From Sporofaciens musculi (GTDB lineage: Bacteria > Bacillota > Clostridia > Lachnospirales > Lachnospiraceae), in NCBI RefSeq assembly GCF_009830285.1, contig NZ_WUQX01000001.1:1798501-1862500 (forward strand): a stretch of DNA of 64,000 nt, in the 5' to 3' direction. Both the position numbers and the translations under genes were made by a program. Positions 1 through 64,000 of the stretch are shown here, piece after piece (position 1 is the first letter of the stretch; each line of letters begins with the position of its first letter). Below the pieces are notes generated by a model. That model did no database searches. It was not told where the DNA came from and worked only from the letters and a program-made list of their open reading frames with translations.

Positions 1-1
1 C

Positions 2-157
2 AGCGCGGTAATCTTAGGCGCAAGAGCGTGGGTAAAGAACGAGGAATTCTGGCCCACAAGGTGGCGGCTTCTGGAAACGATTAAGCTTTCGCTGGATGAG
101 CAGGGAATTGAGATTCCTTACCCACAGTTGACGGTGCATGTGGGAGGAAACCGGTAA
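2..157 (+). CDS. MscS-type mechanosensitive channel, C-terminal end only
   Basis: The window opens inside this gene; 51 codons and the stop remain. The tail (RAWVKNEEFWPTRW, then IEIPYPQLTVHV) matches the end of the cytoplasmic domain of small-conductance mechanosensitive channels, where the IPYPQ-type ending is typical. Such channels sit in the cytoplasmic membrane and release solutes on hypo-osmotic shock. Start, membrane segments and pore helix lie outside the window, so the call rests on a short match recognised from memory. A strong promoter follows immediately, so the next gene is a separate transcription unit. Confidence 0.7.
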   Translation, partial: SAVILGARAWVKNEEFWPTRWRLLETIKLSLDEQGIEIPYPQLTVHVGGNR

Positions 158-203
158 GGTGAATATTTAGTAACAGTATTTGGCATAAAATCACAAAATG
201 TCA

Positions 204-233
204 TTGCCATTCACAATCAAACAATGCTATAAT
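204..233 (+). promoter_or_regulatory. Sigma-A promoter of the DUF5717/DUF5716/TPR operon
   Basis: A -35 box TTGCCA (204-209) and a perfect -10 box TATAAT (228-233) are separated by 18 bases, with a TGn extension in front of the -10. Transcription should begin near 240. That argues against a TTG start at 245 for the next gene, because it would leave no leader. Confidence 0.75.
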
Positions 234-283
234 CTTCTGTAGTATTGTTTACGAATCAGCAACGAAAGAAGCAGGTGTCAGAC

Positions 284-3200
284 TTGAAAAATAAAATCCA
301 GAAATTTTCCAAAGGAGATTTTCAGTTATCACAACCTGATGTCATATTTGATGAGACCAATCTGGTGCTCATTATCGGAGAAGGGGAAGTATATCGGGGG
401 AGTTTTACAATCAGAACGGAAAGTGGGAAGAAGATACGGGGACTGGTGTACTCGTCTTCTTTTCGTGTGCATTTTAAGAATCAGGGGTTTGACGGCAATC
501 CTGCGAAGGTGGAGTTCACCTATGAGGGTAAGGGGCTTCGGCCAGGGCATGTGGAAGAAGGATGGTTTACCGTGGTATGCGGCGGCGGGGAGTATGAGCT
601 GGCGGTCACGGCTATTATCGAGAAGCCTTATGTCATGACCTCCTACGGGAAGGTGCAGAGTACAGATGATTTTCGTAAACTGGCAATTAAGGATTTCTCG
701 GAGGCGGGGCGTTTGTTTCGTGCCAGGGAATTCTACGAGATTTTGAAATATGAGAATGAACGGACATTTTATCTGTATGATAATATGAGAAAATGGTCCC
801 TTGGGGATCAGGCGATGGAGGAGTTTCTGGTTGGCATTAAGCAGAAGGAGTGTATTTTTTTGACCCTTCCCGGTGAAGGGATGTTTTTTGAGGACATCTC
901 AGAGCCCACCAAGGGAACGCTGACCATTGTTAAGAATACCTGGGGATATATGCCGATCCGTATTGAGGCGGAGGGAGAGTTTATTAAGGTACTCCGTCCA
1001 GAGACGAGTACGGACGATTTTGTGGGCAATGCCCATGAGATTGAGTATGTGGTTCGTCCTGACCGTCTGCATGGAGGGCGTAATTTTGGACTGCTTAAGT
1101 TTATTACGCCTTACGAGACTCTTACCTATGAGATTGAGGTGCTGCAGAACCAGGATTACAACGAGAACCACAGGAAGCCGGAGCTTCTCCTTGCCCAGAT
1201 ATTGAAGGAATATATCGGCCTTGTGGCAGGCAGAATCGAGATTGGCAACTGGCTGGAGAGCGCGGTGGAGAAGATGATTTCTCTGCGGAAGCTTAGGCCC
1301 CACAGTGAGCTGTATCAGTTAATGCAGGCTCATGTCTATCTGGTGGGCAGCAAGGTGGAGGAGGCCAAGTGGATTCTTGAGAATTATAATTATAACCGTT
1401 TTGCTATCGGAAAAGACCCTTTAACCAACTGTTATTATCTGTATCTGACCGCACTGGTGAGGGGGAAGGGAATCCACGCTGAGCGTGTGCTGGACGAGGT
1501 GGGTAAGACCTACATGCGGCACCAGGATTCTCTGCTTCTGCTCTATATGCTGATGGATTTGGATACCAGATATAAGACCTCTTATAAGAGGATTGAGCTG
1601 TTAGAGCAGCAGTTCCAGTATGAGATGCATGGGGTGATTTTTTATCTGGAGGCGTATCTGTGCTATCAGGACAGGCCCACACTTCTTAAGAAATTAGGCC
1701 CTTTTGAGATGCAGGTGTTAAATTTTGCGTCCAAATACCGCCTGATGACCAAGGAGCTTGCCCTTTATGTGGCGAATTTTGCCAGTCAGCAGAAGAAATA
1801 CAGCGATAATATATTCCGGATTTTAGAGCGTATTTATAAGATGTATGACGAGCCGATGATTCTGAATACCATCTGTACGCTGCTGATTCGGGGCAATAAG
1901 CTTAAGAAGCGGCATTTTCCCTGGTATAAGAAGGCGGTAGACTCAGAGCTTCGCATTGCACAGCTCTATGAATATTATATGATGACGATTGATGAGGACA
2001 GCTTTAGGGGACCGCTGCCAAAGGTTATCCTTTTGTACTTCATGCATGGCAATTCGCTGAATTATAAAAAGGCAGCCTTTCTCTATGCGAATCTGGTCAC
2101 TTACGAGGAGCAGGCAGGAGAGCTGTATCTGAATTACCGTGAACAGATGGTGGTATTTACCTGGAAGCAGTTGATGCAGCGGCACATTACGGAGTCTCTT
2201 AGGATTCTGTATAAGAGGTTCTGTCAGCCGGAGGAGATGACGGCCGAGAGGATGGAGGCAATGCGGGATATCTGCTATTCCTATTCCATTTCCACGCGGG
2301 TAAAGAATATGAAATGTGTCCTGGTTATTGATAAGGACGGAGAGATTCGCCAGAGAATTCCTTACGATGCTGAGGAGGGGACGGTAATCCGTCTGTATGA
2401 CAAGGAAGCCAGGGTTGTGTGGGAGTCTGTGGAGGGACGCCATTATACGGATTCTATCGTCTATGAGACAAAACGTCTCTTTTATGAGCCAAGGTTTGTG
2501 GAGATGTGCCGTAAATACGCGGCTACAACCGGCGTATGGGAGCAGGAGAATGAAAAAGAACTGCCGACCTTTGAGGGGCTGATGGAAAAAGGGCTTCAGG
2601 CATTTGAAGGAAAAGATATATTCAGGCTTGTGACCAGGCGGATTAAGGAGGAGAACTATGAGGAGGACAGCTTCTTAAGTTATCTGTGCTTAGAGCTGTT
2701 CAAGCGGCAGCATTTTGACAGGGTGACGCTGATGTATCTGGCCAATTTTTACTGTGGTCCTACACGGGAAATGAAATATCTCTGGAAAACCCTGAAGGAA
2801 AACGGGATTCCTGCTTATAAGATTGGTGAGAGAATTATTACTCAGATGCTCTTTTCGGAGAATTTATTCCAGGAAGAGAAGATATTTGAGGATTATTATC
2901 TGTCGGATAATGTCTATTTTCGTCTAAAACAGGCCTATCTTGCCTATGTATCCAGAGAGTACGTGGTTTACGGAAGAGAGCTTGAGGCCAGCGTATTCGA
3001 TATTATTGCAAATGAATGCGATGAGAAGGAGGATTTGTCTGATATATGCAAGATTGCATTGCTTAAATATTTTTCAAACCATGATTATACGGCGGCTCTG
3101 GAGGTGGTGCTTCACCAGGTTCTCAGGGAGATGTGCGAGAAGCAGATTGTTTTCCCGTATTACCTGAAGTATAAGGAGGAGTGGCTTAGAGAGCTGCAGT

Positions 3201-3577
3201 TGTATGACAAGGTGATGATTTCTTATCAGGCGAGGCCGGGCAGTCGTGTGACACTGTACTATAAGATGAAGCACGGCGCCAGAGATGAGCTTGGTTATCA
3301 GAATGAGGTGATGATGCCTGTCTATGAGAATCTGTATGTGCGGCAGTTTGTGCTGTACAGTGACGAGTCGATCAGTTATTATTTCATAGAGACTAAGGGT
3401 AAGGAGGACATTATCACAGAGAAAGAGGTCTTAAAAAACGTGAGGGAGATTAAGGAATCGGGCAAGTACGGCCGTCTGAACAGTATGGCGACTATGGCGC
3501 CTGCGGCGAGACGTAAAGCCATGATGGAGTACGAGGAAGAGGAGATTATGGCCAAGCGTTTGTTTAAGATTCATTAA
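284..3577 (+). CDS. DUF5717-like large protein
   Basis: A protein of about 1,097 residues, recognised from memory as the large DUF5717-type protein of Lachnospiraceae; its function is unknown. No signal peptide or membrane segment is visible, so it is probably cytoplasmic. The N-terminal 250 residues look beta-rich. The middle is helical and Leu/Tyr-rich and reads like degenerate TPR-type repeats. The last ~100 residues turn beta-like again and end in a basic, acidic-repeat tail. I chose the TTG at 284, which has an AGGTG Shine-Dalgarno six bases upstream; the TTG at 245 lies only a few bases from the predicted transcription start. It is followed after 28 bases by its usual partner gene, and the three genes probably form one operon. 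Confidence 0.6.
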   Translation: MKNKIQKFSKGDFQLSQPDVIFDETNLVLIIGEGEVYRGSFTIRTESGKKIRGLVYSSSFRVHFKNQGFDGNPAKVEFTYEGKGLRPGHVEEGWFTVVCGGGEYELAVTAIIEKPYVMTSYGKVQSTDDFRKLAIKDFSEAGRLFRAREFYEILKYENERTFYLYDNMRKWSLGDQAMEEFLVGIKQKECIFLTLPGEGMFFEDISEPTKGTLTIVKNTWGYMPIRIEAEGEFIKVLRPETSTDDFVGNAHEIEYVVRPDRLHGGRNFGLLKFITPYETLTYEIEVLQNQDYNENHRKPELLLAQILKEYIGLVAGRIEIGNWLESAVEKMISLRKLRPHSELYQLMQAHVYLVGSKVEEAKWILENYNYNRFAIGKDPLTNCYYLYLTALVRGKGIHAERVLDEVGKTYMRHQDSLLLLYMLMDLDTRYKTSYKRIELLEQQFQYEMHGVIFYLEAYLCYQDRPTLLKKLGPFEMQVLNFASKYRLMTKELALYVANFASQQKKYSDNIFRILERIYKMYDEPMILNTICTLLIRGNKLKKRHFPWYKKAVDSELRIAQLYEYYMMTIDEDSFRGPLPKVILLYFMHGNSLNYKKAAFLYANLVTYEEQAGELYLNYREQMVVFTWKQLMQRHITESLRILYKRFCQPEEMTAERMEAMRDICYSYSISTRVKNMKCVLVIDKDGEIRQRIPYDAEEGTVIRLYDKEARVVWESVEGRHYTDSIVYETKRLFYEPRFVEMCRKYAATTGVWEQENEKELPTFEGLMEKGLQAFEGKDIFRLVTRRIKEENYEEDSFLSYLCLELFKRQHFDRVTLMYLANFYCGPTREMKYLWKTLKENGIPAYKIGERIITQMLFSENLFQEEKIFEDYYLSDNVYFRLKQAYLAYVSREYVVYGRELEASVFDIIANECDEKEDLSDICKIALLKYFSNHDYTAALEVVLHQVLREMCEKQIVFPYYLKYKEEWLRELQLYDKVMISYQARPGSRVTLYYKMKHGARDELGYQNEVMMPVYENLYVRQFVLYSDESISYYFIETKGKEDIITEKEVLKNVREIKESGKYGRLNSMATMAPAARRKAMMEYEEEEIMAKRLFKIH

Positions 3578-3605
3578 AGATGTCTAAAGAGGGGAGGGGA
3601 TAATT

Positions 3606-4907
3606 ATGAGAAAAGGCGGAATCCTGGGGTATGATTTGAATGAAAAGAATTGTCAGATCAGCTATTATGACGAGACGAAGGAAGAACCGGAGACGATGGG
3701 AGCTGCTGCAGATAATTTTCAGATTCCCCTGATACTGGGATATTACAGGGAACGGTGGGTATTCGGCCTGGAGGCGAAGCGTTTGGCTTCCGTCCAGGAG
3801 GGAACCATGGTGAGTGACCTGTTTGAGAAGGCTGTGAGAAGGGAAAAGGTAAAGATTGGTTCTAAGAAGCGGGATGCAGTCTGGCTGCTTGCGAAGTTTA
3901 TCCGCATGACCCTTGAGGGCTTCGAGGATATCGCTTTTATCACTTTTTCCGTCCCGTTTACGAATATTGATATGTCTAAGATGCTCAAAGGAATCGGGCA
4001 GCGTCTCGGCGTGGCGAAGGAATGTGTCTGTGTCCAGGATTATAAAGAGAGTTTTTGTCAGTATATGTTTTACCAGCCCAAAGAACTGTGGCAGTATGAG
4101 TCTGCGTTGTTTTACTGCGACGCCCAGGAGATTCGGGCGTATATGCTAAGGAGGCTCAATGCGGTGGGTGTGAAGGATCGGGATATGTTCGTCACCGTGG
4201 AGGAGGTGGCCAGTGCGCAGATGAATGAGCTTGCCGCCATCTATACCCTTCTTAACAAGGAGAAGGAGAAGGTAAAGGATAAGGCCAAGGCAGCAGACGA
4301 CCGGTTTAAGAGGTTTATACAGAGTGTGTTTGAGAAGAAGGTGGTTTCTTCGGTATATCTTACGGGAGAGGGGTTTGAGAACAACTGGTATCCTAATTCT
4401 CTGAAGGTGCTGTGCAACGGGAGGAGGGCGTTTATCGGCAATAACCTGTACAGCAAGGGCGCATGTTACACATCTATGAGACGATACCTGGAATATCACG
4501 AAGGGCCGGTGTATCTGGATGATACGAAGATGACTGAGCAGATTTGCCTGCGTATGCGTGTAAACGGACAGGAGGGGTGGTATCCCATTGTGTCCTGGGG
4601 AACTCACTGGTACGAGGCGGACGGTCAATGGGAGGTAATCCTTGAGGATACGTCGGATATTGAGATTCATGTGGAGAGTCTGGCTGGGGAAGAACTTCAG
4701 GTGGAGACAGTATCTTTGGAGGGGCTTCCCAACAGGCGGGATTATTCTCTGCGGGTTCAGATTGAAGTGCTGTTTATGGACGAACGCACCTGCCGGCTTA
4801 TGTTTAAGGACGTGGGGTTTGGCGAGTTTTTTCCATCCACAGGATTTCAAGTGGGGAAGACCATTCATTTAGGAGGCATCAATGGGCAGTTTAATTCTAT
4901 GTCATAG
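3606..4907 (+). CDS. DUF5716-like protein
   Basis: A 433-residue protein that I associate with the DUF5716 family, commonly found beside DUF5717 in Lachnospiraceae. The N-terminus (GILGYDLNEKNCQISYYD) looks like the first strands of an actin-like ATPase fold, and an YLTGEGF segment near residue 250 resembles the phosphate-2 loop of that superfamily. An ASKHA-type fold is therefore an inference, not an established fact. The C-terminal 130 residues are beta-rich. The Shine-Dalgarno AGAGGGGAGGGG precedes the ATG. The stop overlaps the next start by 26 bases, indicating translational coupling. No enzymatic role can be assigned. Confidence 0.6.
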   Translation: MRKGGILGYDLNEKNCQISYYDETKEEPETMGAAADNFQIPLILGYYRERWVFGLEAKRLASVQEGTMVSDLFEKAVRREKVKIGSKKRDAVWLLAKFIRMTLEGFEDIAFITFSVPFTNIDMSKMLKGIGQRLGVAKECVCVQDYKESFCQYMFYQPKELWQYESALFYCDAQEIRAYMLRRLNAVGVKDRDMFVTVEEVASAQMNELAAIYTLLNKEKEKVKDKAKAADDRFKRFIQSVFEKKVVSSVYLTGEGFENNWYPNSLKVLCNGRRAFIGNNLYSKGACYTSMRRYLEYHEGPVYLDDTKMTEQICLRMRVNGQEGWYPIVSWGTHWYEADGQWEVILEDTSDIEIHVESLAGEELQVETVSLEGLPNRRDYSLRVQIEVLFMDERTCRLMFKDVGFGEFFPSTGFQVGKTIHLGGINGQFNSMS

Positions 4908-5652
4908 GAAGCGGGCGAGACAGCCCTACGAGATAGCCAGGATTCATATGCGTATCTACACCATTGAGGAATTGTGTTATTATATCTGCAATAATCTCTA
5001 TCTTATTGACTATACAATGGTGAACAGGCAGTTGTGCAACTGGATTGATAAAGAGCTGGAGCTTCCAAAGCTGGCTGAGCAGCTTCGTGAGGAATTGCGG
5101 CAGAATGGCACCATGGAACAGTTTGTGCTGACTATTCTTCGGGAGTCCACCATCTATGCCACCGGAGATATCAATAAGATACAGGGGATTCTTGAGCACC
5201 TTCAGAATCTTAAGGATGTGGAGAGGATGAAGTATAAGGCGGACAGCCTCCAAAAAAGCGGGGAGTATGAGACGGCGATTCTGGTGTATCAGTCTATTAT
5301 TAACAGGGAGTGGGACAATTCCATCAGTAAGTTGTTCTACGGCAGGGTTTATGCAAGCCTTGGGGCGGCTTACGGGAGGCGTTTTCTCTATGAGGAGGCG
5401 GCCAAGGTGTATCTGGAGGCGTACCGTATCTGCGGTGATATGGAGCTGCTTCGGACGTATCTATACTGCTGCTATAAGGCCCTTCCGGGGGATCAGTATG
5501 TAAAAATGTTGTCGGGAAACTCGGTTTTTCTGAATATGGATTCTGCTATGAAGGAGGAAATCCGTGAGATTCAAAGGGGGATTGATATTGATATACCGGA
5601 GGAGTTATTTGAACAGTGGAGGAAGGAATATCGGCGAATTGATAAAAGTTAG
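4882..5652 (+). CDS. TPR-containing protein, third gene of the DUF5717/5716 operon
   Basis: A 256-residue helical protein. The N-terminus carries a CHKR-like segment followed by IYTIEELCYYICNN, which recurs in Lachnospiraceae homologues as I remember them. From about residue 120 there are TPR-like helix pairs (AILVYQSIINREW; KVYLEAYRIC). The start lies inside the end of the previous gene; the conserved-looking N-terminus supports it. The last helix is charged. It probably scaffolds the two upstream proteins; this is inferred from genome position and repeat type only. Confidence 0.55.
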   Translation: MGSLILCHRKRARQPYEIARIHMRIYTIEELCYYICNNLYLIDYTMVNRQLCNWIDKELELPKLAEQLREELRQNGTMEQFVLTILRESTIYATGDINKIQGILEHLQNLKDVERMKYKADSLQKSGEYETAILVYQSIINREWDNSISKLFYGRVYASLGAAYGRRFLYEEAAKVYLEAYRICGDMELLRTYLYCCYKALPGDQYVKMLSGNSVFLNMDSAMKEEIREIQRGIDIDIPEELFEQWRKEYRRIDKS

Positions 5653-5681
5653 TAGATCAACATAAAAAGGAGGAAAAGGTT

Positions 5682-7115
5682 ATGAGTCATGACAGGTATT
5701 TAAGTCCGCTCTCAGAGCGTTATGCAAGCAAGGAGATGCAGTATGTATTCTCACCTGACAAGAAGTTCAGGACTTGGAGAAGGTTATGGATTGCCCTTGC
5801 AGAGACGGAGAAGGAGTTAGGGCTTCCTATTACGGAGGAGCAGATTGAGGAGTTAAAAAGCCATGCAGAGGACATTAATTATGACGTGGCAAGGGAACGG
5901 GAGAAGCTCGTCCGCCATGATGTTATGTCCCATGTGTATGCATATGGACAGCAGTGTCCAAAGGCAAAGGGCATCATCCATCTGGGGGCAACCTCCTGTT
6001 ATGTGGGGGATAATACGGATGTGATTGTGATGTCAGAGGCTCTTGAGATTGTGAGAAGAAAGCTTCTGAATGTGATTGCCAAGCTTGCGAAGTTTGCAGA
6101 GGAGTATAAGGATTTGCCTACCCTGGCATTTACCCATTTCCAGCCGGCCCAGCCAACGACAGTGGGCAAGAGGGCTACCTTGTGGATACAGGAGTTTGCC
6201 ATGGATTTGGAGGATCTGGAATATGTGAAGAGTACGCTTAAGCTTCTGGGTTCCAAGGGGACTACGGGAACCCAGGCAAGTTTTCTGGAATTGTTTGAGG
6301 GAGACCAGAAGACAATCGATAGGATTGATCCTATGATTGCCGAGAAGATGGGATTTGAAGCCTGCTATCCGGTGTCAGGTCAGACTTATTCGCGCAAGGT
6401 GGATACCAGGGTGTTGAATGTGCTGTCCGGCATTGCGGCCAGCGCCCACAAGTTTTCCAATGATATCCGGCTTCTGCAGCATTTAAAAGAGGTGGAGGAG
6501 CCCTTTGAGAAGACCCAGATTGGTTCTTCGGCTATGGCGTACAAGCGGAACCCCATGCGCAGCGAGCGGATTGCGTCTTTGTCCAGGTATGTGATGATTG
6601 ACGCCTTGAATCCGGCTGTCACGTCTGCAACCCAGTGGTTTGAGCGGACCCTGGACGACTCGGCCAACAAGCGGCTCAGCGTGCCGGAAGGTTTTCTTGC
6701 CATCGATGGGATTCTTGATTTGTGCCTGAATGTGGTGGACGGCCTTGTTGTGTACCCGAAGGTGATTGAGAAACGTCTTATGTCCGAGCTGCCCTTCATG
6801 GCTACGGAGAATATTATGATGGATGCTGTAAAGGCAGGCGGCGACCGCCAGGAGCTTCATGAGCGGATTCGTGAGTTGTCCATGGAGGCAGGACAAAACG
6901 TGAAGGTTAAGGGGCTTGATAACAACCTGCTTGAGTTGATTGCAGAAGATCCGGCGTTTAATCTGACTCTGGAGGAATTAAAAGAGACTATGGACCCCAC
7001 AAAGTACGTGGGACGCGCCCCTGTTCAGGTGGAGGCGTATCTTACAGAGGTGATTCGCCCGCTGCTTAAGAAGAATCAGGACCTGCTGGGGATGGAGGCT
7101 GAAATCAACGTATAA
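5682..7115 (+). CDS. purB: Adenylosuccinate lyase
   Basis: A 477-residue enzyme of the fumarase/aspartase superfamily. It removes fumarate from adenylosuccinate and from SAICAR, acting twice in purine synthesis. The superfamily signature is present as GSSAMAYKRNP at about residues 281-291, with the mobile-loop serines intact. TSCYVGDNTD near residue 104 and THFQPAQPTT near 151 supply further active-site residues, including the conserved histidine. Length is normal. The Shine-Dalgarno AAAAGGAGG lies a few bases upstream of the ATG. It follows the TPR gene by 29 bases and may be co-transcribed with it, although no functional link is obvious. Confidence 0.95.
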   Translation: MSHDRYLSPLSERYASKEMQYVFSPDKKFRTWRRLWIALAETEKELGLPITEEQIEELKSHAEDINYDVAREREKLVRHDVMSHVYAYGQQCPKAKGIIHLGATSCYVGDNTDVIVMSEALEIVRRKLLNVIAKLAKFAEEYKDLPTLAFTHFQPAQPTTVGKRATLWIQEFAMDLEDLEYVKSTLKLLGSKGTTGTQASFLELFEGDQKTIDRIDPMIAEKMGFEACYPVSGQTYSRKVDTRVLNVLSGIAASAHKFSNDIRLLQHLKEVEEPFEKTQIGSSAMAYKRNPMRSERIASLSRYVMIDALNPAVTSATQWFERTLDDSANKRLSVPEGFLAIDGILDLCLNVVDGLVVYPKVIEKRLMSELPFMATENIMMDAVKAGGDRQELHERIRELSMEAGQNVKVKGLDNNLLELIAEDPAFNLTLEELKETMDPTKYVGRAPVQVEAYLTEVIRPLLKKNQDLLGMEAEINV

Positions 7116-7235
7116 CATAGAAGGCTAAAGCTTTTACGGTATGGCATACTCAAGAGAACGCAATCATTCATGTCCTTGGGGATAGAGAGTTGGTTTTCCA
7201 GAGAGAATAGTGCAAGTTTAGAAAGGGAAATGACT

Positions 7236-7634
7236 ATGAGGTATGAATTGACGAAAGATTTAGAGACAGGAAATGCGATAATTGACCAGGAGCATAAGGA
7301 GTTGTTTCGCGCTGTGAACCAGCTTCTGGATTCCTGTCACAAGGGCCAGGGAAGGGCTGCAATGGAGCCTGCAATCAGGTTCCTGACTAATTATGTGGAC
7401 CAGCATTTTACTCATGAGGAGCAGCTTCAGCAGATGGGAGGATACCCAAACAGGGCTCCCCATAAGGTGTTTCATGAGGAATACAAGAAGAAGTTAAAGC
7501 AGATCGTGTCGGGGATTCCGGCAGCGGGACCTTCTGTGGCAGACCTTAGCAGTCTGAATATGCATATTGCCCTCCTTGTGAATCATATCCGCAGCGAGGA
7601 TAAAAAAGTAGGCGCATTTTTGAAACAAAAGTAA
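7236..7634 (+). CDS. Bacteriohemerythrin
   Basis: A 132-residue four-helix di-iron protein that binds oxygen; in anaerobes it is thought to buffer or sense oxygen. All ligand motifs are visible: IIDQEHKELF with His20, the HFTHEE segment near residues 58-63, HKVFH near 78-82, and NHIRSED near the C-terminus. The start is the ATG at 7236, eight bases after GAAAGGG; upstream in-frame codons lack a Shine-Dalgarno site. An intrinsic terminator closes the gene, which sits alone between purB and the glycine block. Confidence 0.88.
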   Translation: MRYELTKDLETGNAIIDQEHKELFRAVNQLLDSCHKGQGRAAMEPAIRFLTNYVDQHFTHEEQLQQMGGYPNRAPHKVFHEEYKKKLKQIVSGIPAAGPSVADLSSLNMHIALLVNHIRSEDKKVGAFLKQK

Positions 7635-7706
7635 AAAGAATATGAAAATAAAATGAAAATTTGGCAAAATGACCAAAAATTTTGGGGTTGAAAATAATGT
7701 CATAAA

Positions 7707-7747
7707 AATAACAGGCGGAAAATCAAGGATTACCGCCTGTTATTTTT
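7707..7747 (+). terminator. Intrinsic terminator after the hemerythrin gene
   Basis: A perfect 12-base inverted repeat (AATAACAGGCGG pairing with CCGCCTGTTATT) around a 14-base loop, ending in a T run at 7743-7747. Confidence 0.85.
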
Positions 7748-7775
7748 GCAGAATTGGACAAGGTAGTACAATATA

Positions 7776-7791
7776 TGTACAAAATAGACAA
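7776..7791 (+). promoter_or_regulatory. Putative operator shared with the grd promoter region
   Basis: TGTACAAAATAGACAA. The same motif with 14 of 16 bases identical lies on the opposite strand at 9393-9408, upstream of the grd operon. It is located about 25 bases before the -35 box of the symporter gene. A common regulator is inferred. Confidence 0.4.
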
Positions 7792-7816
7792 AAAATGTGA
7801 AAAAAATAACAGCATA

Positions 7817-7845
7817 TTGAATAAAACATTTTTTAATGGTATGAT
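7817..7845 (+). promoter_or_regulatory. Promoter of the sodium:amino-acid symporter gene
   Basis: The -35 box TTGAAT (7817-7822) and -10 box TATGAT (7840-7845) are separated by 17 bases, leaving a leader of about 50 bases before the ATG. Confidence 0.6.
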
Positions 7846-7900
7846 AGGAGAGATGAATAACTTATATTCAATTTATCTATGCAAAAGGGGGAATTTGTAA

Positions 7901-9262
7901 ATGGAAGCTATGTTGAATAATATTTTCTCAACATTAGGCAGCTATCTGTCAAACTACATTTTGATCGCAGCGCTTCTTGGCGGCGGCATATGGTTTACAG
8001 TAAGTCTTGGTTTCATTCAGGTTAAGGGTTTTGGCGAAGGAATGAGAAGAACCTTTGGCGGAATGTTCAAGAAGGGTGACAAAGCGGGAGCAGACGGTAT
8101 GTCATCTTTCCAGGCGCTTGCAACAGCTATTGCAGCCCAGGTAGGTACTGGTAACATTGCCGGAGCGGCGACAGCGCTTGCAATCGGTGGTCCCGGAGCT
8201 ATTTTTTGGATGTGGATTGCTGCATTCCTTGGAATGGCAACCATCTACGCTGAGGCAATTATGGCCCAGAAGTACAAACAGGTGGGTGACGACGGTGAAG
8301 TAACCGGAGGACCTGTGTACTATATCCGTGCAGCATTTTCAGGAGCCTTCGGTAAGGTGCTTGCTGGTATCTTCGCTGTTCTGATTACTCTGGCTCTTGG
8401 ATTTATGGGTAATGCTGTACAGTCTAACTCCATCGCAGCAGCATTTAATACTGCATTTGGAGTACCACAGTGGATTATGGGAGCTGTCCTTGCAGTCCTT
8501 GCGTTGTTCGTATTCTTAGGCGGTACAGGACGTATTGCAAAGATTACAGAGCTGATTGTTCCGATTATGGCAGCGTTCTACATACTTGGTTCTTTAGTTG
8601 TAATTATTTTTAACATTAAGGAGATTCCGTATGCGCTCCATGCAATCGTTGTGGGAGCATTTGCACCATCCTCAATCGTCGGCGGCGCTGCAGGAGCAAC
8701 CGTTAAGCTGGCTCTTACTAAGGGTGTTGCACGTGGACTTTTCTCCAATGAAGCTGGTATGGGTTCTACGCCTCACGCACACGCAGTTGCTAAGGTTAAT
8801 CATCCAGTAGAGCAGGGATTTGTAGCGATGATCGGTGTATTTATTGATACCTTCGTTATCCTCAATCTTACTGCACTGGTAATTATTACGACACATTCCA
8901 TTCCGTCAGGGAAGACAGGGGCTGAGCTTAGCCAGTATGCATTTTCTACACTGTATGGAAAGGGAGGAGACATCTTTATTGCAATCTGTATGTTCTTCTT
9001 CGCATTTTCCACGATTCTCGGATGGTATTTCTTTGGTCAGGCAAATATCAAGTATTTGTTCGGCTCAAAAGCGGTTAAGATTTATTCAGTAATCGTTGCC
9101 GTATGCGTATTCCTTGGCTCACTTGCAGAGGTCGAGCTTGTTTGGACGATGCAGGATACTTTCAACTCTTTGATGGTTATCCCGAATATTCTTGCGTTGT
9201 TCGCATTGAGCGGAGTTATTAAGCAGGTGCACAATGACTTTTTCAAGGACCGTAAGAAATAA
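7901..9262 (+). CDS. Sodium:alanine/glycine symporter (AGCS family)
   Basis: A 453-residue integral membrane protein with about eleven hydrophobic segments. The AGCS signature GGPGAIFWMWIAAFLG lies near residues 88-103, following a GTGNIAGAA loop. These transporters import small neutral amino acids with sodium. Its position directly before the glycine-reductase operon makes glycine the likely substrate; family data alone would allow alanine. The Shine-Dalgarno AAAGGGGG precedes the ATG. It has its own promoter and terminator but shares a 16-base motif with the grd promoter region, which suggests co-regulation. Confidence 0.9.
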   Translation: MEAMLNNIFSTLGSYLSNYILIAALLGGGIWFTVSLGFIQVKGFGEGMRRTFGGMFKKGDKAGADGMSSFQALATAIAAQVGTGNIAGAATALAIGGPGAIFWMWIAAFLGMATIYAEAIMAQKYKQVGDDGEVTGGPVYYIRAAFSGAFGKVLAGIFAVLITLALGFMGNAVQSNSIAAAFNTAFGVPQWIMGAVLAVLALFVFLGGTGRIAKITELIVPIMAAFYILGSLVVIIFNIKEIPYALHAIVVGAFAPSSIVGGAAGATVKLALTKGVARGLFSNEAGMGSTPHAHAVAKVNHPVEQGFVAMIGVFIDTFVILNLTALVIITTHSIPSGKTGAELSQYAFSTLYGKGGDIFIAICMFFFAFSTILGWYFFGQANIKYLFGSKAVKIYSVIVAVCVFLGSLAEVELVWTMQDTFNSLMVIPNILALFALSGVIKQVHNDFFKDRKK

Positions 9263-9293
9263 GACATTGGAATAAAATTAAATAAGGAAAAGT

Positions 9294-9332
9294 AACGCCG
9301 TGCAGTAAGAATGTTCTCTGCATGGCGTTTTT
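9294..9332 (+). terminator. Intrinsic terminator of the symporter gene
   Basis: AACGCCGTGCAG (9294-9305) pairs with CTGCATGGCGTT with one wobble pair, and the 3' arm runs into T5. Confidence 0.85.
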
Positions 9333-9369
9333 ATGGAATAAACAGAATATGATTGTAAGATATAAAAAA

Positions 9370-9408
9370 TAGACAATAATCACAGGTAAATATTGTCTAT
9401 AATGTACA
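9370..9408 (+). promoter_or_regulatory. Inverted repeat and putative operator upstream of grd
   Basis: TAGACAATA (9370-9378) and TATTGTCTA (9391-9399) form a perfect nine-base inverted repeat with 12 bases between. The right half overlaps TTGTCTATAATGTACA (9393-9408), the reverse complement of the site before the symporter gene. A further ATTGTCTAT copy lies at 9489-9497, downstream of the grd promoter. This pattern fits a dimeric regulator; no regulator gene is seen nearby. Confidence 0.4.
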
Positions 9409-9433
9409 AATTCAGATATTTTAAATTTAAAGG

Positions 9434-9462
9434 TTGCAAATGTTTTAACAATCGGTTATTAT
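9434..9462 (+). promoter_or_regulatory. Promoter of the glycine reductase operon
   Basis: TTGCAA (9434-9439), a 17-base spacer and TATTAT (9457-9462). Transcription from here would cover the riboswitch with a leader of roughly 330 bases before grdX. Confidence 0.6.
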
Positions 9463-9543
9463 AGGTATAGGCAATGAAGCATATATAAATTGTCTATGAG
9501 CAATATTGAAAAGAGTGTAAAAAGAATACAAGAGTGGGATGAT

Positions 9544-9640
9544 ATTTCTCAAGAGAGAGTCATAACAATGGCCGCCGAAGAGGCAAACCGGAGATAGATT
9601 ATATCGCAGGCGAAACTTTCAGGCAAAAGGACTGGGAGAT
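9544..9640 (+). ncRNA. Glycine riboswitch aptamer in the grd leader
   Basis: The conserved core of the glycine aptamer is readable: GAGAGAG, then GCCGCCGAAGAGGCAAACC, then AAACTTTCAGGCAAAAGGAC. ATTTCTC (9544-9550) can pair with GGGAGAT (9634-9640) as P1, with two wobble pairs. Only one full aptamer is seen, where many glycine riboswitches are tandem. A strong terminator lies 78 bases downstream, so the expected action is transcriptional: glycine binding should permit read-through into grdX-grdD. The aptamer identification is firm; the switching direction is inferred from the pathway. Confidence 0.88.
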
Positions 9641-9717
9641 GTACCACATTCTGAATCTTGTGCTGTATGATAAATTTCTAAAGATGATTGATATGTTATC
9701 AGGGCAAAAGACAGAAA

Positions 9718-9759
9718 GGGCGATTGCACACATGATTGTGTTCAAATCGTCCTTTTTTT
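9718..9759 (+). terminator. Riboswitch-controlled intrinsic terminator
   Basis: GGGCGATT (9718-9725) pairs with AATCGTCC (9745-9752, one G-U) around an inner ACAC/GTGT stem, followed immediately by T7. It stands between the glycine aptamer and grdX with no open frame in between, as expected of an expression platform. Confidence 0.85.
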
Positions 9760-9801
9760 ACAATAAAGTTTACAGATGACCGCAAGGGAGAAGAAAAGCA
9801 G

Positions 9802-10188
9802 ATGGGAAGCAGAGATTACATGGTAATTACCAATAATCCACTGGTTTTGGACAGACTTAAGGAGACACACCATATCGTTTATCGGGATATTTCCTATGAG
9901 GAGGTCCTCAGGGAAGTGAGAGACAGAATTCACGAGGGGCACACATTGTTATCGCATCCGTTATCCGGAAGCGTGAAGCCCAATGAGACGCCATATAAAT
10001 CCATTATGATATCAGAAGGAAAGGGGGAGGTTGACGAAGGGTCCGTTAAGTTGATTGAGAACGCCATACAAGCGTGCCAAAAGTTCATCTTCAAGTCTGA
10101 CTTGTATGAAGAATCGGTATATGACGATTTTCAGTTGATTGACTGGACGCTGCTGGAGAGTGGAATGGCATCTGCAGATGTCTGGTAG
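9802..10188 (+). CDS. grdX: GrdX family protein
   Basis: A 128-residue protein of the GrdX family, found at the head of glycine reductase operons; its biochemical role is unknown. MVITNNPLVLDR at the N-terminus and LLSHPLSGSVKPNETPYKS in the middle are typical as I recall the family. The ATG at 9802 follows AGGGAG. A TTG at 9736 in the same frame lies inside the terminator stem and is rejected. First gene of the operon, 71 bases before grdE. Confidence 0.8.
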   Translation: MGSRDYMVITNNPLVLDRLKETHHIVYRDISYEEVLREVRDRIHEGHTLLSHPLSGSVKPNETPYKSIMISEGKGEVDEGSVKLIENAIQACQKFIFKSDLYEESVYDDFQLIDWTLLESGMASADVW

Positions 10189-10259
10189 TCTTAAGTAAAG
10201 GTTGTAGAAGCGTATAAGCTTTGAACAATAATATCAATATTCTAAGGAGGGAACCAAAA

Positions 10260-11540
10260 GTGAGATTAGAAATGGGACACATTTACATTAAGGATATTCA
10301 GTTCGCGGCTGAGTCTAAGATTGAAGACGGTATCCTTTATGTATCCGAGGAGGCCGTAAAAGCGGTTGCTCTTGAGGACGAGAAGATTAAGAGCGTATCT
10401 TTTGATATCGCAAAGCCAGGTGAGTCTGTGAGAATCACACCGGTTAAGGACGTCATCGAGCCAAGAGTTAAAGTGGAAGGCAGAGGTGGAATCTTCCCAG
10501 GCGTAATCGCTAAGGTTGATACTGTAGGCGAAGGCAAGACATATGCGCTTAAGGGTATGGCTGTTGTTACGGCTGGTAAGATCGTAGGTTTCCAGGAAGG
10601 TATCATCGACATGACTGGTCCGGGAGCTGACTACACACCATTTTCCAAGACGCTGAATCTGGTTATGGTATGTGAGCCGGTAGATGGCATTAAGCAGCAT
10701 GATTATGAGAAGGCTGTACGTTTCGCAGGCTTCAGAGTTGCTGTGTATCTTGGGGAACTGGCGCGCGAGCTTACTCCGGATGAGACAAAGGTATATGAGA
10801 CATGTACAATCAAAGAGGGTATGGAGAAGTATCCGAACCTTCCGAGAGTTGCATATGTACAGATGCTTCAGAGCCAGGGACTTTTGCATGATACATATGT
10901 GTACGGCGTAGATGCAAAGAAGATTGTTCCGACGATTATGAGCCCGACAGAAGTTATGGACGGCGCTATCGTATCTGGTAACTGTGTATCCGCATGTGAT
11001 AAGAACCCAACTTATGTTCATTTGAACAATCCTGTTGTTCACGATATGTTTGAGCAGCACGGAAAGACATTTAACTTCGTTTGCCACATTATTACCAATG
11101 AGAACGTATATCTGGCTGACAAGCAGCGTTCTTCTGACTGGACGGCGAAGTTATGTAAGATGTTAGACCTTGACGGCGTTATCGTTTCTCAGGAAGGCTT
11201 CGGTAATCCGGATACTGACCTGATCATGAACTGCAAGAAGATTGAGGCAGAAGGCGTTAAGACTGTTATCATTACAGACGAGTACGCAGGACGCGACGGA
11301 AAGTCCCAGTCACTGGCTGACTCTGATCCGGCGGCAGACGCAGTAGTAACAGGCGGTAATGCAAACCAGGTAATTATCCTGCCAAAACTTGACAAGGTTA
11401 TTGGAACTCTGGATTATGTAACGAAGATTGCAGGTGCAAGTGAGGAGACGCTTCGTGAGGACGGCTCTCTTGAGGTTGAGCTTCAGGTACTTACAGGTGC
11501 AACCAACGAGACTGGTTTCAACAAACTGAGTGCGAGATAA
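10260..11540 (+). CDS. grdE: Glycine reductase proprotein GrdE (substrate-specific component B)
   Basis: A 426-residue proprotein of the substrate-specific protein B complex, which with GrdB activates glycine before reductive deamination. Family members are cleaved autocatalytically before a cysteine, which becomes a pyruvoyl group that binds the amino acid. The cleavage motif GNCVSACDKN is present with the reactive cysteine at residue 242 when the GTG at 10260 is used. This start has AAGGAGG nine bases upstream and gives the usual MRLE..G.IYIKD beginning. GrdE forms a pair with the following gene, grdB, 17 bases away. The glycine riboswitch favours glycine over sarcosine or betaine as substrate. 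Confidence 0.93.
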   Translation: MRLEMGHIYIKDIQFAAESKIEDGILYVSEEAVKAVALEDEKIKSVSFDIAKPGESVRITPVKDVIEPRVKVEGRGGIFPGVIAKVDTVGEGKTYALKGMAVVTAGKIVGFQEGIIDMTGPGADYTPFSKTLNLVMVCEPVDGIKQHDYEKAVRFAGFRVAVYLGELARELTPDETKVYETCTIKEGMEKYPNLPRVAYVQMLQSQGLLHDTYVYGVDAKKIVPTIMSPTEVMDGAIVSGNCVSACDKNPTYVHLNNPVVHDMFEQHGKTFNFVCHIITNENVYLADKQRSSDWTAKLCKMLDLDGVIVSQEGFGNPDTDLIMNCKKIEAEGVKTVIITDEYAGRDGKSQSLADSDPAADAVVTGGNANQVIILPKLDKVIGTLDYVTKIAGASEETLREDGSLEVELQVLTGATNETGFNKLSAR

Positions 11541-11557
11541 GAAGGGAGGATAAGAAC

Positions 11558-12868
11558 ATGGCTAAATTAAAAGTAGTTCATTACATCAATCAGTTCTTTG
11601 CACAGATTGGTGGAGAAGAAAAAGCAGATTATCCGGCAGAGCTTCGTGTTGGAGAGATTGTCGGACCAGGTCAGGCATTGACACAGCAGTTCGGTGAGGA
11701 CGCTGAGATTGTTGCTACAATCGTTTGTGGTGACTCTTATTTCAATGAGAATCTTGAGAAGGCAAAGGCAGACATTCTTGCTATGGTGAAGGAGCAGGCT
11801 CCGGATGTATTCGTGGCAGGTCCTGCATTTAACGCTGGACGTTACGGCGTTGCCTGTGGTACGATTGCAGCAGCAGTTCAGGAGGAGCTTGGTATTCCGG
11901 CTGTTACAGGCATGTATGTAGAGAACCCAGGCGCTGATATGTTTAAGACTCAGGTTTATATTGTATCTACAAAGAACAGTGCGGCAGGTATGAGAGACGC
12001 TGTTAAGAAGCTGGCTCCGTTAGCTGTTAAGGTAGGAAGGGGCGAGGCAATCGGCGCTTCCTCAGAGGAAGGATATATCCCGAACGGTGTTCGTGTGAAC
12101 TTCTTCGAGAAGGAGAGAGGTTCCCTTCGTGCCGTTAAGATGTTGATTAAGAAGCTTAATGACAAGCCGTTCGAGACTGAGTTCCCGATGCCTGATTTCG
12201 ACAGAGTTGACCCGAATCCGGCGGTTAAGGATCTGGCACATGCGAAGATCGCACTTGTTACCTCCGGCGGTATCGTACCGAAGGGCAATCCGGACCACAT
12301 TGAAAGCTCCAGCGCTTCACACTACGGCGAGTATGATATCGCAGGCGTTATGGATTTGACAGAAGCGACATACGAGACAGCCCACGGTGGATATGATCCG
12401 GTTTATGCAAATGAAGACTCTGACCGTGTATTACCGGTTGACGTACTTCGTGACATGGAGAAGGAAGGAAAGATTGGGGAGCTGCATCACCTGTTCTACA
12501 CAACCACAGGTAATGGTACAGCCGTTGCATCATCCAAGGCTTTCGCTGCTGAGTTCTCTCAGAAGCTTAAGAACGACGGTGTTGACGCAGTAATCCTCAC
12601 CTCCACATGAGGTACCTGTACTCGTTGCGGTGCAACGATGGTAAAAGAAGTAGAGAGAGCAGGAATCCCTGTTGTACACATCTGTACAGTAACTCCTATT
12701 TCTATGACAGTTGGCGCGAACAGAATCGTACCGGCTATCGCTATTCCACATCCTCTTGGAAATCCTGCATTAGATGCAGATGAGGAGAAGAACCTCAGAC
12801 GTAAGATTGTTGAGAAGGCGTTAGTTGCCCTTGAGACAGAGGTTGAGGGACAGACAATCTTTGATTAG
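11558..12868 (+). CDS. grdB: Glycine reductase selenoprotein B, GrdB (TGA read as selenocysteine)
   Basis: A 436-residue selenoprotein if the in-frame TGA at 12608-12610 is read as selenocysteine 351; otherwise the frame appears broken into a 350-residue piece and a short tail. The context TST-U-GTC-TRC forms a U-x-x-C redox motif, and both sides are typical GrdB sequence, so this is recoding and not a mutation. GrdB carries out the nucleophilic attack on the Schiff base formed on GrdE and passes a selenoether-bound carboxymethyl group to GrdA. A perfect seven-base hairpin begins 12 bases after the TGA. No selA/B/C/D genes lie in the window. Confidence 0.95.
12622..12638 (+). promoter_or_regulatory. 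SECIS-like hairpin after the grdB TGA
   Basis: TCGTTGC (12622-12628), loop GGT, GCAACGA (12632-12638): a perfect seven-pair hairpin starting 12 bases after the in-frame TGA. This is the placement used by bacterial SelB-binding SECIS elements, and the loop contains GU as in the E. coli fdhF element. Function is inferred from position and shape. Confidence 0.6.
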
Positions 12869-12877
12869 TCTCTAAAT

Positions 12878-12969
12878 ATATGGACAGATTAGAAAACTGT
12901 CCATATAGATGGTATTTTATTTTCATTTAATAAGTGGTATAGTGCAAAGAAGGATGACACTATACCACT
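12878..12969 (+). other. Two consecutive perfect inverted repeats between grdB and trxB
   Basis: ATATGGACAG/CTGTCCATAT (12878-12887 and 12897-12906), then AGTGGTATAGTG/CACTATACCACT (12933-12944 and 12958-12969). The first is followed by a broken T-rich run, the second ends just before the trxB Shine-Dalgarno site. They may be partial terminators or mRNA-stabilising hairpins that set the ratio of grdEB to the downstream genes. Confidence 0.55.
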
Positions 12970-12990
12970 ATAAAAAGGAGAAGTTTCGTT

Positions 12991-13935
12991 ATGAGCAAAA
13001 TTTATGACGTAATTGTCCTGGGCGCAGGTCCTGCAGGTTTGGCAGCAGGACTGTACGCAGGAAGAAGCCGTCTTTCTGTTTTGATTATTGAAAAAGGGCA
13101 GGACGGCGGACAGATTGCAATCACAGATGAGATTGAGAACTACCCTGGACAGACGGTTGAGGGTGAGTCAGGACCGTCTTTGATTGCAAGAATGACAGAG
13201 CAGGCGGCTAAATTCGGCGCTGAGCGTGTATCTGACACGATTACAGAGGTTTCCCTTGAGGGAGAAGTAAAAGTGTTAAAGAGCGCAAAGGCTGAGTATC
13301 AGGGAAAGAATGTGATCATCGCTACAGGCGCTCACGCAAGGCCAATCGGCTGTAAGGGCGAGGCAGAGTACATGGGCAAGGGCGTATCCTACTGTGCTAC
13401 CTGCGACGCTAACTTCTTCGAGGACTTTGAAGTATATGTAGTAGGCGGCGGCGACTCTGCTGTTGAGGAGGCTATGTATCTGACGAAGTTCGCAAGGAAA
13501 GTAACCCTGATCCACAGAAGGAATGAGCTTCGTGCCGCGAAGTCAATCCAGGAGAAGGCCTTTAAGAATCCGAAGCTTGAGTTCATGTGGGATTCAGTCG
13601 TTGAGGAGCTTGGCGGAGACGAGATTCTGTCTGAGATGACGGTTAAGAACGTTAAGACAGGGGAGATTACCAAGGTTACGGCAGACGAGGACGACGGAAT
13701 GTTCGGTCTGTTTGGTTTCATCGGTACGGTTCCGAACTCCAAGATCTTTGAGGGAATCATCGACATGGACGAGCGTGGATATATTAAGACAGATGAAGAT
13801 ATGCACACCAATATTGCTGGTGTATATGCTGCCGGCGACGTTCGGATTAAGAGCTTAAGGCAGGTAGTTACCGCAGCGGCTGACGGAGCAATCGCGGCAG
13901 TTCAGGTTGAGAGAAGCATGTCAGACTACTTCTAA
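12991..13935 (+). CDS. trxB: Thioredoxin reductase
   Basis: A 314-residue flavoprotein with the FAD motif GAGPAGLAAG at residue 11, the redox pair CATC (Cys135, Cys138), the NADPH motif VGGGDSAVEE and the C-terminal FAD motif GVYAAGDVR. It transfers electrons from NAD(P)H to the thioredoxin encoded next, which re-reduces the selenoprotein A of glycine reductase. The Shine-Dalgarno AAAAAGGAG is well placed. Location between grdB and grdA assigns it to the Stickland pathway as a dedicated reductase. Confidence 0.94.
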   Translation: MSKIYDVIVLGAGPAGLAAGLYAGRSRLSVLIIEKGQDGGQIAITDEIENYPGQTVEGESGPSLIARMTEQAAKFGAERVSDTITEVSLEGEVKVLKSAKAEYQGKNVIIATGAHARPIGCKGEAEYMGKGVSYCATCDANFFEDFEVYVVGGGDSAVEEAMYLTKFARKVTLIHRRNELRAAKSIQEKAFKNPKLEFMWDSVVEELGGDEILSEMTVKNVKTGEITKVTADEDDGMFGLFGFIGTVPNSKIFEGIIDMDERGYIKTDEDMHTNIAGVYAAGDVRIKSLRQVVTAAADGAIAAVQVERSMSDYF

Positions 13936-14044
13936 AGCAGGCAGACTTCGTCTCGCGGGGCATCTCCTTATGAGGGGGTTATCCGCAGCATTAAGATTGG
14001 GATAGACACGCTTATAGATGTAACAAGCGGTAGGCGTGTTTACA

Positions 14045-14065
14045 GAAGCCTTACTATTAGGCTTC
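14045..14065 (+). other. Hairpin between trxB and trxA
   Basis: GAAGCCT and AGGCTTC form a perfect seven-base inverted repeat with a seven-base loop, without a T run. It is preceded by a weaker ACACGC/GCGTGT pairing. Probably an mRNA processing or stability element. Confidence 0.4.
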
Positions 14066-14099
14066 GATATCATAATATCAATAAAGGAGGATGATAGAA

Positions 14100-14417
14100 A
14101 TGATAGATGTAGATAAGAATACATTCCAGACTGAGGTTCTGGAGGCAGAGGGCTATGTATTCGTAGATTTCTATGGTGACGGCTGCGTACCATGCCAGGC
14201 TTTGATGCCAAAGGTACATGAATTCGCTGATAAGTATGGTGACAAGATGAAATTTACTTCTCTTAACACCACCAAGGCACGTCGTCTTGCAATCGGACAG
14301 AAGATTCTTGGACTTCCTGTAATGGCTATTTACAAGGATGGACAGAAGGTGGAAGAGGTTGTTAAGGAAGATGCGACACCAGAGAGTATTGAGGCGATGA
14401 TTCAGAAGTATATCTAA
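14100..14417 (+). CDS. trxA: Glycine-reductase-type thioredoxin
   Basis: A 105-residue thioredoxin fold. The active site is GCVPC (Cys29, Cys32) instead of the usual WCGPC; this variant is known from thioredoxins in amino-acid-reducing anaerobes. The cis-proline loop is LGLPVM. It reduces the oxidised selenenylsulfide of GrdA after each turnover. I take the second ATG (14100), nine bases after AAAGGAGG; the ATG at 14091 touches the Shine-Dalgarno site. Sits between trxB and grdA. Confidence 0.93.
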
Positions 14418-14478
14418 TTGATATAGTTCTTGATCATATAAATGTTTTTTACCACATAAGAAAGGAGAAAGCATAATT

Positions 14479-14952
14479 ATGGCTATTTTAGAAGGGAAAA
14501 AAGCAATAATTATCGGAGACCGTGATGGAATTCCGGGACCGGCAATCGCTGAGTGCGTACAGACTGCCGGCGCAGAAGTAGTATTTTCATCAACGGAATG
14601 TTTCGTCTGAACGAGCGCAGGCGCAATGGATCTTGAGAATCAGAAGAGGGTTAAGGATTTTGCTGACGAGTATGGTGCAGAGAACTTAGTAGTAGTTCTT
14701 GGTGCAGCAGAAGGTGAAGCTGCAGGTCTTGCAGCAGAGACTGTAACAGCAGGAGACCCGACATTCGCAGGTCCATTGACAGGGGTCCAGCTTGGACTCA
14801 CGGTATATCACGTATGTGAACCAGAGATGAAGGAAGAATTCGACGACGCTGTTTATGATGAACAGGTTAGTATGATGGAGATGGTACTTGACGTTGACGA
14901 TATCGTTAGCGAGATGAGTTCTATCAGAGACGAATTCTGTAAGTATTTATAA
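14479..14952 (+). CDS. grdA: Glycine/sarcosine/betaine reductase selenoprotein A, GrdA (TGA as selenocysteine)
   Basis: A 157-residue selenoprotein with the in-frame TGA at 14608-14610 as selenocysteine 44, in a C-x-x-U motif (Cys41-F-V-U44). Without recoding only 43 codons would be read, and the conserved C-terminal part would have no ribosome site. GrdA is the shared small carrier: it accepts the carboxymethyl group from GrdB and delivers it as a selenoether-derived ketene equivalent to GrdC/GrdD, becoming oxidised. The Shine-Dalgarno AAAGGAG lies upstream of the ATG. The bases after TGA can form only a short GCG/CGC hairpin, weaker than that of grdB. Confidence 0.95.
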
Positions 14953-14969
14953 GATAGGATTGTAAGAGG

Positions 14970-15010
14970 GGGCGGACTCTATGGTGACCCACCGTGGGTC
15001 TGCCCTTTTT
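14970..15010 (+). terminator. Intrinsic terminator between grdA and grdC
   Basis: GGGCGGAC (14970-14977) pairs with GTCTGCCC (14998-15005, one G-U) and is followed by T5. Because grdC and grdD lie downstream without a clear new promoter, it probably works as a leaky attenuator that keeps GrdA and its reductants in excess over protein C. Confidence 0.75.
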
Positions 15011-15077
15011 CTATCCGCCTGATAGGGCGGAGACAAACCCTTCTGTATCGAAGAAATGAAAGGTGGTAAATAAAGCA

Positions 15078-16616
15078 ATGAACAGTGTAATTAAAGGCGC
15101 CAGCTACGTGCTTGCGCATACGCCGCAGATGGTGGTATATAATGGAACGACTCAGACCACAGAGAGAATTGTAAATCCAGAGTCTGAGTATCTGAAAGAA
15201 TTGGAGAGCCATTTACGTTCCTATGAGGACTGCGTAAACTACTGGCCAAATCAGGTATATATCGGTAATGCGACACCGGAGGACCTTGCAGGCGTGGAGT
15301 TCCCATACTATGACAAGGTAAAAGAGGGCGCCCAGAGATATGGAAAATATGGCGAGATCATGCCAGAGGAGGAGTTTATCCTTCTGGTACAGGCATGCGA
15401 CCAGTTCGAGGTCGTTAAGATTGACAAGGATTTCGTCAGCGCCCACAAGGATGCATTTGCCAAGGACCCGATTATCACAGAGGATATTGCAGCAAGAGTT
15501 GAGGCCGGCGTAGAGCTGTCCGAAATCGAAGCAGCGGTAAAGGATGAGCATGCAGAGGGAATCTATGTGGCAGGCAAGCTTGTAGCTTGCGTAAAGAGAG
15601 CTCATGATATTGACGTAAACCTGTCCGCTCATGTTATGCATGAGAACCTGATGAGCAAGGCGTCAAGCGTACTGGCTCTGTTATACGGCGTCAAGAATGC
15701 AGGAATCAGCAAGGACGACATTGAGTATGTTATCGACTGTGCAGAGGAAGCATGTGGAGATATGAATCAGAGAGGCGGCGGCAACTTCGCGAAGGCAGCG
15801 GCAGAGATCGCAGGTCTTAACAATGCTACAGGCTCTGACAGCCGTGGCTTCTGTGCAGGACCATCTCATGCGCTTATTGAGGCAGCGGCATTGGTAAAAT
15901 CCGGCGCATACAAGTGTGTGGCTGTAACAGCAGGCGGATGTACCGCTAAGCTTGGTATGAACGGAAAAGACCATGTGAAGAAGGGACTTCCGATTTTAGA
16001 GGATTGTTTGGCAGGCTTCTGTGTCATCCTTTCCGAGAATGACGGAGAGAATCCAGAGATTAATCTTGATATTTTGGGACGCCATACGGTTGGAACAGGA
16101 AGCGCACCGCAGAACGTAATTGGAAGCCTTGTTGCCGACCCGCTTGAGAGAGCAGGACTTAAGATTACAGATATCGACAAATTCTCTCCTGAGATGCAGA
16201 ATCCGGATATCACGAAGCCGGCAGGAGCAGGAGATGTGCCGATGGCAAACTACAAGATGATTGCGGCTCTGGCTGTAAAGAGAGGCGAGCTTGACAGAAA
16301 AGAGCTGGCTTCCTTTAGCACCAACCACGGTCTTACCGGATGGGCGCCGACACAGGGACATATCCCGTCAGGTGTTCCGTACATCGGATTCGCAAGAGAG
16401 GATATCCTTGCAGGAAAGATTAAGACAGCCATGATTATCGGAAAAGGAAGTCTGTTCCTTGGACGTATGACCAACTTGTTCGACGGTGTTTCCTTCGTAA
16501 TCCAGGCAAATACAAAGGCAGAGGCTGAGAAAGCTTCCGGCGTATCTGAGGAAGAGGTAAAGGGATTGATCGCAAAGGCGATGAAGGATTTCGCAGCTTC
16601 CCTGATTGCAGAGTAA
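15078..16616 (+). CDS. grdC: Glycine/sarcosine/betaine reductase component C subunit beta, GrdC
   Basis: A 512-residue subunit of the acetyl-phosphate-forming protein C. It shares the thiolase/FabH-like fold; TAGGCTAKLGMNGKDH near residue 300 holds the candidate active cysteine. The N-terminus (VIKGASYVLAHTPQM) is the family beginning, so the ATG at 15078 is chosen over the GTG at 15063; AAAGGTGG lies 12 bases upstream. Protein C takes the acetyl group from GrdA and, with phosphate, releases acetyl phosphate for ATP synthesis. Separated from grdA by an internal terminator. Confidence 0.93.
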   Translation: MNSVIKGASYVLAHTPQMVVYNGTTQTTERIVNPESEYLKELESHLRSYEDCVNYWPNQVYIGNATPEDLAGVEFPYYDKVKEGAQRYGKYGEIMPEEEFILLVQACDQFEVVKIDKDFVSAHKDAFAKDPIITEDIAARVEAGVELSEIEAAVKDEHAEGIYVAGKLVACVKRAHDIDVNLSAHVMHENLMSKASSVLALLYGVKNAGISKDDIEYVIDCAEEACGDMNQRGGGNFAKAAAEIAGLNNATGSDSRGFCAGPSHALIEAAALVKSGAYKCVAVTAGGCTAKLGMNGKDHVKKGLPILEDCLAGFCVILSENDGENPEINLDILGRHTVGTGSAPQNVIGSLVADPLERAGLKITDIDKFSPEMQNPDITKPAGAGDVPMANYKMIAALAVKRGELDRKELASFSTNHGLTGWAPTQGHIPSGVPYIGFAREDILAGKIKTAMIIGKGSLFLGRMTNLFDGVSFVIQANTKAEAEKASGVSEEEVKGLIAKAMKDFAASLIAE

Positions 16617-16630
16617 GGGGGACGGTAACG

Positions 16631-17785
16631 ATGGCAAATAATATTGAGAGAATGATTGCCGATACCTTTATGGAGATGGCGCAGGGCCTTGAGACGGGAA
16701 GCTTTGGAAAGAGGCCGAAGGTAGCCCTCACTGGTATGGGCAGCGAGCATGGAGAGGAAAACTCCATGAAGGCAGCCGTAGAGGCGGCAAAAGACGGAAT
16801 CGACGTTTACTATATCGGAACATTAGAGGCAGAAGGCGTTACTACCATCAAAGTGGCCAACGATGAGGAAGGTCACGACCGTATGGAGGAGATGCTGAAA
16901 AACGGCGAGGTGGACGCAGCAGTTACCATGCATTTCCCGTTCCCAATCGGCGTTTCAACGGTAGGACGCTGTGTAACGCCGGCAACGGCAAAAGAGATGT
17001 TTATCGCAAACACAACCGGAACCTCCAGTACGGACCGTATTGAGGGAATGATTAAGAATGCGATTTACGGAATCATTACCGCTAAGGCCTGCGGAACAAA
17101 GAATCCTACAGTGGGTATCCTGAATGTAGACGGCGCGCGCCAGACAGAGAAGGCGTTAAAGCAGTTACAGGAAAAGGGATACGACATTGCATTTGCTGAG
17201 TCCGGCAGGGCAGACGGCGGATGTGTAATGAGAGGGAACGATGTGCTTCAGGCGTCACCGGATATCATGGTAACGGATTCATTAACCGGAAATATTCTGG
17301 TGAAGATGCTGTCCTCCTTTAACACAGGCGGAAGCTTCGAGGCCACAGGCTTTGGATATGGACCTGGAATCGGGGAAGGCTATGAGCAGTTAGTCATGAT
17401 TGTGTCAAGAGCAAGCGGCGCTCCGGTAATCGCCAATGCAATCCGTTATGCCGGCCAGCTCGTAAGAGGTAAAGTGTTCGAGGTTGCTAAGGCTGAGTTT
17501 GCAGCAGCGAAAAAGGCTGGACTTAAGGATGTTTTAGATGCGCTTAAGGCTTCTCAGAAGCCTGCAGGGGCCGCCGAAGAGGTGAAGGAGCCGCCGAAGG
17601 AGATTGTAACCGCTCAGATTGCAGGAATCGAGGTCATGGACTTAGAGGATGCAGTAAAAGCCCTGTGGAAGATTAACATCTACGCAGAGAGTGGAATGGG
17701 ATGTACGGGTCCAATCGTCAGAGTATCTGAGGCGAACCTTGCAAAAGCAGAGGAAGAGCTTAAGAAGGCTGGATATATTAACTAG
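16631..17785 (+). CDS. grdD: Glycine/sarcosine/betaine reductase component C subunit alpha, GrdD
   Basis: A 384-residue PlsX/phosphotransacetylase-like subunit of protein C. The C-terminal MGCTGPIVRV segment contains the family's reactive cysteine near residue 361, which carries the acetyl thioester before phosphorolysis. Motifs FNTGGSFEATGFGYGPGIGEG and ANAIRYAGQLVRGK in the second half are typical. It starts 15 bases after grdC with AGGGGGACGG as ribosome site. It ends the operon; a terminator follows. Confidence 0.93.
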   Translation: MANNIERMIADTFMEMAQGLETGSFGKRPKVALTGMGSEHGEENSMKAAVEAAKDGIDVYYIGTLEAEGVTTIKVANDEEGHDRMEEMLKNGEVDAAVTMHFPFPIGVSTVGRCVTPATAKEMFIANTTGTSSTDRIEGMIKNAIYGIITAKACGTKNPTVGILNVDGARQTEKALKQLQEKGYDIAFAESGRADGGCVMRGNDVLQASPDIMVTDSLTGNILVKMLSSFNTGGSFEATGFGYGPGIGEGYEQLVMIVSRASGAPVIANAIRYAGQLVRGKVFEVAKAEFAAAKKAGLKDVLDALKASQKPAGAAEEVKEPPKEIVTAQIAGIEVMDLEDAVKALWKINIYAESGMGCTGPIVRVSEANLAKAEEELKKAGYIN

Positions 17786-17830
17786 TATACCCAAAGTGAA
17801 TTAGCTGAATATAGGTTACCGAGAGGTACT

Positions 17831-17867
17831 GGAAAGTGGCGTCTGTCTCATGATGCCACTTTCCTTT
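17831..17867 (+). terminator. Terminator of the grd operon
   Basis: A perfect ten-base inverted repeat GGAAAGTGGC/GCCACTTTCC with a 14-base loop and a short T3 tail, 46 bases after grdD. Confidence 0.75.
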
Positions 17868-17912
17868 GCATTAGGCCGGTTCTATAATGAAACCGTGAGG
17901 TGTTAATAGTTT

Positions 17913-18797
17913 ATGGAAGCGGTTTTGAGAGTAAGGTTTTCGGGCATTGTTATGCCTTGGAAAGAAGTGATAAGAGGGTGTCTTGTCATCCTGTTATTAG
18001 GTATTTTATGTCTCTGTGTCCAGAATTACGCTAGGAGAAATGAGGCGGTAGAGTCACTGCCCGCAGGCAGCCAGGTTAAGCAAAGGACCGTGGCGGTTGG
18101 GCTTGAGGCAGATTTTACGGAAAGCTTTAAACCGACAGCTATGGATATAAGAAAAAGGCTTAAGGCTTTGGACACAGACTTAAGCGCAGCAGTAAAGCCT
18201 GTCCCGATACAGAATTCTTTGGCAAAGTCATATACGCTGCCGGAAATAGATTTGGGCTTGCCGGATGAAGCTTTCATCAATGAAGCTATCATCGAAGAAA
18301 GAACAGAATCCGTCGTCATCGAGGAGTTGCCGGCCATTGATGTGCCGGAGGCTCCAAAAGAAAATATCGTACCGGAGAATCCAACTGTACCAGATATAAC
18401 AGATATTCCGGAAGAAAACGTGGTACCAGAGAATCCAACTGTTCCAGAGGAGCCAGCAGCTTTGGACGAAATCGCGGGTTTCATTCTGGACGAAGAAGGC
18501 TACATAACAGGTTACACAGAACGGGTCGTGATTAGAGATGACTTACTGATTATTCCGGAGAGCGAAAGCTTAGTCGGAATCAGAAGCGGCGCTTTTCATG
18601 GATTGAGTGAAAATATCATAGAAGTTTACCTTCCGGCAAAGCTTTGCGATATTGAGCCAGGTGCGTTCGATGTGTTCCCGAATCTGATGTTTGTGGAGGT
18701 GTCAGGGGATAACCCCTATTATTACAGTTTAAATGGGCTTCTGTACCATGTATCCGGAGAAGAAGTTTTCTGTCCAATGGGGAGAACAACTGAATAA
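17913..18797 (+). CDS. Membrane-anchored protein with BspA-type leucine-rich repeat
   Basis: A 294-residue protein. Residues ~18-38 form one hydrophobic segment without a clear cleavage site, so it is probably an N-in/C-out anchor. A long acidic, Pro-rich stalk follows; it contains a near-perfect duplication of the VPENPTVP unit around residues 150-180. The last ~100 residues contain a BspA-type LRR unit (RSGAFHGLSENIIEVYLP, then EPGAFDVFPNL) as found on surface proteins of gut Firmicutes. It begins after the grd terminator with GAGGTG as ribosome site, and a terminator-like structure follows. Role unknown; extracytoplasmic binding is an inference. Confidence 0.6.
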   Translation: MEAVLRVRFSGIVMPWKEVIRGCLVILLLGILCLCVQNYARRNEAVESLPAGSQVKQRTVAVGLEADFTESFKPTAMDIRKRLKALDTDLSAAVKPVPIQNSLAKSYTLPEIDLGLPDEAFINEAIIEERTESVVIEELPAIDVPEAPKENIVPENPTVPDITDIPEENVVPENPTVPEEPAALDEIAGFILDEEGYITGYTERVVIRDDLLIIPESESLVGIRSGAFHGLSENIIEVYLPAKLCDIEPGAFDVFPNLMFVEVSGDNPYYYSLNGLLYHVSGEEVFCPMGRTTE

Positions 18798-18811
18798 AAG
18801 AGTAAAATGAA

Positions 18812-18887
18812 AGGGATGATTTCTCTGCTTTCACAATATACTAATCAGTAGGATTGTGATGGAGACAGTGGGGAGTCATCTCTTTTT
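18812..18887 (+). terminator. Branched terminator-like structure
   Basis: AGGGATGA (18812-18819) pairs with TCATCTCT (18876-18883, one G-U), runs into T5 and encloses an inner CACAAT/ATTGTG hairpin. Confidence 0.55.
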
Positions 18888-18928
18888 ATATATAGAAAAA
18901 AATTCTGTTATTTTTGGGAAGCAGGTGA

Positions 18929-18934
18929 TATAAT
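18929..18934 (+). promoter_or_regulatory. Extended -10 element before the GNAT-ThrE gene
   Basis: A TGATATAAT extended -10 motif lies 30 bases before the ATG at 18965; the -35 region is poor. It supports an independent start of transcription for the thrE-like pair. Confidence 0.45.
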
Positions 18935-18964
18935 GAGAAAAGATTTTTTTAAGGAGGCGATGGC

Positions 18965-20197
18965 ATGAAGATTCAGCAGATCAGAAGAGACAAAGACGAG
19001 TACATAGATATGCTTCTCATGGCAGACCCACAAAGAGACATGATTGAAAGCTATCTTGATAATAGCGAGATGTTTGCCTTGATTAATGGGGGAGATGTGT
19101 GCGCAGTCTGCGTGGTTGAGCTGTTGAAGAATCGAAAATGCGAACTGAAAAATATTGTGACCCGAAAGAAGGATCGAGGGAAGGGCTATGCGAAATATAT
19201 GATTCGCCACATCTGCGAGCATTATGGCAATCAGTGCGATACCATGTATGCCGGTACGGGCAACTGTAAGAAGACTCTTGAATTCCTGGGGAAATGCGGG
19301 TTTGTCAACTCTCATATGGTGGCGAACTATTATCCGGAGCATTACCGTGAGCCCATCTATGAGGAGGGAGTCAGGCTCACCGATAAGATTTATCTGAAAA
19401 AGCAGTTGGATTCAGAGGTCAGCGTGAAAAAGGTGGTGGATCTTGCGCTGGAAGCGGGAAGGATTCTCTTAAAAAACGGTGCGGAGATTTTTAGGGTGGA
19501 TGAGACCATTATCCGAATCTGTAAACGTTTCCATGTAGAATATGTGGATACGTTTATCTTAAGCCATGCTATTTTCATCAGTGCGGAGAACGGCATGGAG
19601 GAGGCATATACGAAGGTGAAGCAGGTGCCCTTGTCCTCCTCTCACCTTGGGATTGTGGCGGAAGTAAATGAGTTGTCAAGGGAGATTGCAGAGGGGCTTG
19701 TGAGTATCGAGGAGGCATCTGAACGTCTTAGGGAGATTGACAGGTTTCCGGAGAAAAGGGGATATTTTCAAGTTCTTGCTGCGGGTATCTCAAGCGGATG
19801 TTATGGATATATTCTGGGGGCGTCTGCGCTGGAGAGCATAGTGGCATTTTTTATCGGATGTATCCTGTATGTATGGGTGCTGACGGCAAAGAAGCTTAAG
19901 CTGTCAAAGATGATTGTAAATATTGTGGGAGGCGTGATGATCACGACTCTTGCGATTGCAGGGTATCATCTTCCCCTGCCAGGGGAGGTGGCGCTTAGCG
20001 GGATGATTATTGGCTCGATTATGCCCCTGGTGCCGGGGCTTGCCTTTGTGAATGCCATCAGGGATATTGCGGACAGTGATTTTCTGTCAGGGACGGTGCG
20101 GATGATAGACGCGCTGCTGGTATTCGTCTATATTGCCGTGGGCGTGGGGGTTACGCTCAGCGCGTATAATAATATGGGAGGGGGATTGATGCTGTGA
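18965..20197 (+). CDS. GNAT acetyltransferase fused to a ThrE-type threonine/serine exporter subunit
   Basis: A 410-residue fusion. Residues 1-140 are a GNAT N-acetyltransferase domain: KNIVTRKKDRGKGYAKYMI is the acetyl-CoA loop (R/Q-x-x-G-x-G/A), followed by YAGTGNCKKTLEFLGKCGF. Residues ~150-270 are the soluble DUF1212 part of ThrE (LEAGRILLKNGAEIFRVDET), and residues ~270-400 contain four to five membrane helices with GSIMPLVPGLAFVNAIRD. ThrE proteins export threonine and serine. The Shine-Dalgarno AAGGAGG precedes the ATG, and the frame is uninterrupted across the fusion. The stop overlaps the next start by four bases, typical of the two-subunit split exporter. The acetyltransferase substrate is unknown. 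Confidence 0.85.
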   Translation: MKIQQIRRDKDEYIDMLLMADPQRDMIESYLDNSEMFALINGGDVCAVCVVELLKNRKCELKNIVTRKKDRGKGYAKYMIRHICEHYGNQCDTMYAGTGNCKKTLEFLGKCGFVNSHMVANYYPEHYREPIYEEGVRLTDKIYLKKQLDSEVSVKKVVDLALEAGRILLKNGAEIFRVDETIIRICKRFHVEYVDTFILSHAIFISAENGMEEAYTKVKQVPLSSSHLGIVAEVNELSREIAEGLVSIEEASERLREIDRFPEKRGYFQVLAAGISSGCYGYILGASALESIVAFFIGCILYVWVLTAKKLKLSKMIVNIVGGVMITTLAIAGYHLPLPGEVALSGMIIGSIMPLVPGLAFVNAIRDIADSDFLSGTVRMIDALLVFVYIAVGVGVTLSAYNNMGGGLML

Positions 20198-20658
20198 TCC
20201 ATGAGTTTATTATGCATGTCATATGCCCGTTTCTGGGTACCATGGGATATGCGGTGCTGTTCCATGTTCCTAAGCGGTTCTATCTTAGCTGCGGGTTCAC
20301 AGGTATGACAGGGTGGCTTGTGTACAATACAATCGTTGGCCGTACTTTTTCAGCGGCCTTCGCCTCCTTTTTGGGAACCATGGCCGTGGTATTTTTATCC
20401 CGCGTGCTCAGTGTGAGAAAGAAATGCCCCCTTACAATCTTTCTGGTTTCTGGAATTTTGCCGCTGGTGCCAGGAGCAGGCATCTACTATACTGTGTACT
20501 ACCTTGTAACGAACCAGTTGGCAGAGGCCTCCAGACGGGGGATGGAATCGGTTAAGGTGGCATTTGCAATCGTATTGGGAATCGTGTTTGTCCTGGCTGT
20601 TCCGGGCACAGTATTCCAGTCATTGGCTGTGGGACAAAGAAGAAGTAGAAAAGGTTGA
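20194..20658 (+). CDS. Threonine/serine exporter, small membrane subunit (DUF3815-like)
   Basis: A 154-residue protein with about four membrane helices and the motif SGILPLVPGAGIYYTVYYL, which parallels the MPLVPGLAFV motif of its partner. In split ThrE systems this corresponds to the C-terminal half of the full-length exporter. Starts by four-base overlap (ATGA-type junction: GTGATC) with the preceding gene, so the two are translationally coupled. Confidence 0.82.
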   Translation: MIHEFIMHVICPFLGTMGYAVLFHVPKRFYLSCGFTGMTGWLVYNTIVGRTFSAAFASFLGTMAVVFLSRVLSVRKKCPLTIFLVSGILPLVPGAGIYYTVYYLVTNQLAEASRRGMESVKVAFAIVLGIVFVLAVPGTVFQSLAVGQRRSRKG

Positions 20659-20684
20659 TAGATGTCTGATAGATATGGTACAAT
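20655..20684 (+). promoter_or_regulatory. Promoter of the sirtuin-like gene
   Basis: TTGATA (20655-20660), an 18-base spacer and TACAAT (20679-20684) with a TGG extension. Confidence 0.55.
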
Positions 20685-20751
20685 GAAGATAATATAAAGA
20701 TGCAATTAGCAGCTACAAGAACCGTTACAGTTATGTAAGGAAGGTGAGCAT

Positions 20752-21486
20752 ATGTCAGGTAATTTGTTAAAGATTTTAAAGGAGAGCCGGTATACTACGG
20801 TTCTGAGCGGATTTGGCATGCTTCTTGAGAGCGGCTATCCATCCATCCGAGACGGCGATGTGTCCTACGATATAGAGCAGAAATACGGATATTCTATGGA
20901 AGAAATGTTTTCCAGTGCATTTTTCTCTACACGGAAGGAGCAGTTCTATGAATTCTACCGCAATGAAATGCTCAGTCAGCTTAAGACACCGCCGGGGAAG
21001 GGTTTTGCTGAGATGGCTGAGCTTGAGCGAAGGGGGATGTTCCAGGTCATTATTACCAGGCGGATTTATGGGTTGTCTCAGAGAGCAGGATGTAGGAACG
21101 TGATAGACCTTCATGGGAATGTGTACAATAATTTTTGTCCCCACTGTGGAAGGACTTATCCCATGGAGTACGTGAGGGATTCCGTCAGAGTGCCTTTGTG
21201 TGAAGACTGTAAGACTCCAGTTAGGCCGAGAGTCTGCCTGTTTGGGGAGATGGTGGATAACGGCGTGATTACCAGAGCGGCAGAGGAGATTCAGAAGGCA
21301 GACGTTCTGCTGGTGCTTGGCTCCCACCTGAACTCTTATCTGTGTAATCAGTTAATCAATTATTATGAAGGGGATAAATTGATTCTGGTAAATGAGACGC
21401 CCCATCATGCGGAGCGTTTGGCAAATATTGTTATCCATGAGAGGGTGGACGATCTGCTGGAAAGGCTTATAAGAAAACTGGGGTAG
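20752..21486 (+). CDS. SIR2-like protein with altered NAD-binding motifs
   Basis: A 244-residue sirtuin-fold protein. Retained features: the zinc cysteines Cys129, Cys132, Cys150 and Cys153; the catalytic-base region DLHGN (His121); RPRVCLFGE, equivalent to the family RPxVVxFGE; and a GSHLNSY loop. Changed features: the first nucleotide loop reads LSGFGMLLESGYPS where active sirtuins have GAGxS..SGIPDFR, and the TQNxDxLH motif reads ITRRIYGLSQ, so the Asn and Asp that contact the nicotinamide ribose are missing. Deacylase activity is doubtful; a binding role or different chemistry is possible. Own promoter; 56 bases before gltX. Confidence 0.75.
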   Translation: MSGNLLKILKESRYTTVLSGFGMLLESGYPSIRDGDVSYDIEQKYGYSMEEMFSSAFFSTRKEQFYEFYRNEMLSQLKTPPGKGFAEMAELERRGMFQVIITRRIYGLSQRAGCRNVIDLHGNVYNNFCPHCGRTYPMEYVRDSVRVPLCEDCKTPVRPRVCLFGEMVDNGVITRAAEEIQKADVLLVLGSHLNSYLCNQLINYYEGDKLILVNETPHHAERLANIVIHERVDDLLERLIRKLG

Positions 21487-21542
21487 GCGAGGGGAATCCC
21501 TGCCCCAAAAAGGTTATTAAGACAGATTAAGGAGATATAGAC

Positions 21543-23003
21543 ATGAACAGAGTAAGAACCAGATTTGCGCCGAGTCCCACCGGCAGGATGCATGTGGGAA
21601 ACTTAAGAACTGCGCTTTATGCGTATCTGATCGCGAAGCATGAGGAGGGGGACTTTATGCTTCGGATTGAGGATACGGACCAGGAGCGTTTTGTGGAAGG
21701 GGCATTGGATATTATTTACCATACTCTTGCAGAGACAGGACTTGTCCACGACGAAGGACCGGATAAGGACGGAGGGGTTGGTCCCTATGTCCAGAGCGAG
21801 CGTAATGCTTCAGGGCTCTATTTGAAATATGCGAAGCAGTTGATTGAGCAGGGAGATGCTTATTACTGCTTCTGTGACAAGGAGAGGCTTGAGACTTTAA
21901 AGAGCAGCGTGTCTGAGGACGGTGGGACTCAGATTGTGGTTTATGACAAGCATTGCCTGGGACTTAGTAAGGAGGAGGTTGAGGAGAACCTTAAGGCGGG
22001 CAAGCCTTATGTGATTCGTTTTAATATGCCCACAGAAGGGACAACCACCTTTGTGGACGACATTTACGGAGAGATTACAGTTCCAAACGAAGAACTGGAG
22101 GATCTGATTCTAATCAAATCTGACGGGTATCCTACTTATAATTTTGCCAATGTGGTTGACGATCATCTTATGGGGATTACCCATGTGGTACGTGGAAATG
22201 AATATCTGTCTTCCGCGCCGAAGTATAACAAGATTTACGAGGCCTTTGGGTGGGAGGTTCCCACCTATGTGCACTGTCCATTGATTACGGATGAGAATCA
22301 TAAGAAGCTTAGTAAGCGGTGCGGACATTCTTCGTATGAAGATTTGATTGATCAGGGATTTATCACCGAGGCTGTGGTCAACTATGTGGCGCTGCTTGGC
22401 TGGTGTCCGGCAGGCAATCAGGAGATATTTTCCTTGGATGAGCTGGTGAAGGAGTTCGATTACCGGCATATGAGCAAGTCTCCGGCCGTATTTGATATTG
22501 TGAAGCTTAAGTGGATGAACGGCGAGTATTTTAAGGCCATGGATGAAAAGCGGTTCTATGAGATGGCTAAGCCTTACATTCAGGAGGTGGTATCTAAAGA
22601 TTATGACCTTCAAAAGATAGCGGCTCTTGTCCGCACCAGGATTGAAGTATTTCCGGATATTCGCGAACAGATTGATTTCTTCCAGGAGCTGCCGGAGTAT
22701 GACCCGTCTATGTACTGCCATAAGAAGATGAAGACCAATGAAGAGAAGGCTCTTGAGGTGCTTAACGAGGTGCTGCCCCTTTTGGAAGCCCAGGAGGATT
22801 ATAGCAATGACGGGCTGTTTAATGTCCTTAAGGGATATGTGGACGAGAAGGGGTATAAGACAGGCTTCGTTATGTGGCCTGTACGTACGGCAGTATCCGG
22901 CAAACAGAGCACCCCAGGCGGCGCAACGGAGATCATGGAGATTATCGGAAAAGAAGAATCGCTTAGGAGAATCCGAGCAGGGATTGAATTATTAAGCAGA
23001 TAA
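21543..23003 (+). CDS. gltX: Glutamyl-tRNA synthetase
   Basis: A 486-residue class I aminoacyl-tRNA synthetase. The HIGH region reads [11 protein letters not shown] near residue 9 and the KMSKS loop reads KKLSKR near residue 255. The C-terminal helical anticodon-binding domain ends with the usual [11 protein letters not shown]...TPGGATEI segment. It charges tRNA-Glu, and in many Firmicutes also tRNA-Gln for later amidation. The Shine-Dalgarno AAGGAGATATAG is suitable. It is followed after nine bases by the helicase gene. Confidence 0.95.
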
Positions 23004-23012
23004 GGGGAATCT

Positions 23013-24860
23013 ATGAGTTTAAATCGTGCTCAGAGTACGGCGGCTGCCCACAAGGACGGGCCATGTATGGTTCTCGCCGGTCCCGGTTCCGGGAAGACTC
23101 TTACCATTGCCAAGAGAATTGAATATCTGATTACAAAGTATAAGGTAAGACCAGAAGAAATTCTGGTCATTACCTTTACAAAATATGCGGCAAATGAGAT
23201 GAAGGAGCGTTTTTGGCAGGTCATGGGGAATGTAAGGATGCCTGTGACCTTTGGGACCTTCCATGGAATCTATTACGGTATCTTAAAATGGGCGTACAGG
23301 CTGAACCAGCAGAATCTACTGACGGATGAGGAGAAGGACGCCCTGCTTCGTCAGCTTGCGGGTCAGCTTGAATGGGATGTCTTAGGGGAGTTGGGCGACG
23401 AAAGGGATGCTCTTAAGGAGTTGGCCGCTGAGGTGGGAAATATAAAAAATAATTGTCTTGATATTGAGGAATATGAGTCCAGGCGTTACAAAACGTCCAT
23501 GTTTCGGGAATTGTACCGGCTCTATGAGAGGGAGAAGAGGAAGCTTCGCAAGATTGATTTTGAAGACATGTTAATCATGTGTCGGGAATTATTTCTAAAA
23601 AGACCGGACATCCTAAAGAAATGGCAGGAAAAGTTTCAATATATCCTGGTAGATGAATTTCAGGATGTGAACCAGGCTCAGTATGATGTGGTGAAAATGC
23701 TTGCAGCCCCCAAGGACAACCTGTTTGTAGTGGGGGATGACGACCAGTCTATCTATGGGTTTCGGGGTGCGAAGCCTGGGATTATGCTGGAGTTTATGAA
23801 GGATTATCCCAAGGCAGAACAGATTCTTTTGGAGCTCAATTACCGCTCCACCGCTCATATTGTAAACGGAGCTCTTCGGGTGATTAATCACAATGATGAG
23901 CGTTATGAAAAGAATTTAAGAGCGCAGAAGGGGAAGGGTGAAGCCATCCACGTCCAGGAGGTCTATGACCCTTTGGCAGAGGGTGAGTATGTTCTTGAGA
24001 TGATTCGGGAATATAAAGAGAAGGGAATCCCTTATGAGGAGATGGCTGTACTGTACCGGACGAGCCTGGATGCCAGAGCCCTGACAGAAGCCTTGGCAAA
24101 GGGACAGATTCCCTTTATCATGAAGGAAAGAATAACCTGTTTGTATGACCATTTTATAGCTGTAGATTTGATGAGCTATCTCCATTTGGCCAGGGAGGGG
24201 TGTGAGCGCAAACATCTCCTTCGGATTGCCAACAGGCCCAAACGTTATCTTAGCAGAGACAGTATGGAGGGAAGGGTTAGCTTCGAGTCTATGCGGAATT
24301 TCTATTGTGACAAGGCATGGATGATTGACCGGATTGACCAGTTGGAGTGGGAGCTTAAGATGCTTAAAGGTCAGTCTCCCTATGCCGCGATTCAGTATAT
24401 CCGAAAAGGAATGGGATATGATGATTTCCTTAAGGAGTATGCTGTCGGCCATCAGGTTTCCCTGGATGATCTTATGGAGACCGCGGATGAAATCTGGCAG
24501 AGCGCAAAGGGATATCGAACAGCAAAGGAGTGGTTTGAACATGCAGAAAATTATAAAACTGTATTAAACGAGCAGAAGGCTAAGGGATGGAATCAGACGA
24601 AGGAAGGAGGCGGAGTTTCACTTTTGACCATGCATGGGGCCAAGGGGCTTGAGTATGAGCTGGTGTTCGTAATCGCCGCCAATGAGGGAAGTACACCTTA
24701 CCGGAAAGCGAAGCAAAAGGAGGAGATTGAGGAGGAGAGGCGGATGTTCTATGTTGGGATGACCAGGGCAAAAAGCAGGCTCATCCTTAGTTATGTAAAA
24801 GAAAAAAACGGAAAAGCTCTCAGTCCTTCCCGCTTTATTGAAGAATTACTCCTCGTCTAG
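23013..24860 (+). CDS. UvrD/PcrA-like ATP-dependent DNA helicase
   Basis: A 615-residue superfamily 1A helicase. Motifs in order: LAGPGSGKT (Walker A, residues ~21-29), VDEFQDVN (Walker B), GDDDQSIYGFRGA (motif III), LNYRST (motif IV), LLTMHGAKGLEYELVFV (motif V) and ERRMFYVGMTRAKSRL (motif VI). It is about 100 residues shorter than typical PcrA and lacks its extended C-terminal tail, so it is more like the compact clostridial UvrD-type helicases of unknown specific role. Starts directly after gltX and overlaps the convergent DUF1292 gene by 15 bases at its end. Confidence 0.88.
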   Translation: MSLNRAQSTAAAHKDGPCMVLAGPGSGKTLTIAKRIEYLITKYKVRPEEILVITFTKYAANEMKERFWQVMGNVRMPVTFGTFHGIYYGILKWAYRLNQQNLLTDEEKDALLRQLAGQLEWDVLGELGDERDALKELAAEVGNIKNNCLDIEEYESRRYKTSMFRELYRLYEREKRKLRKIDFEDMLIMCRELFLKRPDILKKWQEKFQYILVDEFQDVNQAQYDVVKMLAAPKDNLFVVGDDDQSIYGFRGAKPGIMLEFMKDYPKAEQILLELNYRSTAHIVNGALRVINHNDERYEKNLRAQKGKGEAIHVQEVYDPLAEGEYVLEMIREYKEKGIPYEEMAVLYRTSLDARALTEALAKGQIPFIMKERITCLYDHFIAVDLMSYLHLAREGCERKHLLRIANRPKRYLSRDSMEGRVSFESMRNFYCDKAWMIDRIDQLEWELKMLKGQSPYAAIQYIRKGMGYDDFLKEYAVGHQVSLDDLMETADEIWQSAKGYRTAKEWFEHAENYKTVLNEQKAKGWNQTKEGGGVSLLTMHGAKGLEYELVFVIAANEGSTPYRKAKQKEEIEEERRMFYVGMTRAKSRLILSYVKEKNGKALSPSRFIEELLLV

Positions 24861-25133
24861 TTCCTCAAATTCCTGTGTGTCCATCCACTCGTCAAATGCA
24901 TCTGCAGCAATCTCGTATTCTTCGTCATCTACGATATTCTCAAGTTCGGGTTCTCCTTCGGGCGTCTCCACATAACGGTAGAGGTAAACGTCTCCTTCTT
25001 CGGTGTTCCCATCTTCGTCCATGGGGAGTAAAGCTATGTATTCCTTGTCGGCGGCCTCGAACAGAGTGAGAATTGCGCATTTTACGACTTCATCATTGTC
25101 AAGTGTCAATTCAACTGTCATGTATTCATCCAT
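24846..25133 (-). CDS. DUF1292 family protein
   Basis: A 95-residue very acidic protein. The LTLDNDEVVKCAILTLFE opening and the IALLPMD...VYLYRY core are the usual DUF1292 pattern; function unknown. The ATG at 25133 has AGGAG nine bases upstream, so the longer frame up to 25175 is rejected. Its 3' end overlaps the convergent helicase gene. Confidence 0.85.
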   Translation of the reverse strand: MDEYMTVELTLDNDEVVKCAILTLFEAADKEYIALLPMDEDGNTEEGDVYLYRYVETPEGEPELENIVDDEEYEIAADAFDEWMDTQEFEELDEE

Positions 25134-25165
25134 AGTATCCGTCTCCTTTATTTTTAGATACTTTA

Positions 25166-25194
25166 ACTGTACCAAAGGAAAGGGGAAAATGCAA
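25166..25194 (-). promoter_or_regulatory. Promoter of the DUF1292 gene
   Basis: On the minus strand: TTGCAT (25194-25189), a 17-base spacer and TACAGT (25171-25166). Confidence 0.5.
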
Positions 25195-25285
25195 GAAGGT
25201 TTTGAAAGTTACTATTCACAGCCACATAAAAATGTTGTAGAATAATAGGAGGATATGCGAAAAAGGCGTAAGGAGGAATACTGTT

Positions 25286-26293
25286 ATGAGAAAAAGGAAA
25301 ATGTTAAGGGCATTGATGATGCTCGTATGCATTTTCGTATTGTCCGCTTGTAAGAAGAATGTGGGAACGCCGGAGGATAACGCGGTGTCTGATGAGTCAA
25401 AGGAGGAGGAAACTCCAAAGAAGGAGGACGATACATATGTGTTTGGTTTTTCAGGGATTGATATGGAGAATCCTTATTTTATAACACTGGAATCAGCGAT
25501 TAGGGAGGTGATTGAGAAGGAGGGTTTTGAGCTTATTACAAAGGATCCGGCTTCAAGCCCTGAAGATCAGGAGGCGCAGATTAAGGAGATGATTGAGGAG
25601 GGAATCGATGGGATTTTCTTATGTCCCGTGGACTGGGAGGCGATTACACCGGCCCTTGACGCTCTGAAGGAGGCGGATGTGAAGATTGTCAATGTGGATA
25701 CCCAGGTAAAGGAGATGGAGTATGTGGATGCATACATTGGCTCCAACAATGTGGAGGCGGGGTATATCTGCGGCGAGGATCTGATTGAGAGATGTCCGGA
25801 GGGAGGAAAGGTTGCGATTCTGGAGTGTCCCACCCAGAATTCTATCAATGACCGTATTACGGGATTTGAGGAGGCGATTGCCAAAGCCCAGAAGGGCTTT
25901 GAGGTTGTGGAGCGTGTGGACACCAACGGAGAGTTCGAGAAGGCGTTAGGGGCTGCAAAAGAGATTTTGGAAAAGCATCCAGACGTATCGGGCATTATGT
26001 GCGGCAACGACCAGCTTGCGGTTGCGGCCAAGACGGCGGTAAACCTTGCGGGCCTAAAGACGGTGGTGATCTATGGTGTGGACGGCTCGCCGGACATAAA
26101 GAAGGAATTGAAGAAAGCAGACGGACAGATTGCGGGGACGGCGGCGCAGTCGCCCATCAATATTGGGAAGACGGCGGCTAAGACGGCGATTGACATGATG
26201 AATGGGGAAGATTATGAGACGGAGATTTTTGAAGAAGTATTTATGATAAATAAGGATAATGTTGAGATGTATGGAGTAGACGGATGGCAGTAG
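25286..26293 (+). CDS. Orphan sugar-binding lipoprotein (Peripla_BP_4 type)
   Basis: A 335-residue lipoprotein. The signal peptide ends in the lipobox LSAC with Cys22 as lipidation site, followed by an acidic Lys/Glu linker. The mature part follows the ribose/galactose-binding fold: YVFGFSGIDMENPYF at the first strand, then GIDGIFLCPVDWEAITPAL, and NDQLAVAAKTAVNLAG. It would capture a sugar or similar ligand outside the membrane. No permease, ATPase or chemoreceptor gene is adjacent, so it either serves a distant transporter or acts as a sensor protein for a two-component system. Confidence 0.82.
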   Translation: MRKRKMLRALMMLVCIFVLSACKKNVGTPEDNAVSDESKEEETPKKEDDTYVFGFSGIDMENPYFITLESAIREVIEKEGFELITKDPASSPEDQEAQIKEMIEEGIDGIFLCPVDWEAITPALDALKEADVKIVNVDTQVKEMEYVDAYIGSNNVEAGYICGEDLIERCPEGGKVAILECPTQNSINDRITGFEEAIAKAQKGFEVVERVDTNGEFEKALGAAKEILEKHPDVSGIMCGNDQLAVAAKTAVNLAGLKTVVIYGVDGSPDIKKELKKADGQIAGTAAQSPINIGKTAAKTAIDMMNGEDYETEIFEEVFMINKDNVEMYGVDGWQ

Positions 26294-26353
26294 AGAGGCT
26301 GATTTTGTAGCAATAGCTGTATGGTTCCGGAAGATAGCAGGAGGATTTAAGGC

Positions 26354-28138
26354 ATGAAGGAAACACAGGGGAGACCTTTACCGTTAGGAACTACAATGAT
26401 AGGAAATATTGTGAATTTTTCTGTGGCTGTGCCTCAGGAGAAGGAGTGTCAGTTATTGATTTACCGTGCTGGGGCGAAGAAACCCCATGCTGTTTATGAT
26501 ATGAAGCGGGAGCTTGGGGAGGTACGTTATCTCGCTCTGGAAGGGATAGAACCATCGAAGTTTGAATACAATTACAGGATTGGGGGAGAAGTTGTAATCG
26601 ACCCGTATGTGAAGGCGATCGCCGGACGGGAGGTCTGGGGACGCAAGCGAGACGTGCAGAAGCATGAGGTAAGAGGGATTCTGTATGATAAAGAATATGA
26701 CTGGGAGGGAGACATGCCGTTGTGTCTTCCATATAACAGTGTGATTGCCTACAGTCTCCATGTGAGGGGGTATACGAAGCATGCTTCCTCCAAGGTAGTA
26801 AGCAGAGGAACGTTCCAGGGTGTGGTGGAGAAGCTGCCTTATCTTAAGGAGTTGGGAATTAATCAGATTCAGTGTATGCCTGTTTATGATTTTGAGGAGT
26901 GTATGCAGTATCGGAATTACTGGGGATACGGTACTGCATACTGGTTCGCGCCAAAGAGCTCTTATGCCAAGTCGAAAGACGGTGTGAAGGAATTAAAGGA
27001 TATGGTAAAGGCATGTCACAGGGAGGGGATAGAGGTTGTTCTTGAGATGCCATTTACGGAGGAAGTTTCAAAACAGACGATGGAGGAATGTCTGAGATAT
27101 TATATGATTGAGTACCATATAGACGGGTTTATCCTGAATCCGCAGATTGCGCCGATGGAGGCAATTTATGCGGACCCGATTTTGAAGAAGACGAAGATCA
27201 TGGCTCACAGGATTGATTTTCAGACGGTCATGCGCCGTTTCCTTAAGGGAGATGAGGGAATGGTGGAGGGAGTCATGTACTGGCTTCGGCGTATTTCCGA
27301 GAAAGACGGAACCTTTAACTGTATTACGAACCAAAATGGATTTACCTTGAACGACCTGGTATCTTATGACAGGAAGCATAATGAGCCAAATGGGGAGAAT
27401 AACCAGGACGGTCCAGAATATAATTATAGCTGGAATTGTGGGGCGGAAGGACCCACCAGGAAGAAGGCCATTGCCAAGCTTCGGGACGGGCAGATAAGGA
27501 ATGCATTCTTACTGCTTTTGCTGGCCCAGGGAACGCCTTGTATCCTTGCAGGGGATGAATTTGGAAATGCACAGAAGGGGAACAACAACGTGTACTGCCA
27601 GGATAATCCAGTAGGATGGACGGATTGGACTCACTTAGAGCAGAAGAAGGACCTCCATGATTTTGTGAAGCAGTTGATTGCAGTTAGGAAGAACCATCCG
27701 GTATTCTGGCCTAAAAAAGAGATGTGCGGCTTGGATGAGGCAAGGTGCGGCGTTCCAGATGTGTCCTACCATGGGGAGAGTGCGTGGCGGGTTCCGTCGG
27801 AGGTGTTCAGCCGGCAGCTTGGGGTCTATTACAGCGGGATGGCAGCAGGGGGGGAGGATTGTTTTGTCGCTTACAATATGCATTGGATTGAACATTCCTT
27901 TGCTCTTCCGGCGCTTCCAAGGAATAAAAAGTGGTATATGATTGCCTCCACAAAAGAGGGTGTTCTTGATAAAGTCCAGTGTCTCAGGAATCAGAGGACA
28001 GTGGTTTTAAAGGAGAGGACGATTATGGTGTTTGCAGGCAGGGAAGAAGATGGAGAAAAAGGGGACAGAAGTGGTGAAAAAAACAGGGCTGACGTCCTAC
28101 CAGCTAAAGTGGATTGCAATTATAACAATGTTGATTGA
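26354..28138 (+). CDS. Catalytically dead GH13 glycogen-debranching (GlgX/TreX-like) homologue
   Basis: A 594-residue protein with a CBM48-like N-terminus and a GH13 barrel closest to GlgX/TreX: NGENNQDGPEYNYSWNCG and LAGDEFGNAQKGNNNVYCQDN are nearly canonical. All catalytic positions are changed: the nucleophile Asp in GFRFDLA is Asn262 (GFILNPQ), the acid/base Glu of the AEPWD region is His285 (AHRID), and the Asp of NHDGF is Asn328 (NQNGF). Region I DVVYNH reads EMPFTE. About 60 barrel residues after the acid/base are missing. It should not hydrolyse glucan; a carbohydrate-binding, scaffolding or regulatory role is an inference. The frame is intact. The last ~30 residues are low-complexity and overlap traX. 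Confidence 0.88.
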   Translation: MKETQGRPLPLGTTMIGNIVNFSVAVPQEKECQLLIYRAGAKKPHAVYDMKRELGEVRYLALEGIEPSKFEYNYRIGGEVVIDPYVKAIAGREVWGRKRDVQKHEVRGILYDKEYDWEGDMPLCLPYNSVIAYSLHVRGYTKHASSKVVSRGTFQGVVEKLPYLKELGINQIQCMPVYDFEECMQYRNYWGYGTAYWFAPKSSYAKSKDGVKELKDMVKACHREGIEVVLEMPFTEEVSKQTMEECLRYYMIEYHIDGFILNPQIAPMEAIYADPILKKTKIMAHRIDFQTVMRRFLKGDEGMVEGVMYWLRRISEKDGTFNCITNQNGFTLNDLVSYDRKHNEPNGENNQDGPEYNYSWNCGAEGPTRKKAIAKLRDGQIRNAFLLLLLAQGTPCILAGDEFGNAQKGNNNVYCQDNPVGWTDWTHLEQKKDLHDFVKQLIAVRKNHPVFWPKKEMCGLDEARCGVPDVSYHGESAWRVPSEVFSRQLGVYYSGMAAGGEDCFVAYNMHWIEHSFALPALPRNKKWYMIASTKEGVLDKVQCLRNQRTVVLKERTIMVFAGREEDGEKGDRSGEKNRADVLPAKVDCNYNNVD

Positions 28139-28727
28139 CCATACCGGTGCAGTGTTATTCCCACAGATATTGGCTTTCCGGTATGTGGGCAGATGCTCAT
28201 TTCCCATATTCTGTTTTCTTTTGACGGAAGGGTTTGAACATACCCGCGATGTCCGGATGTATATGGTAAGGCTTGGCGGGTTTGCGCTGCTGTCTGAGGT
28301 TCCCTATGACCTTACGCTCCATGGCGGGGTTATGAATTGGGAGCGACAGAATGTATTTTTTACACTTTTTTTGGGCGTGGTTTTGATGTATATGCTCAAG
28401 AGAAGCAAAGAGCTGCCCCTTAAGGTGGTGGAGATTCTGGTGGTTATGGTTGCTGCGGATTTTCTGCGGACGGACTATGGATTTAAGGGGATTATTCTGA
28501 TTGCCGTGTTCTATCTTCTGCGGGAGCATCTGTGGCTTAAGACGGTTTGCGGCGGTGTTTGGAATTTTTTGTGGAATGGCAGCATACAGGGATACGGTGC
28601 GCTGGCCATGATTCCGATTGCTTTATATAACGGAGAGCGGGGAAGGAGAATGAAGTATTTCTTTTATTTCTTCTATCCGGCCCATCTGTTGGTTTTGTAT
28701 CTGGTCCATAGGTATTTTAGTTTTTAA
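28050..28727 (+). CDS. TraX family membrane protein
   Basis: A 225-residue membrane protein with about six or seven hydrophobic segments. It resembles TraX, the F-plasmid pilin acetylase, and its many chromosomal Firmicute homologues: LTSYQLKWIAIITMLIDHTG at the start and RYVGRCSFPIFCFLLTEGF next. No conjugation genes are near, so the substrate is unknown. The start is uncertain: ATG 28050, or GTG 28071/28074 just before the conserved part; all lie inside the end of the GH13-like gene, an overlap of about 65-90 bases in another frame. Confidence 0.8.
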   Translation: MEKKGTEVVKKTGLTSYQLKWIAIITMLIDHTGAVLFPQILAFRYVGRCSFPIFCFLLTEGFEHTRDVRMYMVRLGGFALLSEVPYDLTLHGGVMNWERQNVFFTLFLGVVLMYMLKRSKELPLKVVEILVVMVAADFLRTDYGFKGIILIAVFYLLREHLWLKTVCGGVWNFLWNGSIQGYGALAMIPIALYNGERGRRMKYFFYFFYPAHLLVLYLVHRYFSF

Positions 28728-28739
28728 AGGAGAAAATGA

Positions 28740-29282
28740 ATGGGTATGAAAGCATGGCAGCATTTCAGGACAATCAATCATCACCGGTTTTTGGTTATGA
28801 AGGGGTGCTTTAAGGTGGGCTTATACCGGCAGGGCCTTCTCCATGACCTGTCTAAGTATTCCCCTTCGGAGTTCTTGGTGGGATGCAGGTATTATCAGGG
28901 AACCAGGAGCCCCAATAATGCGGAGCGGGAGGAGATCGGGTATTCCAGGGCATGGCTTCACCATAAGGGAAGGAACCGGCATCACTATGAGTATTGGATT
29001 GACTACAGTACAGACCCCAAGGAGGGAATCATCGGTATGAAGATGCCGGTTCGGTATGTAATTGAGATGTTCATTGACCGGATTGCGGCGGCTAAGACTT
29101 ATCGTGGGAGTAAATATACGGATTCCTATCCGTTGGAATATTATGAGAAGGGCGTAGCAAGGCTTGGGCGGATGGTTCATCCAGAGACGGCCCAGCTTTT
29201 ACATTCCTTACTTAAAATGTTGGCCAGAGATGGGGAGGAGGAGACGTTTCGTTATATACGAGGGAAGGTTTTGAAGAAATAA
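28740..29282 (+). CDS. DUF5662 family protein
   Basis: A 180-residue soluble protein recognised as DUF5662. It contains a metal-binding-looking set: HDLSKYSPSEF near residue 36, WLHHKGRNRHHYEYW near residues 72-86, and DRIAAAKTY near 113, reminiscent of HD-type phosphohydrolases. Biochemical function is unknown. The ribosome site AAAGGAG lies just before the ATG; it follows traX by 12 bases and is probably co-transcribed. Confidence 0.75.
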   Translation: MGMKAWQHFRTINHHRFLVMKGCFKVGLYRQGLLHDLSKYSPSEFLVGCRYYQGTRSPNNAEREEIGYSRAWLHHKGRNRHHYEYWIDYSTDPKEGIIGMKMPVRYVIEMFIDRIAAAKTYRGSKYTDSYPLEYYEKGVARLGRMVHPETAQLLHSLLKMLARDGEEETFRYIRGKVLKK

Positions 29283-29418
29283 CCGTAAGGACTATGGCAG
29301 AATATTTATTTGCAGCGCTATCGGAGTAAATCTGATGGCGTTTTTAAGGTCGGCTATGACAGGATGGAATGGCCGCAGAGAGTATTGAGGGTTGAACTGA
29401 GAAAGTAAGGTGCATAGA

Positions 29419-30552
29419 ATGGAATTTGAAGAACAAGCACGAAAATTTATAGAGGAGTTGCCTTATAGACAGGGGGAGTACGCAGGACGTAATTGGGGCC
29501 ATCCATGGCATTCCTTATGCTCATACCATGGTAAATTGAAACCAGCGATTGCACATATGTTGGTTAGAGATTTTACAGAACCGAAAGACGTGATTTTTGA
29601 CCCATTATGCGGCGTAGGAACAATTCCCTTTGAGGCCTGCATCCAAGGTCGAGTTGGAATTGGAAATGATTTGAGCAGAATGGCATACGCAGTAACAAAA
29701 GCAAAAGTTCAGCATCCGGTTAAAGAGGATGCCTATATCATTTTAAAGAGATTAGAAGATTATATTGAAGGTAATAAAAGTAAATTTGATATAGAACCGC
29801 CGCCCTACAGTGATTTTGGATTTAACGGAAAAATTCCTGCGTATTTTGAAAAAAATACTTATTGTGAGATATTAGCGGCAAGAGAATTCTTCATGAAAAG
29901 AAAGGAGATTACTGGGCCGGAGTGTATGGTTTTGGCGGCTATGCTTCATATACTTCATGGAAACAGGCCATATGCATTGTCGAGAAATTCCCATCCACTG
30001 ACGCCTTACGCGCCCACAGGTGAATTTGTATACAAAAATGTAATCGAACATATTCATGACAAGCTAAATATTGCTTATAAAAAAGCTGATTTGTCAAAGG
30101 CATATACAGGGAAAAGTATTCACAATGATTTTTCAAGAGTAACAATAAATGATGTCGGTGCGGTTGATTGGATTATTACGTCGCCGCCATTTACTGGTTC
30201 TCTTAGATTTTATATACAAAACTGGATGAGATTGTGGTTCGTTGGCTGGGAAAATGAAGATTTTAAACAAGCAGATATGGATTTTTTGGAGGCAAAGCAA
30301 AAAAAGAATATGGATATCTACTTTGATTTTTTTGAAATGTGCTCAAATGTATTGAAATCTGATGGAAAAATGATTTTACATTTAGGGAACTCGAAAGTAT
30401 GCAATATGGCTGAGGAATTGACTAAACGATCGGTAAAATATTTTGATGTAGTGTATGGAGGGGGAGAAAATGTTGCGGCTATAGAAAAGCATGGAATTGC
30501 TGATAAGGGCGCTACATTTGAACATCAATATTTATTTTTGCAGAAGAAATAG
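29419..30552 (+). CDS. Orphan site-specific DNA methyltransferase (N4/N6 amino type)
   Basis: A 377-residue SAM-dependent methyltransferase. Motif I is FDPLCGVGT (residues 60-68) and the catalytic motif IV is TSPPF near residue 254. Motif I comes first with ~190 residues between, an alpha-like order with the target-recognition region probably in the middle. TSPP points to cytosine-N4 or adenine-N6 amino methylation. No restriction endonuclease or specificity subunit lies beside it, so it is an orphan or part of a decayed system. The ATG at 29419 follows AAGG; an in-frame GTG at 29410 is less likely. Composition is AT-rich, indicating transfer. Confidence 0.8.
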   Translation: MEFEEQARKFIEELPYRQGEYAGRNWGHPWHSLCSYHGKLKPAIAHMLVRDFTEPKDVIFDPLCGVGTIPFEACIQGRVGIGNDLSRMAYAVTKAKVQHPVKEDAYIILKRLEDYIEGNKSKFDIEPPPYSDFGFNGKIPAYFEKNTYCEILAAREFFMKRKEITGPECMVLAAMLHILHGNRPYALSRNSHPLTPYAPTGEFVYKNVIEHIHDKLNIAYKKADLSKAYTGKSIHNDFSRVTINDVGAVDWIITSPPFTGSLRFYIQNWMRLWFVGWENEDFKQADMDFLEAKQKKNMDIYFDFFEMCSNVLKSDGKMILHLGNSKVCNMAEELTKRSVKYFDVVYGGGENVAAIEKHGIADKGATFEHQYLFLQKK

Positions 30553-30553
30553 G

Positions 30554-30781
30554 ATGAAGAAAGTATCTTCGGGGCAGTTCGGTAATCTGTATTACCATGA
30601 CAGCGATGGAAAAGTGGTATTTATCAATGACGGAAAGATTAAGCCAGAAGGAAAAGTAAGTTTGGAATTATACCGCCCAGTCTTCCTTTCGGGATTTGAT
30701 GACTTTGTATTGTTTCCTGAGTTCGTCCAAATTCTGTACATTCTTAAAATAGGTATTCATAACTCAACCTCCATAAAATAA
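30554..30781 (+). CDS. Small hypothetical protein
   Basis: A 75-residue frame starting two bases after the methyltransferase stop. The first ~45 residues look like a real folded segment (GQFGNLYYHDSDGKVVFINDGKI); the last ~25 turn hydrophobic and run into a terminator region, which suggests a truncated gene. No family recognised. Spacing implies co-translation with the methyltransferase. Confidence 0.4.
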   Translation: MKKVSSGQFGNLYYHDSDGKVVFINDGKIKPEGKVSLELYRPVFLSGFDDFVLFPEFVQILYILKIGIHNSTSIK

Positions 30782-30826
30782 AAAGAGTGTAAAGCCCTTG
30801 ATAATTCAATAGACTTTACACCCTTT
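30776..30826 (-). terminator. Terminator of the minus-strand micro-gene
   Basis: GTGTAAAG (30787-30794) and CTTTACAC (30814-30821) form the stem; on the minus strand the right side runs into a T-rich tail. Closely related to the terminator of the second micro-gene at 32042-32088. Confidence 0.65.
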
Positions 30827-30850
30827 GATTAAGTGGTTGTGATTTAGTTG

Positions 30851-31027
30851 TTACATTTCATATTCTTCAGATGGTATACCTAAAGAAGCAAGTTTGTTTT
30901 TGTATACTTTTAACTGATACTCTAATTCTGGATTATTACCTTTATCAGCTTTTTTAATACGCTGTAAATTTACATAATAGTCAATCGTAATTTGTTTTAG
31001 TTCATCAAGCGACTTATCTTGTACCAT
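30851..31027 (-). CDS. Micro-protein, copy 1 of an inverted pair
   Basis: A 58-residue protein with the core YYVNLQRIK..., NPELEYQLKVYKNKL and GIPSEE. It is paralogous to the product of 31855-32019: both share YVNL.RIK, ELEYQ.KV.K and a GI..-E.E ending at equal spacing. It is helical and amphipathic with no membrane segment; no family recognised. The ATG at 31027 has GGCGGTG upstream. It has its own promoter and terminator, both similar in sequence to those of copy 2. Confidence 0.6.
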   Translation of the reverse strand: MVQDKSLDELKQITIDYYVNLQRIKKADKGNNPELEYQLKVYKNKLASLGIPSEEYEM

Positions 31028-31075
31028 CCTTTCACCGCCTTTACCATATTGAAACAAACGTTAAGTGTTATACTT

Positions 31076-31104
31076 ATTATAGCGGATTAAGTGAGAGGTG
31101 TAAA
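31076..31104 (-). promoter_or_regulatory. Promoter of micro-gene copy 1
   Basis: Minus strand: TTTACA (31104-31099), a 17-base spacer and TATAAT (31081-31076). The -35 lies in GGCTTTACACCT, the same word found in both micro-gene terminators. Confidence 0.7.
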
Positions 31105-31128
31105 GCCTTATTGAATTGTCGAGGTACT

Positions 31129-31157
31129 TTGTTGTTTTGTGTTGAGATAATTATAAT
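31129..31157 (+). promoter_or_regulatory. Promoter of the small-gene pair at 31245-31680
   Basis: TTGTTG (31129-31134), 17 bases, TATAAT (31152-31157). A perfect palindrome begins at the last base of the -10. Confidence 0.6.
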
Positions 31158-31172
31158 ATCTTGTACAAGATA
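31157..31172 (+). promoter_or_regulatory. 16-base perfect palindrome at the transcription start
   Basis: TATCTTGTACAAGATA is a perfect 16-base palindrome that would cover the transcription start of the downstream gene pair. This is the usual place for a repressor operator. The cognate regulator is not in the island. Confidence 0.5.
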
Positions 31173-31244
31173 AACAATAATACACTTACAAGCTCAAACA
31201 AAACACCACACAAAAAGCCAAACAACGAAAGGACGGTAAATAAA

Positions 31245-31481
31245 ATGTTATTTGAAAAGGAGATCAAAGAAGCACAAGAGAAGCTACACAAAAAAAGTTA
31301 CTATGTATCTAATATGTCAGAGCCTTATAACGATTGCTATGAAGTTTCTGATGGGAATAACAACATTATGATCGACTATTTATCAGTTGCACAACACATT
31401 CAACTATCAAATATGATATACCAGGCAGACAGGACAACAATCCAAACAAAAGGCGGCAAACAATATGAAAAAATTTACTAA
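31245..31481 (+). CDS. Small hypothetical protein of the island, first of a pair
   Basis: A 78-residue hydrophilic protein starting MLFEKEIKEAQEKL. The ATG at 31245 follows GGACGG; upstream in-frame codons form a low-complexity leader without a ribosome site. No family recognised. Size and composition resemble small accessory genes of plasmids and integrative elements. Overlaps the next gene by 17 bases. Confidence 0.5.
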   Translation: MLFEKEIKEAQEKLHKKSYYVSNMSEPYNDCYEVSDGNNNIMIDYLSVAQHIQLSNMIYQADRTTIQTKGGKQYEKIY

Positions 31482-31680
31482 AAAGCAATTAAATAGCATG
31501 ACTATTAAACACTTACAGCCTATAACGTTAAATTTAGCAATTATATATTACAATAGTGATTCCTGCAATATCTCATTTGGTAATCGTACACCTGAGCAGG
31601 TAGCATTTACATTAGTAGCACAAGCAAGTAAATCAAGCCTAGTAAAAGATATAATGCGTTTTCAAAAATCAGTAACATAA
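31465..31680 (+). CDS. Small hypothetical protein of the island, second of a pair
   Basis: A 71-residue basic protein; AAAGGCGGC lies just upstream of the ATG, within the end of the previous gene. The segment TIKHLQPITLNLAIIYY is hydrophobic. No family recognised. The candidate hammerhead ribozyme starts four bases after its stop. Confidence 0.5.
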   Translation: MKKFTKKQLNSMTIKHLQPITLNLAIIYYNSDSCNISFGNRTPEQVAFTLVAQASKSSLVKDIMRFQKSVT

Positions 31681-31683
31681 TAA

Positions 31684-31740
31684 ATCCTCTGACGAGTCTT
31701 TGAGAATTAAGACGAAACTCCCATAACAGGGGATCGGGAT
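31684..31740 (+). ncRNA. Candidate type I hammerhead ribozyme
   Basis: The catalytic core is present in order: CUGACGA (31689-31695), stem II GUCUU/AAGAC (31696-31700 with 31709-31713, eight-base loop), then GAAA (31714-31717). Stem I is AUCCU (31684-31688) with GGGAU (31736-31740). Stem III is formed by CUCCC with GGGGA; the closing A-U pair (31717 with 31734) is there, but the second position is a C-A mismatch or one bulged C. The predicted cut is after the C of AUC, between 31735 and 31736. Bacterial hammerheads are known, including in Clostridium scindens relatives. Activity is not proven by sequence alone. Confidence 0.65.
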
Positions 31741-31781
31741 AGCAATATCATCCAAAAGTTCTTTGATAATCGAATAAAGGC

Positions 31782-31810
31782 TTTACACCTAAAACACCGA
31801 TTGATATAAT
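31782..31810 (+). promoter_or_regulatory. Promoter of micro-gene copy 2
   Basis: TTTACA (31782-31787), 17 bases, TATAAT (31805-31810). The GGCTTTACACCT word around the -35 and the spacing match the promoter of copy 1. Confidence 0.7.
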
Positions 31811-31854
31811 AAAAGTATTAAAGTAAACGGCACTTATAGAAAGTAGGTGAAGAT

Positions 31855-32019
31855 ATGACGCTTGAAGAACAAAGACAGGCTGCTATAATGACATATGTAA
31901 ATCTTATGAGAATTAAGGCACATGAAACGGGCGAAAATAAAGAGCTTGAATATCAGATCAAAGTTGCAAAGATTGTATTACAAAATTTTGGTATTGATTA
32001 TTCAGAACTTGAACTTTAA
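31855..32019 (+). CDS. Micro-protein, copy 2 of an inverted pair
   Basis: A 54-residue protein (MTLEEQRQAA start) paralogous to the minus-strand product at 30851-31027. Aligned without gaps in the centre they share YVNL.RIK, a G.N.ELEYQ.KV.K block and GI near the end. AGGTGA precedes the ATG. The preserved similarity, separate promoters and terminators argue that this is a real gene despite its size. Function unknown; small helical regulators or antitoxin-like proteins are possible. Confidence 0.6.
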   Translation: MTLEEQRQAAIMTYVNLMRIKAHETGENKELEYQIKVAKIVLQNFGIDYSELEL

Positions 32020-32041
32020 ATTTTACAAGTAATTACCAACC

Positions 32042-32088
32042 AAGGTGTAAAGTCTTTATTGAATTATTAAAGGCTTTGCACCTTTTTT
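32042..32088 (+). terminator. Terminator of micro-gene copy 2
   Basis: AAGGTGTAAAG (32042-32052) pairs with CTTTGCACCTT (32074-32084, one T-G), reinforced by an inner TTTA/TAAA, and is followed by T run to 32088. Confidence 0.8.
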
Positions 32089-32093
32089 AATAT

Positions 32094-32167
32094 CGGCTTT
32101 AGCCGGTTGAGTACGGTGGAGTTTTTCGTGTTCCGAAAAACGGAGACGTGCGAAACAAAAATCCACC
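32094..32167 (+). other. Structured non-coding segment with two hairpins
   Basis: A short CGGC/GCCG hairpin (32094-32105) is followed by a 53-base imperfect hairpin clamped by GGTGGA (32115-32120) and TCCACC (32162-32167), with TTTTT/AAAAA and TCCG/CGGA inner stems. No open frame spans it. It may be an end or recombination/replication site of the island; no family recognised. The rest of 32168-32257 shows nothing I can identify. Confidence 0.4.
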
Positions 32168-32257
32168 TGCTCTGCGCAACATCATAAACTTAAGAATCTC
32201 TGCTGCACATTTAAATTATTACAATAAAAGTCTATTTTAGCAGATCATGTTAAAAGA

Positions 32258-32300
32258 AAAATGCCCATAATCTCCCCTTAAAAGGAGTATGAGCATTTTA
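32258..32300 (+). terminator. Bidirectional hairpin, probable terminator
   Basis: AAAATGC, CATA and CTCC on the left pair with GGAG, TATG and GCATTTT on the right, giving 15 pairs with small interruptions and A/T tails on both sides. Confidence 0.5.
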
Positions 32301-32400
32301 AAAACTATTCTTTTGATTATTTTAGGTATTTGTGATTTAGTTGATGTTAATATACAAAAGAACCTGTCTGCTTACAGCGTAAGAAGCTTCCTAGAAAAAC

Positions 32401-32434
32401 AAAAGAAGCCTTGAAAATCAAGGCTTCTTTTTTC
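32401..32434 (-). terminator. Terminator of the tRNA-Leu gene (bidirectional)
   Basis: AAAAGAAGCCTTGA/TCAAGGCTTCTTTT is a 14-base perfect inverted repeat with a three-base loop, directly after the tRNA 3' end on the minus strand. Confidence 0.75.
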
Positions 32435-32435
32435 C

Positions 32436-32519
32436 TGCGGAAGATGGGACTTGAACCCACACAGCTCGAAAGCTACAAGATCCTTAGTCTTGCTCGTCTG
32501 CCAGTTCCGACACTTCCGC
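32436..32519 (-). tRNA. tRNA-Leu (anticodon AAG)
   Basis: An 84-base tRNA. The seven-base acceptor stem is GCGGAAG/CTTCCGC with discriminator A; a class II variable arm (AGCT-TTCG-AGCT) marks Leu. The anticodon stem CAAGA/TCTTG encloses CTAAGGA, giving anticodon AAG after U33. The T loop is GTTCAAGTC. CCA is not encoded. It has a strong promoter upstream and a terminator directly after. Confidence 0.92.
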
Positions 32520-32546
32520 AAGCGACGTATCTACCGTCCGAAAATT

Positions 32547-32575
32547 ATAATACTACAAAGTCTATCAGATGTCAA
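32547..32575 (-). promoter_or_regulatory. Promoter of tRNA-Leu
   Basis: Minus strand: perfect TTGACA (32575-32570), a 17-base spacer and TATTAT (32552-32547). Confidence 0.85.
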
Positions 32576-32746
32576 CAAGAAATTCTATTTTTTCCAATTT
32601 TTTTTATCTGTATAAGAAACGGAACAGACTTGAAGAAAATTTCAGAAATTATTCAATATATACCGAAATTTTGGTGTATAATAGAAACAGAACCAGTAAA
32701 CGGATGAATAATGGTATATTTTGCAGGAAAAGCGAGGAGAATGACG

Positions 32747-34312
32747 ATGTTAGAGAAGCTGGATTTGACAAAATCACTTGGTAAGGCGGAGTATAAGGAG
32801 AAGATGGCGGAATTGATGCCGAGGCTAGGGAAACTTCAGAGAGAATGCAGAGAATACGGGATACCGGTTATGATTGCGTTTGAGGGATACGGTGCGTCCG
32901 GCAAGGGAGTTCAGATTGGCGAGCTGATAAAGGCCCTTGATCCGCGAGGCTTTGAGGTGTATGCAGTTAAGAACGAGACAGAAGAAGAACAGATGCATCC
33001 ATTTATGTGGAGATTCTGGACAAAGATGCCGGCAAAAGGTCGTTTTGCCATCTATGACAGCAGTTGGTATCGGAAGGTATTGATAGACCGTTTTGACAAG
33101 AAGACAAAGAAACGTGAGCTTGCGGACGCTTATCATTCCATCTGTGCCTTTGAGGAGCAGATGACAGCAGATGGGATGGTAATTATCAAGATTTTTCTGG
33201 CCATTGACAAAAAAGAGCAAAAGAAGCGTTTTGATAAATTAACGGCTTCTAAGGAAACGGCTTGGAGGGTAAGCGAAGGAGATTTAAAGCGCAACAAAGC
33301 ATTTGATAAATATCAGGTGGTCAACGAGGAGATGCTGACACGTACAGACACGGAATATGCGCCGTGGAATATTGTGGAGGCAGTAGACCGCCGGTTTGCG
33401 ACGGCGAAGATCTATGCTGTCGTTGTACAGACTTTGGCAGAGAAGGTGGAGGAGGCGAAAAAGAAAGTCAGAGACATCGAAGAGAATACTTTAGAGCCGG
33501 CGCACGATGACGGCTCACAGAAGGATAGAAAAGTTATGCAGGAGAATCATGTAGGGCAGGACAAGAAGATGAAGGAATCCATCCTTGGAAAAGCGGACTT
33601 GAGCCTTACATATACGAAGGAGGAGTATAAGGCGCGTCTTTTAAAGCTTGAGAAGAAGATGGAGAAGCTGCACGGAGAGCTTTATCGCAGGAGGATACCA
33701 GTAGTTTTGGGCTTTGAAGGATGGGACGCCGGCGGTAAGGGCGGCGCCATTAAACGACTGACGGAGAAAATGGACCCCAGAGGGTTTGTAGTTCATCCAA
33801 CGGCTTCGCCCAATGATATTGAGAAGGCGCACCATTATCTTTGGAGATTCTGGGTGGATATGCCAAAAGCCGGCCACGTCACCATATTTGACAGGACATG
33901 GTACGGCAGAGTCATGGTCGAGAGGATTGAAGGCTTCTGTACCAGACAGGAGTGGCAGCGGGCATATAAAGAGATTAACGACATGGAGAAGGATTTGGCG
34001 GATGCAGGGGCAATCGTACTGAAATTCTGGATGCAGATTGACAAGGACGAGCAGGCCAGAAGGTTTAAAGCAAGACAGGAGAATCCAGAAAAACAGTGGA
34101 AGATTACGGATGAGGACTGGCGCAATCGGGAGAAATGGGAGCAGTACGAGGAGGCGGTAGACGAGATGCTGATTCGGACCTCCACCCCTTATGCCCCATG
34201 GATTGTAGTAGAGGGAAATTGTAAATATTTTGCCAGAATCAAGGTGTTGGAGACGGTTATAGACGCCATTGAAAAGCGCCTTGACAAAGATATGGAAAAA
34301 AATAAGAAGTAA
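32747..34312 (+). CDS. pap: Two-domain polyphosphate:AMP phosphotransferase (PPK2 class II)
   Basis: A 521-residue tandem PPK2 protein. Each half has a Walker A: FEGYGASGKG at residues ~45-54 and FEGWDAGGKGG near 325. Each also has a Walker B/lid region (IYDSSWYRKV; IFDRTWYGRVMVER). In known PAP enzymes the C-terminal half is catalytic and phosphorylates AMP to ADP with polyphosphate. The degenerate N-terminal lid (SSWYRK where the C-terminal half has RTWYGR) agrees with that. The ATG at 32747 is chosen, seven bases after GAGGAG; ATG 32741 is too close. Divergent from tRNA-Leu; a TATAAT at 32677-32682 is its likely -10. Confidence 0.87.
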   Translation: MLEKLDLTKSLGKAEYKEKMAELMPRLGKLQRECREYGIPVMIAFEGYGASGKGVQIGELIKALDPRGFEVYAVKNETEEEQMHPFMWRFWTKMPAKGRFAIYDSSWYRKVLIDRFDKKTKKRELADAYHSICAFEEQMTADGMVIIKIFLAIDKKEQKKRFDKLTASKETAWRVSEGDLKRNKAFDKYQVVNEEMLTRTDTEYAPWNIVEAVDRRFATAKIYAVVVQTLAEKVEEAKKKVRDIEENTLEPAHDDGSQKDRKVMQENHVGQDKKMKESILGKADLSLTYTKEEYKARLLKLEKKMEKLHGELYRRRIPVVLGFEGWDAGGKGGAIKRLTEKMDPRGFVVHPTASPNDIEKAHHYLWRFWVDMPKAGHVTIFDRTWYGRVMVERIEGFCTRQEWQRAYKEINDMEKDLADAGAIVLKFWMQIDKDEQARRFKARQENPEKQWKITDEDWRNREKWEQYEEAVDEMLIRTSTPYAPWIVVEGNCKYFARIKVLETVIDAIEKRLDKDMEKNKK

Positions 34313-34361
34313 AATAAAGGAAATCCAGTACTTTTGTCGAATATTATATATGAGGGTGTAA

Positions 34362-36140
34362 ATGATGTATTATTCCGATGAAGTAATTGAAGAAGTAAGA
34401 TCAAAAAATGACATAGTTGATGTCATATCCACTTATGTCAGACTGCAGAAAAAAGGAAGCTCTTATTTCGGGCTATGTCCGTTCCATAACGAGAAGTCGC
34501 CATCATTTTCCGTCAGCAGACCAAAGCAGATGTATTACTGCTTTGGCTGCGGGGCGGGCGGCAATGTATTTACCTTTCTGATGGAATATGAGAATTATTC
34601 CTTCGTGGAGGCCCTTAAATATTTGGCAGACAGGGCAGGTGTAGACCTTCCGGAGCAGGAGTACTCCAAGGAGGCAAAGGAGAGGGCAGATACCAAAGCT
34701 ATTCTTCTTGAGATTAATAAGCTGGCAGCCCAGTATTATTATGTACAACTGAAGAATGAGCAGGGAGCCCATGCCTTGGCCTATTTAAAGAACAGGGAGT
34801 TAAGCGACGATACGATACGGGCTTTCGGGCTTGGATATTCTAACAAGTACAGTAATGACCTGTATCAGTATTTGAGGTCAAAGGGCTATCAGTCAGAGAT
34901 GCTTTTAAAGGCAGGGCTGGTCAGCATGGACGAGCGGCAGGGAGTGTATGATAAGTTCTGGAACAGGGTGATGTTTCCCATTATGGACGCAAACAGCCGA
35001 GTAATAGGATTCGGCGGCAGAGTCATGGGGGACGGAAAACCAAAGTATCTGAATTCTCCGGAGACGATTATTTTTGACAAAAGCCGTAATCTATACGGTC
35101 TTAATAGGGCAAGAAGCACCAAGAAGCCTTATTTTTTGCTCTGTGAAGGATACATGGATGTGATTTCGCTTCACCAGGCAGGCTTTACCAATGCGGTGGC
35201 CTCATTAGGAACAGCCCTGACAGCGGGGCATGCCTCGCTGATTAAGCGGTATGTGCAGGAAGTATATCTGACTTATGACAGTGACGAAGCAGGGACGAAG
35301 GCGGCGCTTCGCGCTGTGCCGATACTCAAGGATGTGGGAATCACAGCAAGGATCATTCGTATGGAGCCTTACAAAGACCCAGACGAGTTTATTAAGAACC
35401 TGGGGGCGGAAGCGTTTGAGGAGAGAATCGGGAAAGCCAGGAATGGCTTCATGTTTAGTCTGGAGGTCTTGGAGAAGGATTATGATCTGCATACCCCAGA
35501 GGGAAAGACGGATTTCATGAGGGAGGCGGCCAGGCGTCTTACGGAATTTGATGAAGAAATTGAGCGCAAAAACTACATAGAAGCAGTAGCGGCGGCCTAT
35601 CATGTAGGCAATGAAGATTTGCAAAAGCTGGTGGCAAGAATGGCAATCCAGGCGGGACAAGCCAGTCCAGCCAGGCGGCCTAAGCCTGTGAAGCATCAGC
35701 CTAAGGGGAAGGAGGACGGGATTGTGAAGTCACAGAAGATCCTGTTGACCTGGCTGATTGAGGATGTCTCTATCTTTCGCCAGATTGAGCCGTATATTAC
35801 ACCGTCAGATTTTTCAGGAGATTTGTATCGAACGGTTGCAGAGCTTCTCTATGAGCAGTATGAGGCGGGAGATGTGAATCCGGCGAAGATTATGAATCAT
35901 TTTACAGACGAGGAGGAGCACAGGGAGGTGGCCAGCCTGTTCCATACGAAGATTCGTGAGCTTACGACTGTAAAGGAGCAGGAGAAAGCCCTTAAGGAAA
36001 CGGTTCTGCGTGTGAAGAACCACAGCATAGAGGTGGCGACGAGAAACCTGGAGCCAACGGATATGAAGGGCCTGCAAAGGCTGATGGAAGTAAAAAGCAA
36101 GATGCAGGATATTCAAAAACTGCATATTTCTGTTAATTAA
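34362..36140 (+). CDS. dnaG: DNA primase
   Basis: A 592-residue primase that makes RNA primers at the replication fork. The N-terminal zinc ribbon has Cys39, His42, Cys60 and Cys63 (CPFH and CFGCGAGG). The TOPRIM core shows LCEGYMDVISLHQAG and LTYDSDEAG. The C-terminal helicase-binding region is helical. Two consecutive ATG codons (34362, 34365) are possible starts. It precedes rpoD by 39 bases; dnaG-rpoD is the conserved macromolecular-synthesis arrangement. Confidence 0.95.
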   Translation: MMYYSDEVIEEVRSKNDIVDVISTYVRLQKKGSSYFGLCPFHNEKSPSFSVSRPKQMYYCFGCGAGGNVFTFLMEYENYSFVEALKYLADRAGVDLPEQEYSKEAKERADTKAILLEINKLAAQYYYVQLKNEQGAHALAYLKNRELSDDTIRAFGLGYSNKYSNDLYQYLRSKGYQSEMLLKAGLVSMDERQGVYDKFWNRVMFPIMDANSRVIGFGGRVMGDGKPKYLNSPETIIFDKSRNLYGLNRARSTKKPYFLLCEGYMDVISLHQAGFTNAVASLGTALTAGHASLIKRYVQEVYLTYDSDEAGTKAALRAVPILKDVGITARIIRMEPYKDPDEFIKNLGAEAFEERIGKARNGFMFSLEVLEKDYDLHTPEGKTDFMREAARRLTEFDEEIERKNYIEAVAAAYHVGNEDLQKLVARMAIQAGQASPARRPKPVKHQPKGKEDGIVKSQKILLTWLIEDVSIFRQIEPYITPSDFSGDLYRTVAELLYEQYEAGDVNPAKIMNHFTDEEEHREVASLFHTKIRELTTVKEQEKALKETVLRVKNHSIEVATRNLEPTDMKGLQRLMEVKSKMQDIQKLHISVN

Positions 36141-36179
36141 GGATAAAATATAAGCAAGCAATGAGAGGATGGGCACTAT

Positions 36180-37292
36180 ATGGAAGAAAACATAGTGAAA
36201 TTTGAAGAGAAATTAAAAGATCTGGTCTCTCTGGGAAAAAAGAAGAAGAGTATTCTGGAAGTACAGGAAATTAATGATTTCTTTTCAGATATGGAGCTGG
36301 AGCCAGATCACATGGAGAAGGTGTTTGAGTATCTGGAGTCCCATAATATCGACGTACTGCGCATCAGCGGGGATGACGATGATATCGACGATGTGGATCT
36401 TATGATCTCCGAGGAAGATGAGGTAGACATGGAGAAGCTGGATTTGTCTGTACCGGACGGAATCAGCATCGAGGATCCTGTACGCATGTACTTAAAGGAG
36501 ATCGGAAAGGTTCCGCTTTTGACGGCAGACGAGGAAGTGGATCTGGCAAGCAGGATGGCAGAGGGGGATGAGGATGCCAAGAAACGTCTTGCAGAGGCGA
36601 ACCTGCGTCTGGTTGTCAGCATTGCCAAGCGTTATGTGGGGCGCGGTATGTTGTTTTTGGATCTGATCCAGGAGGGCAATCTGGGACTGATTAAGGCTGT
36701 GGAGAAGTTCGACTACCGCAAGGGCTTTAAGTTCAGTACCTATGCGACTTGGTGGATTCGCCAGGCCATTACCCGCGCGATTGCAGATCAGGCGAGAACT
36801 ATCCGTATTCCGGTTCATATGGTTGAGACGATTAACAAATTAATCCGTGTGTCCAGACAGTTATTGCAGGAGCTTGGGCGTGAACCCACGCCGGAGGAGA
36901 TTGCGGAGGAACTGGACATGCCTGTAGAGAGAGTCCGTGAGATCCTTAAGATTTCCCAGGAACCGGTGTCCTTAGAGACGCCTATTGGCGAGGAGGAGGA
37001 CAGCCATCTTGGGGACTTTATCCAGGACGACAACGTGCCTGTTCCGGCAGAGGCAGCGGCACAGACCCTTTTAAAAGAGCAGCTTGACGAGGTTCTGGAT
37101 ACACTGACAGAGAGAGAACAGAAGGTTTTGAGATTACGGTTCGGTATGAATGACGGGCGTGCGCGTACGCTTGAGGAGGTCGGAAAGGAATTCGACGTAA
37201 CAAGAGAGCGTATCCGCCAGATTGAGGCCAAAGCCTTGAGAAAGCTCCGCCATCCAAGCCGCAGCAGAAAATTAAGAGATTATCTGGATTAA
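36180..37292 (+). CDS. rpoD: Primary sigma factor SigA
   Basis: A 370-residue sigma-70 factor. Region 1.2 is [15 protein letters not shown], region 2 contains [20 protein letters not shown] and region 4.2 holds [20 protein letters not shown]. The acidic N-terminal region is short, as in Gram-positive SigA. It directs most transcription; the promoters listed here fit its consensus. Downstream, trmK starts after 13 bases. Confidence 0.96.
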
Positions 37293-37305
37293 GAAAGAGG
37301 CGCCT

Positions 37306-38016
37306 ATGGAACTATCAAGAAGACTTTATGCAGTTGCAAGTCTTGTGACAGAGGGCGCCTCTGTTGCAGATGTTGGAACAGATCACGGATACATACCTAT
37401 TTACCTGATGCAGCAGAACATTGCATCAAAGGTAATTGCATTAGACATCAATGGAGGGCCTCTTGAGCGTGCCAGGATGCACATTATCGGGTATAACTTA
37501 AAAGGGCAGATTGAGACGCGGCTGTCCGACGGGCTTTCGGCGGTTAAACCTGGGGAAGTGGATACCATGATTGCCGCTGGTATGGGGGGCGGATTGGTAA
37601 TAAAGATCCTGGAAGATGGCAGAGAAGTGGTAAAGAGTCTTAAGGCGTGTATCCTTCAGCCTCAGTCCGAGGTTTGGCGGGTACGCAGGTATCTTTTGGA
37701 CCACCATATGGATATAATAGATGAGGATATGGTGGAGGAGGACGGAAAATATTACCCTATGATGCGGGTGATTCACGGGGAATCGCCAAGGTATACAGAG
37801 TGTGAATATATTTTCGGTAAGAGGCTGCTGGAAAAGAGAAATCCGGTGCTTGAGAAGTTTCTTCACAGGGAATTGGAGATTCGGGAGGGCGTCTTTAAAG
37901 AGTTGAGTCATCATGTGGATAGTGAAGGTGCGAAAATGCGAATGACGCAGATACGCAGGGATATGATGATAATCAGCAGAGCTCTTGGATACTATTGTAT
38001 CCACCCCAATTTGTAA
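37306..38016 (+). CDS. trmK: tRNA (adenine-22-N1)-methyltransferase
   Basis: A 236-residue Rossmann methyltransferase. The SAM motif VADVGTDHGYIPIYL lies near residues 20-34, and AAGMGGGLVIKIL and LQPQSEVWRVRRYL follow as in TrmK/YqfN. It methylates N1 of A22 in bacterial tRNAs. Its place after rpoD and before the Nif3-like gene is the conserved order in Firmicutes. A GGCGCC palindrome-like word recurs at its start but has no clear role. Confidence 0.88.
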   Translation: MELSRRLYAVASLVTEGASVADVGTDHGYIPIYLMQQNIASKVIALDINGGPLERARMHIIGYNLKGQIETRLSDGLSAVKPGEVDTMIAAGMGGGLVIKILEDGREVVKSLKACILQPQSEVWRVRRYLLDHHMDIIDEDMVEEDGKYYPMMRVIHGESPRYTECEYIFGKRLLEKRNPVLEKFLHRELEIREGVFKELSHHVDSEGAKMRMTQIRRDMMIISRALGYYCIHPNL

Positions 38017-38080
38017 AGAGGCCGTCGGGTTTTAAAGGGCATGATTTGGTGAATAAGAAAACGAAAAAAGGTGGATTTGT

Positions 38081-38863
38081 ATGCTATGTAAGGATATCAT
38101 GGCTGTGATTGAGGACAGTTATGCCAGGGAATATGCCATGGAATGGGATAATGTAGGTCTTCTGGTGGGAAGGACCGATAAGGAGATCGGGCGTATCTAT
38201 GTGGCGCTGGACGCTGTGGACGAGGTGATTATTGAGGCGGTAAATCTGGAGGCGGATATGCTGGTGACCCATCATCCGTTGATTTTTGGAGGGATGAAGC
38301 AGATTACCAACCAGGACTTTATCGGGAGGCGCGTGCTTTTGATGGCCCGTCGGGATATGGCTTATTATGCCATGCATACGAATTATGATGTGGTTCGGAT
38401 GGCACAGCTTTCGGCAGATTATTTAAAACTGAAAGAACAGGAGGTTCTGGAGGTTACCTGTGAGGAAGCGGGACAAGAAAAAGGGCTCGGTCAGATTGGG
38501 TATTTGGAAGAACCGGTTTCACTAAAGGCTTGCTGTGAGGGCGTGAAGAAAGCATTTTCTATTGAGGCAGTTCGAGTGTTCGGGGATTTGCATAGGACAG
38601 TCCGAAAGGCGGCAATATGTCCAGGTTCGGGGAAGAGTGTAATCCGAGACGCCCTGAGAAAAGGTGCGGACGTTCTGATTATCGGAGATATTGGGCATCA
38701 TGAAGGGATTGACGCCGCGGCTCAGGGCATGGCTGTGATCGATGCAGGACATTACGGGTTAGAGCATATTTTCGTGGAGGATATGAGGCAGTATCTTACA
38801 AAGAAGCTTGCGGGCGTGGAGGTTATTGCAGCGCCTGTGAGACATCCTTATATGAATATTTAG
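38081..38863 (+). CDS. Nif3-like dinuclear metal centre protein
   Basis: A 260-residue member of the Nif3/YqfO family. Metal-ligand segments are visible: WDNVGLLVG at residue ~21, VTHHPLIFGG near residue 62, HTNYDVV near 106, and DIGHHEG plus GHYGLEHIF near the end. These hexameric proteins bind two metal ions; some are reported as GTP cyclohydrolase-like enzymes, but the role is not settled. The YqfO insertion domain of longer homologues is absent. Good ribosome site AAAAGGTGG. Confidence 0.88.
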   Translation: MLCKDIMAVIEDSYAREYAMEWDNVGLLVGRTDKEIGRIYVALDAVDEVIIEAVNLEADMLVTHHPLIFGGMKQITNQDFIGRRVLLMARRDMAYYAMHTNYDVVRMAQLSADYLKLKEQEVLEVTCEEAGQEKGLGQIGYLEEPVSLKACCEGVKKAFSIEAVRVFGDLHRTVRKAAICPGSGKSVIRDALRKGADVLIIGDIGHHEGIDAAAQGMAVIDAGHYGLEHIFVEDMRQYLTKKLAGVEVIAAPVRHPYMNI

Positions 38864-39022
38864 CAGAGGAAAATGAGTATTCCAAAGGTGGTTTGTATAC
38901 CCTGCCGACAGATATTGTCCAGGAGGTTATGAGGGTCAATGTGATTTGTGTTTGGGGAAAGAGGTGGTCATATGGGTAATGAGGCGTGTAAGGATATGTT
39001 TGATGGGAAGGGGAGTGTCTTA

Positions 39023-40705
39023 ATGGCAGATGATATGATGGGAAAGGAGATGTATCAGGTCAAAATTGGGGAGGAAACTCGGCTTTATAAGGCAGGGACT
39101 ACATACCGTGAGATTGTGAAGGAGTACCAGAAGGATTATGAGAATGATATCGTGCTGGTATTTGTAAACGGAAAGCTCCAGGAATTATTTAAAAAGCTCA
39201 AATCAGACTGTACGTTGGAATTCGAGACAACGGCAGGAGAGATTGGACACAGGGCTTACCAGCGCAGCATCAGTTTGATGATGGTGAAAGCGGTCTATGA
39301 TGTGGCGGGGCATGATGCAATAGAGAAGGTGAGGATACATTTTTCCGTTAGCAAGGGATATTATTGTACTGTCAAGGGAAATATTTCCGTGGACCAGAAG
39401 CTTCTTAACAGGGTGGATGCCAGGATGCGCGAGATGGTGGAGATGGATTTGCCTATCAATAAGCGCTCTGTGCGTACGGATGATGCAATCGCCTTGTTCG
39501 GGCGCCATGGTATGTATGACAAGGAAAGACTGTTCCGTTACCGCAGGGTTTCCAAGGTAAATATATACAGCATGAATGAATTTGAGGATTATCATTATGG
39601 GTATATGGTCCCAAGCGCGGGATATTTGAAGTATTTTAAATTGTATCTGTATGACGAGGGATTCGTTGTCCAGATGCCGGTGAAGTCTGCGCCCAAAGAG
39701 GTGCCTCCTTTTGAGCCTCAGAACAAGCTGTTCCATGTGCTGAAGGAGTCGGTTCACTGGGGGGATATACAGGGAATCGAGACGGTAGGCGCCTTAAATG
39801 ACAGGATTACCACAGATGGGGTTCATGATGTGGTTCTGGTACAGGAGGCGCTGCAGGAGAAGAAGATTGCGGAGATTGCAACGCAGATTGCCGCACGTCC
39901 GGAATTGAAGTTTATCTTGATTGCCGGGCCGTCCTCTTCTGGAAAGACCACATTTTCCCACAGGCTGTCTGTCCAGCTTCGGGCAAATGGACTGACGCCA
40001 AGGCCCATTGCTGTGGACAATTATTTTGTGGAGAGGGAGGAGAATCCCAAGGATGAGACAGGCGCTTTTGATTTTGAGTGTCTGGAGGCTGTGGATGTGG
40101 CTCTGTTCAATAGCCAGTTGAATGAGCTGCTTGAGGGCAGGGAGGTGGTTCTTCCTACGTTTAATTTTGTGACAGGGCATAAGGAATACGGGACACGAGC
40201 TATGAAGCTTGGAGAGAACGATGTGCTTGTAATTGAAGGAATCCATTGCCTGAATCCCAAAATGACGATGAATCTGCCGGATGAAAATAAATTCAAAATC
40301 TATATCAGCGCCCTGACCCAGTTAAATGTTGACGAGCATGACCGGATTCCGACTACAGACGGAAGGCTCCTTCGCCGGATTGTGAGGGATGCCCGTACCA
40401 GAGGGTCGTCTGCACAGCGTACCATACGGATGTGGCAGTCGGTCAGGCGGGGGGAGGAGAAGTTCATCTTCCCGTTTCAGGAGGAAGCGGATGTCATGTT
40501 TAATTCAGCGCTGATTTATGAGCTGGCTGTGTTAAAGATTTATGTTGAGCCGCTGCTGTTTGGGATTGACAGAAGTTGTCCAGAATATTTGGAGGCGAAG
40601 CGGCTGCTTAAGTTCTTAGATTACTTTGTAGGGATTGGGAGTGAGAATGTCCCTACCAATTCGCTTCTGAGAGAGTTTATTGGGGGCGGGTGTTTTAAGG
40701 TGTGA
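39023..40705 (+). CDS. TGS-domain uridine kinase-like nucleoside kinase
   Basis: A 560-residue protein. Residues ~10-70 are a TGS-like domain (VKIGEETRLYKAGTTY), residues ~70-200 resemble the second additional domain of threonyl-tRNA synthetase, and residues ~290-500 are a uridine-kinase P-loop domain: AGPSSSGKTTFSHRL, then VDNYFVEREENP and VIEGIHCLNP. Such fusions occur widely in Firmicutes and Thermotoga; substrates are presumed nucleosides. Starts at 38948 and 38972 are possible; I prefer the ATG at 39023, which has GGGGAG seven bases upstream. Confidence 0.82.
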   Translation: MADDMMGKEMYQVKIGEETRLYKAGTTYREIVKEYQKDYENDIVLVFVNGKLQELFKKLKSDCTLEFETTAGEIGHRAYQRSISLMMVKAVYDVAGHDAIEKVRIHFSVSKGYYCTVKGNISVDQKLLNRVDARMREMVEMDLPINKRSVRTDDAIALFGRHGMYDKERLFRYRRVSKVNIYSMNEFEDYHYGYMVPSAGYLKYFKLYLYDEGFVVQMPVKSAPKEVPPFEPQNKLFHVLKESVHWGDIQGIETVGALNDRITTDGVHDVVLVQEALQEKKIAEIATQIAARPELKFILIAGPSSSGKTTFSHRLSVQLRANGLTPRPIAVDNYFVEREENPKDETGAFDFECLEAVDVALFNSQLNELLEGREVVLPTFNFVTGHKEYGTRAMKLGENDVLVIEGIHCLNPKMTMNLPDENKFKIYISALTQLNVDEHDRIPTTDGRLLRRIVRDARTRGSSAQRTIRMWQSVRRGEEKFIFPFQEEADVMFNSALIYELAVLKIYVEPLLFGIDRSCPEYLEAKRLLKFLDYFVGIGSENVPTNSLLREFIGGGCFKV

Positions 40706-40770
40706 GCATAGTCTCGCATTTTCATTAAAGGTGTTATGGATATTCTTTTTTCTTCCATGTCCTGTCATAA

Positions 40771-40817
40771 GTAAACCTCCAAACTGAGTAATTTTTTCTA
40801 TCAGTTTGGAGGTTTAC
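40771..40817. repeat. 17-base perfect inverted repeat
   Basis: GTAAACCTCCAAACTGA (40771-40787) and its complement (40801-40817) flank a 13-base T-rich loop. On the minus strand it follows a 30-codon reading frame (40906-40814, MEKNGYLLDQL start) that looks like the remnant of a larger gene, and precedes another short remnant (MTGHGRKK). No T tail on either side, so it is more like a mobile-element or attenuation remnant than a terminator. Confidence 0.5.
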
Positions 40818-40922
40818 ACAATCGCTTTTAGATCGCCTTTTTTTACCTGTCTTTCTATCCGTTCAACTGCTGACAGTTGGTCTAAAAGATAACCATTTTT
40901 TTCCATTAGCAAAATGTTTTTA

Positions 40923-42416
40923 TTATTTATAGTGGCGTCCGGATTTTGTAATATGTGCAACCTTCTGGGTATTCGTAAGCCAGGTAACGATTTCGTTTGC
41001 CTGTGAAGCCTCGATTTTCGGTCCTAACTGTACCTTTTCTATCTGAATATCTTTATCTACCTCCACATATAGTCTGGGGACATCAAAATTATCCAAATCT
41101 ATTTTTGGTTCAAAACAATGGTGAATCATACGTACTTCTTTCTCATGGCTGTACTCTGAGCTCTTGAAAAGGAAGCGTACTTCATTCAGGCAGCTAGTCA
41201 CAAAATTACGGATGATTCCTTTTTCATCCAGACCAGCTATATGGGTATCCCATTTAGTATTGTTTGGAGTTTCTTCCATACGTTTTTCCAGATCGTCGAG
41301 AATACACCATATTTCCTCCATGATTTTCAGAATGATTTGGATGTTTTCGTCAGAATCTTGGTCAATATACTGAATCACATAGAGAGGATAGTCTTGGTCG
41401 GAATAGATGGATACATCCGTCAGTGTATCCTCGGCTTTCTGAATATCCAGAAAGTCTTCCGTAAATGTAATACTGCAGCCTTTCGCATCATCCGCATAGG
41501 AAACCCACATTGGAATGGCATTGTCCAGCTTTGTAAAACTGGTGACGTAAATATTTTCATTGATTGGAGTCAAGGTATCTTCATCAATACATTTTTTGTT
41601 TGGGTGTGGAAAATACCTTTCAATCTTTTCCAATATGTTTCTTTGCTGTTCTGGTGTATTTTCTAGTTGTTGCGAATTAAATTCTAATCGTAGTGCCGCT
41701 TTTTCCATCATTTCAATAAAACATTCTCCTTCAAAAGAGTCGTTCATGTAAATGGTATTCCATAACCGCAGTTTACCAGGTGTATCCGAATCTTCGGGCA
41801 ATAGCCGCTTTAATGTACTGATTTTCGTGTAATGTACAGGAATGAGATTCCCCGCGCCTGATGTCTGAGCACCTGGAACAAATTTGCATATATCTTTTAT
41901 ATCGATAATCTGCTTATAAAGGCGGAAAAGGCACATCAGAAGTTCCCCGCGTTTAGCCGCCGTTAATTTCCTGAAGGTATTATTTTTTTGTAAACGTTGG
42001 AATAATTTATAGCCTTCCTCATTCTCATACAGTTGGAGTCTCGCCAGTGACCGATACATAGTTTCCAGTCTTATTTGTTCTATGTTATACTCGGTTTCCA
42101 TCATTTTTATGGCATAGGCAAGGTTCGCACATGCCTTTATGGAATAAGTACCAGAGGAATACCGGAGTCGATTCTCTATATTTTGAAGATACTTTTTCCG
42201 TTCACTATTTTCTAGCCTTAATTGTTTTGCGTTCAACAAGGGAAATACACTTGCCGATACCCATCCTGTATTTATGTAGACATCTTTTTTGTGGTAATTA
42301 TCGGGAAATGTTTCAGCTTTTTCAAAATATTCCAGAGCTTTTTCTAATTTAGGTTTCCATCCAAGCACTGTCTGCTGCATAAGCTCATAAAAATAATATC
42401 CCTGATGCAGATTCAT
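40923..42416 (-). CDS. DUF2971 domain protein, 3' part of a frameshifted TPR-DUF2971 gene
   Basis: 497 residues from the first ATG in this frame, but coding sense continues upstream to about 42,560. The N-terminal half is helical and TPR-like. The C-terminal half (~190-480) matches DUF2971: LIPVHYTKISTLKRLL, LWNTIYMNDSFEGE, NIYVTSFTKLDNAIPMWV and SHEKEVRMIHH. DUF2971 function is unknown. The ATG has no good ribosome site, and the residues coded before it (RTYLQKAEHILN) read as a TPR helix, so this is the second half of the gene at 42452-44203. AT-rich, horizontally acquired. Confidence 0.65.
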   Translation of the reverse strand: MNLHQGYYFYELMQQTVLGWKPKLEKALEYFEKAETFPDNYHKKDVYINTGWVSASVFPLLNAKQLRLENSERKKYLQNIENRLRYSSGTYSIKACANLAYAIKMMETEYNIEQIRLETMYRSLARLQLYENEEGYKLFQRLQKNNTFRKLTAAKRGELLMCLFRLYKQIIDIKDICKFVPGAQTSGAGNLIPVHYTKISTLKRLLPEDSDTPGKLRLWNTIYMNDSFEGECFIEMMEKAALRLEFNSQQLENTPEQQRNILEKIERYFPHPNKKCIDEDTLTPINENIYVTSFTKLDNAIPMWVSYADDAKGCSITFTEDFLDIQKAEDTLTDVSIYSDQDYPLYVIQYIDQDSDENIQIILKIMEEIWCILDDLEKRMEETPNNTKWDTHIAGLDEKGIIRNFVTSCLNEVRFLFKSSEYSHEKEVRMIHHCFEPKIDLDNFDVPRLYVEVDKDIQIEKVQLGPKIEASQANEIVTWLTNTQKVAHITKSGRHYK

Positions 42417-42451
42417 TGTATAGTTGCTTGGCTCCGTATTTTGTATGGAAT

Positions 42452-44203
42452 TTAATATATGTTCTGCTTTTTGAAGATAGGTTCGTCCTTGTTTTGGATC
42501 ACGTGCCAGATGGAGATAACATATTGCCAGATATTTTTTAATTTTTGCCTTATTTTTTCCCCTAATCGTTTTTGCATACCTCCATACTTTTCTAATATCA
42601 TTTCATAGCGGTCTTTTGATTTTTTATAATAGCCCAGCTTCATCAAACATATGCCCTGGCCAATATCTGCAAGCAGATCTCCGATCGGCGGAGCATCCAG
42701 ACGTAAATTTTCAATCATAAAAGAGTCTAAATGCATATTCGTATCAGCGAATAGTTTGCTTTGAAGCCTTTCCTTTTGTTGTGGATAGCTGTCAGAGCCA
42801 CATTCTTCCTGGATTTTTTCATAATATTTCTTTGCATTATGATAATCTTCCTGTAAAAACAGATTTTGTGCTATGTTGTAGTATGCTTTTAATCCGATGG
42901 TACCTTTTGAGATATGAGGACTTTCCTCGTACAGTTTTTCTAGTACAGAAGTTGATTTTTTATACTTTCCCTGCTTTTGCAGAAAAAGCCCCAATAACAG
43001 ACGCACCTCTCGGTCAGAAGGATTGCGGTTCAGTAGTTCATTAATACTTTTCTGGATCTTCTCCGTTGGAGAATTTTTTTGAATCGCACATTTTATTTTA
43101 TAAAGACCGGCAAAGCGGTTTCCATTACTGGCCAGACTGTTAAATATTTGCTCATATTCGGTTAGATTATCGTCAAAATGAGCTTCTGTTGCCTGTGTTT
43201 CTACCACATTTTCAAAAGCTCCATTTTTAAAATCTCGGTGTTGTTTCCACAGGCACACCCCTTTACTATTTTTTGCATCCACATTGTTAGGGTCATAATT
43301 TAATATTGCCTTACAGATATCTAATGACATGTCATAATCGCGACTTTTCTGATATACAATAGCTAACTGAACCAGGGCTTGAATAAGATATTCCCTATAG
43401 ATCTGTTCTCTGTCTGTATGTGCATCTAAATTAATATCTGTGCGAATATTTTCTTTGTCTAAAAAGGAATCAAGTGCACTGTTTATGGGTATCTTTTTAT
43501 TCCATTCAGTTAGGATTCCTTTTGTAATTTCCAGGAAACATGATTTTGCTTTCTGGATATGGTATAGATAACGGTGCGCTCTGCCGATATTCATTCTTGT
43601 TTCTAACCAAATGTGGATCTTCCAAAGCTCATTTTCACCGATGGATCTTCCCTCTGTTTTTGCCTTTATTTTCTTTTCAACTTCTTCAAATTCATCTAAT
43701 GCCCGCCAGTAATCGTTTCTCTGGTTATGCTTTCCCAAATTGCGGAAATATTTCCCCAGATTTAATTGGAGCATCAGATCAAGAAAATCATCAGAATCGG
43801 GGTCGTATATCTGTTTTAATATAATACATGCCTGATGATAGTATTCTGAAGGGTCATAAAAATGTTCCCCCATGTATTGGCCATATCTGAGAAGAACATT
43901 TCCTTTTGTAAGATGCAGCATTTTTTTGTAAGTAAGGTAAGGATTATTTTTTTCTTTGTTTTTTTTCTTGAATTCACTCAGAGCCAGTTCTATCTCTCCG
44001 ATTTTTTTAAGAATGGTTTCAAAATCTTGCTGCCTGTTAATAACTGTTGCGTCTTCAAAGCTGTCAAAACGAAGGCTGTAATATCCATCAGCTCTTTGGT
44101 ATTCTTCATGCAAATCCGCCAAAATTTTCTGGTGTATTCTACCGTTCTCATTCATCCAATCCTTAAAATAACTTACCATATGTTCATTTCTCCATTCCCT
44201 CAT
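42452..44203 (-). CDS. TPR-repeat protein, 5' part of a frameshifted TPR-DUF2971 gene
   Basis: 583 residues, almost wholly helical with TPR-like units (ALVQLAIVYQKSRDYDMSL; AYYNIAQNLFLQEDYHNAKKYY; GICLMKLGYYKKSKDRY). The last ~28 codons lose TPR character, while the -1 frame gives YLAICYLHLARDPKQGRTYL, a clear TPR continuation into the DUF2971 frame. The shift lies between 42,545 and 42,580, around runs of five and six A on the coding strand. The intact product would be about 1,110 residues. ATG 44203 is chosen after AAGG; ATG 44179 after GGAG is an alternative. Confidence 0.6.
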   Translation of the reverse strand: MREWRNEHMVSYFKDWMNENGRIHQKILADLHEEYQRADGYYSLRFDSFEDATVINRQQDFETILKKIGEIELALSEFKKKNKEKNNPYLTYKKMLHLTKGNVLLRYGQYMGEHFYDPSEYYHQACIILKQIYDPDSDDFLDLMLQLNLGKYFRNLGKHNQRNDYWRALDEFEEVEKKIKAKTEGRSIGENELWKIHIWLETRMNIGRAHRYLYHIQKAKSCFLEITKGILTEWNKKIPINSALDSFLDKENIRTDINLDAHTDREQIYREYLIQALVQLAIVYQKSRDYDMSLDICKAILNYDPNNVDAKNSKGVCLWKQHRDFKNGAFENVVETQATEAHFDDNLTEYEQIFNSLASNGNRFAGLYKIKCAIQKNSPTEKIQKSINELLNRNPSDREVRLLLGLFLQKQGKYKKSTSVLEKLYEESPHISKGTIGLKAYYNIAQNLFLQEDYHNAKKYYEKIQEECGSDSYPQQKERLQSKLFADTNMHLDSFMIENLRLDAPPIGDLLADIGQGICLMKLGYYKKSKDRYEMILEKYGGMQKRLGEKIRQKLKNIWQYVISIWHVIQNKDEPIFKKQNIY

Positions 44204-44244
44204 ATTTCTAACCTTACAAATATAAACAAAAATGGCAAGCAAAC

Positions 44245-44263
44245 AAGGAGAATTTCTTCTCCT
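44245..44263 (-). other. Hairpin in the leader of the TPR-DUF2971 gene
   Basis: AAGGAGAA/TTCTCCTT, a perfect eight-base inverted repeat with a three-base loop, about 40 bases before the start. It contains a Shine-Dalgarno-like AAGGAG that would be sequestered in the stem. Confidence 0.35.
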
Positions 44264-44362
44264 TATTTTCTTACCATTGAAAAACGACTACAGTTTAACA
44301 TATTTTCTGAAAAATTTCGACATTTTTAGTAAATATATTTATCTTTGTCTCGTTTTGTAACT

Positions 44363-45514
44363 CTAGGCAGTCTGCCTCACCCTGGACACTACCATAGCCA
44401 CTCCAAGAATCGCAGCGGCAAACAGCACCTGCAGCCCAAAACAAGTATAGAGGGACATCTGCTGCCCATGGCTGAAGGTGTTATTATTGGACAACAGCCC
44501 ATTAGCCACCTCATACCAATAGGCTGGAAGGAATTGTGCGAACGTGCGAACGCCCTTCCCCAGAATCTCCAACTCAACGAACACGCCGCACAGGAAGGAC
44601 ATTCCAATGGAAACCACATTGACTACAGCGCTTACGACCTCCTCCTTGCTGACCAGCGTACCAATCAGGAAGGACAGCGACAGAGACACTATTGTCATCA
44701 GAAAGCTGTTGAGCAGGTAGTAGGGCATATTTGGGGCATTGATAAAGGATTTCCCATACATTAAAATCGGCATAAGGGTACACACGCCATAGACGCCAAG
44801 CCCCACCGTAGCGTAGCCAAGCACAATCTGGAGGTTCTGGCTCCTTGCAGGAACGGCTGAGCACGTCATCCGGCGCTTCACATCCGGATTGCGGAAAGCA
44901 ATCATGATATAGCTCATGGAATAGCAGAGGATGGAAATCAGGATATAAGGCATATACTGGTACATAAAGGCGTGAGGAGGCTGTTCCCCGCCAAAGCCGT
45001 TCTTGTCAATGAGAGTCACTTCTGCTTCATCTTTACAGTTTTCCATGACGCTGGAAACTGATTCAGTCAAAGAGAACCCGCTTTTTGTCATAATCCGGAC
45101 GTCATTCATAAAGGTATTAATCTGCTGGTCCACATAGAAGCCGCTGATGCTTCCGGGAACCTTGGTGACCGGCAGCATTTCCTCACCCTCAAGGCATCGT
45201 TCCTCAAAATCCTCAGGAATCGTTACGACATAGTAGACCTCTCGGTAGAACATGCGGTCCTGGATGATGGAAGGATCGTCGGGAAGGTCCACCAGGGTAT
45301 GATACTGGCTTAAGTAGTCAGAAAGTCCCTTGGCAAGCTCGCCTTTGTCTCGGTCAAACACAGCGATATTCAGGCTTATCTGCTCAAACCCCGAAGTATT
45401 CCCTCCTGTAATTTTCTGTGCGGCAATGGCCATGGACAGAAAGATTACAAGATACAAAAGCATCGTATGGATATTCCGTTTGGTTATGGTAAGAAATCCT
45501 CTATATACTGTCAT
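44363..45514 (-). CDS. ABC-2 type transporter permease, second subunit
   Basis: A 383-residue permease: one N-terminal membrane helix, a ~150-residue extracytoplasmic domain, then about five helices in the last 200 residues, the ABC-2 membrane architecture. Last gene of the three-gene transporter operon; its start overlaps the upstream permease gene by 14 bases. It probably forms a heterodimer with that permease to export a peptide, lipid or drug. Confidence 0.8.
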   Translation of the reverse strand: MTVYRGFLTITKRNIHTMLLYLVIFLSMAIAAQKITGGNTSGFEQISLNIAVFDRDKGELAKGLSDYLSQYHTLVDLPDDPSIIQDRMFYREVYYVVTIPEDFEERCLEGEEMLPVTKVPGSISGFYVDQQINTFMNDVRIMTKSGFSLTESVSSVMENCKDEAEVTLIDKNGFGGEQPPHAFMYQYMPYILISILCYSMSYIMIAFRNPDVKRRMTCSAVPARSQNLQIVLGYATVGLGVYGVCTLMPILMYGKSFINAPNMPYYLLNSFLMTIVSLSLSFLIGTLVSKEEVVSAVVNVVSIGMSFLCGVFVELEILGKGVRTFAQFLPAYWYEVANGLLSNNNTFSHGQQMSLYTCFGLQVLFAAAILGVAMVVSRVRQTA

Positions 45515-46643
45515 AACGTTCCCTCCTTATGCCTAAGAATGCCACTGTCAGAAGCAGCACGCTCATCACGGCCAGAATCAAAAGGCATCTGGTAAACCGT
45601 TCCATATCGTTGTAGATGCCCATACAGTAGAATGCGTCGCTTAAGACGGCGGCCGGATTGATACGGTTGATAATGGGACAGTGAAGCTCAATGATATTCT
45701 TCATGTTACCGAACATCAGGCCCGCAAGGAAGCCCGGAAACAGTGTGAACAATACGCAGACGCCCATCTTAAGCCCAAAGGACATGCGGGCAAGGCATCC
45801 GATTGCAACCCCTAAGCAGACGCCGATCATGCTGCCCATGAAATCCACCAGAAGCAGAGAGCCGATATCGTTTCCCAGGCTGATTTTCAGCACCTGTGTG
45901 ATATACAGACACAGAATCAGGATATTAAAGAAATGGATGATAAAAAGCACAGCCATATCTATCATAACCAGAGTCAGTTTATGGGTGGGAGTAATGCTGC
46001 GTCTCGCGCCAAGGGCAGATATATTAGCCTGGCCGTCTGTGCTTGACTGAACTCCTAAGAAGGCGCCTGAAAGGCAGGCATAGGCAACCAGCGCAAAGAA
46101 ATACTGGACAGAGGGGTTTAAATCCTTGCCGCCTAAAGATACCTCCAGGGTAGAGCTTCGGTAATCGCCCATGGCTTCCATAGCGTCAGGAAGCTTTTCC
46201 GGATGGGTCGTGGCAATCTTTTGGAACATGGCGGAATTCTGGTTAAAGCTTTCCAGAACCGAGGTCAGGATACTCTCGTTTAACCCGTTCTTAGCCACGG
46301 TGAGAGAAGGAGTTTCTTTGACATAGAAGATTCCGGAAATCTTTTCTTCGTCCAGAGCCTTAAGAGCTTTTTCTTCTGTGGAAATGTCCTGGATATCCAG
46401 CGTCTCGCCGTCCATCTGTGCCAGGAATTCTTCAAAGGCGCGGGCATTTTCCGAGGAGACGTCTTCTTTGACAACGGAAACCTTAATCTCATCCCAACTG
46501 GACTCGCCTGTGCTTTCAAGCCCTGCGTTTCCGAAGGATATGTAGAAAAAGGTACCAAGTATGATGGGAAACACAAGCGCCCAGAACATAATTGGAAAGT
46601 TCCGTATTGTCTGCAGGAACCGGTATCTGAATAAATGTAACAT
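45501..46643 (-). CDS. ABC-2 type transporter permease, first subunit
   Basis: A 380-residue permease with the same plan as its neighbour: an N-terminal helix (FPIMFWALVFPIILGTFFY), an external domain, and a cluster of helices from about residue 185. The gene follows the ATPase by 11 bases. Homologues are often named YhgE/Pip-like or LinF/drug-export permeases; substrate unknown. Confidence 0.8.
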   Translation of the reverse strand: MLHLFRYRFLQTIRNFPIMFWALVFPIILGTFFYISFGNAGLESTGESSWDEIKVSVVKEDVSSENARAFEEFLAQMDGETLDIQDISTEEKALKALDEEKISGIFYVKETPSLTVAKNGLNESILTSVLESFNQNSAMFQKIATTHPEKLPDAMEAMGDYRSSTLEVSLGGKDLNPSVQYFFALVAYACLSGAFLGVQSSTDGQANISALGARRSITPTHKLTLVMIDMAVLFIIHFFNILILCLYITQVLKISLGNDIGSLLLVDFMGSMIGVCLGVAIGCLARMSFGLKMGVCVLFTLFPGFLAGLMFGNMKNIIELHCPIINRINPAAVLSDAFYCMGIYNDMERFTRCLLILAVMSVLLLTVAFLGIRRERYDSI

Positions 46644-46654
46644 TCCTATCCCTC

Positions 46655-47599
46655 CTAATCTCTTAATTCTTTGCCCGTAATCTCAAGGAATACGTCGTTG
46701 AGAGTGGGCAGCTCTGAAAAGACGCGGCCGAAGCTTACGTCCTTTTCCTGTAAATAATTCAGGATGCGCACCAGATTGTGTCTGGCAGTACCCAGCTTGA
46801 TTTTTAAAATCTGGTCCTCATAGCTTAGGTCAAAGACGTGAGGAAGTCCCCGTATTCTGGCAAGCAGAGCTTCATCCAATGCTATGGCCTCGATGGTGAT
46901 GGTTTCCCCTGTCTTAATCATTTTCTTCAATTCTTCAGTAGTACCCGTTGCCAGCACATGCCCATGGTCGATGATGGCGATGCGGGTACAGATTTGCTCT
47001 ACCTCCTCCATATAGTGAGAAGTGTAGATAATGGTAGAGCCCTGACGATTCAGCTCTACGATTCCCTCCAGAATCTTGTTGCGGCTTTGAGGGTCTACGG
47101 CCACCGTAGGCTCATCCATGATAATCAGCCTTGGCTTATGGACGATGCCGCAGGCAATGTTAAGGCGTCTGAGAAGGCCTCCTGAGAGCTTCTTAGGGCG
47201 CATTTTTGTAAAATCCTCAAGTCCCGTAAAGGCAATGGCCTCCTTAACAAGCTGGCCCCGCTTTGCCTTGTCGCGGACGTAAAGGCCGCAGAAGTAGTCG
47301 ATATTCTCGCGGACAGACATTTGTTCAAAGACTGCTACATTCTGCATCACCACGCCGATTTGTTTTTTAATGTCATAGCTGTTTGGCTGCATATTTTTGC
47401 CAAAAATAGTGATGGTGCCTTTGTCGTATTTAAGCAGAGCAAGCAGGCAGTTGATTGCTGTGGTTTTGCCTGAGCCGTTGGGACCGAGAAGTCCGAAGAT
47501 TTCCCCCTCCTGTATGTCTAAAGACAAGTGGTCAAGGGCCACTAGGTTTTGGTATCTTTTTACCAGGTTCTCAATCTGGATGATATTGGTTGACTGCAT
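46655..47599 (-). CDS. ABC transporter ATP-binding protein
   Basis: A 314-residue ATPase. Walker A is GLLGPNGSGKTT near residue 34, the signature is LSGGLLRRLN near 140 and Walker B is LIIMDEPTVAVDP. The C-terminal ~80 residues form the extra domain of DrrA-type exporters. First gene of the operon ATPase-permease-permease. It is divergent from the histidine kinase gene with 134 bases between. Confidence 0.9.
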   Translation of the reverse strand: MQSTNIIQIENLVKRYQNLVALDHLSLDIQEGEIFGLLGPNGSGKTTAINCLLALLKYDKGTITIFGKNMQPNSYDIKKQIGVVMQNVAVFEQMSVRENIDYFCGLYVRDKAKRGQLVKEAIAFTGLEDFTKMRPKKLSGGLLRRLNIACGIVHKPRLIIMDEPTVAVDPQSRNKILEGIVELNRQGSTIIYTSHYMEEVEQICTRIAIIDHGHVLATGTTEELKKMIKTGETITIEAIALDEALLARIRGLPHVFDLSYEDQILKIKLGTARHNLVRILNYLQEKDVSFGRVFSELPTLNDVFLEITGKELRD

Positions 47600-47622
47600 A
47601 GAATCGCCTCCTTATTTGATAC

Positions 47623-47651
47623 TTGTAGTATAAAGTTTAGACGTTTATAAT
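47623..47651 (+). promoter_or_regulatory. Promoter of the two-component system
   Basis: TTGTAG (47623-47628), 17 bases, TATAAT (47646-47651). The opposite strand carries a TATACT overlapping this spacer that may serve the divergent ABC operon. Confidence 0.55.
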
Positions 47652-47733
47652 GGTAGTGTCAGGTGTCAGAAGGATATGTGACAAATGTAATGAGAAGGAA
47701 TATGCCGCCTAAGCCAAAGGAGGGGGAAATGGA

Positions 47734-48921
47734 ATGAAGCGTGCGTTAGATTTGACAGTTTTATGGATATATTGTCTCGTGGCGGCAGTTTTCATGCCGG
47801 TTAATGTTCCTTTTGTAGTATCGGCTCTTGGGGCGGTTGTGTACGCATGCGGCAGTTGTCTGGCAAGGTCAGGGGGGATACGGTTTGGGGCGACGGTTGT
47901 GTTTCTTTCTTTATCCTTAGTATGTCCCCATTTTTTAATGTTTTCGCCTCTTGTCCTATATACCCTGTTGGACGTAGTCCAACCATCCGCCAAGCCTTCT
48001 ATGGCAGAAGGACTAAAGGGAGAGGCAGCTTGCGGGGCAGGTGACGGTTGTGATATATTGAATAAGCGCAATTATGTACTGGGAGTGACTGTCTGCTGCT
48101 TTGCCGTTTCTTTTTATGTGGCCTCTAAGAGGTCTTCGGTGTGTTTTACTGCAGTGGGCTGTGTGGTTGCGGGCCTGCTCCAATATCAGACTATGGAATA
48201 TAACCTGCTGGATGAGAAGTTTCGCAGAATCAGGGATGACAGTGTGGAGAAGAATCTGCTGCTTCGTGAGAAGAACCAGAGTATTCTGGAAAATCAGGAT
48301 TACGAGGTCTATACAGCGACTCTCAGAGAGAGGAATAGGATTGCAAGGGAGATTCACGACAATGTGGGGCATATGCTGTCTCGTTCCATTCTGCTGGTGG
48401 GCGCTATGAAGGCGGTTCACGGGGAAGGGAATCTTAAGGACATGCTGTGTCAGTTGGAGGATACCTTAAATGGGGCAATGACCAATGTACGGGAGAGTGT
48501 TCATGATCTCCATGACGAGGCCATTAATCTGAAGGAGGCTTTGGAGAGCCTGGTAGGGGAATTTACCTTCTGTCAGGCGGACCTTGAGTATAACATGGGA
48601 TATGATGTGCCAAAAGAGCTTCGATATGGTTTTATTGGGATTGTGAAGGAAGCGCTGCATAATGTGACGAAGCACAGTGACGCTCAATGGGTGCAGGTAG
48701 TTGCAAGGGAGCATCCGGGGTTATATCAGTTGATTATAGAGGATAATGGGACGGGGTGTCCGGCAGAAGGAGAAAAGGGGTATCCGGCTAAGAACCAGGA
48801 GGGAAGCCAAGGAATCGGAATCCGCAACATGAAGGAGAGGGTGGACGGCTTTGGCGGTAATATGGAGATACGGACCCAGGGCGGCTGGCGTATCTATATT
48901 ACTGTACCGAAGAAGACATAA
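47734..48921 (+). CDS. NarL-type sensor histidine kinase
   Basis: A 395-residue membrane kinase. The N-terminal ~130 residues contain four to five hydrophobic segments without a large external loop, suggesting intramembrane sensing. The HisKA_3 box is RNRIAREIHDNVGHMLS (phospho-His near residue 209), and the ATPase domain shows LIIEDNGTGCP and GIGIRNMKERV. Next to an ABC-2 exporter this resembles systems that sense cell-envelope stress or antimicrobial peptides. AAAGGAGGGGG precedes the ATG. Confidence 0.85.
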   Translation: MKRALDLTVLWIYCLVAAVFMPVNVPFVVSALGAVVYACGSCLARSGGIRFGATVVFLSLSLVCPHFLMFSPLVLYTLLDVVQPSAKPSMAEGLKGEAACGAGDGCDILNKRNYVLGVTVCCFAVSFYVASKRSSVCFTAVGCVVAGLLQYQTMEYNLLDEKFRRIRDDSVEKNLLLREKNQSILENQDYEVYTATLRERNRIAREIHDNVGHMLSRSILLVGAMKAVHGEGNLKDMLCQLEDTLNGAMTNVRESVHDLHDEAINLKEALESLVGEFTFCQADLEYNMGYDVPKELRYGFIGIVKEALHNVTKHSDAQWVQVVAREHPGLYQLIIEDNGTGCPAEGEKGYPAKNQEGSQGIGIRNMKERVDGFGGNMEIRTQGGWRIYITVPKKT

Positions 48922-49006
48922 GGGAAGATAACAAGATTTTACCGGAATACAGGAGAATGTCAGCAAAGGCAGAGAAATTGGCTGTAATTAGAGAGAGGAT
49001 GGCTTT

Positions 49007-49630
49007 ATGAAGATTGTAATCGTGGATGATGATATGCTGGTGGCAGGGGCGCTTAAGACCATACTGGAGGCGGGCGAGGATGTAACGGTTGTGGGCACCG
49101 GACAGGATGGCAGCGAGGCGTTTGCGTTATATCGAAAGCATTTGCCGGACGTACTGCTTATGGATATCCGGATGCGGCATGTCAGCGGACTTGACGCGGC
49201 AAAACAGATTGTGGAGGAATATCCAGAGGCGAAGATACTGCTTCTGACAACGTTTGCCGATGACGAGTACATTGTGAAGGCGTTAAAATACGGGGTGAAG
49301 GGCTATCTGCTTAAGCAGGATTACCAGAGCATTCTTCCGGCCATTCGGGCGGTGTGTACAGGCCAGACGGTGTTTGGGACAGAGATTGTGTCCAAGATTC
49401 CCCAGCTTTTACAGGAGAAGAAAACCTTTGACTGGGGGGCCTATGAGATTAGCCCAAAGGAGTTGAAGGTGATCTCCCTGGTGGCGGAGGGGCTTAGCAA
49501 CAAGGAGATTGCAGGCGAGCTGTTTCTAAGCGAGGGGACGGTGCGCAACTATATCAGCAATATTCTGGAGAAAATGGGACTTCGGGACCGCACGCAGTTG
49601 GCGGTGTATTATTTGAAGGCAATTCGCTAA
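49007..49630 (+). CDS. NarL/LuxR-type response regulator
   Basis: A 207-residue regulator. The receiver domain has VDDDML acidic pocket, phosphorylated Asp in LMDIRMRHVSGLD, Thr in LLTTFADD and Lys in KGYLLKQD. The LuxR-type HTH near residues 150-200 reads LSNKEIAGELFLSEGTVRNYI. Partner of the upstream kinase (85 bases apart); the most likely target is the divergent ABC operon. Confidence 0.9.
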   Translation: MKIVIVDDDMLVAGALKTILEAGEDVTVVGTGQDGSEAFALYRKHLPDVLLMDIRMRHVSGLDAAKQIVEEYPEAKILLLTTFADDEYIVKALKYGVKGYLLKQDYQSILPAIRAVCTGQTVFGTEIVSKIPQLLQEKKTFDWGAYEISPKELKVISLVAEGLSNKEIAGELFLSEGTVRNYISNILEKMGLRDRTQLAVYYLKAIR

Positions 49631-49666
49631 AAAGCGGTTGGCTAAGCAGGAAGATAGTAAAGGAAG

Positions 49667-49703
49667 CACGTTATTTCTGTAATAGGGAGTAATGTGTTTT
49701 TTT
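49667..49703 (+). terminator. Terminator of the two-component operon
   Basis: CACGTTATTTC (49667-49677) pairs with GGAGTAATGTG (49686-49696) with three wobble pairs, followed by T7. It isolates the large operon downstream. Confidence 0.7.
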
Positions 49704-49785
49704 ATGTAAACATTAATTTCTGAAAATTTAGAATCTATATTCAAATGTGTCGATTTACAACGATAATATTTTGATAATAAGGATT

Positions 49786-49815
49786 TTGTCTGAAATTTCC
49801 CCCAAAATATATGAT
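49786..49815 (+). promoter_or_regulatory. Probable promoter of the large unknown operon
   Basis: TTGTCT (49786-49791), 18 bases, TATGAT (49810-49815). The only plausible sigma-A site in the gap; leader of about 85 bases. Confidence 0.5.
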
Positions 49816-49904
49816 ACAATAAAAAATATGTGTGAGGACGAAAGATAAGGCAAGCTCTATGATACAAAAAGATATCCGCAAAAAGGGCGAAAGGAGAAAA
49901 AATA

Positions 49905-51296
49905 ATGGACGTATTCCAGAATAATGAAAGTTTAAAGCTCAGATTCCCAAGGACATATGAGGCGCTTAAAAATACCGGAGGAATGAAAATGAGAAGGGCC
50001 ATGGCCGCAGAGGATGCAGTCCGGACAACTTTTCTGGGGGTTACAAAGGAGGAGAAGGAATTTCTGTTGTTTGAAGGCGTGACTAAGGAGCGCCACACCT
50101 CCGGTTATCTCCACATAGAGGCAAAGGCTGTGAGAAAAAGTACGGGAGAGGTCTTAGACCAGAACCGCCAGGTGGTATTTTTTACCAGAGGGGGAGAGAA
50201 GAACGGCTTGCTTATGGGGCTTAAGATTAGCCAGGAGGCCCAAAAGGACTGTAAGGTGTGCCTTGAGTGGGGGATTGTAAAGGATAACGGCGTGATCACT
50301 AAGACCCAGGAGTACGACCTGGCAGAGTACGACCTGCTCCAAAATGAATATCATATCGCACATCCTTGCAGGAAGGAGGGACACCCAAAGGAAGACCCTT
50401 ATATCAATTATTATTTCTGGCGCAGTCCTGAGCATGGGGAATACGTGGATTATAAGTATCCAAACGGCCATAACCTCATGTGCAAATCAGAAGGTACGGC
50501 GTCGGCTTTAGGGCATGGGGTGCGAGAGATTTTGAGCGCGAGCCTGATTCTGGAAAATGAAAATGACTTGGTGGAGTATCCAGATTTTATCAGCAAGGTG
50601 GATTTCCATGAACAGGGGATTAAGTGGGGAGGTGTGGAGGACTGGAGGCGGCAAATCTCTGACCTTTTGAAATCAAACACAGGCTTTGTCTCCTACACCT
50701 TGTCGATCATATGTCTGTTGGAGGATATGGGGGAAAAACGGCATACGTTTCTAGTTACCAATAAGGAGGGCGTCTCGAACCTGCCTATGCTTCGCTTCTG
50801 CTGGGGCTGCCTTGGGGCGGGGACCATGGTTTCAACGGCAGAAGGGGACAAGGCGATTGAGGAGATCCGTACAGGCCACATGGTAGAGTCAGAGGGAGGA
50901 TTTCGGCGTGTGTGTAATACCTGGAAGGGAACAGAAAAGAATCCTGTGATTGTAATCAGGCTTGAGGACGGACGTAAGGTTATGGCCACTTCCAACCATC
51001 CATTCATTACAAAGGAGGGAATGATGGCTGCCAACGAGATTAAGAAAGGAACGCTTGTCAAGACAAGGGAGGGCGGCTTTCTTCCTGTTGCGGAGGCTTA
51101 CGCGGACTTCCTGGGCGAGATTGTAGTCTACAACCTTGAGGTGGAGGAGGAGGGGATCTTTTACGCAAATGGAATCGCCAGCGGAGATATGAGGCGCCAG
51201 AATTCTTATAAGGGCGAAAATGTGAGGGAAAAGATTGCAGAGGAATGGCGGCAGGACTTTGACAGTTTTATGGAGATGCTTAAGGGGGATGCATAA
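49905..51296 (+). CDS. Hint-domain (intein-like) protein, first gene of the unknown operon
   Basis: A 463-residue protein. Residues 1-300 are unrecognised, soluble, with no signal peptide. Residues 302-428 are a Hint domain: Cys302 in GCLGAGTMVSTAEG, then AIEEIRTGHMV, block B ATSNHPF with His365, and VYNLEVEEEGIFYANG. It ends in IASGDM, lacking the terminal His-Asn and nucleophile that splicing inteins need. N-terminal thioester chemistry is possible, full splicing is not expected. A 35-residue charged helix follows. The Shine-Dalgarno AAAGGAG fits. The next gene starts as this one stops. Confidence 0.75.
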   Translation: MDVFQNNESLKLRFPRTYEALKNTGGMKMRRAMAAEDAVRTTFLGVTKEEKEFLLFEGVTKERHTSGYLHIEAKAVRKSTGEVLDQNRQVVFFTRGGEKNGLLMGLKISQEAQKDCKVCLEWGIVKDNGVITKTQEYDLAEYDLLQNEYHIAHPCRKEGHPKEDPYINYYFWRSPEHGEYVDYKYPNGHNLMCKSEGTASALGHGVREILSASLILENENDLVEYPDFISKVDFHEQGIKWGGVEDWRRQISDLLKSNTGFVSYTLSIICLLEDMGEKRHTFLVTNKEGVSNLPMLRFCWGCLGAGTMVSTAEGDKAIEEIRTGHMVESEGGFRRVCNTWKGTEKNPVIVIRLEDGRKVMATSNHPFITKEGMMAANEIKKGTLVKTREGGFLPVAEAYADFLGEIVVYNLEVEEEGIFYANGIASGDMRRQNSYKGENVREKIAEEWRQDFDSFMEMLKGDA

Positions 51297-53506
51297 TGGG
51301 ACGAAGTGTTGAGGATATTTCGCGGGTGCAGATTTCCTATGACAGGGATACCTATGTCTGTGAGGCGTTTACGGAGGAAGCCTTTATGGGCGGCGAGATT
51401 CTGGTTGTGCTTAGCAATACCAGGGATACGAAGAATGAGGCGGCGCGGCTTGCGGTGTCGAAGGAGTGGCATGGTTTGGACGGCGTGGTTCGATGCGAAA
51501 AAGAGCTTTTAGCAGATGTAACGTATCTGTACCTGTATCTGGTGGATGCCCAGAAGATTGCCAGCAACGTGGTGAGGGTGTTTATTCATACTCCCTGCCT
51601 TAAAGGGTATCAACTGGGGGAGAGGGGCTTGGTTTATCTGATGCTGGATACCAAAACCAGCGATTACAGCCTGGCGCGTCAGTTGGCGGTGGGAAACGAA
51701 GGCGCCAAAATATCTCTGGATTTACCGGCCTGCGGTGTGCGTCTGCCTGAGCTTGGAATCTGGGGAAATGCGGCTTGCGCTTGTCTGTCACTGGCTTATC
51801 ATAGCCGTATCGACGGTGTGGATATCTGCGGGCCAGAGCTTTCCGGCGCGCAGGTGCTGCTTCGGGGACCGGAGGTTATAAGACTAGAGGTTTCAGAAAA
51901 TGTCCTTGTAGGGCAGGGAGATTTTGAAAAAGAGACGGTTATACAGACGGAAATCCGAAGGGGGATGGTGGTGGCTGCTACGGCAAGGCTTACGGCAGAG
52001 GAACAGAACAATACACTAAGCTTTTGGTGGGATTTGTCCGGTGAGGGACTAGACCCGTCGGGAGTTTATACTCTGCGTTTGCGCTATCTCACAGGAGAAC
52101 AGGGTGAAGGCCTGTCGGCCCCTGGCCCAGAGTATCCGCTTTTTCTTGGTCTGCCGAAGGTTCAGAGTGTGAGGGCTTCGGGAGAGGAAACGGTGGTCTG
52201 TCTTGGAGAGGAGATGCAGTATGAGGTTACAGAAGGGCGCCAAGACAGGCTGGTGTCGGAAAGTGAGATACGCCTTTCTGGCGGAATCACAGAGATAGAT
52301 GTCCGAATGTGTCAGGGAATTTCTTACGGGCCCTCCCTTCATGTGAAAACAGCCCTGCCGCGGTTTTTAAGTATAAAGCAGGGAAATGATACCTTTTACA
52401 GCCTGTGCCGTGTAAGGGAGGAAGTTCTAAAGGAAAGGGTGACGGTGCCTCTTGGAAGGTGGCTTGAGGGCTATGACAAGGGAGAGATTTTTTGGGTGAC
52501 GCAGGGGGAATTGGAAAGTATTCTTAGGATAGAGCCGCTTCTGACAGAACGGCTTGTCTCTGGCAGCGACAGCGTTTATGATGAGTTCGAGGAAATGCTG
52601 GGATGCTGTGCAAAAGATTATGAAACCATGGAAATACTTGTCAGGGCGGTTCTTGAACATGCGCCTTTGCGGGCAGAGGATATTCTGGCGTTCCGGTACA
52701 GATATCGGGTGAGCGAAGGGAGAGTGGATTTGGAGGCTGGGCTGTCTTTGGCGATCGAGTATGCTATTTACCAGAATATACCGGAGAATCAGAGGATGCT
52801 GTTGGAGGACGGTCAGCCCGTAGGAATATCCGACAGATTAGGCGGGGATGCTGGGTCTGATCGAACGGTAGATGCATCCCACAGGAATGGTTATGTGGGA
52901 ACCGGAACCTGTGACTGCCAGGTGGTTTTAAGAAACGGAAGGGTGGTGTTAGAGCCGTTTATTCAGGGATTTACTCAGGCCTCCTCCTATGTGATTCCGG
53001 CGTCTGGGCCTCTTGACAGTCAGGCACAGCTAGACGGCGGGGCGGGAGTGGCGGATTTTCTGGCTGACGGGATGGCGGCGCCCTTTGTGCGGCTGCTCTA
53101 TCCAATTGAGCGTATGGGGAGAAACAGTAAGGGGGAAATGCGGTATTTCCACAATATCTGTCTGGCGGCAGGCCAGAGCCTTCCTGCACTAATAAATGCG
53201 TCCCAGGCAATGCGGCGCCAAGAGCTGCCAAATCGGCTGGAGGAGGTTTCCCTTGCCGATTTGCGGGGGCGCGCTACCATCCGCGTGAGGATTTTGGTAA
53301 CGGTGAATAAGGTCTTACAGTGGGTATCCATGGGAACCACCGCGGGGGATATGGCGGATGCACTGGGAATTTCAAAGGGAAGGCTCGCACTTTGGCGTCA
53401 GACCTCCTTTGGGCCTTGTCCGGTGTTCGGGGATGAGCTTAGGAGTATGTGTCTGGTTTCCGGCGATATAATGGAGGTGAGCCAGGATGGGGCTTTTATT
53501 GGATAG
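51296..53506 (+). CDS. Unrecognised large protein of the operon (736 residues)
   Basis: No family recognised. No signal peptide or membrane helix. Residues 1-420 look like several beta-sandwich domains. Residues ~420-520 are helical. The C-terminal ~75 residues resemble a beta-grasp/SLBB-like unit (VTVNKVLQWVSMGTTAGDMADALG ... CLVSGDIMEV, abridged). The start overlaps the stop of the Hint gene by one base (ATAATGGG junction), and its end overlaps the next gene by 20 bases, so all are translationally coupled. Ribosome site AAGGGGG. Confidence 0.6.
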   Translation: MGRSVEDISRVQISYDRDTYVCEAFTEEAFMGGEILVVLSNTRDTKNEAARLAVSKEWHGLDGVVRCEKELLADVTYLYLYLVDAQKIASNVVRVFIHTPCLKGYQLGERGLVYLMLDTKTSDYSLARQLAVGNEGAKISLDLPACGVRLPELGIWGNAACACLSLAYHSRIDGVDICGPELSGAQVLLRGPEVIRLEVSENVLVGQGDFEKETVIQTEIRRGMVVAATARLTAEEQNNTLSFWWDLSGEGLDPSGVYTLRLRYLTGEQGEGLSAPGPEYPLFLGLPKVQSVRASGEETVVCLGEEMQYEVTEGRQDRLVSESEIRLSGGITEIDVRMCQGISYGPSLHVKTALPRFLSIKQGNDTFYSLCRVREEVLKERVTVPLGRWLEGYDKGEIFWVTQGELESILRIEPLLTERLVSGSDSVYDEFEEMLGCCAKDYETMEILVRAVLEHAPLRAEDILAFRYRYRVSEGRVDLEAGLSLAIEYAIYQNIPENQRMLLEDGQPVGISDRLGGDAGSDRTVDASHRNGYVGTGTCDCQVVLRNGRVVLEPFIQGFTQASSYVIPASGPLDSQAQLDGGAGVADFLADGMAAPFVRLLYPIERMGRNSKGEMRYFHNICLAAGQSLPALINASQAMRRQELPNRLEEVSLADLRGRATIRVRILVTVNKVLQWVSMGTTAGDMADALGISKGRLALWRQTSFGPCPVFGDELRSMCLVSGDIMEVSQDGAFIG

Positions 53507-54299
53507 AATCTTTACTTCATCTCCGATTCAAGATGAGAGTGGATTTTTGGAACGGCTTCAGGGGCTTTTAAATGGGCGGACGCCGGATTATCTGTGGGTA
53601 GACAACCGTTCTTCGCAGTACAGATGTTGGAGGATACAGAAGTTATATCTTACAGGTGAGAGGTTAGAGAGGGATACGGCTTTTTCTTATGGGGGCTGGA
53701 CGCTTGTGGTGCATAAAGGCAGCAGGATACACAGGCAGGAAAATGGCGGAAGACTTCAGGGAGGCTTTTCTTTCCGGAAGGAGGAGAAGCTCTTTTCAGG
53801 AGTCAGTCTTTCGCTGGATGAAAGAGGACGGTTCCTGTTTGAAATTACAATATTGGATGAAGAAGGGATTTCTGCGGAAATCCGGTATTTTACCAGAGGG
53901 TGGGATACCTTTCTGAGACGGTGGGGAGATGTTGAGGTCAGAGGAGAGGTGTTTAAGCTTCCTTCCGGCGCGGCGCTTAGGGTGTGTTTTTCTCCTTTGG
54001 TACAGGAGGAAACCATATTTCAGTTGCAGGAGACTTTGGAGGTGAAAAGCAGTTTTACATCTGTCTATGGAGATGCGCTTTCCCTTCAGCTTCCGGCAGG
54101 GTTTCCATTGGTCTTTCAGCGGGCTTCAGAACCAGAAGGAAGGTGTTACTTAGCGCCAGGGGGAAGGGCATATGGATATGGTGTAAAGAAGCTTGAGTTA
54201 GGAATGTCAGGCACAGAGTATGTGGGAATGTCAGGGGGGAGCTTGCCTTTGCTTTGTACCTGGGCAGCCTGCATGGTATGGGATAGGGCAGTTGGATAG
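53487..54299 (+). CDS. Unrecognised protein of the operon, probably the 5' part of a frameshifted gene
   Basis: A 270-residue beta-rich protein starting with AGGTGAGCC as ribosome site inside the end of the previous gene. The reading frame loses sense after a G6 run at 54234-54239. The adjacent frame continues (GQTAYLAMPGGAILFPEQRS) to a T8 run at 54366-54373, after which the third frame is the 720-residue gene below. Skipping one base at each run would join them into one product of about 1,010 residues. Function unknown. Confidence 0.5.
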   Translation: MGLLLDRIFTSSPIQDESGFLERLQGLLNGRTPDYLWVDNRSSQYRCWRIQKLYLTGERLERDTAFSYGGWTLVVHKGSRIHRQENGGRLQGGFSFRKEEKLFSGVSLSLDERGRFLFEITILDEEGISAEIRYFTRGWDTFLRRWGDVEVRGEVFKLPSGAALRVCFSPLVQEETIFQLQETLEVKSSFTSVYGDALSLQLPAGFPLVFQRASEPEGRCYLAPGGRAYGYGVKKLELGMSGTEYVGMSGGSLPLLCTWAACMVWDRAVG

Positions 54300-54319
54300 G
54301 CGGGGACAGACGGCTTACC

Positions 54320-56482
54320 TTGCCATGCCTGGGGGGGCAATATTATTCCCAGAGCAGCGAAGCACCTTTTTTTTGCAAGGCAAAAGAGGGAGTTTACAGA
54401 TATTGCGAGCTTCCGGCGTTTACATTATCGGAGGAGGGACCTCTTTCGGTGTTTCCGTTTAGTGGATGCCGTTCTTTAGCAGGGGTGGCTCAGTTCATTG
54501 AGCAGAACTGTCTTGGCAACATTCGGCGCTTAGCTGTGGAGGAAGGCGCGGGGGAGTTTGCGCCAAACCGCATGAAAATGAAGGCGGGAGAGGAGCCTTT
54601 GCCTTCACGCTGCATAAGAATTGCAGAGGATAGAGAGGGGCAGTTACTCATCAGCAGAAGCGGCATGGCGGTATGGCTTGAATCAGGGAGGGTCAAGTGG
54701 ATCTCCCTTTTAAGCTTTGGCTGTCCTTTTCCTGGTCTGGCATTTACCCTTCCTCACAGGAGGTTGATGGCCGCGGTTCAGACAAACGAGCTGTTTCTCG
54801 TTCTGGCAAGCGTCCGGCAGATTACAGGGCTTGCAGGCACTCCCTATTCCATAACCAGGGAGTGCCTAAAAAGGGCGGAAAAAGGAGGTTATCCCTATGG
54901 TAAGCAGCTTGAGGAGTTGGTGGGGACGACTTATCTGACTAAGGAGGAATTGTGCCGCGCAGTAAGAGAACGGACGAAGGAACAGGAGGTTTCGGAGGCT
55001 TTGCTTAATGCCTGCGACCATTTTACAGTGGAGCTGGACGGATGGACATTTCGGATGGGAGAGGGCAGTTGGGGGAAGAAGGATTGTATATTTCTGGTAA
55101 AGATGGGTGTCGCTTCTTCAGTCCTGGAGTTGATTAAGGAGCCTCTGTGCTGGAGCCTTATACCCGATAAGAAACAGATTGACCTGGCCCAAAGGTCTGT
55201 CCTTAGGGCTAAGGAGAGGGCCTGGGAATTGAAGGATGCAGGGCTTCTTCGGATACTGACAGATTCCAAATGGCAGGGCCTTTTGTGTTTCCATGTGCCG
55301 GTGGACGTAAATAATCTTCCGTCTGAGCTTGGGTTTCTGGCAGGAGGTCTGGGCGTAGGGCTTTTGCAGGGATTGTATGCGGCCTGCTCTGCGTCAGGGA
55401 CATGGCAGGCGTTCATCGATTACCAGGATATGGCTCATCAGTATTATCCGGATATGAGGGAATTTGGGTTCAAAGTCCTTGAATTGGGGGTGGGGATTGA
55501 AAATGGGAGGACAAAAAGCTTCTCTGCCAGCGCAGAGCTTCTCATAAATCGAATCTTTGGCGGCAGAACGGAGGCAGGAGAGGACAGCCAGACAGGTAAT
55601 AATCTGGTTTTTGACGGATATTACCAGAGGGAGGAAGGCGGGGGACATTATGTGTTTAAGCTTCGGCAGGAGCAGAGCTACACTGTTTCCGGCTGCGCCT
55701 TATGCCGCCTTCTGGTAAACGGCGGCGCTTTGCAGGCAAACGGTCAGAAGGGAAGCTTTGTCCTTAATGGAGACATGACATTTGACGATATGGGTAAAAT
55801 GGATCTCTACTCTTATGACAGGATTGGGTATCATGGCTTGGCGGTTAATCTGGATATGAGGGATGGAGAAAATGATTTTACGGTAAATATGGAAAGCCTC
55901 CAATTCGATTTGTCAGAGGCGTCAGTACGGGAGCATTCCTTTGCTCAGTGCTTCCCGTTAAAGCCTGTAGGAATCTCCTATGTCAGAGGTAGAACGCCCA
56001 TGCAGGCGGGCTATGCAGAACTTAAGGTATCAAGGGAGGTAAGCGGGATAGAGGAGGAGTGGTATGGAATCTTTTGGCAGATTGACCTTGGGAACATGGG
56101 AAGCCTGGTAAAGCAGTATTCCCTTGCCTTAGAGCTTTTGACCGCCTGGAAGCCCTCTCCTGAGGATGAAATTAAGGGGGCGGACGGGAGTTTTTTGTGT
56201 GGGACGCCTAAGTATTTCACAGGGATACGGCTTTTGGCAAACGGAAATGCTGTCGGGTGGGAGATTCCCTTAGAAGGCGTGCTGACCCTGGGCTTTGGGG
56301 GCGTTGAGCTAAAGTCGAGAGAGAGGGAAGAAACAGGCGGGATGGAATATTATTTCCGGTTTCGCAATTTTGCTCTAAGGTTTCTGGGGCTTCGGTTTCC
56401 ACAGACCAATCATGATATGTATTTAATTTCAGACGAGAATCAGACCTTGGGGTGGTACGGGTCTTTTTGCGAAGGAGAGTGA
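54320..56482 (+). CDS. Unrecognised large protein of the operon (up to 720 residues), probably the 3' part of a frameshifted gene
   Basis: No convincing ribosome site precedes the first ATG, supporting the view that this is the continuation of the 53487 frame. A helical middle (~150-260) is followed by long amphipathic beta-rich stretches. The C-terminal ~120 residues (GNAVGWEIPLEGVLTLGFGG, YFRFRNFALRFLGLRFP, LGWYGSF) resemble the repeated beta units in the giant protein downstream. Cytoplasmic by absence of a signal. Ends six bases before the metallo-beta-lactamase gene. Confidence 0.55.
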   Translation: MPCLGGQYYSQSSEAPFFCKAKEGVYRYCELPAFTLSEEGPLSVFPFSGCRSLAGVAQFIEQNCLGNIRRLAVEEGAGEFAPNRMKMKAGEEPLPSRCIRIAEDREGQLLISRSGMAVWLESGRVKWISLLSFGCPFPGLAFTLPHRRLMAAVQTNELFLVLASVRQITGLAGTPYSITRECLKRAEKGGYPYGKQLEELVGTTYLTKEELCRAVRERTKEQEVSEALLNACDHFTVELDGWTFRMGEGSWGKKDCIFLVKMGVASSVLELIKEPLCWSLIPDKKQIDLAQRSVLRAKERAWELKDAGLLRILTDSKWQGLLCFHVPVDVNNLPSELGFLAGGLGVGLLQGLYAACSASGTWQAFIDYQDMAHQYYPDMREFGFKVLELGVGIENGRTKSFSASAELLINRIFGGRTEAGEDSQTGNNLVFDGYYQREEGGGHYVFKLRQEQSYTVSGCALCRLLVNGGALQANGQKGSFVLNGDMTFDDMGKMDLYSYDRIGYHGLAVNLDMRDGENDFTVNMESLQFDLSEASVREHSFAQCFPLKPVGISYVRGRTPMQAGYAELKVSREVSGIEEEWYGIFWQIDLGNMGSLVKQYSLALELLTAWKPSPEDEIKGADGSFLCGTPKYFTGIRLLANGNAVGWEIPLEGVLTLGFGGVELKSREREETGGMEYYFRFRNFALRFLGLRFPQTNHDMYLISDENQTLGWYGSFCEGE

Positions 56483-56487
56483 AGAAA

Positions 56488-57732
56488 GTGGCTTATACAG
56501 TACGAATCAGCTTCCTCAATGTCAATCAGGGGATGGCGGGAGTGGTTGAAATCTATGACGGGCTGATCGGAACTATGCCTGTGCCGCCGATTCCCGCTGC
56601 CGGAGGCGCATTGGTGCCTGCGCTGCCTGTGGGCGCGTCCCTTGTGGGAATTATGCTGGTTGATTTTGGATGTCAGGGCTCTGCGGGAATGGCGAACGAT
56701 TTCTCTGTACAGTACGTTCAGCAGTTGATGGCCCTGCGGGGAATGAACGTAATCGACGCGGTATCCATAAGCCATCTGGACGACGACCATTACTCCCTGC
56801 TTCGCCATCTGGGGGCAGGAACCGTGATTGAGGATTTGTTTATCGGCGGGGAGGATGCAAACCGAAATAATATTGGAATACTGCTAGGGCAGCTTGCGGC
56901 AGGAGGAATCACCTTCAACAATATTTTCCATCAATTTAACGGGTATGCCGAGAATGGCCCCGACCCTTATCTGAACGAGGATGGTGTATGGGTATTAGGG
57001 AATCAGGACAATGTGTGCTTTAAGATATTGCTGGCAAATGCCCAGAATTTGTACAATCCGCCCCCTAGAAGGGCTGCGGATTTTATCAACACAGGATCTA
57101 TCATGCTTCTTTTGTATTCCTTCCAGTTAAATGGAAATGTACGGATGATAGAGAGCTCTTTTTTATTTACAGGGGATGCCACCACAAAAACGCTGATGTT
57201 GTTTAACGGCCTGCCATTTGCAAACAACTTCCTTGGCGAGCCGAAAGGGATGTCTGTTCCCCACCACGGCTCGGACAGCTCCATTCGCTCCAGAGGAGGG
57301 AATTACACAGACCTTACGAATCTGCTGACCCGTTATCAGCCGGCGACGGCTGTGGTAAGCGCCGGATATCATATGGGGTACAAGCATCCGGGGAAATACT
57401 CCATGTACTATTTTCGGGAGGCTCTGAGAAATCCAGGAGGCCCCTTTCAGATACCTGCTCCCGCTGTACTGCCGGATTCTGTTCCCCCTCCGGCGGCGTC
57501 TACCCATGTGAATTCCATTTATCAGGGAACGGGAAGCCGTGCAAGAATCCGGATGAATGGAGGAAACGGGTATATAAGAATCCAGAATTCTAATTTTTAT
57601 CCTATCGAGGAAATGGTGAATTTGTATAATACATCTACCGCGTGGGGAACGCCTTTTGCGAGAAGAAATGTGCATATTGATTTTAACAGTGTCAATCAGG
57701 GAAGTTATACGATTACCTGGAATGAATTCTAA
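56488..57732 (+). CDS. ComEC-type metallo-beta-lactamase fold protein, stand-alone
   Basis: A 414-residue protein. The metal site reads SHLDDDH (His96, Asp98, Asp100, His101), the H-x-D-x-D-H form of the ComEC/Rec2 branch. LFTGDATT and VPHHGSD, both ComEC hallmarks, follow, and SAGYHMGYKHP corresponds to the last motif. There are no membrane helices, so it is a soluble hydrolase, perhaps a nuclease or phosphodiesterase. The GTG at 56488 follows AAGGAG; the preceding gene stops at 56482. Confidence 0.8.
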   Translation: MAYTVRISFLNVNQGMAGVVEIYDGLIGTMPVPPIPAAGGALVPALPVGASLVGIMLVDFGCQGSAGMANDFSVQYVQQLMALRGMNVIDAVSISHLDDDHYSLLRHLGAGTVIEDLFIGGEDANRNNIGILLGQLAAGGITFNNIFHQFNGYAENGPDPYLNEDGVWVLGNQDNVCFKILLANAQNLYNPPPRRAADFINTGSIMLLLYSFQLNGNVRMIESSFLFTGDATTKTLMLFNGLPFANNFLGEPKGMSVPHHGSDSSIRSRGGNYTDLTNLLTRYQPATAVVSAGYHMGYKHPGKYSMYYFREALRNPGGPFQIPAPAVLPDSVPPPAASTHVNSIYQGTGSRARIRMNGGNGYIRIQNSNFYPIEEMVNLYNTSTAWGTPFARRNVHIDFNSVNQGSYTITWNEF

Positions 57733-57755
57733 GTACAAGAGAGAGGATCAGGAGG

Positions 57756-60700
57756 ATGAATCAAAGATACCAATGGGTCAGAGAGCTTTTTGCCTTTGGT
57801 CAGCCGGAGATTCTGATTAGAAAAGAAATCCGAGACGGTCAGTCAGAGCTTGAGAAGGTATTTAGCCGGATTCCGGACAGGCTGGGGATGGAGGCCTTGG
57901 CGGTTTCAGAGCCAATGTTTTGGGAGAGAAGGGACGGCTATACCGCTAAGGGGAATGTTGTCTGGAACGGGAGGGATTACATAATTAAGATAAGGGGAGG
58001 GGAGCCGGATATGGGAGAAAGTATTTCGGTTTCTTTAAACCTTAAGAACAAGGGCGGCCCTATGTCCTTAGATGAGTGCTATCCTCTGGCGGGAGTCCGG
58101 CTGGCGGATGATTTTTTTGCAGTCAAGCGGGAGGATTTTTATGAGGGAATCTATGCGGCGTCCTCTGAGATTGGCTTCCTGTGCGGCAGAGGAGAAGAAC
58201 AGGGCTTAGGGGCTAACTTCCGGTTATGCCTTCGTTTTACAAAAGATTGTCCAATGTGGAGACGGTTCGCGGTACTGATGCCGGATGCAGACATAGAGAT
58301 TCTCTTTGAGGGAAGGATTTTTCCCGCTTCCCATCCAGTCTCCTATGAGGTGACAGGGGAATATCAGCGTCTTGTGCAGTTTCCCTTCTGGAAGGGGAAT
58401 ATCAGCACCACCAGATGCAGGCTTACCCTTCAAAGCCACACAGAGGATATCTATACGCTGCCAAGGGAGGTCGGCGGCGTGTCCGTTTGGGAGGAATACA
58501 TGAGCCAGGCGTATTGGGAGGGTGCGTTTGATTTAAAGCTTGAGTCTTTTGGCTTACCCGAAATCTGGCTGAGAGAAAAGCTGTACATGCATGGACAGCA
58601 GTTTAATCTGTCGGCTTCATTTGGGGAAGGTCTTGTGGTCGGCCGTGTGTTTGAGTTGATATCTGTCCTGTCTGGACGGACAGATATGATTTTGCCGCCG
58701 GACTGGCTTTCTCTGGATTCCGTAAAGCTTACGGATGTGGCGTTACGGATGCAGAAGGAGGTGGCAGTGGAAGCAGTATGGCCGGCCAACAAAAAAGAGG
58801 TATTTCAGGGCGTGGCTCTGGTAATCGAGCTGCCTTTGCCAGCGGTTCCCATTCCTTTTTTTGCCGATCAGGATGAGCCTGCCGCTGCGGCTTTCATGCT
58901 TCAGTGGGATCTTTTGCAGAGCTCTCCCATGCCTTCTTCCACACTGGCGTTTCGGAGTCATTGGAAGGGATATGGAGTGAACCTAAATCTGGATTTATCA
59001 GAGTTTTCCTTTATCGGCCGCCTTTACCGAGAGGCAGAAGGAAAATTGGAGACAGGGGCTTCTAACGGAATTTTTCCAGGTTTTTCCAAGCTGGTTCTTA
59101 CTGACCTTCGTGTGGCCGGCAATCTTCCTGAATCCTATTATGCCATCCAGGTTACATTTGCAGAACCGAAAGAGGAGAAACTCCCCCTGGCAGGGAGGAT
59201 GTTGGATATTATCCGAATCGGCGGATGGGGCTTCTATACGCCGGAGGGGCTTGGTCTGGGGCTTGACCTTCAGGTGGTTTTGCTTGGGGCGGTTTTTGGG
59301 ATTTCAGGCAGTTATGCTAAGGAGGGGGAACGTCAGGTGATGACCCTTTTAGGAGAGCTTCATACCCCGCTGTCGTTGTTAGGGCTTGTGGGCGAGCTCC
59401 TGGGAAATCCTTTAAGCGGAGACGAATTTGATTTAAGTATTACACGGCTTCACTTTAGATATGTGACGGAACTAGGGGAGAGGGAGAGCAGGCTTTCAGA
59501 GGGGAATGTCAGGAATTTTGAATTTTTGGCGGAGATTGATTTTAATTGGAGTGCAGTTGATTTAAAGGCGAAGACGGTGTTTGAACTTAAATGGAGCCGT
59601 AAGGAGGAGTTTCAGATGAGCCTGTCTGCCCAGGTGGAATTCTTTGGCTTTCTGGCGAAGGCTCTCTGTGATGTAACCTCAAGGGACGGGACGCTTGAGA
59701 TGGAAGGGGTGCGCTTTGAAATCCGCATGGCGGGGCTTGACCTGACGGCAAGGCAGCAGCAGGAGAGCGGTAGTCAGGTTTTGCGCCTTGAGATTCGCGA
59801 GATTAATCTTGGAAGCTTGTTAGAAGCTCTGGTGGATTGTATCATTCCAGGGACAAGCTGGTATCTGCCCTGGCCTTTTGGGATATTAAAGCAGGTGACC
59901 CTTAAGGATTTGTCGGTGATGATTGACAATACGAAAGGGATTGTGCGGGTAAAATATGGAATCGACCTGAAAATACTGGTATTTCATTTAAAGAGTATTG
60001 TACTGGAGTATGGGGACGGACGAAACGGGCAGGAGGAGTATTTTACCCTGACGCTGGATTTGGGATTGGTAACGGGAGAGAGGGCGGCATTGGAAGATAA
60101 TTCAGAGCCCTACGTCATGGATTTCTTAAAAGGCTTATATCCGCCGATTCCCAATCTTGGAAATTCTAAGTTCCGCCTTCGCTATCTTGCCATTGGCCAG
60201 AGGGTTAAGGTGGAGGTTCCAAGGACATTTGACGAGGCTGGGATTAGGGATGTCCTTTCGCAGCTTCGCAGACAGCTTCGAGAGGACGGCGCCCCTGTCC
60301 TGGATGCAGAGAATAACTGGGTGGCGGCTCTTTGGTTTACGTTGATGGACAGCATTGATGTGACGGTGCTTCTGTGTGATCCCCGCATTTATGGACTTCA
60401 GCTTGAGATTGGCAAAGGCTGTGACATGACAAAGGATTTGGCGGGGCTTAAGCTTGTCGTCCTGTACAGCAAGGTAACAGAGAATATCGGTATGTTCTAT
60501 GCCAGGTTGTCCCTGCCGGAAGCCTTCCGAAAAATCGAGCTTGGCGCAGTTAAGCTTCAGCTTGGGGAGGCTGCGGTTGCCATTTATACCAACGGCGATT
60601 TTAAGATTGACCTTGGGTTCCCCCATGGCGGCGATTTCTCCCGTTCCTTTGGGCTTACTTATCTTATTTTCAGTGGAAAAGGAGGCTTTTATCTGGGCGT

Positions 60701-63700
60701 TCTTCACGGCGAGACGTCTGCCCAGGTGCCAGAGGCTTCAAGGGGGCATTTTGACACGGTGTTAGAGCTTGGGGTGGGGATCAGCGCAGGTTTTGAGCGA
60801 GATTTTTCCTTAGGGCCAGTGCGTTTTGGCGCTAGTATCCAGATGGTTGCAATCTTTCAGGGAGTTATTGCACAGTATGTACCCCAGGAGTGTGATAGAA
60901 AGGACGCCACGTATTTTAAGGTGAGGGCCATGGCAGGGGTGACGGCCTCTGTGTATGGGGAAGTGGATTTTGTGGTTTTGAAGATTAGTTTTTCTGTAAA
61001 TCTGTCCGTGACTGTGGACCTTACCATTGAAAGCTACAGGAAGACCCTTCTTAGGCTTCAGGTACGGGCAGCGGTGCGGGCATTTATCAAAATTTTGTTT
61101 ATCAAGATTCATTTTAGTTTTGACTTTCAGTGGAACCCTGTCTTTACACTGGGGGAGGATTCCCTGGCGCCTTGGGAGACGCCGGTTCGTATGGCTAAAA
61201 GGGAGACGCCAAAGTATGTTCTGGACTTTCGGGCGCTCAGAGTGTTTGAGCATCCAAGGGAGATTGAGGCTATGCTGACTCCCTACGGCGGGGTGGAGAG
61301 GGCTTCTTTAAACGGGATTTCAGGAGGAGAGGTGCTGCGTCGTGTTGCCGTTCTGCCTTTGCTGTATGGATACCAGGACGGTACGGCAAAACGCTGCCAA
61401 TTTGAAAGCTTGGGTGAGTCGCCTGTGGGAGTGCTGGCAGCGGCATTGCTTCGGCGCTGCTGTCTTGCTCTTGGAATGGGGGAGGAGATTCCATTTGAAG
61501 CTTTAGAATGGCTGGCCAGTGAGCTGGCGAGGCCGGAGGTATTTGATAGGGGCTTTGGGTGGGAGATTTTGGAGGAATTCCTGACGGACAATCTTCATGT
61601 GCGTTTCCTTCCCTGGGAGCGTAAGGATACCAATGAGGAGGAACACAGGATTCCCTTTCCGATTCTGCCTTTGGCGGCGGTTTGCTGGCAGAGCGGAGAT
61701 ATTTTCCAGCAGTATGACCTGTCCTTGGAACCACTGATTACTACAGAAATGCTTAGGAAAATGGAGGATTATTATTCCATGCTGCGTCCAAAAGGGACAG
61801 GACTTTTGGAGAATCTGGCCAGAAATCGGGGAGATGGACTTCCAATGGCAAAGTGGATGTTCTGTGATTATTTCTACCTGTTTTCCAAAGTTGTGGTGTC
61901 TCAGGCATTGCAGCATTATCCAAAAGGGGAACCGGCGGCGTCTCTTTCGGCGTTGACAGAGCAGGTCTTAAAAGAGGAGGTGCTTAATTCCATCAGCGGC
62001 TTTGTATCAAGGAGTGTGCTTGGAGGCATGCGGTTTGCCTATGAGGATAGAGGAGAGATGGCGACAGAGAGCCTTTTTACCTATGCAAAGCAGCAGTATG
62101 ATGTAGGGGGACAGCCTGACAGTCAGAAAGCTTCTGTACAGGGAGAAAATCCGGCAGAAGAAATGATTTACTGTATAAGGAGCACCAAAGCTGGAGGCTG
62201 GTTTGACCTTGATGAGATACAGATGCATTTGACTCCAGAGGACGTGGAATTTCCGCCTTCGTCTATGGAAGTGTCTATGGACTGTAAGGTGCTGCCCTAT
62301 TACCAGACCAAACAACGGATTCTGGAATTAAAGGGCGTAATTGAGGTGGAAGGAATTCCTTTGCGCCGCATTTATACGATAAACGGAACTTTACCGAAGA
62401 AATATCGGGTGGAAGTCTGTGAGGGGGAGGAAATACGTGACATTGAGGGCAGGGTGCGGCCTTGCCGTATATTGCGCGTACCTCTGACTTGGGCTGCCAA
62501 GGGTAAGTTTGGCGTGGAATGTCTGGGGCAGGAGGCTGCTGGTATACTGGATACCTTAGACCTTGAACGGGTAGAAATGGCAGAGTGCTATCGCGCTGCC
62601 AATGCCCCTGGCGAGGAAGGAAGCGGTCTTGCGGTTGTTGATGGGGAAATATTTCTGTTCCGGCAGAATCTAAGCATGGAGGCCCAAAAGCCGCTTAAGG
62701 GACGCAAGATCAACGGCGCCAGGAACAGTGCGTATCTGTCAGGGCAGCGGCAGGAGTTTCTAAGGCTTCTTAAGGATGCGTCCAGGGTGAATTCCAGAGG
62801 ATATTTTCTGACCTGTGACGTACCAGAAGAGGCAGTAAAAGAGGGATTTTTAGAGCTTTTGTTTTTGCTGTACGCACAGGGAGAGGCTGACAGCCTTGTG
62901 GTGGATTATGAGGACAGCCAGAGGCACTCCCATCGTCCGGTGGTGATGACAGAGGAAACCTATGACACGCCGGTGTATCGTTCGGGCCATACAGGGATTT
63001 CCCTTGAGATGGACGAGCCGGAGACATTTTTATCCCAACCCTTTCAGATGCTTCTAAGCAGGGTAGAGTCAGCGAAAGAGAGGCAGAACGTCTCGTATCC
63101 TATGCATTACGGCATACCCTTGGAGGAAGGAAGGGGATTTACGCCAAGTGGGTTAAGCCTTCCGGTGGTGCCTCTGACAGAAGGAGAGAGGGCGAGGTTT
63201 ACGCAGATTCTTCCCTTGTATCGGTGTTTTACTGATGATGAGGACCCCTATGGAGGGATTCTGGATTATGAGAGTTTAAAAATCCGGTTTGCATTGCTGG
63301 ATGTAACGGGAAATGAAACCGGAGAGGGGCTTTCGATGGACGTGGAATTAGGCTATACAGACCCCTTGGAGTCTCCGAGCGTTTATCCCAAGACCTGGTT
63401 TGGCTACAGCCTCCGTGACAGTGGAGGGAATTTGGAGGTTCAGGTGACGGTTGCCTGTAAGAATCTGGAAGATGGTCTGGATGAGGAGGAGATTTTGCTT
63501 GCCAGGCAGGCCTACTTTCAACTTCTGCAAAGGGATGCAGAGCTTTGGCTTACGGTGATGGGAAATCGTCAGAAGCAGGAAAAGAAGGATTTGTTGGATT
63601 ATTTGGATGAGCTGCGTAAGGGATATCTGCCAAAGCGCCAAGTTACGTTTTGCCAGTCTGTCCCCCGTCCTTTGGATGAGGCGGTTTACGTTGACGTGTG

Positions 63701-64000
63701 CCTTGTGATTGAGAGGGACGCCTCCTATTTATCCTCCCTGCTTCCCTCAGAGAGGGTAAGGCAGGCGGTATCCGTGGCAAAAGCGGAGGTTCCTCCAATG
63801 GAGGATGGGATTTTGGATACGCAGATTGCCAGATTGGGAAGTACGGGAGAGCTGTATCATCTTCATTTTCCAGAATGGGAAATTGAAGAAGGGGCCGTTG
63901 CTTATTCCTTAGCGCCTCTGAGCAAAAATCTGATATCCTTGTCAGAGCTTCAGGTGTACACCCTGTCGGGGGAGGAGGCGTCTGTCAGCTACTCGGATGT
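57756..64000 (+). CDS. Giant beta-rich protein, 3' end outside the window
   Basis: An open frame of 2,081 codons from the ATG at 57756 (AGGAGG two bases upstream, a second GAGAGGA earlier) to the window end with no stop. No signal peptide. The first ~1,150 residues are amphipathic beta segments in a recurring pattern (KLTLKDLSV-type strands, FKIDLGFPHGGDF, GPVRFGASIQM, KILFIKIHFSFDF), like proteins that form long beta-sheets or lipid-binding grooves. Later parts alternate helical and beta regions. I have a weak memory of similar large proteins in the DUF6603 group, untested. Function unknown; last visible gene of the operon. Confidence 0.75.
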   Translation, partial: MNQRYQWVRELFAFGQPEILIRKEIRDGQSELEKVFSRIPDRLGMEALAVSEPMFWERRDGYTAKGNVVWNGRDYIIKIRGGEPDMGESISVSLNLKNKGGPMSLDECYPLAGVRLADDFFAVKREDFYEGIYAASSEIGFLCGRGEEQGLGANFRLCLRFTKDCPMWRRFAVLMPDADIEILFEGRIFPASHPVSYEVTGEYQRLVQFPFWKGNISTTRCRLTLQSHTEDIYTLPREVGGVSVWEEYMSQAYWEGAFDLKLESFGLPEIWLREKLYMHGQQFNLSASFGEGLVVGRVFELISVLSGRTDMILPPDWLSLDSVKLTDVALRMQKEVAVEAVWPANKKEVFQGVALVIELPLPAVPIPFFADQDEPAAAAFMLQWDLLQSSPMPSSTLAFRSHWKGYGVNLNLDLSEFSFIGRLYREAEGKLETGASNGIFPGFSKLVLTDLRVAGNLPESYYAIQVTFAEPKEEKLPLAGRMLDIIRIGGWGFYTPEGLGLGLDLQVVLLGAVFGISGSYAKEGERQVMTLLGELHTPLSLLGLVGELLGNPLSGDEFDLSITRLHFRYVTELGERESRLSEGNVRNFEFLAEIDFNWSAVDLKAKTVFELKWSRKEEFQMSLSAQVEFFGFLAKALCDVTSRDGTLEMEGVRFEIRMAGLDLTARQQQESGSQVLRLEIREINLGSLLEALVDCIIPGTSWYLPWPFGILKQVTLKDLSVMIDNTKGIVRVKYGIDLKILVFHLKSIVLEYGDGRNGQEEYFTLTLDLGLVTGERAALEDNSEPYVMDFLKGLYPPIPNLGNSKFRLRYLAIGQRVKVEVPRTFDEAGIRDVLSQLRRQLREDGAPVLDAENNWVAALWFTLMDSIDVTVLLCDPRIYGLQLEIGKGCDMTKDLAGLKLVVLYSKVTENIGMFYARLSLPEAFRKIELGAVKLQLGEAAVAIYTNGDFKIDLGFPHGGDFSRSFGLTYLIFSGKGGFYLGVLHGETSAQVPEASRGHFDTVLELGVGISAGFERDFSLGPVRFGASIQMVAIFQGVIAQYVPQECDRKDATYFKVRAMAGVTASVYGEVDFVVLKISFSVNLSVTVDLTIESYRKTLLRLQVRAAVRAFIKILFIKIHFSFDFQWNPVFTLGEDSLAPWETPVRMAKRETPKYVLDFRALRVFEHPREIEAMLTPYGGVERASLNGISGGEVLRRVAVLPLLYGYQDGTAKRCQFESLGESPVGVLAAALLRRCCLALGMGEEIPFEALEWLASELARPEVFDRGFGWEILEEFLTDNLHVRFLPWERKDTNEEEHRIPFPILPLAAVCWQSGDIFQQYDLSLEPLITTEMLRKMEDYYSMLRPKGTGLLENLARNRGDGLPMAKWMFCDYFYLFSKVVVSQALQHYPKGEPAASLSALTEQVLKEEVLNSISGFVSRSVLGGMRFAYEDRGEMATESLFTYAKQQYDVGGQPDSQKASVQGENPAEEMIYCIRSTKAGGWFDLDEIQMHLTPEDVEFPPSSMEVSMDCKVLPYYQTKQRILELKGVIEVEGIPLRRIYTINGTLPKKYRVEVCEGEEIRDIEGRVRPCRILRVPLTWAAKGKFGVECLGQEAAGILDTLDLERVEMAECYRAANAPGEEGSGLAVVDGEIFLFRQNLSMEAQKPLKGRKINGARNSAYLSGQRQEFLRLLKDASRVNSRGYFLTCDVPEEAVKEGFLELLFLLYAQGEADSLVVDYEDSQRHSHRPVVMTEETYDTPVYRSGHTGISLEMDEPETFLSQPFQMLLSRVESAKERQNVSYPMHYGIPLEEGRGFTPSGLSLPVVPLTEGERARFTQILPLYRCFTDDEDPYGGILDYESLKIRFALLDVTGNETGEGLSMDVELGYTDPLESPSVYPKTWFGYSLRDSGGNLEVQVTVACKNLEDGLDEEEILLARQAYFQLLQRDAELWLTVMGNRQKQEKKDLLDYLDELRKGYLPKRQVTFCQSVPRPLDEAVYVDVCLVIERDASYLSSLLPSERVRQAVSVAKAEVPPMEDGILDTQIARLGSTGELYHLHFPEWEIEEGAVAYSLAPLSKNLISLSELQVYTLSGEEASVSYSD

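Follow-up and report, generated by a model that had tools for sequence, protein, structure and literature searches.

The C-terminal metallo-beta-lactamase-fold (MBL) domain of ComEC/Rec2 is described as a Mn-dependent nuclease in two reports (PMC8579336 and PMC12455585). A relative of this domain is encoded in Sporofaciens musculi within the window analyzed in this study, a stretch of 64,000 nucleotides of contig NZ_WUQX01000001.1. The metal motif set and sequence relationship are common to both; unlike ComEC/Rec2, however, the MBL of the window is a soluble protein on its own, encoded in an unrelated operon, and it was not recognized as a full competence protein (16.2 bits against the TIGR00361 cut-off of 190.05 bits). 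The DNase I/EEP superfamily is a further point of comparison, since EEP enzymes with conserved active-site positions occupy the same gene position in some related loci. The window differs in carrying an MBL, and the EEPs of its relatives are embedded in the same chassis of large proteins, designated here P2, P3, and the giant.

Polymorphic toxin systems, as presented in PMC3482391, also combine a Hint autoprocessing domain, a variable nuclease-type effector, and a patchy occurrence, whereas Hint and nuclease are here placed on separate proteins and no trafficking domain of the kind covered there was recognized. No immunity gene was recognized within the operon, in the region following it, or among the annotated neighbors in Tistrella. 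Long antiparallel amphipathic strands are predicted for the giant, as in outer-membrane beta-barrel proteins and ApoB-type lipid sheets, but the giant of the window has no Sec-like start, and the family occurs also in monoderm bacteria and showed no sequence relation to these proteins. The MBL weakly matches LmuA-type effectors of Lamassu over approximately 47 residues, while PADLOC matched no LmuB (SMC-like) partner or other Lamassu part in P2, the 720-aa piece of P3, or the giant of the window. The RHS/YD repeats of Tc/Rhs toxin complexes were likewise not represented, as Pfam scans of the window proteins and of 13 giants gave no RHS family. In agreement with the original prediction, which had matched the locus to no described system, family, fold, and literature searches placed the set in no known pathway; within the libraries and open-access literature searched, no described system was found behind it and the chassis families had no curated model or solved relative.

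Operon layout and genomic context

A run of genes in one direction with overlapping or near-touching ends had been predicted, and the ORF listing bore this out, with all ORFs on the plus strand and their ends touching or overlapping. The products are a Hint protein (49905..51296, 463 aa), P2 (51296..53506, 736 aa), P3 (53487..56482), a soluble ComEC-type MBL hydrolase and predicted nuclease (56452..57732, 426 aa), and the giant (57756..64000 in the window). The last product, expected to exceed 2,081 residues, has 2,618 aa in the genome sequence past position 64,000, with its stop at 65612. It is followed there by RidA-like and then Mrp-like genes; therefore, the operon comprises five genes, with P3 counted once. 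The earlier estimate of five to six genes thus holds for five (Hint-P2-P3-MBL-giant), and the sixth ORF is the second piece of a broken P3 (53487-54299, 270 aa, and 54320-56482, 720 aa). P3 is a single gene in relatives (one ORF of 915-1,086 aa in loci L026-L029), and all four close homologues compared switch frames along the window DNA, matching one frame as far as approximately 54230 and a second from approximately 54341 or later. The split protein of about 1,010 residues noticed originally is therefore P3, with an apparent frame break between these two positions.

The leader of the insert (49631..49904, plus strand) lies before the Hint gene. Its left junction is the 3' end of a response-regulator gene, and homology to the empty sites of relatives ends at approximately 49620. 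The isolating terminator and single promoter that had been proposed in front of the operon were not confirmed: a single terminator-like match was found against 0.6 expected, and it lies on the minus strand; promoter-like matches numbered five, three of them on the plus strand, each with 9 of 12 positions (1.3 expected in all). The three plus-strand matches in the leader are weak.

The histidine kinase/response-regulator DNA upstream was matched in all 11 genus relatives searched, partially in some, and the RidA/Mrp flank in 10 of the 11. Ten relatives have the two flanks on a single contig; in these, the gap between the flank matches was approximately 95-135 bp in seven (G003, G004, G005, G006, G007, G008, and G011), about 1 kb in G001 (one ORF) and G002, and about 4.4 kb in G009 (several ORFs). 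The distance from the response-regulator stop to the RidA start in S. musculi is 16,084 bp. Base-by-base comparison with five empty sites placed the end of homology at the response-regulator end in all of them, and homology resumed within the final codons of the giant gene in three and slightly later in two. Because empty-site homology breaks at the response-regulator end and around the end of the giant, the insert consists of the operon and little else. These results indicate that the operon is a discrete insert of approximately 16 kb. No integrase-like gene was found among the ORFs of the insert. Its GC content is 50.2%, compared with 45.4% for the part of the window on its left and 42.0% over approximately 16 kb on its right. 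The MBL gene was present in one of 12 genus genomes, the giant in five of 397 genomes of the family, and the giant core in one of 398 genomes of the phylum, each count including the S. musculi genome.

Recurrence of the gene set across bacteria

A collection in which each species is represented by one genome was screened for the conserved core of the giant (approximately residues 650-1145, window positions ~59700-61190); of 255 pattern matches, 212 were recognized as relatives by a profile of this core. The 80 best of these 212 (L026-L105, representing 12 phyla by record names) were analyzed, and components were counted by a plus-strand HMM scan. P3 was present beside the core in 75 of the 80 loci; the five loci lacking it, some of which are short or cut contigs, were kept in all denominators. 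P2 was found in at least 50 and Hint in at least 12 of the 80 loci, both counts being lower bounds because the loci end approximately 10 kb upstream of the core. When 20 loci were checked in their parent genomes, 15 had Hint on the same strand, 0.5-4.0 kb past the upstream cut (same-contig placement deduced from coordinates); the best match lay off the expected place in L042, L043, and L055, and L041 and L079 had weak matches only.

The full order Hint-P2-P3-MBL-giant was also found on two named plasmid records, Tistrella mobilis pTM1 and Embleya NBC_00896. A shorter arrangement (type B), in which neither an MBL nor an EEP was found, consists of a small protein, P3, and the giant. It is present in three family genomes as well as in Azospirillum and Mycetohabitans. 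The type-B small protein is also present in L073 together with an MBL and in L098 with another gene in the slot. Co-divergence was tight among P2, P3, and the giant (r 0.90-0.96) and looser for the nuclease (0.64-0.83). The locus had been proposed as an uncharacterised multi-gene system, to be checked by co-occurrence across genomes; the shared gene order in Tistrella and Embleya and the recurrence of P3 beside the core support this. Together, these results show a real, discrete, widely recurring, and co-inherited gene set with a replaceable hydrolase.

Hint protein, chassis, and nuclease slot

The predicted Hint-domain protein was confirmed by Pfam PF07591 and TIGR01445/TIGR01443, all above cut-off. 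It consists of an N-terminal part of about 300 aa, the Hint domain (~300-427), and a short tail. An alignment of 13 Hint proteins (two partial; the Hint ORFs of L028 and L037 were left out) shows Cys302 and His365 to be invariant, and the domain ends with an ANGI-like motif followed by Gly-Asp in 12 of the 13. Splicing inteins end in His-Asn. The Gly-Asp ending suggests that cleavage at the N-side of Hint is more likely than splicing. Nine of the 13 proteins have a tail of about 35-55 residues, eight of these with an aromatic-x-x-Asp-[Phe/Tyr/Val] motif, and the other four end 7-13 residues past the domain. Unlike in polymorphic toxin systems, no toxin domain follows Hint in the aligned sequences, where 7 to about 55 residues lie past the domain.

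No curated family was found above cut-off for the chassis proteins, including P2, apart from LysM in many other giants (10 of 13 scanned with Pfam). P2 carries the C-terminal motif RGRA...VPxGTT...DLPLLxGDxI, which may be reminiscent of a beta-grasp/SLBB domain. The beta-rich C-terminal patterns thought to be shared among the products were unsupported as homology, as no profile comparison among P2-P3, P3-giant, and P2-giant gave a probability above 0.3%. The model of giant residues 1-1145 consists of long amphipathic, porin-like antiparallel sheets, a match at the level of structural class; porins scored higher than lipid-sheet proteins, all at class level. DUF6603 (PF20248) was considered as the family of the giant and rejected, since it was not among the Pfam matches of this giant listed to an E-value of 0.1. 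The S. musculi genome had no DUF6603 match, though control genomes gave none either. The co-divergent P2, P3, and giant fairly probably form one complex with the nuclease.

The MBL of the window has the complete ComEC-type metal motif set (HLDDDH, GDA, HHG, and HP), and the best PDB matches of the MBL profile were ComEC proteins (E 8e-22), which substantiates the predicted soluble ComEC-type metallo-beta-lactamase. Ligand positions are invariant or nearly so across 20 aligned MBLs, and a simple motif search missed at least one motif in about half of 45 MBL ORFs. The pneumococcal phosphorylcholine esterase CbpE accounted for three further profile matches (E 2e-9 to 1e-7). The gene between P3 and the giant encodes an MBL in 35 of the 80 loci, a DNase I-type EEP in 22, and neither in 18, the remaining five being those lacking P3. 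Among the 18, four have an EEP and one an MBL upstream of P3, nine are cyanobacterial with an unrelated pair of small genes, and four are others. An MBL or EEP was found somewhere in 64 of the 80 loci and both together in none; two or three tandem MBL genes occur in L031, L034, L039, L044, and L055. Asn7, Glu59, His220, Asn254, and His390 are invariant and Asp252 is nearly so in 18 aligned EEPs, whose best PDB matches were DNase I and DNase gamma. MBL and EEP are unrelated folds exchanged in one gene position, and we regard this exchange as the strongest clue to function that the sequences offer. Two unrelated folds with DNase relatives alternating in one slot suggest a DNA (or phosphodiester) hydrolase as the working enzyme of the system, and the effector probably cuts DNA.

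Possible roles of the system

No Sec-like start was found by a heuristic rule (not SignalP) in any of the six window ORFs, consistent with the predicted lack of signal peptides. In the 80 loci, the same rule identified Sec-like starts in seven of 70 nuclease ORFs (3 of 43 MBL and 4 of 27 EEP), in one of 80 giants, and in none of 75 P3, 52 P2, or 12 Hint ORFs. Therefore, some nucleases are probably exported from the cytoplasm, and the LysM domains of the giants fit a surface role. It is plausible, and proposed here with some reserve, that the system acts outside the cytoplasm. The chassis proteins have no recognized export route.

We propose that the locus encodes a horizontally moving, DNase-armed system of biological conflict on a new giant-protein chassis, a proposal we consider evenly balanced. 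P2, P3, and the giant would form the chassis, and the enzyme between P3 and the giant would be the effector, a metal-dependent DNA-cutting hydrolase (ComEC-type MBL here and DNase I-type EEP elsewhere). The Hint protein would be made as a precursor and act as a self-processing partner. The giant may build a large beta-sheet structure, amphipathic and porin-like, to hold or pass the nuclease, and LysM domains may provide glycan binding in many relatives. That the purpose is conflict, whether the attack is aimed at other cells or at incoming DNA, is about as credible as not.

The nuclease-type effector, patchy distribution, and discrete insert would also suit an intracellular defense in which the chassis senses invading phage or plasmid DNA and the MBL or EEP degrades it. 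This agrees with the 63 nuclease ORFs that have no Sec-like start and with weak PADLOC matches of the window MBL to LmuA (E 3e-4) and PDC-M48B (E 5e-4) over 47-48 residues. We nevertheless consider such a defense unlikely, since no ATPase or other usual sensor domain was recognized in the set of the window, P2, the 720-aa P3 piece, and the giant of the window had no PADLOC match at all, and Sec-like nuclease starts and LysM domains speak against it. The latter two features, together with the ComEC and DNase I relatives of the slot enzymes and the CbpE matches, would instead favor a surface phosphodiesterase complex that scavenges or processes phosphodiester polymers, such as extracellular DNA, to serve nutrition or DNA uptake. 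This role is improbable, however, given that export signals are absent from the chassis and most nucleases and that the recurring set includes no transporter or competence gene.

A lipid-binding or lipid-transfer machine, in which the giant would form an open amphipathic sheet as ApoB and bridge-like transfer proteins do and the hydrolase would act on lipid headgroups, appears very unlikely: the structure matches are all at class level with porins ahead, and the fact that ComEC- and DNase I-type enzymes replace one another speaks for nucleic acid. That the genes belong to a prophage, tail-like particle, or contractile injection system is largely refuted. One relative sits in a predicted viral contig and the chassis lacks Sec-like starts, but tblastn of the window giant core against 50,697 phage records gave no match, and no tail, sheath, tube, portal, or baseplate gene was recognized in the syntenic loci.

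Within the proposed conflict system, a bolder and doubtful possibility is that the Sec-independent giant, aided by P2 and P3, folds up as a porin-like beta barrel or several of them, threads or shelters a free-standing, interchangeable DNase (ComEC-type or DNase I-type), and carries it into another cell, with a Hint-processed partner. The operon would then be a plug-in weapon platform shared horizontally across at least 12 phyla. Should the proposed role in conflict prove true, the set would represent a new kind of delivery or defense machine in environmental and gut bacteria, so far concealed under labels such as "hypothetical protein" and "LysM domain-containing protein".

Gene content of the operon in relatives

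Tandem MBL genes, in two or three copies, were observed between the genes for the chassis protein P3 and the giant protein in L031, L034, L039, L044, and L055, which belong to the best 80 of 212 loci encoding the giant core. In nine cyanobacterial loci (L065, L067, L070, L074, L081, L086, L087, L089, and L095), a pair of genes for small proteins (94-180 and 168-197 aa) replaces the MBL gene or its DNase I-type alternative, EEP, and the one pair tested matched no Pfam family above the cut-off. The shorter type-B loci of three genomes of the family, Azospirillum, and Mycetohabitans (L020, L022, L024, L014, and L017) consisted of genes for a small protein (230-285 aa), P3, and the giant, with neither MBL nor EEP found in them. 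NFGHQ lies within the starting stretch of the giant in all three family type-B copies.

Additionally, genes for a hydrolase-like protein (called by eye, with a Pfam match below the cut-off) and a NAL1/trypsin-like protease precede P3 in Paenibacillus pART37 (L013:6942-8878). These genes suggest that the position upstream of P3 may be variable, as is the slot between P3 and the giant.

Neighboring genes and near-identical cores

Downstream of the operon in the relative's locus L003, at 7126-9016, a gene for a 227-aa protein overlaps one for an adenine-methyltransferase-like protein, and the two look by eye like a restriction-modification pair. Two NusG-like ORFs (9600-10619) precede what appears by eye to be a polysaccharide gene cluster, the arrangement seen where such clusters are under processive antitermination. 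In Mucilaginibacter, a collagen-repeat and Kelch protein is encoded immediately 3' of the giant (L101:17894-20026).

Outside the operon, window genes at 11558-12610 and 15063-17785 resemble glycine/betaine reductase components. The ORF at 11558-12610 terminates at a stop codon following LTST, where GrdB would be expected to have a selenocysteine UGA.

The giant cores of L069 and L071 were nearly identical and come from similarly named MAG records, one placed in Muribaculaceae (Bacteroidota) and the other in Blautia (Bacillota); this near-identity suggests mis-binning or very recent transfer.

C-terminal tails of Hint proteins

A C-terminal tail of approximately 35-55 residues was identified in nine of the 13 aligned Hint proteins (two partial), eight of these tails carrying an aromatic-x-x-Asp-[Phe/Tyr/Val] motif. 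The tail is perhaps a docking or leaving peptide.
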